Source: a virus
Virus record (IMG/VR): IMGVR_UViG_3300047563_000035
Span: 1 to 27,829 of that record
Direction: 5' to 3' (one strand)
Length of the DNA stretch: 27,829 bases
Below the pieces are notes generated by a model. That model had not been told where the DNA came from and did not search any database. It was given only the letters and a program-made list of their open reading frames with translations. The position numbers were made by a program, and so were the translations under genes. Shown here piece by piece: positions 1 through 27,829 of the stretch (positions within the stretch are counted from its first letter, which is position 1; each line of letters starts with the position of its first letter).

Positions 1-1
1 G

Positions 2-3000
2 CTGACACCTGCTCTGTCTAAGTGGATTGTTGGCAAGATCAAGGAGCCGAGTGCTCTGGATCGTATGGTCGCTGAGGGTTTCGACCCTGCCGATCTGCCA
101 CCGGGCGTAAGTCCTAAGGATGCTATGGCTGCTATCACGCAGCTTCGTGGTATTCGTGATGAGGCTGTCACGTTTAAGGGCACTCCTGAGACGACGCCTG
201 CTGCACCTGAGCCTGCTGCTACTGTGGCAGAACCCGGTCCAACCGACATGACGCCTCAGCCCTCTCAGGCTGAGTTCAGTCCTAATCCTGAACCTACTGC
301 ACCGGGGCCTGCTCCCATCAGCAAGAAGGAAGCGGATGCTCAGTTTGAAGCAGCTAAAGGAACTTTCCCTGTTGCAGCCAAAACGCCCGAGGGTTGGACT
401 GAACACTATCATGGAAGTCCATATGATTTTGAAAACCTAAGTAGTGATTTTACATCTTACGGAGAGGGGACGCAAAATGAGGGATCAGGGCATTATCTTA
501 CGGAAAGTCCTGGAATTGCAGACTGGTATCAAGACCAGAACTCGGCAGGAAAAGGTGGTTACAGTTACAAAGTTGCTGTAAAAGATGGAGACTTTATTGA
601 GTTTGATAAACCTGTAGCTGAACAAAGTAAAGCAGTCCAGAATACGCTAAACAAATATCGAGTTTTTAATGGTATTGAGTTGTGGAAAGAAAATCCTGGC
701 TCTAGTTTGACAGCTAAATTTGCACTAAATCGTATCGAAAACATTGTCTTTGATGGTGATAAGAAGGCAGTCTCTAAGGCGTTAAATGAAGACGGTCTTA
801 CAGGCATCAAGTATCTTGATGGCAATCATCGTAGCATTGGGGATGGCAAGAAAAATGTTGTCGTTTTTAATGATGCTGATGTTAAAGTCACAGCTAAAAA
901 GAAAGGACTTGATGGTAAATGGGAACCGATTCTAACACAGCCTGAGCCTATTAAACCCGTCCGTCAGACCCCTGCTCAATGGGGTAAGAGCCTGGAGGAA
1001 CAAGCTGCTGCGTTTAAGGCTGCTAAGGCTGCCGGCAGCGAAGAGCCTGTTCCCTCCCCCGCTGCTCGGAATGCAACAGCAGAAGCTCCTCCTGTTGACG
1101 AGCCTGCGCCGACTGCTACCCCGGGGGCTGCTCCTACGACTGAACCGACTACCCCCTCTGAGGGAGATGTTGTTACTCGTCTAACGGATTCACTCACTGC
1201 TGCTGGAAAGGTTCGTCCTGAACAGGATTACCTGACTAGCAAGGCTCGGTCTGAACGACTGGCTGCTGCTCGTGAGGCTCTCAAGACTGGTGGTGTTGCT
1301 GGCTATCGCCGTGCAATGGCTCAGTTGGCGGGTGAAGTTCCGAAGGCCGACTTCGAGGCTGTCGCTCCTAAGTTCTCTGCTGATGACATGGACGAACTCG
1401 TCAACAGAGTGTCGAACTCTCCGAAGCTGCAAGGCTACGAGACCATCGGCGCACTGCAAGGTCTGGACAAGCTGATGAACGGCAAGCTCCCCGCTGCCAA
1501 CGAATTGGCTAAGCTGGGTAAGGTGTTTGACGACAAGTTCCTCAAGGCCGCACTAAGCAACCGCACTACGACTCAGAAGGGTATGAACCTCTTTTCCCAA
1601 GTCTGGAACCTTCCACGATCTATTGTCTCTACGCTTGACGCTTCTATTCCTCTGCGTCAGGGTGTGTTCATGGTTAGCCGCCCCGAGTTCTACACTTCGT
1701 TTGGTCAGATGCTTAAGCAAATGGGTAGCCAGAAGTATTTCGATGCTACTCAAGAAGCTCTTCGTGCCCGTCCTACCTTCCAGTTGATGGACGAAAGCGG
1801 TCTGGCTATCCACGACAAGCGGATGCTAGAGACGCGGCCTGAACAGTTCCGTTCTGATTTGGCGGGGAAAATCCCTGTCTTCAAGCACTTGCACAACATC
1901 TCCGAAAGGGGTGCAGAAGGGTTCAGCAATCAGCTTCGTGCTGACGTGTTCGACCGTCTGCACACTCAGTACAAGCGAGTTGGTATTGATCTAGCAGAAC
2001 AGCCCGAGTTGGCTAAAAGGGTTGCCAATTACATCAACATAGCCACAGGTCGTGGCAAGGTGCCGTTCGATAAGGTCGGTACTGCTGTTGGTGATATCCT
2101 CTTCTCTCCTCAGCTCATGTCTAGCCGCATTCAGTTGGTGACTCTGCCTGCGAAGATTATTGCGGAGAAGGACCCGATCCTCCGTCGCAACATGATGCGC
2201 GATCTGGTAGGCTTCTCGTCTATTGCTGCCACCGTAATTGCGTTGGCTAAGCTGAATGGCGCGGAAGTGAGCAACAACCCCCTCTCCACGGATTGGGGTA
2301 AGATCAAGGTCCTCTCTAAGGGCGGAGCTGCTGGCGTTGCTGAAATGGCTCCGACTTTGTTAGGTGTCGGGGTTCAGCAGTTCAAAGGTGAGACCCGGTA
2401 CGACATCTTTGGCGGTATGCAACAGTATCTCCACCTTGCTGCTGTGCTGGCAATGAATGAGCGTACTATGACTAATGGTCGGACGATTGAATTTGGTAAG
2501 GGGTACAAGCCTGAGACCAGAGCATCTACTTTTTTTCGTTTCTTGAGGTCAAAGGAAAGCCCTGCGGCTTCGTTCATCAACGATGCAATGGAAGGTACGG
2601 ACTACATAGGTAACAAGTTCGATCTTAAGAACGCACTTGTCTCCCGTCTCATTCCGTTCTCTGCTCAGGACATCGTGACGGGTTATAGCCCTGATACGAA
2701 CGCTGGTCCGGGAAAGACTGCCCCTGCGGCAGTACAGCCTCCAGCAAATACTGGAACCACAGAAGTCCCGGATTGGGCTAGTGATAAGCCTCAGGAAGCT
2801 GTCAATCCGCGTCTTATAGATAATAAAGTCGCGGAAAATCTTCTCGTTTCGACTCTAGGTCTTACGCCTACTGATGCCGGAATTAGGACTCATGCCAATC
2901 AAAAGAAGTACTATGAACTGGCACGTGGTCATGGTGTTTCTAGACCCGGCCACAGCCCTCACGAAAAAGGGAATGCTATTGATATAGCTATCCCTAGTGA

Positions 3001-3124
3001 TGTCTCTCCTGACGATATTGTAAAACTTATGAAAGATAATGGATACGACGGAGTTCGTGTCATCACGAAAAAGCACGGTACTGGCGCTCATTGGCACATC
3101 GAATGGGCCTCACTGTACGACTAA
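2..3124 (+). CDS. Large polyvalent virion protein with ART-like and M15 peptidase domains (5' partial)
   Basis: The frame is open from base 2, so the N-terminus lies outside the window; the first internal ATG is at 65 and residues are numbered from it. Residues 40-110 and 300-370 are Pro/Ala/Thr-rich linkers. Residues about 113-280 resemble the ADP-ribosyltransferase domain of phage polyvalent proteins (ART-PolyVal): an HGSP start, a glycine-rich GSGHYL-type strand, and a GIKYLDG...NVVVFND ending. Residues about 480-860 are a helical region like those in large phage polyvalent proteins. The C-terminus (about 925-1019) is a D-Ala-D-Ala carboxypeptidase/L-Ala-D-Glu peptidase domain of family M15, with H966-x6-D973 and an HWH motif (H1009/H1011) as zinc ligands. 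The size and its place just before lysis suggest an ejected internal virion protein that cleaves murein and modifies a host target on entry. The ART stretch (bases 400-930) is visibly AT-richer than its flanks, suggesting domain capture. Confidence 0.8.
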   Translation: MTPALSKWIVGKIKEPSALDRMVAEGFDPADLPPGVSPKDAMAAITQLRGIRDEAVTFKGTPETTPAAPEPAATVAEPGPTDMTPQPSQAEFSPNPEPTAPGPAPISKKEADAQFEAAKGTFPVAAKTPEGWTEHYHGSPYDFENLSSDFTSYGEGTQNEGSGHYLTESPGIADWYQDQNSAGKGGYSYKVAVKDGDFIEFDKPVAEQSKAVQNTLNKYRVFNGIELWKENPGSSLTAKFALNRIENIVFDGDKKAVSKALNEDGLTGIKYLDGNHRSIGDGKKNVVVFNDADVKVTAKKKGLDGKWEPILTQPEPIKPVRQTPAQWGKSLEEQAAAFKAAKAAGSEEPVPSPAARNATAEAPPVDEPAPTATPGAAPTTEPTTPSEGDVVTRLTDSLTAAGKVRPEQDYLTSKARSERLAAAREALKTGGVAGYRRAMAQLAGEVPKADFEAVAPKFSADDMDELVNRVSNSPKLQGYETIGALQGLDKLMNGKLPAANELAKLGKVFDDKFLKAALSNRTTTQKGMNLFSQVWNLPRSIVSTLDASIPLRQGVFMVSRPEFYTSFGQMLKQMGSQKYFDATQEALRARPTFQLMDESGLAIHDKRMLETRPEQFRSDLAGKIPVFKHLHNISERGAEGFSNQLRADVFDRLHTQYKRVGIDLAEQPELAKRVANYINIATGRGKVPFDKVGTAVGDILFSPQLMSSRIQLVTLPAKIIAEKDPILRRNMMRDLVGFSSIAATVIALAKLNGAEVSNNPLSTDWGKIKVLSKGGAAGVAEMAPTLLGVGVQQFKGETRYDIFGGMQQYLHLAAVLAMNERTMTNGRTIEFGKGYKPETRASTFFRFLRSKESPAASFINDAMEGTDYIGNKFDLKNALVSRLIPFSAQDIVTGYSPDTNAGPGKTAPAAVQPPANTGTTEVPDWASDKPQEAVNPRLIDNKVAENLLVSTLGLTPTDAGIRTHANQKKYYELARGHGVSRPGHSPHEKGNAIDIAIPSDVSPDDIVKLMKDNGYDGVRVITKKHGTGAHWHIEWASLYD

Positions 3125-3137
3125 ATAGGGACAACTA

Positions 3138-3359
3138 ATGGCATCACCAAATATGACTACCCAAGCAGAGAGGATTACCGCTCTGGAAGTTCGAGTCGCC
3201 CAAATGCAACAGTCGCAGCAGGAGACCAACGACAAGTTGGACAACTTATTGGCTATTCGCAATAAAGGCATTGGAGCTTTCTGGCTGGCGTCCACTCTGT
3301 TGGGTACTGGAATTGTAGGTCTTATCGTTCAACTCTTTTCATGGTGGGAGAATCCGTAA
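3138..3359 (+). CDS. Small coiled-coil/TM protein, holin-like accessory
   Basis: A 73-residue protein. Residues 1-42 form a heptad-rich helix with many Gln, Glu and Leu. Residues about 46-68 form one hydrophobic membrane segment ending in WW. This layout (cytoplasmic coiled coil, then a C-terminal TM) resembles XhlA-type hemolysin/holin accessory proteins of phage lysis cassettes. An AGGGA ribosome site precedes the ATG, and the stop overlaps the start of the endolysin gene by one base (TAATG), so the two are translationally coupled. It may be a holin, a holin partner or an anchor for the endolysin; sequence alone does not decide. Confidence 0.65.
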   Translation: MASPNMTTQAERITALEVRVAQMQQSQQETNDKLDNLLAIRNKGIGAFWLASTLLGTGIVGLIVQLFSWWENP

Positions 3360-3799
3360 TGCCTAATATCAAATTCCTCACCATTCACTGTGCCGCTACT
3401 CCCGAAGGACGGGATGTCAAGGCAGCGCAGATCAACGAATGGGACAAGGCTAAGTTCGGCCAGACTTCCTACCATTGGGTTGTAGAACTCGATGGCTCGA
3501 AGCATCGTGGCCTGAATGACGATGTAGAGGGCGCTCATGTCGGCGGGCACAACACTGGTAATATCGGTGTGTGTTATGTCGGCGGCGTAGCCAAAGATGG
3601 CAAGACCATCAAGGACACGCGAACCGAGGCTCAGAAGAAGGCGCTCCGTGAGATCGTCGCTGAGTACAAAGTGAAGTATCCCGTCATCAAAGTCCTCGGG
3701 CATCGTGACTGGTCGCCTGACAAGAACGGTGATAGCAAGATCACTCCGAACGAATGGATGAAGGGCTGTCCTTCGTTCGACGTTGCAACTCAACTGTAA
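3359..3799 (+). CDS. N-acetylmuramoyl-L-alanine amidase, T7 lysozyme-like endolysin
   Basis: A 146-residue Amidase_2 protein that cleaves the amide bond between N-acetylmuramic acid and L-alanine in murein. By alignment to the T7 lysozyme pattern, the zinc ligands are H10 (IHCAA), H115 (GHRDWSP) and C137 (KGCPSF), and the catalytic pair is Y38 (SYHWVV) and K135. Length matches T7 lysozyme (about 150 residues). The start at 3359 is preferred over an in-frame ATG at 3341 because GGGAG lies 8 bases before 3359 and the domain begins right after it. No signal peptide is seen, so export would depend on a holin. T7 lysozyme also inhibits phage RNA polymerase; whether this one does is unknown. Confidence 0.93.
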   Translation: MPNIKFLTIHCAATPEGRDVKAAQINEWDKAKFGQTSYHWVVELDGSKHRGLNDDVEGAHVGGHNTGNIGVCYVGGVAKDGKTIKDTRTEAQKKALREIVAEYKVKYPVIKVLGHRDWSPDKNGDSKITPNEWMKGCPSFDVATQL

Positions 3800-3808
3800 G
3801 GAATGAAC

Positions 3809-3988
3809 ATGCTTAAGCTAGTTTCTTATTTCAAGGCACGGCTAGAAGAGAAGAGCACTTGGGGTGCCATCGGGGTGGGTGTTGCTGCGGCTGCTGCTCT
3901 GGTGGTTCCTTGGAGCTATGTCTTCATTACCGTAGCTGTAATCGGTGCGCTGGTCCCCACCACTACCAAGGACGATACCAATGCTTGA
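3809..3988 (+). CDS. Small membrane protein, holin candidate
   Basis: A 59-residue protein with a short charged N-terminus (Lys/Arg/Glu), then an Ala/Val/Gly-rich hydrophobic stretch of about 33 residues broken by a Pro-Trp. This can make two short membrane helices, and a charged Thr/Lys/Asp tail follows. Another ATG lies at 3803, but AAGGA abuts it, whereas 3809 has the normal 6-base spacing. The position between endolysin and spanins fits a class II-type holin that releases the signal-less amidase. The stop overlaps the i-spanin start by 8 bases. Confidence 0.65.
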   Translation: MLKLVSYFKARLEEKSTWGAIGVGVAAAAALVVPWSYVFITVAVIGALVPTTTKDDTNA

Positions 3989-4361
3989 ATTTCTATCAGG
4001 GATTAAAGCTTACCTGTACGCAGGTGCGGCTGCAATCATCCTCACTCTTTCTGTTACTGTCTATGTGCAACACGTTAAAATCGACGGTAAGAACGATAAG
4101 ATCAAAGCTGTTAACACTGAATTGTCTGTCTCTAACCAGAGCGTTAAGGACCTCACCAAGTCTCTGAAAGACGTGGGAGATCAACTCGCGGCTAAGGAGA
4201 AGGACGATCTCGCCAAACAGGCAACGATTGCTGCCAACCTAAAAGCTATTGCTGAGAAGGACAAGTCCTTCAAAAGCATGGAGGCTCACCTCAAAGCTCG
4301 TAAGTCCACCAGCAACTGTCCTATCCCGAAGGATTTGAATGATGCGTGGAATAATCTTTAG
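3981..4361 (+). CDS. Rz-like inner-membrane spanin subunit
   Basis: A 126-residue protein with one N-terminal membrane helix (about residues 9-28) and a long charged periplasmic helix rich in Lys, Asp and Ala, the layout of Rz-type i-spanins. Start at 3981 has AAGGA 8 bases upstream; an in-frame ATG at 3945 lies inside the preceding gene. The C-terminus overlaps a lipoprotein gene in another frame, the usual Rz/Rz1 arrangement. The pair would bridge inner and outer membranes and fuse them in the last step of lysis. Assignment rests on topology and gene order, since spanins diverge strongly. Confidence 0.8.
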   Translation: MLEFLSGIKAYLYAGAAAIILTLSVTVYVQHVKIDGKNDKIKAVNTELSVSNQSVKDLTKSLKDVGDQLAAKEKDDLAKQATIAANLKAIAEKDKSFKSMEAHLKARKSTSNCPIPKDLNDAWNNL

Positions 4362-4602
4362 TGCATTACTGCTTGCAGGTTGTGCTACTACGCAGCCTGC
4401 TATCCGAACCCAGATTGTAGAGAAGCCTGTCATTCAGGTAGAGAAGTGTGTTAAGGCAAAAGATGTGCCAGCACGACCTCGACCTTTGAATGAAGCTAAG
4501 CCTACTGACCTTGAGGCTGCACTGTCTATCGCACTTTCTAAGATCAGCGAGTGGACCCGATACGGCAACAAAGCAGATGAGGTCTTAAAGAACTGTAGTT
4601 AA
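4339..4602 (+). CDS. Rz1-like outer-membrane spanin lipoprotein
   Basis: An 87-residue lipoprotein precursor. A hydrophobic signal ends in the lipobox LLAGC with Cys15 as lipidation site, followed by a proline-containing mature part (PARPRP near residue 46), typical of Rz1. It starts within the last codons of the i-spanin gene in a different frame (23-base overlap) with AAGGA 6 bases upstream. A second ATG follows immediately at 4342. It should be the outer-membrane partner of the spanin complex and is the last gene before the terminator. Confidence 0.82.
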   Translation: MMRGIIFSALLLAGCATTQPAIRTQIVEKPVIQVEKCVKAKDVPARPRPLNEAKPTDLEAALSIALSKISEWTRYGNKADEVLKNCS

Positions 4603-4603
4603 T

Positions 4604-4656
4604 AAAAAAACCCCGCCAACGGAACCTTTGCAGGAACTGTTGAGCGGGGTTTTTTT
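4604..4656. terminator. Bidirectional intrinsic terminator between convergent operons
   Basis: A7-CCCCGC (4604-4616) pairs with GCGGGG-T7 (4644-4656), and CAAC/GTTG extends the stem inward. Because the stem is flanked by A7 on one side and T7 on the other, it works in both directions. It sits between the rightward lysis operon (stop at 4602) and the leftward replication operon (RNR stop at 4664), ending both. Confidence 0.92.
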
Positions 4657-4663
4657 GTATCTA

Positions 4664-6592
4664 TTAGTCGCTTACACGACCAACCGAAACGACTTCACAC
4701 ACGCCACCAGTGCAGGCCAATTCCTGCGATGCTGTAGTGTGATCTTCCTTTTCGTATTTACGCAGGTCGTTCCAGTCGAACGTCGGAGCCGGGTGCTTTA
4801 CAAGCCACTCGTTGTACTGCTCTTCTGTTACTTCCTGATACGGTGCCTGCTTGTAGCTGCCTCCATCGTGTGGAAGGAACGAGACGCCTGACAGAGTATC
4901 GAAGTGACGATACACCCAAGCACCTACATCCATCCACTCGTCTTCACGAACACTGATTGTTGCACTTGGTTTGTGCTCACACCAATGCTCTTGCAGCTTA
5001 GCCCACAGCTCCAGTGCTTCGATTGCGGTCTGCTTGTCACGAGTGACTGCATTGTCCGGGGACTTGATCGCAAAGTAGAACACTGTCGTATTGTGTGGAG
5101 ACATGACATCTACCTCACTGTACACACCAGAAGCCTTGAGGAACTCCGTGAGGGGGTCCTTGTTGTCTGCACGGATAGTACGCAGATAGAAGTCACTGTG
5201 ACGAGTGTGCAGGCCAGAGGCGCTGTCAACCAACTGGCTGACCGTACCGCTCGGCTTAACACAAGTGGTAGCAGTGGAGAGGTTAATCCCTAACCGCATT
5301 GCCCATTGTCGATTGGTCTCAATAACCACATCACGAATGATCGACATATTTTCATCAGACAGGACTGCGAGGTTGTCGCAGATGCCTGTGAGACTGACGC
5401 CAAGCAGTCGCTCTTCTTCACACTGATCTCTCCAAATCTTTCTTAGGTATCGAAAGTCAGTGAAAGTTGACTGGATGGTTCCTAGAATAGCTGCAACTCT
5501 AGCTTTTCTCTTGAGACTCTCAAGGTCGTCACTAGCTCGTACAACGATTTCAGTGAGGTTACAGAATTGGAAGGGTCGTAGGATAATCTCAGAGCATGGA
5601 TTTGTGCCGAAGTTAAACTCTGGATTGCGTCTTCCATTGCGAGCTGCAACGCTTTGACAAGCATACCGCGAGAAGAGTCCTCGCTCACCTGACTTGCTGT
5701 CATACAGTGCCTTCCATTCTTTCATAAACAGATCAGTGTCAGGCTTTCGACTGTTGTACACTGCGCTGTTGTTAGCCAGTCGGCGATGACCAGCGACGTT
5801 CCACCACTCACCAGTCTTAGCCACACGCATACGATCATCTGTAACATCAGACAGAGAGATCATTGCACTGCGTCTAACACCACCAACAACAACGATGTCG
5901 GCGATCTTACACATCAGATCGTGGCATTCAAGAGTGGTTAGGCGGCGACCTGCGGCTCTTTGAAAGAGGCGACAAGTGAAGTGAAAAAGGTCTTCCAGAG
6001 GTTCTGGTCCGCTAGCACGTCCCCCAAATGTTTTGAGGCGTGCTCCGGCAGGTCGAACTCTAGAACAATCCCATCGGGGGAGCTGACCAGCAACAAGTAG
6101 GGAGACAAGTTCTCGGAAGGCTTTGCTCCATCCCTCTTTACTATCAGCCACGGCAATACAAGTCTCTGTTCGCTCAAAAGACTCGGCAATTCTGGGGAGT
6201 TGTCTGACATATTCATCCTCTACGCTAAAGCCTACACCTGTTCCGCACATCAAGATGTACATCGTCTCGTCAAAGGATCGGAGACTGTCAACAGGTAGGT
6301 AGGCGCAGTTGTAAGCTGGCACATGGCACCGATCAAGGGCCGGTCCAGCAGTCATCAATGCCCTCATAGAAGGCATCACTTCGAGATTGTAGATAGCTTC
6401 CCAGACATCGACAAAGGCGTCGTCAAACGCATCTACCTTACCGTCCATCTGATCCCAATAGTAATCACGGAGACGGCTTACGGTCTGGTCCCAATCTTCT
6501 CGACGATTTTCATCGTCAAGCCATCGGGCGTATCTGCTCTTGTAGATGACCTCTTGGTATGGGGTAGCAAACGGGTTTTTATTTTCCAACAA
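4664..6592 (-). CDS. Adenosylcobalamin-dependent (class II) ribonucleotide reductase
   Basis: A 642-residue class II ribonucleoside-triphosphate reductase-like enzyme that makes deoxynucleotides for phage DNA. Counting from the TTG at 6592, the active-site loop NPCSE has N331, C333 (thiyl radical) and E335, with redox Cys C96 and C344. The 11-residue spacing C333-C344 matches Lactobacillus RTPR (C408/C419). MCGTGVGF and the VRPAGARLKTFGGRASGP stretch are also typical. A C-terminal C-x4-C pair would be the dithiol relay. The start is inferred as TTG: GGAG lies 5 bases before it and the frame upstream only overlaps thyX. It overlaps thyX by 14 bases. It is somewhat shorter than RTPR (about 740). 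The enzyme would need host vitamin B12. Confidence 0.9.
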   Translation of the reverse strand: MLENKNPFATPYQEVIYKSRYARWLDDENRREDWDQTVSRLRDYYWDQMDGKVDAFDDAFVDVWEAIYNLEVMPSMRALMTAGPALDRCHVPAYNCAYLPVDSLRSFDETMYILMCGTGVGFSVEDEYVRQLPRIAESFERTETCIAVADSKEGWSKAFRELVSLLVAGQLPRWDCSRVRPAGARLKTFGGRASGPEPLEDLFHFTCRLFQRAAGRRLTTLECHDLMCKIADIVVVGGVRRSAMISLSDVTDDRMRVAKTGEWWNVAGHRRLANNSAVYNSRKPDTDLFMKEWKALYDSKSGERGLFSRYACQSVAARNGRRNPEFNFGTNPCSEIILRPFQFCNLTEIVVRASDDLESLKRKARVAAILGTIQSTFTDFRYLRKIWRDQCEEERLLGVSLTGICDNLAVLSDENMSIIRDVVIETNRQWAMRLGINLSTATTCVKPSGTVSQLVDSASGLHTRHSDFYLRTIRADNKDPLTEFLKASGVYSEVDVMSPHNTTVFYFAIKSPDNAVTRDKQTAIEALELWAKLQEHWCEHKPSATISVREDEWMDVGAWVYRHFDTLSGVSFLPHDGGSYKQAPYQEVTEEQYNEWLVKHPAPTFDWNDLRKYEKEDHTTASQELACTGGVCEVVSVGRVSD

Positions 6593-7253
6593 GGACACTC
6601 CAAGAAACAGGGAACAAAGGCTCGATGATAGCAGAAATCTTCTGGGCCAGCTCGCGGGTCTCCGCTTGAGCATGTGGGTCAAGACGTTGCTTACACATAC
6701 GAGCAAAGGCAGCAAGGGAACCAGTCCAGTACCATTCAGTGTACATGCTCTGAGGCAGGACCATACGGGCCTGTTCAGGAGCGACGTTCTCATCGAGAAG
6801 CATCTTGTACGCACGAAGAGCAATGTTGTGAGCACTCAATAAGATGGCCTCACACCGCTCTAGGTTGGCAGGGAACTCGTCTCTGCTACCTTGTTTCATT
6901 CCGTTGTCAGGACGCTGCCTGAACACAGGGAAGAAGAATTGAGGCTCGTCATCAACGTATCGACGACTTACCTCATTCTCCGTGAACCCAACCTTATGCT
7001 TGAACAACTGAGTTCTAACAAAGATAGGCGCTTTGATACGCAGGGTGATCTGCGGATGGGCGAACGGGGTCCAATGGTTGTGATCTGCTAGATACTCGAT
7101 AAGCTTGGCATCACCGGCTGGCATAACGAACTTCCAGTCGTCACCGTTGACATCGCCCTCAATCTCGTAGTTACTTTCTTTGTTGAAAGAAACCCTAGCA
7201 GCATTCGCAACCATCAGATCATCGCCCATGTGGTTTACATAATCGGCCTGCAT
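6579..7253 (-). CDS. thyX: Flavin-dependent thymidylate synthase
   Basis: A 224-residue ThyX that converts dUMP to dTMP using methylene-tetrahydrofolate, FAD and NADPH. The ThyX signature is present as KHK-x4-ENEVSRRY, a variant in which the usual RHR arginines are lysines, as in several phage ThyX proteins. The Ser of NEVSRRY is the conserved active-site serine. The N-terminal VANAARVSF stretch and HWTPFAHP are also typical. It starts at TAATG overlapping the upstream gene's stop and overlaps the RNR start, so the three are coupled. Together with RNR and the HD phosphohydrolase it supplies dTTP and dNTPs. Confidence 0.95.
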   Translation of the reverse strand: MQADYVNHMGDDLMVANAARVSFNKESNYEIEGDVNGDDWKFVMPAGDAKLIEYLADHNHWTPFAHPQITLRIKAPIFVRTQLFKHKVGFTENEVSRRYVDDEPQFFFPVFRQRPDNGMKQGSRDEFPANLERCEAILLSAHNIALRAYKMLLDENVAPEQARMVLPQSMYTEWYWTGSLAAFARMCKQRLDPHAQAETRELAQKISAIIEPLFPVSWSVLVGK

Positions 7254-7483
7254 TAGTTGACCGTAGCGCCCGACTCGGTTGCAGTGACCATACGCAGAGG
7301 AACATCAAGCTCCTCTGGCTGGCTCACAACTTCCAGATCACCACATCGAATTTGGAGGAACTGGTGGGTCAGGTTGCCGTCCTGTTCGGTCTTTGCAAAC
7401 CCTGTGGTAATCGACACACGGGTCTCAAGGAACTCGATGAACTTAGCAAGCGCCTGTTCGTCGGTCATTTTTTTAAGCTTCAT
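7253..7483 (-). CDS. Hypothetical protein, 76 aa
   Basis: A small soluble protein of unknown function, starting MKLKKMTDEQ and ending in a Val/Thr/Glu-rich tail. There are no cysteine pairs or membrane segment. A TTG 6 bases further upstream is also possible. It is retained because its stop overlaps the thyX ATG by one base and it fills the space between two overlapping genes. I do not recognise a family. Confidence 0.6.
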   Translation of the reverse strand: MKLKKMTDEQALAKFIEFLETRVSITTGFAKTEQDGNLTHQFLQIRCGDLEVVSQPEELDVPLRMVTATESGATVN

Positions 7484-7649
7484 TATCAATCCATTCTTCT
7501 AATTTAAGCAGGTACTTCTCACCATCAACACGAGTACGTTCAATCCTGCGCTGGTGGAAGATGGGCGATCTTAGATCACGAGCGAAATGGTTCTCTCTCC
7601 TGATCTTACGCCGCTGCTTTTTCGCGTAGGAACGCATACCTTTGGTCAT
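7473..7649 (-). CDS. Small basic hypothetical protein, 58 aa
   Basis: A very basic protein (many Arg and Lys in its first 35 residues, for example a KKQRRKIRR run), then an acidic helix ending WIDNEA. The start is uncertain (ATG at 7649, or 7637 within it). Its 5' end overlaps the HD phosphohydrolase gene by 44 bases and its 3' end overlaps the next gene by 11 bases. It bridges a gap that would otherwise be about 120 bases. The charge could suit nucleic acid binding, but there is no motif to prove it. Confidence 0.45.
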   Translation of the reverse strand: MTKGMRSYAKKQRRKIRRENHFARDLRSPIFHQRRIERTRVDGEKYLLKLEEWIDNEA

Positions 7650-8190
7650 TCTCAATCAACTCGTAGTAGCGGTTGAGGAATAGCTTCTTAGCCTGTGGAG
7701 GAGTGCAGAGCTTGAGATCAACCTTATCCCATAGATGGTCCACTTCGATACCGTCGAGCATTTGCCAATGCGTTCTGTCTCTTTTGATCTTCTCCTTCTC
7801 CATCCGAAGCATCTGAGTATCAGCAAGCTTTACGGTAGGTGAGAGAGGAAAAGTGAAGCCGAACTTGCGAGACATTGCACTTTCGATCTTGACTTCCAGC
7901 TCCTTGAACACGGGCAATACCCACTTCAACGGAGTAGGAAGATCGTTAGTGAATGCTTCCGCAGTGTCGTGCATAAGCGCGTCGAATGCAAACTCAGGCG
8001 GCACAATCAGACTACAATTCACTGCATGTTGTGCAACTGAATAGAAGTAGTGAAGGTGTCCGCTGAACCGGCAGACGTTGGCAAGTGCTGTAGCAATATC
8101 GTCAATGGTTACTACAGAGTTATCAGGGTCATTATAATCGAACAAGTTACCGCTCAATAGAGCGATACCCTCCTGCATCTTGATCGTCAT
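7606..8190 (-). CDS. HD-domain nucleotide phosphohydrolase (YfbR/DatZ-like)
   Basis: A 194-residue HD-superfamily hydrolase. Metal-binding residues are visible as H55 (SVAQH), H74-D75 (MHDTAEAF) and D124 (KLADTQ), with a conserved CRFSGH at 40-45. This phage family includes 5'-deoxynucleotidases and DatZ, the dATP triphosphohydrolase of Z-genome phages. It starts by an ATGA overlap with the gene for a MazZ-like diphosphohydrolase, so the two are translated together. Its likely role is shaping the dNTP pool alongside RNR and ThyX. Exact substrate (dATP, dCMP or others) cannot be told from motifs. Confidence 0.85.
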   Translation of the reverse strand: MTIKMQEGIALLSGNLFDYNDPDNSVVTIDDIATALANVCRFSGHLHYFYSVAQHAVNCSLIVPPEFAFDALMHDTAEAFTNDLPTPLKWVLPVFKELEVKIESAMSRKFGFTFPLSPTVKLADTQMLRMEKEKIKRDRTHWQMLDGIEVDHLWDKVDLKLCTPPQAKKLFLNRYYELIENDQRYAFLREKAAA

Positions 8191-8660
8191 GCCTGTTGCT
8201 TTCTAAGATGAAGCTCAAGTGTGGCAAGCGCACCCCATGCTTCGTGAGCAAGATGTTCAAGCTGGCTGTCAGGATCGACTTCCTCACCCATTGCTTGCTT
8301 TAGCATATGACGGAATTGAGCGTCCTTGTAACGAGCGAATCCGTCTTCGACACCTTCCCAGCCATCCCACGCATACTTGTTAGCGCCGAAGGTCGAAATC
8401 TCACCCACAACCCAAAGAGCACGAGGGAAGTAGTTAACAACGCCGCGCCATACTCCGGGTTTATCGCCATCGTACTTGATAGCACCCGTTCCAATCTTCG
8501 AGGGATCATCCTTCGTAAACTCTGTCTTTGCGTTCATCTTGTTCCAATCATCAATTTGATATTGCAGATTGGGGGAGATCACTCCGTCCAGCATGGCTGT
8601 CTGAACGTCCCAATGATCTAGTTTAGAGATCGGGACCCCGGCGAATGTGGACTCGGCCAT
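8187..8660 (-). CDS. dATP/dGTP diphosphohydrolase-like protein (MazZ/DUF5664 type)
   Basis: A 157-residue protein. From residue 60 it follows the pattern of the all-alpha dATP/dGTP diphosphohydrolase N-terminal family: KYDGDKPGVW, PRALWVVGEISTFGANKY, a WDGWEG turn, RYKDAQFRHML, GEEVDPDSQLEHLAHEAWGALATLEL. The Glu/Asp-rich helices would bind Mg2+ as in MazG-like pyrophosphatases. MazZ members make dGMP from dGTP in 2-aminoadenine biosynthesis, but the family is wider and also occurs in ordinary phages. It is separated from the gene upstream by one base and overlaps the HD gene by 4. The family call is from recognition of the pattern, not an alignment. Confidence 0.68.
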   Translation of the reverse strand: MAESTFAGVPISKLDHWDVQTAMLDGVISPNLQYQIDDWNKMNAKTEFTKDDPSKIGTGAIKYDGDKPGVWRGVVNYFPRALWVVGEISTFGANKYAWDGWEGVEDGFARYKDAQFRHMLKQAMGEEVDPDSQLEHLAHEAWGALATLELHLRKQQA

Positions 8661-8661
8661 G

Positions 8662-8835
8662 TTAATGGCTAAGCCCTGCTAGTTCGAGAACATCCTCTAC
8701 GTTCTCTTCGTTAATCCAATCGAACTCAAGAGCAGCATTGAGGATAGTTTCGATAGGGATTTGGAGGAACTCCACCAGCTCCCAACCTTCTAGCCTATCT
8801 CGGATGGCGTCCTGATCGAACTCCTCCATGTTCAT
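8662..8835 (-). CDS. Small acidic hypothetical protein, 57 aa
   Basis: An ORF beginning MNMEEFDQDA and ending LELAGLSH. It is acidic and all-helical in appearance (WELVEFLQIP...ILNAALEF...ENVEDVLELAG). It lies snugly between the exonuclease stop (8839) and the MazZ-like ATG (8660), with AGG about 7 bases before the ATG; a second ATG at 8829 is possible. Such short acidic proteins are common in T7-like early regions. Function unknown. Confidence 0.7.
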   Translation of the reverse strand: MNMEEFDQDAIRDRLEGWELVEFLQIPIETILNAALEFDWINEENVEDVLELAGLSH

Positions 8836-8838
8836 GTG

Positions 8839-9558
8839 TTAGCCTACCTTCTCACGCTTGCCGTCCTGCCACGAACCACACGTCTGACACTGCAACCGCT
8901 GGATGCGGAACGCCTTGGTGCGCCGATAGCCTCGGCTCTGTACTTGCTTACTACCACAAGCGCCACATTCATGGCCCTTAGTGTTGCCCATGTGAGGGTG
9001 ATCCTTGATGAAAGGACGAACCTTCAAGTAGAGCTTCTCTAGCAGCTTGACATCTTGCTTACAGTAGCGAGCCATTCGGTTTTGTGCTGGCTGATTGCCT
9101 TCCATAACCTTGACCCACAGATCGAAGCCTTCATGCTTGATCTTAGCGCCAACACCAAGGAAAGGACCAATGAAGGCCAGTCGGTTGACGAAGTAGCCGA
9201 ACTTGCGGACTGCCTTCACCACGTCGATGCTTGTGACAGGTGGCGTAGGGCCTAGACCTGCCAGCAGAAACTCACCTTGCAGTTTTGGAAGATCGAACTT
9301 CTCACCATTGTAGGTAATAACTGCGTCAGCTTCGCTCATTGCATCGTGAACACGCTTGAGCATCTCTGCCTTACCGTGCTCCCACTCCGAGTACAAGAAA
9401 GTCTCTCGATCTCCTAGCCATTTAAGACCGACACAGATGATAGCACCTGCATCAATGATTTGCTCGACACCGATATTCTGTTCACCGTAAGCCCGCCAAA
9501 TATATGCTTGAGCTGGTTTGGTTTCAATATCGAGTACGAGAACTCTGTTATCTACCAT
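8839..9558 (-). CDS. DEDD-family exonuclease (RNase H-like) with C-terminal zinc ribbon
   Basis: A 239-residue protein. The N-terminal about 185 residues form a DnaQ/RNase H-like 3'-5' exonuclease fold: DIET at residues 9-12 (Exo I), YNGEKFDLP with Asp (Exo II), and YCKQDVKLLEKLY (Exo III). The C-terminus has two Cys-x2-Cys knuckles (CGACGS and CQTCGS) about 22 residues apart, a zinc ribbon likely to bind nucleic acid. This is separate from the exonuclease domain of the phage DNA polymerase, so it may work in repair, recombination or host DNA breakdown. The ATG lies 12 bases after GGAGG and overlaps the upstream SleB-like frame by 11 bases. Confidence 0.8.
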   Translation of the reverse strand: MVDNRVLVLDIETKPAQAYIWRAYGEQNIGVEQIIDAGAIICVGLKWLGDRETFLYSEWEHGKAEMLKRVHDAMSEADAVITYNGEKFDLPKLQGEFLLAGLGPTPPVTSIDVVKAVRKFGYFVNRLAFIGPFLGVGAKIKHEGFDLWVKVMEGNQPAQNRMARYCKQDVKLLEKLYLKVRPFIKDHPHMGNTKGHECGACGSKQVQSRGYRRTKAFRIQRLQCQTCGSWQDGKREKVG

Positions 9559-9895
9559 AGAACGTATGGCCTCCTATTCTGATGTGTTTACGGAGACCAA
9601 GCCATATGGGCATGTCTCGGGTACGGAAGTGAGTCGCCCCGTTAGTTGGGTCACTATTGCCAATGATGACATTAAAAGATGTCGGAGGTCTTCCTTGTAC
9701 AAATTGATTTCTTTCGTTGACAATTGAGCACACATTCTGCTTACGTTGTACTGCTCTATTGATAATGACATGAGCAACTGCTCGCTGACCATCTTCACTC
9801 TCCCCTCTTGCTTCTGCCCACACTACTCGCAATAAGCATCGCGATGAATGGGGTGGCAAGTCCTGCGACAAAGCCGTAGAAGAATACAGAGACAA
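9548..9895 (-). CDS. SleB/CwlJ-like cell wall hydrolase
   Basis: Residues about 22-115 match the cell wall hydrolase family (Hydrolase_2, SleB/CwlJ): VVWAEARGES with the catalytic Glu, GQRAVAHVIINRA, NQFVQG, DPTNGATHF and the terminal HTFYGR. These are murein lytic enzymes. The start is uncertain: the open frame begins at a TTG at 9895 (GGGA just upstream), other candidates are TTG 9832 and GTG 9823, and no ATG exists. The first about 20 codons overlap a membrane-peptide gene in another frame. It lies in the replication block far from the lysis cassette, so its role may differ from the main endolysin. Confidence 0.75.
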   Translation of the reverse strand: MSLYSSTALSQDLPPHSSRCLLRVVWAEARGESEDGQRAVAHVIINRAVQRKQNVCSIVNERNQFVQGRPPTSFNVIIGNSDPTNGATHFRTRDMPIWLGLRKHIRIGGHTFYGR

Positions 9896-9920
9896 AATCC
9901 CAAATGCTGTAAATAACCAT
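9795..9920 (-). CDS. Small membrane peptide, 41 aa
   Basis: An ORF with one strong hydrophobic segment (about residues 10-32, rich in Phe, Val, Ala, Ile) and a basic tail (GRSKRGE). The ATG follows one base after the endonuclease I stop. It overlaps the 5' part of the SleB-like gene in another frame. A membrane peptide coupled to a murein hydrolase could act as its holin or anchor. Weak ribosome site and small size keep confidence moderate. Confidence 0.5.
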   Translation of the reverse strand: MVIYSIWDFVSVFFYGFVAGLATPFIAMLIASSVGRSKRGE

Positions 9921-9921
9921 T

Positions 9922-10287
9922 TTAGAATGCTTTCACTTCACCGAACCACTCGATAGGGATCATGCCATCTGCGAATGGAAACTTGTACTTCTCACACCAG
10001 TCAGCGTAAGTAAGCTTTGATCCCTTCCTAACCTTCGTTTTGCTGTTCATAAACAACATGCGAATATCCAGTTCAGGATTATTCTTCTTGACCGAAATCA
10101 TCTTAGCTCTTGCTCGGCTATCGAAGTAACCTTTAGCTTCTACGATGATCCCGTTTTCAAGTACGAAATCAGGATAGTAGTTCCCTTTCACTAAATAAGC
10201 GAGTGAGAAGGGTTCGTATTCTACCCTGAACCCATTCTCCTCGGCGTTGTTATAAACGGTTTCTTCATACTTAGATCGAAAGTTCAA
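9922..10287 (-). CDS. Endonuclease I-like Holliday junction resolvase
   Basis: A 121-residue protein of the T7 endonuclease I family (PD-(D/E)XK fold), which cleaves branched DNA and, in T7, also helps degrade host DNA. Catalytic residues fit: E8 (SKYEE), D40 (YPDF), E50 and K52 (VEAKG). The D-x9-E-x-K spacing equals T7 D55/E65/K67. T7 endonuclease I is about 149 residues. The start is TTG with GGAG 8 bases upstream, and it overlaps the stop of the preceding nuclease gene (TTGA). Together with the DEDD exonuclease and RecB-like nuclease it forms the recombination set. Confidence 0.9.
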   Translation of the reverse strand: MNFRSKYEETVYNNAEENGFRVEYEPFSLAYLVKGNYYPDFVLENGIIVEAKGYFDSRARAKMISVKKNNPELDIRMLFMNSKTKVRKGSKLTYADWCEKYKFPFADGMIPIEWFGEVKAF

Positions 10288-11132
10288 TCAAAAGACTCCG
10301 TGTTTACTCTCGGTTCTCTCACGACCTTGGTGAGATAGCGGGGGCCTGTGCTGTAGATGTAAGTCTTGATGTCCTCCCAACAGTTGAACTTGTGAGGGCA
10401 ATAGCTGCAACCCGTACCCAACTTCATGTTACCGCTTTTGCCGTCTGGCACGTCAGGATAACAACGAGGAGGGATTATGTCGCTCGCAATGACTTCTTTG
10501 ATGTGGGCGATACGGTCACGCACTCGGTACTGATCGAGGACGTGTCTTGGAATTTCACAGAAGCAAATCTTCCCGAGGGTCTTATCGACCGCAAGAAAGC
10601 CGCCGCGTCCGCCGGGATTAACGGCTTCAATGTATCCGGCAAGTTGCGCGACATATCCAAATGGGTCGTTGTCGGGGAGGAATAGTGCCCCGGACTCGAA
10701 CTTCTGGAAGGAGAAACTACTGGCGCTCTTAACATCAACCAATACCCCGTCAATAACTGCGTCAATGTGGCCTTTAATGCCATCGACTTCAACCTCTGCT
10801 TGCTCCTGCTCGACCGAGTGGCCTGCCATCTTGGCGTACAACAGGATCATTTGCTCGATCATGTCTCCATAAGCGAACTTGATGAGTGTTGCTGGCAGCA
10901 GCTTCTCTCTCTCACCCTTACCGTTGATGTCATACCAAAGCTGCCGGTCAGGGCGTCCAATGTTTGACATGCGTAGTGTGGGCTTACCACGAACCGTATT
11001 GAAACGATCATGGAATAACTCTTCGACGTTCTTACCGAACTTTACAAACTCTTGAGGGTCGTGAGGAAAATGATCCCCATCAAACATCCCGTAGATGTCA
11101 GCGACGAGAGTATTAATTGTCTTATCAGGCAA
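10284..11132 (-). CDS. PD-(D/E)XK nuclease, RecB/Cas4-like
   Basis: An approximately 282-residue nuclease. The core motif is GHIDAVIDGVLVDVKSAS (Asp, Asp-Val-Lys), the D...(D/E)xK site of the superfamily; a helix with QLAGY follows, as in the RecB motif. Near the C-terminus are four cysteines (one in PRCYPD, then C-x2-C-x5-C in CSYCPHKFNC), which could hold an Fe-S cluster or zinc as in Cas4/AddB-type nucleases. The TTG at 11132 is preferred over TTG 11150 because GGAG sits 7 bases upstream. Likely role: end processing for recombination. Confidence 0.78.
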   Translation of the reverse strand: MPDKTINTLVADIYGMFDGDHFPHDPQEFVKFGKNVEELFHDRFNTVRGKPTLRMSNIGRPDRQLWYDINGKGEREKLLPATLIKFAYGDMIEQMILLYAKMAGHSVEQEQAEVEVDGIKGHIDAVIDGVLVDVKSASSFSFQKFESGALFLPDNDPFGYVAQLAGYIEAVNPGGRGGFLAVDKTLGKICFCEIPRHVLDQYRVRDRIAHIKEVIASDIIPPRCYPDVPDGKSGNMKLGTGCSYCPHKFNCWEDIKTYIYSTGPRYLTKVVREPRVNTESFD

Positions 11133-11361
11133 CTGTCTTCTCCTCTTCAATGCGTCTTAACTCAATGCTCTTTGGTATCCAGTAGGTAGCCTTGTTCGTT
11201 ACCATGCGGTTCACACCGTCAACAGTAACAGGTTTAGGGTACGTCTGTAGAGCCTGTCGAGCCTTGTCCTCTGCCTCTTCTTCAGAACCAGCAACAATCA
11301 GAAGCTTGACTTCCTTAGTCACGATCTGGTCGATCTTAGCAATCATAGTGTAACTTGGCAT
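11125..11361 (-). CDS. Hypothetical protein, 78 aa
   Basis: A small soluble alpha/beta-looking protein beginning MPSYTMIAKIDQIV, with a Glu-rich helix (GSEEEAEDKARQ) and a Lys/Arg/Glu-rich C-terminus. AAGGA is 6 bases before the ATG. Its 3' end overlaps the nuclease start by 8 bases, implying coupling. No family recognised. Confidence 0.65.
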   Translation of the reverse strand: MPSYTMIAKIDQIVTKEVKLLIVAGSEEEAEDKARQALQTYPKPVTVDGVNRMVTNKATYWIPKSIELRRIEEEKTVA

Positions 11362-11382
11362 GTTGCTTCCTTGAGAATAGGT

Positions 11383-11507
11383 GCGGGCCTCTCACCCGCT
11401 GGGGTGCTCTATAGCACACCTCTTCTGCTGCAATTCAGACGATCTTCACGCTGGGTCGAACAGGTGCTCACAACAGCTCTCATCCTGTCCCTAGCCTCTA
11501 CGGGCTA
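11383..11507 (-). other. Cluster of three small hairpins in a 150-base intergenic stretch
   Basis: Between SSB (stop 11514) and the next gene (start 11361) there are three perfect 5-bp stems: TAGCC/GGCTA (11492-11507, 6-base loop), GTGCT/AGCAC (11404-11417, 4-base loop) and GCGGG/CCCGC (11383-11399, 7-base loop). None has a T-tract, so they are not classical terminators. They may be RNA processing or stability elements that let SSB be made at a higher level than the genes downstream. Confidence 0.45.
11409..11483 (-). CDS. Possible 24-aa leader peptide
   Basis: ATG with an AGGGACAGG ribosome site, then 24 codons starting MRAVVST. The stop codon lies in the loop region of the middle hairpin (11404-11417). 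It could be a translated leader or chance. The only support is the good ribosome site and the overlap with structure. Confidence 0.25.
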   Translation of the reverse strand: MRAVVSTCSTQREDRLNCSRRGVL

Positions 11508-11513
11508 CCTCGA

Positions 11514-12020
11514 TTAGAGAGGAACTTCGTCGTCCAGATTACCCCAATTGTCGGGGTCTTCGTAGTCGGTGTCACTTTCCTTGGTCTCGTATGGGATATG
11601 CTCAAGAACCTTGACCGCCACGATGAAAGCCGAAGCCTTACCATTGCCGGGGTTCTTCCACACATTGAACTTGACCGCGATGTCAGAGTCGTTACCGATC
11701 TTACCGCGTTCTGCCCAATCCCATGCCTTCTCCTTCTCGTCAACCACCTTCGGAGCTTCGTTGGCAGTGCCATCTCGCTTCTCAGTGGACAGACGGAACG
11801 TGATGAAGTCTTCACGATCGTCGAGCTTGTTCTTGACTAGACCGAGGAGGCCCTCCTTCTTGAGAAGCTTCTTCGTGTCAGCCGTAAGGTTTGCGACCTC
11901 GATGGACCATTCATCACCCCAACCGTCAGGCTGGCCGTCCTTCAAAATCTTCTTGGTCTTGTTGTAATTGGCGACAGGCTTATCCAGCTTGGCCCAATAT
12001 GCCTTACCTTTTATCTGCAT
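11514..12020 (-). CDS. Single-stranded DNA-binding protein with acidic tail
   Basis: A 168-residue protein fitting phage SSB proteins. It has a basic N-terminal start (MQIKGKAYWAKLDKP), an OB-fold-sized body with VKFNVW-type strands, a DDREDF patch, and a strongly acidic C-terminus ending GNLDDEVPL. Such tails dock SSB onto polymerase and helicase. AAGGA lies 6 bases before the ATG. It is the first gene behind a strong promoter at 12129-12156 with a roughly 100-base leader, as expected for a protein needed in large amounts. T7 gp2.5-type function is inferred from composition and neighbours, not from a strict motif. Confidence 0.72.
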   Translation of the reverse strand: MQIKGKAYWAKLDKPVANYNKTKKILKDGQPDGWGDEWSIEVANLTADTKKLLKKEGLLGLVKNKLDDREDFITFRLSTEKRDGTANEAPKVVDEKEKAWDWAERGKIGNDSDIAVKFNVWKNPGNGKASAFIVAVKVLEHIPYETKESDTDYEDPDNWGNLDDEVPL

Positions 12021-12128
12021 TTAGTTTCCTTTTGTTTCGTTTACTTATATAAGAATGAAGAACTTACTGTTAGTTGAGTTCCTACAATCTTTGAGTGTAA
12101 TAGGCTCAATCTCCATACCTTATACCTA

Positions 12129-12156
12129 ATTATAACACACTGACAGAGAAAGTCAA
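12129..12156 (-). promoter_or_regulatory. sigma70 promoter upstream of SSB
   Basis: On the - strand, -35 TTGACT (12156-12151), 16-base spacer, -10 TATAAT (12134-12129). It lies right after the stop of the 70-aa gene (12160) and before the SSB leader. Confidence 0.8.
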
Positions 12157-12159
12157 GAA

Positions 12160-12372
12160 CTAAATGACATCAATGCGTTTATAATTTTCGTTGGCCTGAT
12201 ACGCCTTGATAGCGTCCATACCTTTGTTGGTGAGGATGAGTCCGCCGCTTGCGTAGAACCCTTTCAACCAACCGAACCCCTTACAGAACTCATAAACTTG
12301 GTTGTAGGCTGCGCCTTTCACACCTCGCCAGTTGTTCGTCAGGAAATCGTACTCATGCTCTGTCATGGCCAT
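12160..12372 (-). CDS. Hypothetical protein, 70 aa
   Basis: A soluble protein with several aromatic residues (Trp, Tyr, Phe) and a winged-helix-like ending (GGLILTNKGMDAIKAY), the strand-turn-helix look of small DNA-binding proteins. This is only a resemblance. The ATG at 12372 overlaps the phosphoesterase stop (TGATG) and GAGGG is 8 bases upstream. It is the last gene before the SSB promoter. Confidence 0.65.
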   Translation of the reverse strand: MAMTEHEYDFLTNNWRGVKGAAYNQVYEFCKGFGWLKGFYASGGLILTNKGMDAIKAYQANENYKRIDVI

Positions 12373-12911
12373 CACTTAAGCCCTCCTCTTTCTAGCACCC
12401 GATCCAGAAGGATGGGCTTGAAATCAGTGTGCTCAACTGAGGCGCAGACATAACGGGGATCAACAAAAAGATTGTCCCGCTTGTCTTTGCTCATGACCTG
12501 ATTGGCGTGAAGGTGTCCGTGGATGTTGATAGCCCACCGTGACAGACTTCCCTCATGGATGGGGATGTGTGACATTATGAAACCCTTCTTCACCACATAG
12601 GCTCTGATGTCATCGAAATACTGGCTGTAGTAACTCAGCTTGTCGATGTCATGGTTGCCCTTAACCAGTACCTTACGTCCGTTCAGACGGGGCACAGAGC
12701 GGTCGAGTGCTCTTCGGTTCATAGCTACGTCACCAAGGATGTACACCCTGTCGTCGGGGCTTACAAGCTTGTTGTACTCGTCGATCATCCACCCAGACAT
12801 CTCATCGGCATTATCCCAAGGACGCAGTTTGGACCCGTCAGACCTCAGGAACCGGCATACGCCCTCGTGGTAGAAGTGTGGGTCAGCATAGACCCATGTT
12901 CGTCCGCTCAT
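12372..12911 (-). CDS. Calcineurin-like metallophosphoesterase
   Basis: A 179-residue metallophosphoesterase. Metal-binding motifs run in order: YADPHFYH (D-x-H), LGDVAMN (GD-x2), KGNHDI (GNHD), MSHIPIH (H) and INIHGHLH (GHxH). The family cleaves phosphodiesters or phosphomonoesters (nucleases, 2',3'-cyclic or capped nucleotides). The phage substrate is unknown. Start at 12911 is chosen over the far-upstream frame because AAGGA is 8 bases before it and the domain begins within a few residues. The upstream frame is instead used by a zinc-ribbon gene that overlaps by 29 bases. Confidence 0.85.
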   Translation of the reverse strand: MSGRTWVYADPHFYHEGVCRFLRSDGSKLRPWDNADEMSGWMIDEYNKLVSPDDRVYILGDVAMNRRALDRSVPRLNGRKVLVKGNHDIDKLSYYSQYFDDIRAYVVKKGFIMSHIPIHEGSLSRWAINIHGHLHANQVMSKDKRDNLFVDPRYVCASVEHTDFKPILLDRVLERGGLK

Positions 12912-13044
12912 CGTCTTGTTCCTTATCAGGGGAGTTTTCCTCCCACCATTGTTTACACTTGTCGCACTCTCCATCATTTTCGTTCCATGTGGACATAGAA
13001 ATATCCTTCCCACAGGTATTACACCACGGGTCGTAAGGGAACAT
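12883..13044 (-). CDS. Zinc-ribbon microprotein, 53 aa
   Basis: A small protein with C8-x2-C11 and C27-x2-C30, a likely zinc ribbon, then an acidic tail (EENSPDKEQDDE). It has a very good ribosome site (GGAGG 7 bases before the ATG). It overlaps the phosphoesterase start by 29 bases in another frame and follows the upstream gene by 2 bases. Function unknown. Confidence 0.72.
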   Translation of the reverse strand: MFPYDPWCNTCGKDISMSTWNENDGECDKCKQWWEENSPDKEQDDERTNMGLC

Positions 13045-13046
13045 CT

Positions 13047-13205
13047 TTATACCTCCACAACAGATAAAGATAAGTGAGGTTGCTGAACTGTAAACACATA
13101 CCCGCCATGAACGACCAATGTTGGCCGAGCGATGGGTAGAAATACAGGTCCCAGATACCTCAAGCGTTGACGAAAATCATATTCCACAGGCTTAGACCCT
13201 ACCAT
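13047..13205 (-). CDS. Small hypothetical protein, 52 aa
   Basis: An ORF starting MVGSKPVEYD and rich in Val, Leu and Pro, with a Val-rich C-terminus. GAAGGAG lies 7 bases before the ATG, which sits in the last codons of the preceding gene (14-base overlap). Its last codons contain the ribosome site of the zinc-ribbon gene. This linkage argues it is translated. No family recognised. Confidence 0.55.
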   Translation of the reverse strand: MVGSKPVEYDFRQRLRYLGPVFLPIARPTLVVHGGYVFTVQQPHLSLSVVEV

Positions 13206-13404
13206 TTCTTTGCTCCTTCTCAGCAGAGTTTACTTCCCACATACGAGTATATCTCAGAGCAAATTCCATATCTTCTTGAGGATAATTGTGACTTACTAGG
13301 AGATGGGTTAAAGAGGGGTGTTTAACTTTATCCCAAACACAAGGAAAGCCGTACCTCCACCCTGAAGGTGGGTCAACTATAACATTTAGTGAGTCTCTGC
13401 CCAT
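13192..13404 (-). CDS. Hypothetical protein, 70 aa
   Basis: A small protein beginning MGRDSLNVIVDPPSGWRYGF; such VDPPSGWRYGFP-type starts recur in small phage proteins near T7-like polymerases. No catalytic motif is seen. AAGGA is 5 bases before the ATG, which lies inside the polymerase 3' end (19-base overlap). Function unknown. Confidence 0.62.
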   Translation of the reverse strand: MGRDSLNVIVDPPSGWRYGFPCVWDKVKHPSLTHLLVSHNYPQEDMEFALRYTRMWEVNSAEKEQRNGRV

Positions 13405-15185
13405 GTCAATCCTTCCTTTGCTGTTCCATCGAGAGGGACATTGAGGTTAAGCTCTTCACCAGCCTCTCGAATTGATTGAACGCTAATTCTGGCGTGCTCC
13501 CGTGCATCCTTAGGCGCAACGTCGTACTGCCATTCATCGTGGATGTCTCCAACCTTGATACTGTCCAATCCACTACGCCGTATATGCTTCTCCAGAATAA
13601 TGGAACCGAGAGCCATAACTCTGGCACCACCACCTTGAAGTTTGTAGTTGAGCGCCGCATGAGGAGACGGACAGACCACTCCGGCCCCGTCGCATAACCA
13701 AACGCGCCCGACTTCCTGCTCTCGAATTGCATCTTCCATGACTCCTTTGATACCTAGTCTGGCAAGGAACTGCTCACGCATGAGGGCACCCTCTTCACGA
13801 GTACCTTCAATAATCTGGGCAACCTTACCGGCTTGTGCACCGTACTGAATGGCATAGAGTAGGGTCTTGGCCCGTGGCCTAGTAACTCCAGCCAAATCCG
13901 CGTTGTACTGGTGAGGATCACCATTTACAACCTGTTCAGTGAACTCGGGTCGATTGAGATAATGAGCGAGCATCCGTAGTTCGAGGCCAGCCGCATCAGT
14001 TCCAACAAGAACTCGTCCTTCTCGGGCGACCCACAAGTCTCGTGCTTCATAAGTATAGTATCCGTCCTCACCTCTAAGAACTTCGCCTGCCTTATTAACT
14101 CGAACTGCGGGTACGTTTGCCGTATTAGGTGCTTGATGTCGAAATCTGAGTGTGTCTGCAACAAACAGTTTACCGTGAATACATCCGTCGTTCTCATCCC
14201 ACGCTTCCAACCAGTTGTTAATCATGTTTGCCCGTCCATTGACAGACATCCACTTAGTAATGAGAGCTACTTCCTCAATCCCGCTCTCTTCTGCGAACTT
14301 GATTAGGGATTTTTCGGTTGGCTTTGGGAAGCCTTTCGGAGTCTTTTCATCAGACACCCATCCGAGCGCAGTAAGTTTCTCAACTCTCTGCTTTGAGCTT
14401 CCAATGTTGAAAGAGACATTCTGAAATGCTCGATAGCTTCTTCCGTCATCAGATACCTCTGTTTCATATGTCTGTCGGTCTCTCTCATAGAGAGCCGTAG
14501 TCCGTCCAGACTTTGTAAAAACATCTCGTTCTCGTACGAGGACTTTCTGGTCAGGGAAAGCATGTCGGATCAACTCCTGTAGTTCGTCCTCTCGGGCACG
14601 AAGCTGTTGGTAGAAAAGCATAGCACGAGGACCATCAAACTTGAAGCCGCTGTTCTGCTGCTTGCTTGCGATAGCCGTGATGTTGTGCTGGATGTAACAA
14701 GTAAGTTCACTGAACCCGATCTTCTTCAAAACCTTGGTGATCTTACGAAACAATTCGGCTGTAACCTTCACGTCCTGTCGGCAGTACACGATCATCTCGT
14801 CAGAGAGATGCGTCCAGTCATTGAACACACCCTTAAGAAAACCGATCCTCGTCCCCCAAGCATCCAACGAGTGACCGTCTTTGATCGATGGACTGTAGAG
14901 CGTGGTAAGAATAAGGGTGTCAATGATCTTACTTACCGTTAATTTGGTAGCTGCCAGTCGGTTAAGAACGGGAGCATCAAACTGAATGATATTGTGGCCG
15001 ACATAAATAGAGCCAGCAGTCTCATCGAAAAATCGTTTAATCTCGGCATATGTGGTACACGTCCCCGTTTCTTTGGTTTTGATATTCTCCCAACACATTA
15101 CCCAGATAACTTTTGCATCCAGACCATCGGTCTCAATATCCACTGCGTAAACGTCTTGGGCTTGCGTTTCCCAATCAAGATAAAT
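13386..15185 (-). CDS. Family A DNA polymerase with 3'-5' exonuclease, T7-like
   Basis: The replicative polymerase, about 599 residues if started at 15185. Exonuclease motifs: VDIETD, GHNIIQFDAPVL, YCRQDVKVTAEL. Polymerase motif A is GTDAAGLELRMLAHY; motif B is RAKTLLYAIQYG, with R, K and two Tyr spaced as in T7 (Tyr at the T7 Y526 position); motif C is IHDEWQYDV. It is shorter than T7 gp5 (704), with no obvious thioredoxin-binding insertion. No 5'-3' exonuclease domain is present. No ATG fits: the first GTG (15143) would remove the residues before VDIET and has no ribosome site, while an ATT at 15185 has GGAG exactly 7 bases upstream. It follows the helicase stop by 20 bases. Confidence 0.9.
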   Translation of the reverse strand: MYLDWETQAQDVYAVDIETDGLDAKVIWVMCWENIKTKETGTCTTYAEIKRFFDETAGSIYVGHNIIQFDAPVLNRLAATKLTVSKIIDTLILTTLYSPSIKDGHSLDAWGTRIGFLKGVFNDWTHLSDEMIVYCRQDVKVTAELFRKITKVLKKIGFSELTCYIQHNITAIASKQQNSGFKFDGPRAMLFYQQLRAREDELQELIRHAFPDQKVLVRERDVFTKSGRTTALYERDRQTYETEVSDDGRSYRAFQNVSFNIGSSKQRVEKLTALGWVSDEKTPKGFPKPTEKSLIKFAEESGIEEVALITKWMSVNGRANMINNWLEAWDENDGCIHGKLFVADTLRFRHQAPNTANVPAVRVNKAGEVLRGEDGYYTYEARDLWVAREGRVLVGTDAAGLELRMLAHYLNRPEFTEQVVNGDPHQYNADLAGVTRPRAKTLLYAIQYGAQAGKVAQIIEGTREEGALMREQFLARLGIKGVMEDAIREQEVGRVWLCDGAGVVCPSPHAALNYKLQGGGARVMALGSIILEKHIRRSGLDSIKVGDIHDEWQYDVAPKDAREHARISVQSIREAGEELNLNVPLDGTAKEGLTWAETH

Positions 15186-15205
15186 TGTAGGTCTCCTCTA
15201 TCCAT

Positions 15206-16843
15206 TCAGTTATAGGCTTCAAACTCTCCGCCTGCATTTGAACCGCCTTCCTGAAACTTCTTAGCCATTTCAGGAGACAGCTCTTCCAAGCGCCCGGTTT
15301 CGTTGTTGTAGAAAATCCAGCAAGCTGGACCAGTCCTGCCCGAAAGGCGACACTTCTCAACATCCATCTGCGTTACGTTACGACGCCACTCGTCGATCTC
15401 TTTCTTGTCACGGGTCAGACGAACGACATTGTTACTGACCTGTTCGGGACCGGCGCTGCCTCGCACCTGACCCTGACGATTGATGTGGATGACCGCAACA
15501 ACAGAAATCTGGAGGTTCATCGTCAAGCTTTTAAGCTTGGTGCTGATCTCGTCAAGCTGCTTACGCTCGTCCCCACTCTGATCGGATACTATGATGCTAA
15601 GGTGGTCGAGAACAATGTAACGACAACCGAGAGCAACCATGTGCCTGATCTTAGCAAGAATGGTATCAATCTCATTGCTTCCGAAGTGGTCGTACACGAC
15701 GACTCTCTTGTTATTGAGAACCTCTTTGTACGCTTTACGAATGTCTTCTTCACTCTTCGGTGTATCAGGAAGGTGATACGGTTTGTTGTGATGGATTGAC
15801 AACATACCTAGAAGGGTTTCGCGCTTCGGTTCTTCCAAGTGGAGGAAACCAACGCCATACCCTCGTTTCTTGAGTTCCTCACTTTGCAGCAAGGCGTACT
15901 CGATCTCTTTCATAAACGTCGTCTTACCGATACCAGTATCAGCAGTGAACAACGTCAGTTCAGAGAGGCGGATGCCGTAGAGCTTCTGGTTTAGACCAGC
16001 CCAAGGGTATGGGATGCACTCCGGTTCTTTGTAGTTGATAATCTCGTCAAGCAACTCCATGTCGGAGCCGAGACGAAGACCGTCAGGCATGTAAGGAGGG
16101 GCACGAAACCACTCATTCACATAGTCTTTCTCAAGACCTTTCATCAGATAATCGTTAGGGTCTTTACACTTCTCAAGCTTGAGAATGTGGACCTTGCCTG
16201 GAGCAAAAAGCTGGGCTATCTGGTTGGCTGCCTTCTGGCCGGGATCATCATTATCCATACAGACAACGATCTTCTCGAAGCTGTCTAGATACTCAAAATT
16301 ATCCGCACAGTTGCGTTTTGCTTCGCTAGAAGACTTAACGCTGACACAAGGATATTTACTTCCTGTGAGCTGAAAACCTGCGAGGGCGTCACACTCTCCC
16401 TCAACAATCGTGATAGCTCTTCCTCCGGCAGGGAATAGCTGCTGTCCGAACAGAGTGCCTGCCCCCACGTCCCCTTCCCAGAAGAATGCTTTCTCACCCT
16501 TACGCCGTACTTTGTTTGCGACGTGTGCTCCATTTATATCGAAGTAAGGGTAAACATGACTTATAGGGCTCTCAGGATTGGTGTTAACAGTGACCTTATA
16601 CTTGTTGACAGACCCTGCGGCGATGCCCCTATCACGGATAGCGATTTGCTCTTGAACAGAAACCGGCGTCAAGTTACGGTCGGCGGCGTGGCGAACCTCA
16701 TTCTTGTCAGAAATTCTATCTTCTCCTTCATCATAGTTCTTGTGGTAAGGACAAACGAAACAGTTCTCGTTATCCTCGTAAATGGCTAGGCCATCGGACG
16801 ATCCGCACTCGGGACAGGATGAATGATGCCTGAATTTAGACAT
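15206..16843 (-). CDS. T7-like bifunctional primase-helicase
   Basis: A 545-residue homologue of T7 gp4. An N-terminal zinc-binding domain has C10-x2-C13 and C28-x2-C31 for primase site recognition. The TOPRIM primase core has IVEGECDALAG (about 146-156) and MDNDDPGQKAA (about 196-206). The DnaB-like helicase has Walker A TADTGIGKTTF (about 300-310) and a Walker B-type RYIVLDHLS stretch. It would unwind the fork and lay down primers for the polymerase encoded just downstream. ATG 16843 is preferred over 16849 since AAGGAG is 7 bases before it. It is driven by the promoter at 16870-16898. Confidence 0.93.
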   Translation of the reverse strand: MSKFRHHSSCPECGSSDGLAIYEDNENCFVCPYHKNYDEGEDRISDKNEVRHAADRNLTPVSVQEQIAIRDRGIAAGSVNKYKVTVNTNPESPISHVYPYFDINGAHVANKVRRKGEKAFFWEGDVGAGTLFGQQLFPAGGRAITIVEGECDALAGFQLTGSKYPCVSVKSSSEAKRNCADNFEYLDSFEKIVVCMDNDDPGQKAANQIAQLFAPGKVHILKLEKCKDPNDYLMKGLEKDYVNEWFRAPPYMPDGLRLGSDMELLDEIINYKEPECIPYPWAGLNQKLYGIRLSELTLFTADTGIGKTTFMKEIEYALLQSEELKKRGYGVGFLHLEEPKRETLLGMLSIHHNKPYHLPDTPKSEEDIRKAYKEVLNNKRVVVYDHFGSNEIDTILAKIRHMVALGCRYIVLDHLSIIVSDQSGDERKQLDEISTKLKSLTMNLQISVVAVIHINRQGQVRGSAGPEQVSNNVVRLTRDKKEIDEWRRNVTQMDVEKCRLSGRTGPACWIFYNNETGRLEELSPEMAKKFQEGGSNAGGEFEAYN

Positions 16844-16869
16844 TTTCATACTCCTTATCTTTTACCATT

Positions 16870-16898
16870 ATTATACTCTATTTAGTTACACATATCAA
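16870..16898 (-). promoter_or_regulatory. sigma70 promoter of the primase-helicase/polymerase block
   Basis: On the - strand, -35 TTGATA (16898-16893), 17-base spacer, -10 TATAAT (16875-16870). The stop codon of the HAD gene lies within the -35 box, so promoter and coding end share bases. Leader to the ATG is only about 20 bases. Confidence 0.85.
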
Positions 16899-17392
16899 GC
16901 GTTTGTTTTAGTAATCTTTCGCGGTGCTATCCCATCCAAGATACGGCGGAAGTTCTTCATTGTAAGACCTTCATCAAAATCTGTGTTGATGAGATGACCA
17001 ACAAACCGATCATCGGGATCCGGCTCATCATCAACAATAAAGAAATCAGTGACCTCGGGATGCCGGGCCAGCCACTCTACTACACGATCATAGCGCCAGT
17101 GAATGTCTCGGTTGCAGTACGCATCTTCGTGGAAGAGGTCAGGATTGATACCCTGATTGATGCAGTGTTCGTGAACGTCTCCGGGACCATCGACTCCGAT
17201 CCGCCAGAAGCCAGTTCTGATCCAGCTTGTGTGGAGGACAATCTTTCGGTCCTGTTTTTCACAAGCTTTGTTAATCATGCTGACAGCACAAGGATCAAAG
17301 ACGGTCACGACACCTTTGCTTTGGTTAGGGAGCATGTACGCCCTTCCGGGAAGGACAACACCATCAATGTCGAGGAAGAGAACCTTAGTCAT
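16895..17392 (-). CDS. HAD-superfamily phosphatase-like protein
   Basis: A 165-residue protein starting MTKVLFLDIDGVVLPG, HAD motif I (D-x-D at residues 8 and 10). KIVLHTSW contains the motif II Thr/Ser. FFIVDDEPD near residue 120 supplies the acidic motif IV, followed by HLINTDFDEGLT. This resembles the small HAD domain found in phage and RNA-repair (Swiss-army-knife-type) proteins, which can be polynucleotide 3'-phosphatases. The substrate here is unknown. The upstream open frame is not used: the ATG at 17392 overlaps the previous gene's end by 8 bases. Confidence 0.8.
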   Translation of the reverse strand: MTKVLFLDIDGVVLPGRAYMLPNQSKGVVTVFDPCAVSMINKACEKQDRKIVLHTSWIRTGFWRIGVDGPGDVHEHCINQGINPDLFHEDAYCNRDIHWRYDRVVEWLARHPEVTDFFIVDDEPDPDDRFVGHLINTDFDEGLTMKNFRRILDGIAPRKITKTNA

Positions 17393-17657
17393 AGCTCTCA
17401 TCACCCGGCATATCACTGGCATCACCCCACTGGAAGTCAGAGACATTGGTTTCAGTATCGAGGGTTTCCACGATGCCGTCACCGAACTCGTCTCCGATCT
17501 CAACAGCAATCTTGTCATCAGGACGATGATAGCCTTGGCTGAACGCTGCATCCATCGCTACCTCAAGGCAGGTAGAGCAAGGTTCATAACCATTAAGATC
17601 TTTATTGAATACAACCTCTGTATCCGATAGACCCTTATCACATATGGCGCACCGCAT
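17385..17657 (-). CDS. Zinc-ribbon protein with acidic C-terminus, 90 aa
   Basis: Begins MRCAICDKGLSD with C-x2-C, and a second knuckle CSTC follows about 22 residues later, giving a Cys4 zinc ribbon with a VVFNKDLNGYEPC loop between. The C-terminal half is very acidic (Asp/Glu/Gly). AAGGTG precedes the ATG, which follows the stop of a 16-codon ORF directly (TAATATG). Small proteins of this design occur in many podoviruses; function unknown. Confidence 0.75.
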   Translation of the reverse strand: MRCAICDKGLSDTEVVFNKDLNGYEPCSTCLEVAMDAAFSQGYHRPDDKIAVEIGDEFGDGIVETLDTETNVSDFQWGDASDMPGDESYD

Positions 17658-17658
17658 A

Positions 17659-17709
17659 TTAATCACCTTTCATATATTTTAAGAGCGACTCTACTTGTTC
17701 AATTGTCAT
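17659..17709 (-). CDS. Possible 16-aa microprotein
   Basis: ATG with a textbook AAAGGAGAT ribosome site, then MTIEQVESLLKYMKGD and a stop placed one base before the next gene's ATG. It may be a real micro-gene or a coupling leader for the zinc-ribbon protein. It is the first ORF in the leader of the 17787-17814 promoter. Confidence 0.4.
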   Translation of the reverse strand: MTIEQVESLLKYMKGD

Positions 17710-17786
17710 ATCTCCTTTCATCTGGTTAGCCTAGAAGGAGATTACTCTTGCTTTGGAGGAGCTTTTCAACCCGACCTCTTAAGGAT

Positions 17787-17814
17787 ATTATACGCTATTT
17801 TTCAGACTTGTCAA
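17787..17814 (-). promoter_or_regulatory. Consensus sigma70 promoter
   Basis: On the - strand, -35 TTGACA (17814-17809), 16-base spacer, -10 TATAAT (17792-17787); both hexamers match consensus exactly. It lies in the 120-base gap after the peptide-ligase cluster and starts the zinc-ribbon/HAD block. Confidence 0.88.
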
Positions 17815-17831
17815 GTCTTTTTGTTATCGGG

Positions 17832-18035
17832 TTAAAAAGATATGTCGTCGTCTAAATCGTCGTGAGGTTTCTTCTCGACCCTTGCCACGAGCATATATTC
17901 TCGGGTGGTGTTGTGAGAATGGAGCCAAGAATACTCCTGTTGTGCCTGCTTCTCGTCGTAAAAGACACACCCCTTGCTCCAACTATCATCCATTTCCAGA
18001 TCACGTCTGGTTTCAGCGTCCCTGATCCTATACAA
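17832..18035 (-). CDS. Hypothetical protein, about 67 aa, last gene of the ligase cluster
   Basis: Basic/acidic alternating N-terminus (YRIRDAETRRDLEMDDSW), a CVFYDEKQAQQEYSWLHSHN middle and a tail of Asp residues (DDLDDDISF). The start is uncertain: TTG 18035 overlaps the ATP-grasp stop by 8 bases, the open frame extends to 18110, and the first ATG is well inside. No family recognised. Its place directly after the ATP-grasp gene makes it a possible accessory or small substrate protein, which is speculation. Confidence 0.5.
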   Translation of the reverse strand: MYRIRDAETRRDLEMDDSWSKGCVFYDEKQAQQEYSWLHSHNTTREYMLVARVEKKPHDDLDDDISF

Positions 18036-18792
18036 AATCAGCAATCGCTTGCTTGTATCTGTCTGCGGTTCGGTCTTCGAGACCACAGGCTGTGTTGACC
18101 TCGAGCACAAAGGCTTTTCCTTCTTTTTCGTTCCAGATTACATCGACACCACCAAAATCAAGGCCGAGAGCTATAAGAGCATTCTCGGCCTGATCTAGTA
18201 CGTCTTGGGGGACTTCGTTAATAGGTGCTTCAACGAAGACGAAACCCCCTTCGAGATTGCGGACCTGCCAATTCGGGTTTTCTACATCAAGTTTACGAGC
18301 TTTACGCTGAACAAAGAACGGGAACGCATCATCCGGCCCCCCATTTGAAAAAACATGGACACGATACTCGTCCTTCTTCTTGATATACCTCGTGTACAGA
18401 GGTGCATCGACAAGCTCTTCGACATTGTTGCAGATCACGATACCTGCTCCAGAATGCCCTCTCAAGACCGTTCGGGCCACAAGGGGGAAGACATTGGCTG
18501 GTGCTGCGTTTGCTGCTGCACGGCCCTCGAAACAGTCAGGAATGCGTACTCCTGCTGCCGACAAAGCCTTGAAGGTCGCCAGCTTGCACTGTGCTACCTG
18601 TACTTCGGTGTTGAGGGTGGTGGCGGGGGCGAAAACAGGAAGAGCACTAGAACCCCAATTGATAACCACATCACCAAGTCGTGGCCTGTACTTAGACCCG
18701 GCATGTTTCAGAACCTTTCCTTCGAGTGCCTCGGCCAATTTCTTCGCAGAAGCCGAACCCTGCTTGTATGGGTAGATACGATACTTGGTCAT
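18028..18792 (-). CDS. ATP-grasp amide/peptide ligase, phage type
   Basis: A 254-residue ATP-grasp enzyme; these activate a carboxylate as acyl phosphate and join it to an amine. A glycine-rich ATP loop is at about 111-118 (RGHSGAGI). DEYRVHVF (141-148) supplies the conserved Arg. DFGGVDVIW (212-220) and FVLEVNTACGLED (228-240) supply the metal-binding Glu/Asn residues of the RimK/YheCD type. Phages of the phiEco32 group carry similar small ATP-grasp proteins beside COOH-NH2 ligases. It follows the Amidoligase_2 gene by 5 bases, indicating one transcript. Substrates are unknown. Confidence 0.87.
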   Translation of the reverse strand: MTKYRIYPYKQGSASAKKLAEALEGKVLKHAGSKYRPRLGDVVINWGSSALPVFAPATTLNTEVQVAQCKLATFKALSAAGVRIPDCFEGRAAANAAPANVFPLVARTVLRGHSGAGIVICNNVEELVDAPLYTRYIKKKDEYRVHVFSNGGPDDAFPFFVQRKARKLDVENPNWQVRNLEGGFVFVEAPINEVPQDVLDQAENALIALGLDFGGVDVIWNEKEGKAFVLEVNTACGLEDRTADRYKQAIADFV

Positions 18793-18797
18793 CAGAA

Positions 18798-20081
18798 CTA
18801 TGCCTCATCTGCTTCGGGGGGGATAGGACGGTCGAACTCAGGCTCGAACGGGTCACGGGCAGGACGAACCTTGATCGCTTTCATACGAGGACGCACCTCG
18901 TTTTCGTCGATTATACGCACCGGACGAGGTGCATTCCTCAACTGCTGGGCTGCGTCACCCCAACGCTCTGCAACACGAGCCTGACGATCCTGTTGCAAGA
19001 ACTGTTCCATGTTCATCCCCACGTCAGCTCCCGGTTCACCGCGCGGACGATTGAACGGGTTGAAGACCGGAGGCTGTACCAGACGTGCACCACGTCGCGG
19101 ACCACCCGCCACTTGGCCACCACCTGCAAACAATGCCGGATCGACATCAAGCTCCGGTTCTGAATCACCACCGAATGATGCCCAAAAATCACGACCTCGA
19201 AGACGCACCTGATCGAACTCGGTGCCGATTCTATAACACATCATCTGGACGAGCCGAAGCCCTTCGTAGATGGATGCGTTTATCTCATGCTCGTCGATCC
19301 CCTTGGTGAGCAAGATAAAGTTCTCTTCCGAGAACACTTCCTTGACGAAGCCGAGCGGCGTCTTGACAGAGATTGCCTCTATCATATGCACCGGGTTCTT
19401 CATCGTGTAGCACGCATACCCACAGAACTCGTTGAGGATGTTGAGCCACGAAACGATGTCTTCTTCGGTGTCCAGCCCTCGCATGGCACGGAACTCGACC
19501 GTGCCAAACTTGTTGATGGCAGCGAGGTTCAGCGAACAGTATCGGAAGTCCTCACGGAACGCACCGAAGTTCTGCTTGTTGAAAACAGCATCCGAAATCC
19601 ACTGCACCTGCTCCTCCGCATGACGAGAAGACAGGCAGAACAGATTGCCGCGACGATCCTCACCGCAGTAGCGATCCAGAAGGTCTTCGAGAATGGTGAA
19701 CAGGATGAACATATTCACCAACTGGTATGCATTCTTGTCGCCCATATTGAAGTGGACGTGGGTGGACGTGCGGTTCGAGCACACGAGCTTCGCCTTGCGC
19801 TTCTCGAAATACTTGAACAACGTCGAGATGCGTTCGATCGAAGTATTGTACTTGACAGGACCGTTGAAGACCCATTCACACGACGAACCGTGGTTGTCGC
19901 GAAGCGAACCGTCCGTATCTGGTGCCCAATCTTTGACGAGGTTGAGGTCGGAACCATCCCAATCGACGTTGCGGCCTTCGCATTCCAGCTCGATACCAAA
20001 CAAGTCTCCTTGCTTTGGGGCGCGGGCCAGCTTGCTGACATTAGGGATCGGTGAATTAAGAAAATCTTGAAGACGGGTCAT
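18798..20081 (-). CDS. Amidoligase_2 family protein with disordered C-terminus
   Basis: A 427-residue protein. The first about 300 residues show the glutamine-synthetase-fold amidoligase pattern: GIELECEG with E31, E33 and E35 (metal/ATP side), TDGSL, a STHVHFNMG strand (about 105-113) and GTVEFRAMRG (about 194-203). Such enzymes make amide bonds using ATP. Residues about 310-427 are Pro/Arg/Gly-rich and look disordered, unusual for the family, and may bind nucleic acid or a partner. AGGAG is 7 bases before the ATG. Spacing to neighbours is 5-9 bases. Confidence 0.85.
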   Translation of the reverse strand: MTRLQDFLNSPIPNVSKLARAPKQGDLFGIELECEGRNVDWDGSDLNLVKDWAPDTDGSLRDNHGSSCEWVFNGPVKYNTSIERISTLFKYFEKRKAKLVCSNRTSTHVHFNMGDKNAYQLVNMFILFTILEDLLDRYCGEDRRGNLFCLSSRHAEEQVQWISDAVFNKQNFGAFREDFRYCSLNLAAINKFGTVEFRAMRGLDTEEDIVSWLNILNEFCGYACYTMKNPVHMIEAISVKTPLGFVKEVFSEENFILLTKGIDEHEINASIYEGLRLVQMMCYRIGTEFDQVRLRGRDFWASFGGDSEPELDVDPALFAGGGQVAGGPRRGARLVQPPVFNPFNRPRGEPGADVGMNMEQFLQQDRQARVAERWGDAAQQLRNAPRPVRIIDENEVRPRMKAIKVRPARDPFEPEFDRPIPPEADEA

Positions 20082-20090
20082 CTATTTCTC

Positions 20091-20747
20091 CTATGCTAGC
20101 GGAATACGACATTCCTCAGCCTCTTCCCGAAGGAAGTGGAACTTGGGAGGAAGGTTCAGGGCTTTCTGACCCCTCACAGCGATGCCACACCTGATGCCCT
20201 TGTGCATCAGCAGCAGTGCTTCGAGGTCGTGGTCTATTAGGAACGCGAACGAACGACTGACCGCCACAGAGGAGTTATCCTTGTTACCAAGCATCTCGCC
20301 CGCTTCGGTGAAGGTCGGGAACTTTCCCGACACCATGTCAACAAAGCCCTTCGACCCGATCATCATGTTGAAGTGGAGGTTACCCGACTTATTGCCGCGA
20401 ATGTTGGTGAGCGAACAGGTGTTGGCCGACAGACCCTGCTGATTCTGTCGGATGGGAACACGAGACGCACAGATAGCCTCGCCGCCATGATTGAAGTAGC
20501 CCATCTTGAAAGGAGCCAAATCAAACTTCTTGGACGAGAGATATTTTCGTGTCTCCTTACCACCATTTTCACGTCCCCCATAAGGGAGTTCATAGAAGAA
20601 GACACGAGCGATCTCCTTCTTATCCTCGTCGTCCGGGATATTCACCCTACTAATAAGAACAGGTGCACCATCGTACAGAACGACAGTACCTTCTAAACGA
20701 AACTTGACTTCCTTTGTTGTTTCGTAAGTTTCACCTCTAAGAGACAT
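20091..20747 (-). CDS. Unknown protein of the peptide-ligase cluster, 218 aa
   Basis: A soluble protein with no motif I can name. Visible features are a beta-rich N-terminal half (VKFRLEGTVVLYDGAPVLI), a Gly/Glu/Lys loop (PYGGRENGGKETRK), a Cys pair region, and a helical C-terminal part with FLIDHDLEALLLMHKG. It sits between two amidoligase-fold genes with 9- and 17-base gaps, with AAGGAG 9 bases before its ATG. The position suggests a ligase subunit or the acceptor protein of the reaction. This is inference from context only. Confidence 0.75.
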   Translation of the reverse strand: MSLRGETYETTKEVKFRLEGTVVLYDGAPVLISRVNIPDDEDKKEIARVFFYELPYGGRENGGKETRKYLSSKKFDLAPFKMGYFNHGGEAICASRVPIRQNQQGLSANTCSLTNIRGNKSGNLHFNMMIGSKGFVDMVSGKFPTFTEAGEMLGNKDNSSVAVSRSFAFLIDHDLEALLLMHKGIRCGIAVRGQKALNLPPKFHFLREEAEECRIPLA

Positions 20748-20764
20748 GTTGCTTGCTCCTTGTA

Positions 20765-21586
20765 TCAGAGTGCCCGAGCCTGAGCGACGATAGCCTTACC
20801 GTTCGGGACGGTATTCAGGATAAAGTGCTCAGCCAAATAGGCATCACTTAGATTTATGCTATTGATGAGACGATCTTCGCCGATCTTGTTAGCAGGGCGG
20901 ACACCCTTCAACAGATCGTTGACAGCCTGCACGGTCTGGTTGAACACGAACCGCATACGGTTCTCATTCAGCAACCACGCATTCGAGAGAACGCGATACT
21001 CGACACCGTAAGGCTTGGGGCGGAATGCCCCAGCAGCGCCATACATCTTGCGACGTTGAATGTCCTTGTCGAACAACAAGGATGGAAGACCAAGGTAACA
21101 GTCGAGCTGTTTGATGAGAGTAGCACAGCGGATCATGTGTTCGTCGCTGCTCGGGTCCGCATCTTGGCAGAAGCCAATGTGTACGTGACCGGATGCAGTC
21201 CGCATGGTACCGTTGTTGTCGGGACGTGGATTAGCTTTGCCAGTGTAAGCGTTGTAATCGGGCATACACCCAAGCTCCTTGGCTTCGTCCGGCTGTGCCC
21301 GGAAGTGATTGCCGTTGAACTTGCACGACGGCACGATGGCGAAGTCGTAACCCGGAACCATCTCCTTCATCTGACGCATGACAGACTGATTGAACCGAAC
21401 AAAGTCGTCGGCGTTGTCCGCCGGGTCTATGTTGTATTCCAGAGCCATACCGTCCACCTGAACGGCGCCATCCTCAACCCGGAAAGGAGCTTCCTTCGTT
21501 CCGGGGATCAACCCATGTGCCGAACGAAACTTGCCGTCCTGCGTGACGAACAGTTCGGGGTCACACCCAATGGTAATCTTCATCAT
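20765..21586 (-). CDS. phiEco32-like COOH-NH2 ligase type 2
   Basis: A 273-residue protein of the phage COOH.NH2 ligase-type 2 family (glutamine-synthetase-like fold). ITIGCDPELFV at the N-terminus carries the conserved D-P-E. VDGMALEYNIDPA, a SGHVHIGF strand and GVEYRVLSNAW (E/R) match the E, H and ER strands of amidoligases. The family name comes from E. coli phage phiEco32. Start at 21586 is chosen since AAGGA is 6 bases upstream; longer frames (21646) would overlap the GATase stop. It differs from the Amidoligase_2 gene downstream, so the cluster has two ligases of this fold plus an ATP-grasp. Confidence 0.87.
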   Translation of the reverse strand: MMKITIGCDPELFVTQDGKFRSAHGLIPGTKEAPFRVEDGAVQVDGMALEYNIDPADNADDFVRFNQSVMRQMKEMVPGYDFAIVPSCKFNGNHFRAQPDEAKELGCMPDYNAYTGKANPRPDNNGTMRTASGHVHIGFCQDADPSSDEHMIRCATLIKQLDCYLGLPSLLFDKDIQRRKMYGAAGAFRPKPYGVEYRVLSNAWLLNENRMRFVFNQTVQAVNDLLKGVRPANKIGEDRLINSINLSDAYLAEHFILNTVPNGKAIVAQARAL

Positions 21587-21602
21587 GTTCATTCCTTCTC
21601 TC

Positions 21603-22790
21603 TCAGTGACACACAACTTGAACTTTCTTGTCGGGTTCAGGCTCACCCGTCAAGCACTTGTAACAGATAGGCTTGCTCGGAGCCAACCAAGCGAACCGAT
21701 CTTTCTCAGTGATGAACTCCAACTCGCACCAGCCGCAGCCGGTTTCAAGTTTTTTTTCCAACTCCTTCGCAGTCAAAAGCACGCCGGCATAGCCTTTGTA
21801 CTTCTTGGCCGAAAGGATGTCACGAACCTTGCCGTCAGGCTGCTCGCTCGATGTGCCGGTGGATGAACTGGCGCTCGTCTCCGCTAGTTTCCCGCCATTG
21901 CTTGGTCCGTTCGTCCCATATGGCGTACTCGAAACTGCTGCTATCGCGCTGCTGCTCGTGCTGCTGCCCGTGCTGCTGCCCGCAGCCTTCGCCGCTCCTT
22001 GCGTGTGACCCCCACCAGTCCAGACTTCCCTGTTCCAGCTTTGAAAAAAAGTGGGAGTCTGCTTTCCGACTACGCCTCCTTTGCGTTCCATGACGATTTC
22101 TTCGTTCATATTCATGGGCGCAGGGAAACGATACAGAGTATCCTCGGCGAACGAGAACACCTTGTCGTCCTGCAACTGCAGGTCATAACGCGAACAGGCG
22201 ACGCGGATCATCCACATCTCCGATGCCCAAACGAGGGTCTTCTTGCCTTCTTCAAAGGCATAAAAGAGAGGACGTTCCTTGTTACGGAGAACCCGTAACT
22301 CTTCCTCTAGATGATCGTAGTAGGTCAGTGCCCACGCACCTTCGACCTTCTCGATGGTCTTCTCAAGACCCTCGACGGCGATGTTGTTGTACAAAGCCTC
22401 GCTGTCCGTGCCGAACCGAGCATGGTCGATCAGAACGTGCTTGTTTTTGAGAGTGCCGTTATGAGCACCAACAACAAGACAGGCACCATCATCGTCGTCG
22501 ATCATAAACGGATGAGAATTGGTCTTGACGTTCTTGCCGACCGTACCAAATCGATTGTGACCGAGCCACAGGAAATCATTCAGCTTTAGATGCTGATCTA
22601 GTTTCGGGCCTTCGACGAACTCATAACCGGGGATAGTGGCCTTGAGAACAGCCGTGTCAGTGTTGTGACGAATAGCCGCGACGCCAGTGCTGTCACGACC
22701 TCGCCATGTGTCCAAATAGAGCATGGCAGCAAGCACGTCTTTGTGCTTTGCCAGCATATTGCTGGAGTAGATACCGACAAGTCCGCACAT
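21603..22790 (-). CDS. Class II glutamine amidotransferase with C-terminal zinc ribbon
   Basis: A 395-residue protein. The N-terminal Ntn glutaminase domain has Cys2 as nucleophile (MCGLVGIYS), RGRDSTG (31-36), HNRFGT (78-83), AHNGTL (109-114, oxyanion Asn/Gly) and TDSEALY (128-134), the GlmS/PurF/AsnB pattern. It releases ammonia from glutamine. No synthetase domain follows; instead there is a Ser/Thr/Gly-rich linker (about 268-325) and a Cys4 zinc ribbon (C352, C355, C376, C379). Ammonia may be passed to a ligase encoded next door. AAGGA is 9 bases upstream. The zinc ribbon on a GATase is unusual. Confidence 0.9.
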   Translation of the reverse strand: MCGLVGIYSSNMLAKHKDVLAAMLYLDTWRGRDSTGVAAIRHNTDTAVLKATIPGYEFVEGPKLDQHLKLNDFLWLGHNRFGTVGKNVKTNSHPFMIDDDDGACLVVGAHNGTLKNKHVLIDHARFGTDSEALYNNIAVEGLEKTIEKVEGAWALTYYDHLEEELRVLRNKERPLFYAFEEGKKTLVWASEMWMIRVACSRYDLQLQDDKVFSFAEDTLYRFPAPMNMNEEIVMERKGGVVGKQTPTFFQSWNREVWTGGGHTQGAAKAAGSSTGSSTSSSAIAAVSSTPYGTNGPSNGGKLAETSASSSTGTSSEQPDGKVRDILSAKKYKGYAGVLLTAKELEKKLETGCGWCELEFITEKDRFAWLAPSKPICYKCLTGEPEPDKKVQVVCH

Positions 22791-22817
22791 ACGGGAATTC
22801 CTTTCTTGGTGTGTGGC

Positions 22818-23498
22818 TCAGCAAGCTGGGAAGATGTAGTTATCCACGAGGTCGAGGAAGTAGTTCCGACACGCTCCATGTTGAAACTCAGGATGCGGCT
22901 GGAAACACAGCGTCAGGCTGTCAGGATACCACAACACTTCCATATCGTCGGCGACGGCTTCGTCGCGCTCGATCTTTTCAGATGCTCCTTCCTTGCGTGT
23001 AGACAGTTCGGCAACAGCAATGATTTCCGCATCGTCAGCGGCTCGCATTTGCTGGTGATGGGTGCTGGTCATGCCATCGACAACTTGTCCCGTCCGCATG
23101 TCGATGATGCTGTGATTGCGTCCGGCGTGATTGTTCACGTCCTGCCACAATCCGCCACCGTTCATCACGTTCAGGAACTGACCGCCGCGACAGATGCCAA
23201 TCATAGGCTTCTTGAGGGCCAGAGCCTCGCCATACACACCAGCCTCATATTCATCACGCTTAGTGTTGAAGTGAGTTACGGACAGCGCCTTCTCCTTGTA
23301 ATATCTCGGATCGACATCCTCGCCGCCAGTGAAACATATGATGTCGGCGTCCTCGACCGAGCGGGCACCCTTCATGCCAGCATCGTGGAACATCTTCATG
23401 TACTGGAAGCCACCGCCGACGACGAACACACGAAGATCATAAATCTCACGCATGGTTGCCTCGCCTTCCAGCTTCTTGAGTTCAACAGGGGTCAACAT
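22818..23498 (-). CDS. Class I glutamine amidotransferase-like peptidase C26
   Basis: A 226-residue protein with the class I GATase/gamma-glutamyl hydrolase triad: C103 in GICRGGQ, H202 and E204 in QPHPEF. FTGGEDVDPRYY and the TSTHHQQM loop are typical of the PuuD/C26 subgroup, which hydrolyses gamma-glutamyl amide bonds. In this cluster it could cleave a gamma-glutamyl intermediate after ligation, as in gamma-glutamylated pathways, or supply ammonia. Three ATGs stand in a row; 23498 has the best spacing (7) to AAGGAG. Confidence 0.9.
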   Translation of the reverse strand: MLTPVELKKLEGEATMREIYDLRVFVVGGGFQYMKMFHDAGMKGARSVEDADIICFTGGEDVDPRYYKEKALSVTHFNTKRDEYEAGVYGEALALKKPMIGICRGGQFLNVMNGGGLWQDVNNHAGRNHSIIDMRTGQVVDGMTSTHHQQMRAADDAEIIAVAELSTRKEGASEKIERDEAVADDMEVLWYPDSLTLCFQPHPEFQHGACRNYFLDLVDNYIFPAC

Positions 23499-23510
23499 CA
23501 TCATTCTCCT

Positions 23511-24461
23511 TCAAAGATCGAGATCGAGAAAAACAGTATCCTTCGATGGCGGAGTGGGCGGGGTCGTTACACCCTCCACTTCATGCTGCCATTCGAGGAC
23601 ACGACGAACGAACTCGGGACCATCAGCGCCTTCGCCGATAATCTTGCCACCCCATCCGTCATCTTTCTGGTAAGGCTTGCAGAAGCCTTTGATGACAACA
23701 GAAGGCGTAGCCTGCTTGCCGATCTTGCCACCCTTGGCCTTTACGTCCGTCCTGAACACGCTGGCCGTGTCAGTTGCAGCCGGGTTGATGGTGCCCTCCA
23801 ACAAAGAGGCAACGTCAGGCTCGCCTCCTCCGTAGGCATCGAACACGGTGGAGTGTCCTTCCACCCCGGTAAAGCCGAACGTAGCGCCCTTGATGGTGCG
23901 GACGTAGGAACAGACTAGAACAGCTAGTAGAGGGTTCACACCGCCCTTGTAGAGCGCCAGCCATGTGTCCAGAGCCTTGGCCCCTTCCGTGCTGTAGCGA
24001 AGCACTTTGCAAATCCACATGGCTTGTGCCTGCGTCAGAGCGCCGGGACCGCAGAGCAGAATGACGCCGCCGTTCAGCAGGCTGTCATCATCGTCACGGT
24101 TCAGCACGAACTCGGAGAACGGGGATTCACGAGCCATCCACAGGATGATGGCATCCATGGCTTCTTCGCTGCACACCGACTTGCTGTGCTTCTTGCTGTG
24201 GCACGACAACACGAGGAACGGCTTGGCGTCCTTCGGATAGGTGGTGGTCCACGAGGTCGTGGACCACCTTTCGTCTTTGCTACGACGCACCTTGGTGTAA
24301 GCGTAGCCAATCCACGAGTGACAGGCAGTGTGAGGAGTGACGAACTCCTCACCGTCGAGATCGAGGCAAGTGCCTGAGCAAACGCCCGAGTCCCACTCCT
24401 CGTTAATCTCGATCAATTTCTTCTTGGCAGCCGCCAAAACCTTATCTGAAACGTCCGTCAT
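23511..24461 (-). CDS. Unknown protein of the peptide-ligase cluster, 316 aa
   Basis: No family recognised. The N-terminal part has a C-x3-C (VCSGTC) and a Cys/His-containing stretch (TPHTACHSW). The middle has a hydrophobic GGVILLCGPGALTQAQAMWICKVLRY. The C-terminal third is Gly/Lys-rich and ends acidic (VFLDLDL). The start at 24461 has GAGG 6 bases upstream and lies within the GGCT gene end (20-base overlap), so it is coupled to it. Its gene contains a perfect 12-bp inverted repeat (24243-24268) encoding a Ser/Thr/Trp run. It could be an adaptor, scaffold or the modified substrate. Confidence 0.75.
   Translation of the reverse strand: MTDVSDKVLAAAKKKLIEINEEWDSGVCSGTCLDLDGEEFVTPHTACHSWIGYAYTKVRRSKDERWSTTSWTTTYPKDAKPFLVLSCHSKKHSKSVCSEEAMDAIILWMARESPFSEFVLNRDDDDSLLNGGVILLCGPGALTQAQAMWICKVLRYSTEGAKALDTWLALYKGGVNPLLAVLVCSYVRTIKGATFGFTGVEGHSTVFDAYGGGEPDVASLLEGTINPAATDTASVFRTDVKAKGGKIGKQATPSVVIKGFCKPYQKDDGWGGKIIGEGADGPEFVRRVLEWQHEVEGVTTPPTPPSKDTVFLDLDL
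24243..24268. repeat. Perfect inverted repeat, 12-bp arms
   Basis: GGTGGTCCACGA (24243-24254), spacer GG, then TCGTGGACCACC (24257-24268). All 12 positions pair. It lies inside the coding sequence of the unknown 316-aa protein and would form a very stable RNA hairpin. Confidence 0.9.
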
Positions 24462-24807
24462 TCTCGCCTCGCTCTTGTTGAGTGTAAATAAGCCAGTCAC
24501 CGCAGGAAATCAGTCGTTGAGGATTGAACTCTTGATTGTACTCATAAATCCAGCCATCCAAAATCGGACGGCGGATATACAAGCTGTCAACCGTAAACTT
24601 CGGGTGGTACCCTTCGTAGGAGTCAACAGCATCCAAATCCTCCACCTCGATCTTCTCGCAAGTGACGAAGCTGTCACCGCCAAGGATGATGCCCGGATAC
24701 CATCCTAGATCGTACAGCTTTCCCGGTATCTGCACAGTTCTCGGCTCACCCGGACGCAGAGTTCCGTACACATAGACGGTGTGTCTCACCGATTTTGTCT
24801 CAGCCAC
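24442..24807 (-). CDS. Gamma-glutamylcyclotransferase-like (AIG2/GGCT) protein
   Basis: A 121-residue protein of the GGCT fold. VYVYGTLRPGE near the N-terminus is the substrate-binding YGxLxxG loop, LYDLGWYPGI follows, and AVDSYEGYHPKF contains the Glu expected as catalytic base, then YIRRP and IYEYN. Members release 5-oxoproline from gamma-glutamyl amines or peptides. Start: GGAGG abuts an ATG at 24813 but lies 6 bases before GTG 24807, so the GTG is favoured. It overlaps the upstream zinc-ribbon gene by 8 bases. It may recycle or cap gamma-glutamyl products of the ligases. Confidence 0.82.
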   Translation of the reverse strand: MAETKSVRHTVYVYGTLRPGEPRTVQIPGKLYDLGWYPGIILGGDSFVTCEKIEVEDLDAVDSYEGYHPKFTVDSLYIRRPILDGWIYEYNQEFNPQRLISCGDWLIYTQQERGENDGRFR

Positions 24808-24967
24808 CAGCATCCTCCACAGGGCACGGAACGTATTTGAATACGCTCAGGTTCATGGGCCACGGATAATGGATGCGGACAGCTTGATGCTTACCGTTCT
24901 CACCACCGCAGACAGGGCACTCGTTCACCGGCTCTTGGCGAAGAGTGCGAAGTGTCGACACGCTCAT
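24800..24967 (-). CDS. Zinc-knuckle microprotein, 55 aa
   Basis: Begins MSVSTLRTLRQEPVNE, then CPVCGGENGKH and later a single PCPVE cysteine: one C-x2-C knuckle plus one Cys and nearby His residues. The ATG overlaps the stop of the dioxygenase-like gene (ATGA) with GGGAG 10 bases upstream, and its end overlaps the GGCT gene. Coupling on both sides shows it belongs to the cluster. Small size makes it a candidate carrier or substrate, though that is a guess. Confidence 0.72.
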   Translation of the reverse strand: MSVSTLRTLRQEPVNECPVCGGENGKHQAVRIHYPWPMNLSVFKYVPCPVEDAGG

Positions 24968-25578
24968 TGGATCGTTACTCCCGGACAGTTGAGCCGAACC
25001 ATCGTGCGATAGCTGTCAACCTGCACAGGCAGGCTTTCGTGCAGCGTCGCCACGGTGCCGCAGTAGGCACGGTTGCGGTTCATGTGAAGGACAGCGAGAT
25101 TGTTCGTCTCGATGCTCGAACAGTCGCCACCTTCACCGATGGGACCGTCATAGGTGCCGATGAAAGCACGAGCGGCACTCACATTCGATGCGAGGATCAG
25201 AGCCTCGGGATCGGTGAAGTCGATATCATCCCAGCCTGCGCTCATATGGCTTCCACCGTGACCACCACGACCGCGATGACCGCCATAGCCACGATGACCA
25301 CCGCCACCATGCGCCGACAGCGACGGATGCCAGTAACCGTCAACATGAAGGCCGGGCCGACGCTGTGCTGTGCCAGCCGGAACGAACGCCTGATCTGCCA
25401 TGAAATAGATCGGCTGATCGGAAGTTATTCCAACCAACATGGCGTCAACCGTATTCTGCCAGTGTGCGAGATGGTCGGGAAGACCCTGCTCCTGATAGAA
25501 TGGGACCATGTAATGACGCTCCGCATTGAAGCCCGGAAAGAACACAGGGCCACGCTCTTGCATGATGCTCTGAAACAT
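24964..25578 (-). CDS. Putative 2OG/Fe(II) dioxygenase-like protein with Gly/His-rich loop
   Basis: A 204-residue protein. H78-x-D80 (GLHVDGYW) and H180 with R191 (LHESLPV...RTMVRLN) fit the HxD...H-x10-R pattern of 2-oxoglutarate/Fe(II) oxygenases, which hydroxylate peptides, amino acids or nucleobases. Between the halves is an odd low-complexity insertion (about 90-111) of Gly with five His and several Arg, which could bind metal. A strong site (AAGGAGG) precedes the ATG. It is the first gene of the cluster, downstream of a gene-poor stretch. I infer the family from residue pattern only; it could be another cupin-like protein. Confidence 0.55.
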   Translation of the reverse strand: MFQSIMQERGPVFFPGFNAERHYMVPFYQEQGLPDHLAHWQNTVDAMLVGITSDQPIYFMADQAFVPAGTAQRRPGLHVDGYWHPSLSAHGGGGHRGYGGHRGRGGHGGSHMSAGWDDIDFTDPEALILASNVSAARAFIGTYDGPIGEGGDCSSIETNNLAVLHMNRNRAYCGTVATLHESLPVQVDSYRTMVRLNCPGVTIQ

Positions 25579-25725
25579 CGCTACCTCCTTGTTGGTTGGT
25601 TGGTCTCTTGGGGTGGAGTTGCACCACCTAGTCCCTCATACTCTATTAGTAATCATCCGTTTTTAGACTGGCGATCCATTACCTAGCCACAACACCGGAG
25701 CGAAGTGGTTATGAGTTCGTGCACG

Positions 25726-26028
25726 TCATGTAGCCACACCAATGGGGTGCTTGCATTCGGCATCGTTGGTACGACGCTTAGGCTCTTTTTCAGAAACGGC
25801 AATTTTGTAAGAATTGCTGGGTTCCGGCACAGAGGAAATATCAGGCTGCTGACCAAGAGCCAGAAGGAAACAGGAACACAGGAGATCGAAATCACATTTT
25901 AGAACTAATGTCTAAGGTGATCTGGGCCGTGTCGGCACTACTTTTTGAGGAAAACCATTCAGATACTCGAATACTTTCTCTGTTTGATTACTGCACTTGC
26001 AAGTTGGCGTGAAAGTTACGGTTGTGAT
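25726..26028 (-). pseudogene. Coding-like frame interrupted by an amber codon, in a gene-poor stretch
   Basis: Bases 25579-26160 hold no confident gene. One - strand frame is open from 26028 to 25726 except for a TAG at 25914-25912. Upstream of it the translation ends EYLNGFPQKVVPTRPRSP and carries a C-x-C. Downstream it runs from a Cys/Leu-rich segment into PDISSVPEPSNSYKIAV and ends KHPIGVAT. Codon choice looks like the neighbouring genes, but there is no ATG/GTG/TTG with a ribosome site. It may be a decayed gene, two tiny genes with odd starts, or chance. A 28-codon GTG frame (MAKLLILPKSQ...) lies just upstream. No promoter could be identified. Confidence 0.3.
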
Positions 26029-26160
26029 TTATTCCAATCACTTAGCATTTACACTCCTACAGCCCTCTAATTACTAGCGTTAGCTCCAACCCTGCCGAAC
26101 CTGTTCCCATCTGGCTCTTGGGTAGAATAAGCAGTTTAGCCACATGCTTAGGTGAGGTTG

Positions 26161-26514
26161 TTACTTGTCGTCCTTGTCGAGCCACTTGTTGATGACAGCA
26201 CGAACCTTTGACACTTCGGGCGTCTCTAGCGCCTGTTTACCGGTTTCGCTGGCAGCGATCAGATAGAACGTATCCTTCGACGGCACGAGATTGGATGCGA
26301 TACCCAACACCAACGCCAGAGCGAGGATGAAAGGGAAGTAACGGAAACGAGCCGTGTAATCCCGATCATGCTGCCACTCGCCTAAACCGGCAGTGAAATA
26401 CAGCACGGTCATAGCCGCACTGAACAGCGCCAGAATGGTCGCAAAGAGCGCAACAGCCGTAGCACATTGCGGAAGAACATCGGCCCAATACAGGAGCCAC
26501 GATAGTTGGTTCAT
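26161..26514 (-). CDS. Membrane protein, 117 aa
   Basis: Three hydrophobic stretches: about residues 2-22, 17-42 (ATAVALFATILALFSAAMTVL) and 58-76 (FPFILALALVLGIASNLV), with a charged loop between (GEWQHDRDYTARFRYF) and a soluble Lys/Asp tail (EVSKVRAVINKWLDKDDK). AAGGAG lies 7 bases before the ATG. Likely sits in the inner membrane. The role is unknown; a holin-like or superinfection role cannot be told from sequence. Confidence 0.7.
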   Translation of the reverse strand: MNQLSWLLYWADVLPQCATAVALFATILALFSAAMTVLYFTAGLGEWQHDRDYTARFRYFPFILALALVLGIASNLVPSKDTFYLIAASETGKQALETPEVSKVRAVINKWLDKDDK

Positions 26515-26515
26515 T

Positions 26516-26794
26516 TTAGTCTCCTTCCAGTTGTTTCATTGCTGCACGATACTTGACACGCATATCCTCACGCCAGATGTGACGAATACCCTTAACAAAG
26601 GTTCCTCGTTCACATCTGGCGTGAGGCACATGCGAACCAATCACAAACGTCGCTTCACGCTTCTTCTCACACCACGAGCAAGGGCAGTCACGCCACCCTT
26701 TTTTGTGGCGAACGACACCTACGGACACCAAAGCGGCCACCCGCAGGTCTTGGGCACGCTCCGCAATGGCAGCCCGTAGGGTCGCAACGCTCAC
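26516..26794 (-). CDS. Hypothetical protein with CPCSWC motif, 92 aa
   Basis: Arg/Lys-rich protein with an N-terminal Ala-rich helix and a C-x-C-x2-C cluster (CPCSWCEKK) plus another Cys/His pair (HARCERG), a possible zinc site. The start is GTG overlapping the upstream stop (GTGA), so it is probably translated by coupling. It ends one base before the membrane protein ATG. Function unknown. Confidence 0.62.
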   Translation of the reverse strand: MSVATLRAAIAERAQDLRVAALVSVGVVRHKKGWRDCPCSWCEKKREATFVIGSHVPHARCERGTFVKGIRHIWREDMRVKYRAAMKQLEGD

Positions 26795-27150
26795 TTGGCG
26801 AGGTTGTAGAGATCGCCGAAGTCTGCTTTCTCGTCGGCCTTGGTGACGGCACGGGTCAGCTTGTCGATCTGTTCGCCGAGCTTTTTATTTTGCTCGACTT
26901 GTTCTTTGGTGAAGAGCGTTTCGCCGACGCCCTTGCCTTCTATGTCGAATCCCTGGTAGTTGGGCTTTATTCGACGCCGCTCATTCTCCAGAGCCGACAG
27001 CTTGTCGAGTCCGGCGACGATTGCATTCGCCTGCTTGGTCGCTTCGATGGCGGCGAAATGCTCGACCACCTGATTGCGGGTGCGCTCCGACAGATTTAGG
27101 AGCGTATCGGCGACGGCTTCGCGAATGGAAATCTGACGATCTTCGGGCAT
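26791..27150 (-). CDS. Coiled-coil hypothetical protein, 119 aa
   Basis: Almost entirely helical: heptad-like runs at about 8-60 and 82-110 (EQVEQNKKLGEQIDKLTRAV) with a basic/aromatic break (RRRIKPNYQGF) between them. GGAGG is 6 bases before the ATG. No catalytic motif. It could be a structural or scaffold-like protein; unknown. Confidence 0.68.
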   Translation of the reverse strand: MPEDRQISIREAVADTLLNLSERTRNQVVEHFAAIEATKQANAIVAGLDKLSALENERRRIKPNYQGFDIEGKGVGETLFTKEQVEQNKKLGEQIDKLTRAVTKADEKADFGDLYNLAK

Positions 27151-27174
27151 TGTAGTCCTCCATTGAAAATAATG

Positions 27175-27221
27175 CTTGACAAGAATAAACGCAGCAATTC
27201 AAGCACTTACTGCGTGTCAAG
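27175..27221. repeat. Interrupted inverted repeat
   Basis: CTTGACA (27175-27181) plus CGCAG (27190-27194) pair with CTGCG (27210-27214) plus TGTCAAG (27215-27221), 12 bp in all with an 8-base bulge on one arm. It lies between the 119-aa gene start and the tRNA-like fragment, 11 bases from the latter. Each arm also contains TTGACA, but no matching -10 box is seen at proper spacing. Confidence 0.65.
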
Positions 27222-27231
27222 AGGAAAAATG

Positions 27232-27281
27232 TGGTGTTCTAGGCAGGACTTGAACCTGCAACACGGTTAAGTGCATCAACC
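27232..27281 (-). other. 3' tRNA fragment with encoded CCA (no 5' half)
   Basis: On the - strand: CTAGAAC + A + CCA (3' acceptor strand, discriminator, CCA) preceded by a perfect T arm GCAGG-TTCAAGT-CCTGC. Before that is a 5-base variable region and a 5-bp arm with 7-base loop (GGTTG/TAACC, U33 in place, GCA at anticodon positions). No D arm and no 5' strand complementary to CTAGAAC occur upstream. Position 37 would be C, so the anticodon arm may be chance. It fits a phage attachment core derived from a host tRNA 3' end, or a relic of a phage tRNA. Confidence 0.55.
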
Positions 27282-27452
27282 ATGCCGTCCGCCAGTTTTT
27301 TCCAGGCGTTGGCGGAGTCGTATGCGTTTGGGCAAGTTACATCCTTTCTGCCACACAGCGGTATTGCCGCCGACATGGAACGATCCACCCCCAGGACATT
27401 GGCAGTTTACCCACTTGCCAAGGTGCAGCTGCGAGGCGTTGAAATACCCCAC
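27276..27452 (-). CDS. Possible small Cys/Gly-rich protein, 58 aa
   Basis: A GTG-started frame beginning MGYFNASQLHLGKWV, then CQCPGGGSF and a later GC, with an Arg/Lys-rich end (LPKRIRLRQRLEK). Codon choice looks phage-like, but the ribosome site is weak. Its stop falls just at the edge of the tRNA-like fragment. A competing 45-codon ATG frame (27239-27376) overlaps it. One of the two may be real. Confidence 0.35.
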   Translation of the reverse strand: MGYFNASQLHLGKWVNCQCPGGGSFHVGGNTAVWQKGCNLPKRIRLRQRLEKTGGRHG

Positions 27453-27462
27453 ATCGTCGGGC

Positions 27463-27829
27463 TTAGGCGACCGCCTTTAGCAACTCTCCGCCAGCGTCCT
27501 GATCTCCCTGATCCTCATTAGCCGGAATAACCCGGTCAAACTTGAGGGCGGAAACTCGCTGTGCAATGGCCTTGGCGCTCTCGATATCCTCCGGCGCAAC
27601 CTTACCATCGTCAATCTTTTTCTCGATCTGCTTGCCGATGCGAGTGACCATCTGCACCAGCTTGTGGAAGTCATAGACCACCCCTTCCGGATTCTGGTCG
27701 GCGAGATCGAAGAATGGGGTGAGATCACCCGCTTCGAGATCGAAGGGCGTATAACCCTTGGCGGTTTCCTTGAGGATACCCACCTTGTCGTTTTTGTCCA
27801 CGACGCGGATTGGCGTGTAGGTGTTGAAC
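27463..27829 (-). CDS. Hypothetical protein, 5' partial at window edge
   Basis: The frame is open through the window edge, so only the C-terminal about 121 residues are seen; an internal GTG lies at 27801. It reads FNTYTPIRVVDKNDKVGILK, then an acidic middle and a Lys/Glu helix (GKQIEKKIDDGKVAPEDIES), ending GGELLKAVA. No family recognised. Confidence 0.65.
   Translation of the reverse strand, partial: FNTYTPIRVVDKNDKVGILKETAKGYTPFDLEAGDLTPFFDLADQNPEGVVYDFHKLVQMVTRIGKQIEKKIDDGKVAPEDIESAKAIAQRVSALKFDRVIPANEDQGDQDAGGELLKAVA

Follow-up and report, generated by a model that had tools for sequence, protein, structure and literature searches.

A further copy of a recognised phage amide-bond cassette, with two unnamed proteins as core members

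Background

What does a phage make with a set of amide-bond-forming and amide-bond-cleaving enzymes encoded among its replication genes? The question is raised by the IMG/VR virus record IMGVR_UViG_3300047563_000035, of which we analysed a stretch of 27,829 nt (the window). A sequence-only reading of this stretch had described a ten-gene cluster forming a complete pathway for making and trimming amide bonds, and had called its substrate and product undefined. This is so experimentally; however, a specific murein hypothesis has long been in print (PMC5498523; PMC10580990), namely that murein peptides are modified against superinfection, and in both places it stands as a hypothesis only.

Judged by its genes, the window holds a new copy of an already recognised cassette and not a new cluster. 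The name "peptidoglycan modification cassette" was published by Duhaime 2017 (PMC5498523), who cite Iyer and Hardies 2013. That description lists the cassette for RIO-1, phiEco32, 7-11, PA11, tf, LUZ24, PaP3 and CW02 and names seven genes, while giving no role to the two proteins that we call D and H (PMC5498523). What the present analysis adds is the recognition, from comparison of loci, of these two unnamed proteins as core members. The cassette is carried by hundreds of short-tailed phages that infect many Gram-negative hosts. These phages, some of them studied for therapy, devote about one sixth of the genome to the pathway and transcribe it at once.

Gene content of the window

The genes form a co-directional run on the minus strand with short intergenic gaps, as had been noted from the sequence. 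The gaps had been put at no more than 27 bases, which holds only with the weaker of two starts of A, TTG 18110, because the likelier ATG 17993 gives a protein of 53 aa and leaves a gap of 34 bases after B. The likeliest starts are ATG 21592 for E, in place of GTG 21646, and ATG 24461 for H. The cassette lies among replication genes, adjoining the primase-helicase (15206-16849), with polymerase A at 13386-15143, and it brings together two COOH-NH2 (amido)ligases, an ATP-grasp protein and a class II glutamine amidotransferase. The features are given below with their occurrence in 99 loci, most of which were collected through similarity to E.

17832..17993, minus strand: A, 53-aa protein after B; 6 loci, close relatives only
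18028..18792, minus strand: B, ATP-grasp carboxylate-amine ligase, RimK-like (phrog_2599, 3.2e-72); 96 loci
18798..20081, minus strand: C, Amidoligase_2 ligase (PF12224, 1.2e-9; phrog_7469, 4.7e-51); 97 loci
20091..20747, minus strand: D, core protein without assigned function; 97 loci
20765..21592, minus strand: E, phiEco32-type COOH-NH2 ligase (PF14395, 3.5e-10; phrog_3815, 1.3e-86)
21603..22790, minus strand: F, class II (Ntn) glutamine amidotransferase (PF13522, GATase_6, 1.7e-13); 98 loci
22818..23504, minus strand: G, class I glutamine amidotransferase / Peptidase C26 of gamma-glutamyl hydrolase type (PF07722, 1.7e-21); 81 loci
23511..24461, minus strand: H, core protein of 316 aa at the head of the cassette; 79 loci
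24442..24813, minus strand: I, optional gamma-glutamylcyclotransferase, AIG2/GGACT-like (PF06094, 4.4e-11); 32 loci
24800..24967, minus strand: J, 55-aa CxxC microprotein, not core; 3 loci
24964..25578, minus strand: K, 2-oxoglutarate dioxygenase-like protein (phrog_8970), not core; 2 loci

Profile searches place E and C above the Pfam cut-offs. E scores 40 bits against PF14395 (COOH-NH2_lig, curated cut-off 25), and its DPE, HxH and RxKxYGxEYR motifs are invariant; C scores 38.9 bits against PF12224 (Amidoligase_2, curated cut-off 22), with conserved ExExE, HxH and ExR motifs and with E31, E33, E35, H108, H110, R143, E196 and R198 at 100% in 97 loci. A GS-like fold is established for both families, and the three ligases of two folds read from the sequence agree with two GS-fold enzymes (E, C) and one ATP-grasp enzyme (B). 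The last is placed by phrog_2599 and not by Pfam, where it falls below the cut-offs with only weak likeness to D-Ala ligases. It is slightly closer to RimK-type glutamate ligases, matching the NCBIfam RimK_fam model weakly (4.4e-7) and reaching 29.5 bits against a cut-off of 143.4 for RimK alpha-L-glutamate ligases (NCBIfam/TIGR00768); its ATP-grasp residues K70, R107, E142, R144, K164, D217, E231 and N233 are at 100% in 96 loci.

The two amidotransferases and the cyclotransferase-like enzyme that had been recognised from the sequence all lie above the Pfam cut-offs. F has the active site of a class II enzyme (C2, R80, N111, G112 and D129, at 97-100% in 98 loci) and a C-terminal four-cysteine zinc-ribbon-like motif (C352, C355, C376 and C379, also at 97-100%). 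G scores 77.4 bits against Peptidase_C26 (cut-off 20.5), its triad of C105, H204 and E206 is at 100% in 81 loci, and its PDB relatives are Lin1909 and the probable glutamine amidotransferase 7d4r. Among the loci that bear I, its YG motif and Glu67 are at 100%.

Gamma-glutamyl-amine metabolism employs the same kinds of enzyme (C26 hydrolase, GGACT, GS-fold ligase), and G matches the models of gamma-glutamyl-GABA and gamma-glutamyl-CDP-amidate hydrolases weakly. The cassette might make and cut gamma-glutamyl amines, or a small peptide with modifications, as the effector itself, for instance in polyamine or nitrogen handling or as an inhibitor of host defence. We regard this as unlikely, given that the genes conserved with the cassette include no transporter, regulator or signal receptor, that the PADLOC defence models match none of ten proteins, and that some branches of the family do without G or I.

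At the edges of the run, J matches no Pfam family above cut-off. K, read earlier as dioxygenase-like, has the 2OG-Fe(II) dioxygenase signature HxD...H...R (H78, D80, H180 and R191, invariant in 7 proteins), but no Pfam or NCBIfam profile matched it; its relatives occur in Ackermannviridae, Gordonia and jumbo phages.

Distribution and conservation of the cassette

In the 99 loci the typical order is H-G-F-E-D-C-B-primase-polymerase, and the core consists of the seven genes H, G, F, E, D, C and B, directly before the primase-helicase. The refuting conditions named with the sequence-only reading, failure of the HMM searches or a lack of co-occurrence in related phages, did not arise for these seven. 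I is optional and A, J and K are lineage-specific, local additions, so that "ten-gene complete pathway" was an overstatement. B is duplicated in several loci, and the LUZ24- and phiEco32-type cassettes have no recognisable G, which is therefore not obligatory.

In the loci examined, the core genes co-occur far beyond chance, although part of this co-occurrence reflects common descent, as most of the loci were found through their likeness to E. Phage records number 317 for E and 302 for C, and the two are spread over host genera in almost equal counts. The cassette type appears to be restricted to viruses, namely short-tailed phages of phiEco32, LUZ24, PA11, CW02 and RIO-1 type: in 84,980 cellular genomes there are 9 loci, every one on a MAG contig. 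We therefore rejected the idea of a host-derived auxiliary metabolic gene set.

The genes could be separate auxiliary functions, side by side through inheritance only; the loci do belong to related phages, which have retained the primase and polymerase too. Such an explanation is very improbable, because the gene order is kept even between phages in which E has only about one third of its residues in common, and D and H track the cassette genes better than the polymerase (pairwise-identity correlations are 0.51-0.75 among C, D, E, F, G and H, while those of D and H to the polymerase are 0.41-0.42). Moreover, the active sites are intact, with the catalytic residues of the cassette enzymes 97-100% conserved. 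A pathway for making and trimming amide bonds, as first proposed from the sequence, is well supported by families, co-occurrence, order and conserved catalytic residues.

The unnamed core proteins D and H

D is placed nearly always between the GS-fold ligases E and C. Its AlphaFold2 model (pLDDT 92) gave weak matches to SH3-like barrels (best E 6.7e-3, query TM-score at most 0.24), among them the modified domain of EF-P and the GenX-EF-P complex. The conserved residues are G83, R96, R100 and G105. The probable role of D is that of an adaptor or a subunit without catalysis of its own, perhaps in a ligase complex.

The EF-P matches raise the alternative of protein tagging, in which B, E and C would tag a host or phage protein with glutamate, glutamine or a short isopeptide, D serving as substrate adaptor or acceptor. 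Among curated families, B most resembles RimK-type glutamate ligases and ATP-grasp peptide maturases, and the phage ATP-grasp family carries the annotation of S6 modification enzyme. Yet the matches of D are weak, to a barrel fold (SH3) that is common; no Lys, Ser, Cys or acidic residue is invariant in D that could carry a tag; and no small peptide gene is conserved with the cassette (the commonest nearby small-ORF family occurs in 18 loci). Tagging is, on balance, rather doubtful. A ribosomally made peptide product was rejected, there being no conserved precursor gene.

In H, Cys47 and Arg155 are invariant and Glu159 and His203 nearly so, and the protein is a candidate cysteine (thiol) enzyme. 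Its AlphaFold2 model is confident (pLDDT 87) and matched no PDB fold (best E 0.45). In BFVD it matched proteins of the cassette phages CVT22 and CW02, besides unnamed ones. Sequence profiles gave no link between H and the two genes that precede E in LUZ24 and phiEco32, and PDB sequence searches with the E, D and H profiles returned nothing convincing; weak matches of H to designed repeat proteins were set aside, as they span only about 50 residues. With their invariant residues to mutate, D and H offer concrete experimental handles.

Proposed pathway

We propose that the cassette encodes an immediate-early, glutamine-fed amide-bond pathway, most likely aimed at the murein stem peptide or its precursors, and we would put the probability of this reading at roughly 0.45. 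F (and G) would hydrolyse glutamine or gamma-glutamyl compounds to release ammonia or glutamate; E, C and B would each form one amide or gamma-glutamyl bond on a small carboxylate or amine, or on a peptide; and G and, where present, I would trim gamma-glutamyl groups. D would be a non-catalytic subunit of a ligase complex and H a further thiol enzyme. The envelope may thereby be altered early in infection, for instance against superinfection. What we infer here is the order of reactions, what D and H do and, most of all, that murein is the target.

In phage HP1 the cassette genes are expressed immediately, ahead of the takeover and DNA genes (PMC7082346). Mass spectrometry of SU10 preparations detected the ATP-grasp protein, the GATase and the cyclotransferase (PMC4281155), and a 23.3 kDa product in these preparations has a mass equal to that of D. 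Gatase-dependent amidation of bacterial murein peptides is established, through MurT/GatD (PMC3267633).

No sequence feature of the cassette points specifically to murein, which speaks against that target. The proteins might form a multi-protein amidation machine of an undescribed kind, in which D bridges the two GS-fold ligases and H, a cysteine enzyme with a non-PDB fold, completes a virus-specific product with an amide linkage; this we consider distinctly unlikely.

Decoration of DNA bases, one of the outputs first suggested, would make the ligases the source of an amide-linked group on phage DNA, and the cassette does adjoin the primase-helicase and polymerase. It is nevertheless highly improbable because DNA of related phages is cut by ordinary restriction enzymes: that of a LUZ24-like phage by EcoRI, HindIII, Sau3A and AluI (PMC3634792), that of phage Delta by BamHI (PMC8540360) and that of phage tf by HaeIII (PMC3517423). 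Furthermore, the cassette has no conserved base hydroxylase or DNA-base transferase, and the thymidylate synthase of the window is an ordinary ThyX. These restriction data steer the search for the product away from DNA.

Comparison with known systems

Gamma-glutamyl-amine metabolism, as in bacterial PuuA/PuuD and GGACT, uses a GS-fold ligase, a C26 hydrolase and a cyclotransferase. The cassette is alike in chemistry but not a member, since its ligases are of other families, two of them are joined by an ATP-grasp enzyme, and the PuuD-type model matches far below cut-off. B has catalytic residues in common with RimK and ATP-grasp peptide ligases, but is not a RimK by the cut-off test.

The closest likeness is to the cassette of RIO-1/HP1, phiEco32, LUZ24, PA11 and CW02, which has the same two amidoligases, ATP-grasp protein, glutamine amidotransferase(s) and gamma-glutamylcyclotransferase as the window. 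The RIO-1/HP1-type cassette, like the window copy, lies beside replication genes, whereas K, J and A are additions peculiar to the window copy in this comparison. Zobellviridae (PA11, CVT22, CW02, Klyazma and oyster-associated phages) have the same H-G-F-E-D-C-B order before the primase-helicase. The E protein of the window is at most about 55% identical to those of isolated phages, and three IMG/VR contigs are 70-79% identical.

Gene content and active sites

Eleven co-directional reading frames, lettered A to K in order of increasing coordinate, occupy 17832-25578 of this 27.8 kb virus record. "Pfam" marks a match above the curated cut-off.

17832-17993, - strand: A, lineage-specific protein
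18028-18792, - strand: B, phage ATP-grasp family (3e-72; Pfam scores under cut-offs)
18798-20081, - strand: C, Amidoligase_2 (Pfam)
20091-20747, - strand: D, core protein, no family found in Pfam
20765-21592, - strand: E, phiEco32-like COOH-NH2 ligase (Pfam)
21603-22790, - strand: F, class II glutamine amidotransferase (Pfam)
22818-23504, - strand: G, Peptidase C26/class I amidotransferase (Pfam)
23511-24461, - strand: H, core protein, no family found in Pfam
24442-24813, - strand: I, GGACT (Pfam)
24800-24967, - strand: J, lineage-specific protein, no family found in Pfam
24964-25578, - strand: K, lineage-specific protein, no family found in Pfam

The ligase, amidotransferase and cyclotransferase families named in the sequence-only reading are thus borne out, C, E, F, G and I by Pfam and B by the phage family. 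Alignment across the cassette loci shows essentially no variation in the catalytic residues: Cys2, Arg80, Asn111-Gly112 and Asp129 in F; Cys105, His204 and Glu206 in G; Lys70, Arg107, Glu142, Lys164, Asp217, Glu231 and Asn233 in B; Glu31/33/35, His108/110, Arg143, Glu196 and Arg198 in C; the DPE, HxH and RxKxYGxEYR motifs in E; and the YG motif and Glu67 in I. Judged from these alignments, the cassette appears to be a working, not a decaying, pathway. The C-terminus of F (21603-22060) carries four cysteines, CxxC...CxxC, that are 97-100% conserved in 98 loci and probably form an unnamed zinc-ribbon-like domain.

Co-occurrence and gene order

A tblastn search of 50,697 phage records places E in 317 of them and C in 302, and the two counts almost match within each host genus (E/C: Pseudomonas 121/118, Escherichia 93/92, Vibrio 22/19, Proteus 8/8, Salmonella 7/7). 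Every gene was then searched with iterated profiles across 99 loci (81 from IMG/VR, 17 annotated phage regions and the window). Core genes were found in most (F and E 98, C and D 97, B 96, G 81, H 79) and the others in fewer (I 32, A 6, J 3, K 2), counts that express linkage inside one phage group, not independent events, because most loci were selected by E similarity and a few are the same phage entered twice (PA11, CVT22). Of the proposed ten-gene unit, a complete pathway for making and trimming amide bonds whose members were expected to co-occur in homologue neighbourhoods, the core therefore stands, but A, J and K do not. I is a mobile optional member. Seven relatives of K share its HxD...H...R motif, the mark of 2-oxoglutarate dioxygenases, but K is found chiefly in phages of the Ackermannviridae, of Gordonia and of the jumbo type, irrespective of cassette presence; among the 99 loci, J and A turn up in close relatives only. 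These three do not belong to the cassette.

The commonest order is H-G-F-E-D-C-B-primase-polymerase. LUZ24, phiEco32, Pantoea TacPo2, Alcaligenes QDWS535 and Aeromonas APT65 have E-D-C-F-B, mostly with the cyclotransferase present. In nearly every locus D separates E from C. An additional ATP-grasp gene is present in many cassettes (loci L027, L031, L033, L038, L040, L045, L047, L049, L051, L056 and others); it often lies between G and F and sometimes substitutes for the copy after C. Locus L003 has an apparent second F and E after B.

The cassette was virus-restricted in a scan for E across 84,980 genomes of bacteria and archaea, made with degenerate peptide patterns that distant cellular relatives could escape: it gave nine loci, all on metagenome-assembled contigs and two from one bin. 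PF14395 and PF12224 were absent from all 14 well-known genomes searched.

Several neighbouring genes were also observed. A 1019-aa protein (65-3124, + strand) has a sub-threshold ADP-ribosyltransferase (ART-PolyVal) match and a C-terminus that by eye is D-Ala-D-Ala carboxypeptidase-like. Between the cassette and the primase-helicase lies a HAD_SAK_2 phosphatase (16895-17389, - strand), a kind occurring in RNA-repair proteins. In Slicky01 (L011) and APT65 (L020), genes for PRPP synthetase and nicotinate/nicotinamide phosphoribosyltransferase lie immediately upstream of the cassette.

Core proteins D and H

D and H evolve fastest, with mean pairwise identities of 24% and 18% against 33-52% for the cassette enzymes. 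Their divergence correlates within the cassette (D-C 0.75, H-C 0.69, D-H 0.69) more strongly than with the polymerase (D 0.41, H 0.42). For D the predicted model is confident (pLDDT 92), and its best PDB matches are weak ones to SH3-like barrels, tandem Tudor and EF-P domains among them. Some arginines and glycines of D are conserved, and since the alignment holds no invariant residue able to carry a tag, we read D as a subunit or adaptor. The good model of H (pLDDT 87) found no match in a PDB fold search; among its matches to viral proteins are some from CVT22 and CW02, both cassette phages. With Cys47 and Arg155 invariant, Glu159 at 95% and a histidine near 203 in almost all rows, H is plausibly a cysteine enzyme.

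Proposed mechanism and target

Glutamine or gamma-glutamyl compounds are the substrates from which enzymes of the F and G families liberate ammonia or glutamate, and F and G would supply these products here. Members of the E, C and B families each join a carboxylate to an amine at the expense of ATP; each of the three would make one such bond. G and I, whose families can cleave gamma-glutamyl bonds, could trim them. One small substrate may be handled by these enzymes in turn, while D keeps the two GS-fold ligases, E and C, together.

Class II glutamine amidotransferases are used in bacterial murein amidation. Class I enzymes serve there as MurT/GatD (PMC3267633). In Pseudoalteromonas infected by HP1, cassette genes are switched on immediately, ahead of host takeover and DNA genes (PMC7082346), and mass spectrometry of E. 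coli phage SU10 places the ATP-grasp, amidotransferase, cyclotransferase and a 23.3 kDa product among the early products (PMC4281155); the last agrees exactly in mass with the product of the RefSeq record's D gene. Of the possible targets we favour the murein stem peptide, since its natural chemistry includes amidation and gamma-glutamyl bonds, both amidotransferase classes serve murein amidation in bacteria, and expression from the outset would fit a change made early to the envelope. The window's endolysin (3341-3799, + strand), of the N-acetylmuramoyl-L-alanine amidase type, would still cut murein whose stem peptide is modified beyond L-Ala. The stem peptide has two live rivals, a target protein and a small metabolite. 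DNA base decoration, also among the outputs first suggested, is unlikely, since LUZ24-like phage DNA is cut by EcoRI, HindIII, Sau3A and AluI (PMC3634792), that of phage Delta by BamHI (PMC8540360) and that of phage tf by HaeIII (PMC3517423). Our literature search found no experimental identification of the cassette's substrate or product.

Relation to the published cassette

Duhaime and colleagues reported that RIO-1-like podoviruses carry a 'peptidoglycan modification cassette' of seven genes encoding these same enzymes, named phiEco32, 7-11, PA11, tf, MR299-2, LUZ24, PaP3 and CW02 as carriers, and hypothesized that it changes the host surface against superinfection (PMC5498523). A passage in a later paper restates this for phiEco32, crediting Iyer 2009 (PMC10580990). 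The cassette studied here is a real and conserved copy of this already described kind and, to judge by its conserved residues, a functional one.

Follow-up and report, generated by a model that had tools for sequence, protein, structure and literature searches.

Oxygenases that depend on 2-oxoglutarate (2OG) are, as such, well known in phages. The PhyH-like members of the superfamily have the spacing HxD...H-x10-R, at strand positions that match those of the phage protein described here. The prolyl hydroxylase PHD2 has the spacing H-x8-R, unlike the H-x10-R of the phage protein, and the halogenases have HxG where the phage family has HxD or HxE. Among the phage enzymes, the 2OG-Fe(II) oxygenases of PHROG 61 are described in the Phold paper as resembling EGLN3 in structure (PMC12774648), and other 2OG oxygenases are named in a jumbo-phage overview (PMC7824862) and in a paper on OM43 phages (PMC10580990). 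The PaBG paper gives a cysteine dioxygenase as gene 143; that gene is distinct from PaBG_00317, the PaBG homologue of the family studied here. A peptide-ligase module is reported for Sinorhizobium phage phiM6, which is described as related to the marine phage HMO-2011 (PMC6256558).

The window analysed here, a virus record of 27,829 bases, resembles phiM6 in gene content. One of its genes encodes a protein that is predicted, from residue conservation and modelled fold, to be a small single-domain Fe(II)/2OG-dependent oxygenase; we put the probability of this assignment at about 0.88. The protein matches phrog_8970, a family annotated as 'unknown function', which is a new, previously unannotated family within a known superfamily. 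In the literature searched, no paper was recognised as describing the phrog_8970 oxygenases. The assignment provides a testable biochemical class for this phage family.

The probable oxygenase gene, its family and its carriers

The ORF lies at 24964-25578 on the minus strand, where the first-pass annotation had correctly placed it; it starts with ATG, encodes 204 residues and is a genuine gene. The ribosome-binding site in front of it is strong: inspection of the upstream bases revealed the Shine-Dalgarno sequence AAGGAGGT (25583-25590, minus strand) four bases ahead of the start codon. The stretch of about 580 bases 5' of the gene (25579-26160) is without coding, is entered by an antisense ORF only and presumably carries the operon promoter; neither Rfam matches nor tRNAs nor sigma-70 consensus sites were found in it. 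The window also has genes which, from their sequences, we take to encode ribonucleotide reductase, ThyX, a metallophosphoesterase, DNA polymerase A and a primase/helicase, followed by a ligase cluster. PADLOC gave no defence-system match for the oxygenase.

The match to phrog_8970 has an E value of 5.4e-53 and places residues 3-201 on positions 2-201 of the 205-position profile; searches of Pfam and NCBIfam with the window protein gave no match. With the window protein as query, tblastn found 46 phage records, 45 of which cover at least 80% of the query; with a jumbo-phage homologue as query, 47 phage records were obtained. Alignment-based scans yielded 36 viral loci and four loci in bacterial genomes, and a scan with the jumbo-phage branch as query yielded eight loci, some of them repeats; two of the loci, L062 and L035, are one contig. 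At two of the four bacterial loci (L044 and L047) the protein is identical to that of viral contigs. L044 lies on chromosome 2 of Cupriavidus necator UYPR2.512, and the protein encoded there is a duplicate of the one from the viral contig L023, so that some of the carriers are probably prophages.

In size the carriers extend from Gordonia phages of 59 kb and rhizobial phages of 68 kb to Ackermannviridae and jumbo phages, among them an uncultured phage of 636 kb. They include phages of Erwinia, Serratia, Pseudomonas, Gordonia, Rhizobium, Vibrio and others, and among the cultured ones are 201phi2-1, PaBG and phiM6. Structural relatives in two giant viruses, Catovirus CTV1 (BFVD A0A1V0S8Z7, E 1.5e-11, TM-score 0.65) and Orpheovirus (BFVD A0A2I2L347, E 1e-5), suggest, at the level of predicted structure, that the oxygenase family extends beyond phages.

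Predicted fold, conserved residues and proposed mechanism

AlphaFold2, run on the window protein together with 32 relatives, produced a model with a mean pLDDT of 88.2 and a pTM of 0.83, in which block means of 93-98 are reached across most of the core. The model is an eight-strand double-stranded beta-helix, as expected of the superfamily, with core strands at residues 57-66, 71-78, 125-131, 136-143, 162-166, 170-175, 179-184 and 189-199. Strand II ends with H78 and D80, H180 is at the start of strand VII and R191 is near the start of strand VIII, an arrangement that is standard for the Fe(II)/2OG oxygenase superfamily. From these strand positions we infer that H78, D80 and H180 would converge on one metal site.

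A Foldseek search of the PDB with the window model returned 2OG oxygenases as 49 of the 50 matches listed, the exception being the cupin YjgK, with E values of about 1e-3 and TM-scores of only about 0.4 among the matches listed; the enzyme classes, here and in the following comparisons, derive partly from entry titles and partly from general knowledge. With VIA-align, 47 of the 50 matches listed were 2OG oxygenases, and the best match listed was ColD (Z 9.2, rmsd 3.8, 159 residues). The three exceptions, YhcH (1s4c, Z 8.5), YjgK (9jrr, Z 8.3) and HP1029 (4tsd, Z 8.0), come close to the 2OG enzymes in their scores with the window model, as would be expected if the protein were a YhcH-like or structural cupin-fold protein without 2OG chemistry. 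That reading is very unlikely, given that HxD...H-x10-R is essentially invariant in the family and that a second model, of the homologue from jumbo phage 201phi2-1, has the same fold (pLDDT 91.2) and matches 2OG enzymes in all 50 of the VIA-align matches listed (best Z 9.8, rmsd 3.5, 163 residues); in Foldseek, 48 of the 50 matches listed for this second model were 2OG oxygenases. VIA-align pairs the window model with phytanoyl-CoA hydroxylase (2a1x) up to residue 200 of the model, which corresponds to chain residue 284. If the last 20 residues align ungapped, H180 falls on residue 264 and R191 on residue 275 of the hydroxylase, which we take to be its Fe and 2OG residues, respectively.

An Fe(II)/2OG oxygenase had already been proposed in the first-pass annotation, with structure prediction and a fold search as the means of checking it. 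Both models gave a double-stranded beta-helix with 2OG oxygenases as matches, a fold unrelated to cupins was not obtained, and conservation among the homologues supports the proposal as well. The residues named at that stage, H78-x-D80 and H180-x10-R191, are exactly as written. In an alignment of 49 distinct homologues, from which six duplicate proteins had been left out, R73, R74 and H78 occur in all 49 sequences and D80 in all but that of Salicola phage SCTP-2, which has E (48 of 49); H180, R191 and R195 occur in all 48 sequences that have a letter at the respective position. The HxD/E...H metal triad typical of the superfamily is conserved, as is the basic residue about 10 positions past the distal His (R191). 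On the minus strand, the codons of the invariant arginines R73-R74, just ahead of HxD, are at 25357-25362, those of H78-x-D80, the proposed Fe(II) ligands at the end of strand 71-78, at 25339-25347, that of H180, the proposed distal Fe ligand in strand 179-184, at 25039-25041 and that of R191, the proposed ligand of a 2OG carboxylate in strand 189-199, at 25006-25008. As proof of an oxygenase, the motif by itself was rejected. The strict pattern HxD-x40-130-H-x10-R is contained in 438 of 5000 shuffles of the His-rich window protein. Among the 931 ORFs of 150-300 aa in the loci retrieved, 84 contain it, members of the phrog_8970 family being included in this count. It is the family-wide conservation that makes the motif significant, not the pattern as such.

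Searches of the PDB sequences with the window protein revealed no significant match and those with the family profile A5 no match at all; the diverse family profile A2 had one match only, the Fe/2OG halogenase BesD, at E 1.1 with H-x10-R in register. The homologue L011 matched HalD (PF23169) at E 0.077, with 12.8 bits versus a cut-off of 26. In hhalign comparisons the family scored 18.3 with PhyH and 17.1 with HalD, both inside the range of the unrelated controls (10.1-20.6), whereas PhyH and HalD scored 84.4 with each other. At the sequence level no 2OG family was matched significantly, be it in the Pfam search or by hhalign with the PhyH and HalD alignments. The family matches neither the profile of PhyH (PF05721) nor that of the HalD/BesD halogenases (PF23169) significantly, and sequence profiles were not accepted as proof of kinship to either. 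The Gly that replaces the carboxylate ligand in halogenases is not seen in the family, and by this rule HxD, rather than HxG, favours a hydroxylase over a halogenase. Superfamily membership stands on the fold and the invariant residues, not on sequence kinship.

In the mechanism we propose, Fe(II) would be bound by H78, D80 and H180 and chelated by 2OG, whose distal carboxylate would be held by R191. As 2OG is decarboxylated to succinate and CO2, O2 would be activated, and a ferryl species would oxidise, most likely hydroxylate, a substrate within the infected cell. The pocket is probably lined by R73, R74 and R195, all of them invariant. A variable loop, Gly/His-rich or, in the jumbo phages, Gly/Trp-rich, begins right after HxD; it would lie at the entrance to the site and might serve as a flexible lid, which is the simplest reading of its predicted disorder and of its position close behind the Fe-ligand Asp.

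In the window protein the Gly/His/Arg-rich stretch comprises about residues 90-111. Residues 91-113 (codons at 25240-25308, minus strand), between strands II and III, are predicted to be disordered and form the only segment of the window model with a pLDDT below 50. The insertion recognised in the first-pass annotation is present; judged from the aligned sequences it is a family trait and no peculiarity of the window protein. Among 47 near-full-length sequences it measures 15-114 residues between W83 and E125 and consists on average of 17.7% Gly, 10.7% His and 10.8% Pro, versus 9.7, 3.5 and 5.7%, respectively, elsewhere in the proteins (the truncated L042 and L037 were left out of these statistics, of the tree and of the tandem-array count). 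In most of the 47 sequences it is rich in His, Gly and Pro; in the jumbo-phage branch it is rich in Gly and Trp. In the homologue of a 636-kb phage (LR756504.1; L052:5485-6294) imperfect repeats centred on WGG/WGD take the place of His/Gly. A weak 9-bp tandem array in the window (25253-25302, 5.6 copies, 68% matches) overlaps the DNA that encodes the loop. Such arrays overlap the loop in five of the 47 genes only and are located elsewhere in the gene in four, and an origin of the loop from tandem repeats was rejected as a general rule. It is conceivable that these proteins are a distinct, phage-specialised family of 2OG oxygenases, present in phages from ~60 kb up to the one of 636 kb and with a structural relative in Catovirus, in which this fast-evolving loop, grafted beside the metal-binding strand, is itself functional, gathering iron for the site or being hydroxylated in cis or in trans and so tuning the enzyme during infection; we regard this as unlikely.

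Genomic neighbourhood and possible substrates

The oxygenase gene of the window appears to lead the same operon as the ligase cluster. A 55-aa ORF that contains one CPVCGG motif (24800-24967) begins within its last codons, with an overlap of 4 bp (ATGA), and in turn overlaps by 14 bp the start of a gamma-glutamyl cyclotransferase (GGACT) gene (24442-24813; PF06094, E 4.4e-11). After an unknown gene follow those identified by Pfam and PHROG matches as a C26 peptidase, a class II amidotransferase, a COOH-NH2 ligase, an unknown protein, amidoligase_2 and an ATP-grasp protein (18028-23504), all of them on the minus strand. In this tightly packed same-strand run with overlapping ORFs, the earlier description of the gene as heading the ligase cluster is locally true. 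A 329-aa ORF of the cluster (23511-24500, minus strand) has no Pfam match, a weak match to phrog_34254 (E 0.0013) and no BLAST match in the fetched relatives. The 218-aa ORF between the two ligases (20091-20747, minus strand) matches phrog_11055 (E 5.6e-17) and is found at the same place in L006, L022 and L024; its product is likely an unnamed member of the ligase module.

Such an arrangement would suit a tailoring enzyme of the adjacent cluster that hydroxylates the amino acid or peptide joined by the amidoligase and the ATP-grasp enzyme. In line with this reading, the oxygenase gene of L022 adjoins the cluster too, though at the end opposite to that in the window, those of L006, L007, L018 and L024 are within a few kb of cluster genes, and the ligase-bearing oxygenases are clustered on the tree (three changes versus a mean of 6.7 after shuffling, with none of 500 shuffles as low). 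However, the starred (supported) branches force one change only, and inheritance within one lineage from a single origin suffices. The distribution of the two genes also argues against it. With alignment A6 as the query (the COOH-NH2 ligase of the window and three relatives), the ligase was found anywhere in six of 47 oxygenase-bearing records (L018, L021, L022, L024, phiM6 and RHph_I3_11), many of which are fragments in which its absence carries little weight, and in two of the 13 oxygenase-bearing GenBank records titled complete genomes. The ligase occurs in 317 phage records versus 46 with the oxygenase, and Serratia, Erwinia, Gordonia and jumbo phages have the oxygenase family without the cluster. 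The census of 47 records omits duplicates and near-duplicates (e.g. L003, L015, L031, L032, L040, L056, L057, L060 and L062), the 7-kb fragment L042 and the bacterial-genome loci L044-L047. PF14395 was dropped as a census profile because it matched nowhere, the ligase-bearing phiM6 included; a census with PF12224 gave 2 of 14.

The regular co-occurrence expected of a module member was thus not observed. A tailoring role is quite unlikely, the earlier suggestion that the product of the ligases is hydroxylated is not supported, and coupling to ligases was rejected as the general role of the family. The link between oxygenase and ligases is best seen as confined to a small number of lineages, where it may be functional, and does not define the enzyme; the case cautions against reading function from a local ligase neighbourhood. 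No neighbour gene is common to the loci across lineages, as counted after omission of ten near-duplicate loci and with the gene's own antisense or overlapping ORFs and closely related phages set aside. The commonest recurring neighbours are the C26 gene of the ligase module (five loci) and one other family (five loci, at varying distances).

Within the oxygenase assignment, a phage or host protein is ranked first as the substrate, if tentatively, the enzyme then being a protein hydroxylase that acts on virion or host proteins in the manner of prolyl or asparaginyl hydroxylases. The HIF prolyl hydroxylase PHD2 ranks near the top of the fold matches listed (Z 9.1, rmsd 3.5, 135 residues), and in Ackermannviridae of Serratia and Erwinia the gene has that of the major capsid protein on one side and tail completion genes on the other. 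Against this, free-proline hydroxylase, ectoine hydroxylase and kanamycin and fungal metabolite oxygenases match equally well. Collagen-like proteins, the obvious target, exceed the Pfam cut-off in only four of 36 oxygenase-bearing records (six at E <= 0.001), and collagen was rejected as a general substrate; this search and that for phrog_61 covered 36 of the 47 census records. In the 201phi2-1 record, gp193 is noted in the virion by mass spectrometry, unlike the nearby oxygenase homologue gp185, which bears no such note. A small amino-acid-like metabolite is ranked second and is somewhat doubtful as the substrate. A nucleic acid or nucleotide, oxidised by an AlkB- or TET-like enzyme in DNA repair or base modification, is rather unlikely. 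ALKBH3 (8jnr) and ABH2 (3rzh, 3btx) are among the fold matches listed, and in Gordonia phage RogerDodger and Vibrio phage phi50-12 the gene lies in a replication or recombination region, but Pfam and PHROG searches gave no matches to AlkB, TET or JBP families, and over the loci a replication or modification gene is not a constant neighbour.

Comparison with known systems

Phage phiM6 has both the ligase module and a phrog_8970 oxygenase, which its record labels a hypothetical protein, and the gene set of the window is similar; most oxygenase carriers are without the module. The PHROG 61 enzymes, which are described as having an EGLN-like fold, are likewise phage-encoded 2OG oxygenases and form a PHROG family separate from phrog_8970; phrog_61 matches occur in two of the 36 oxygenase-bearing records searched, at places other than the oxygenase gene. 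The halogenases BesD and HalD (PF23169) are the only 2OG family among the sub-threshold sequence matches, with H-x10-R in register. The PHD2/EGLN prolyl hydroxylases have a like fold, with Z of about 9 over 135 residues, and are, as is the phage protein, small and single-domain. From the PhyH-like 2OG oxygenases the phage protein differs in its shorter length (about 200 aa), in the variable, predicted-disordered loop directly after HxD and in having no significant sequence-profile similarity to them. It shares with these enzymes, represented by phytanoyl-CoA hydroxylase (2a1x), PHYHD1 (2opw), EctD, KanJ, SnoN and ColD, the double-stranded beta-helix, at Z scores of 8.2-9.8.
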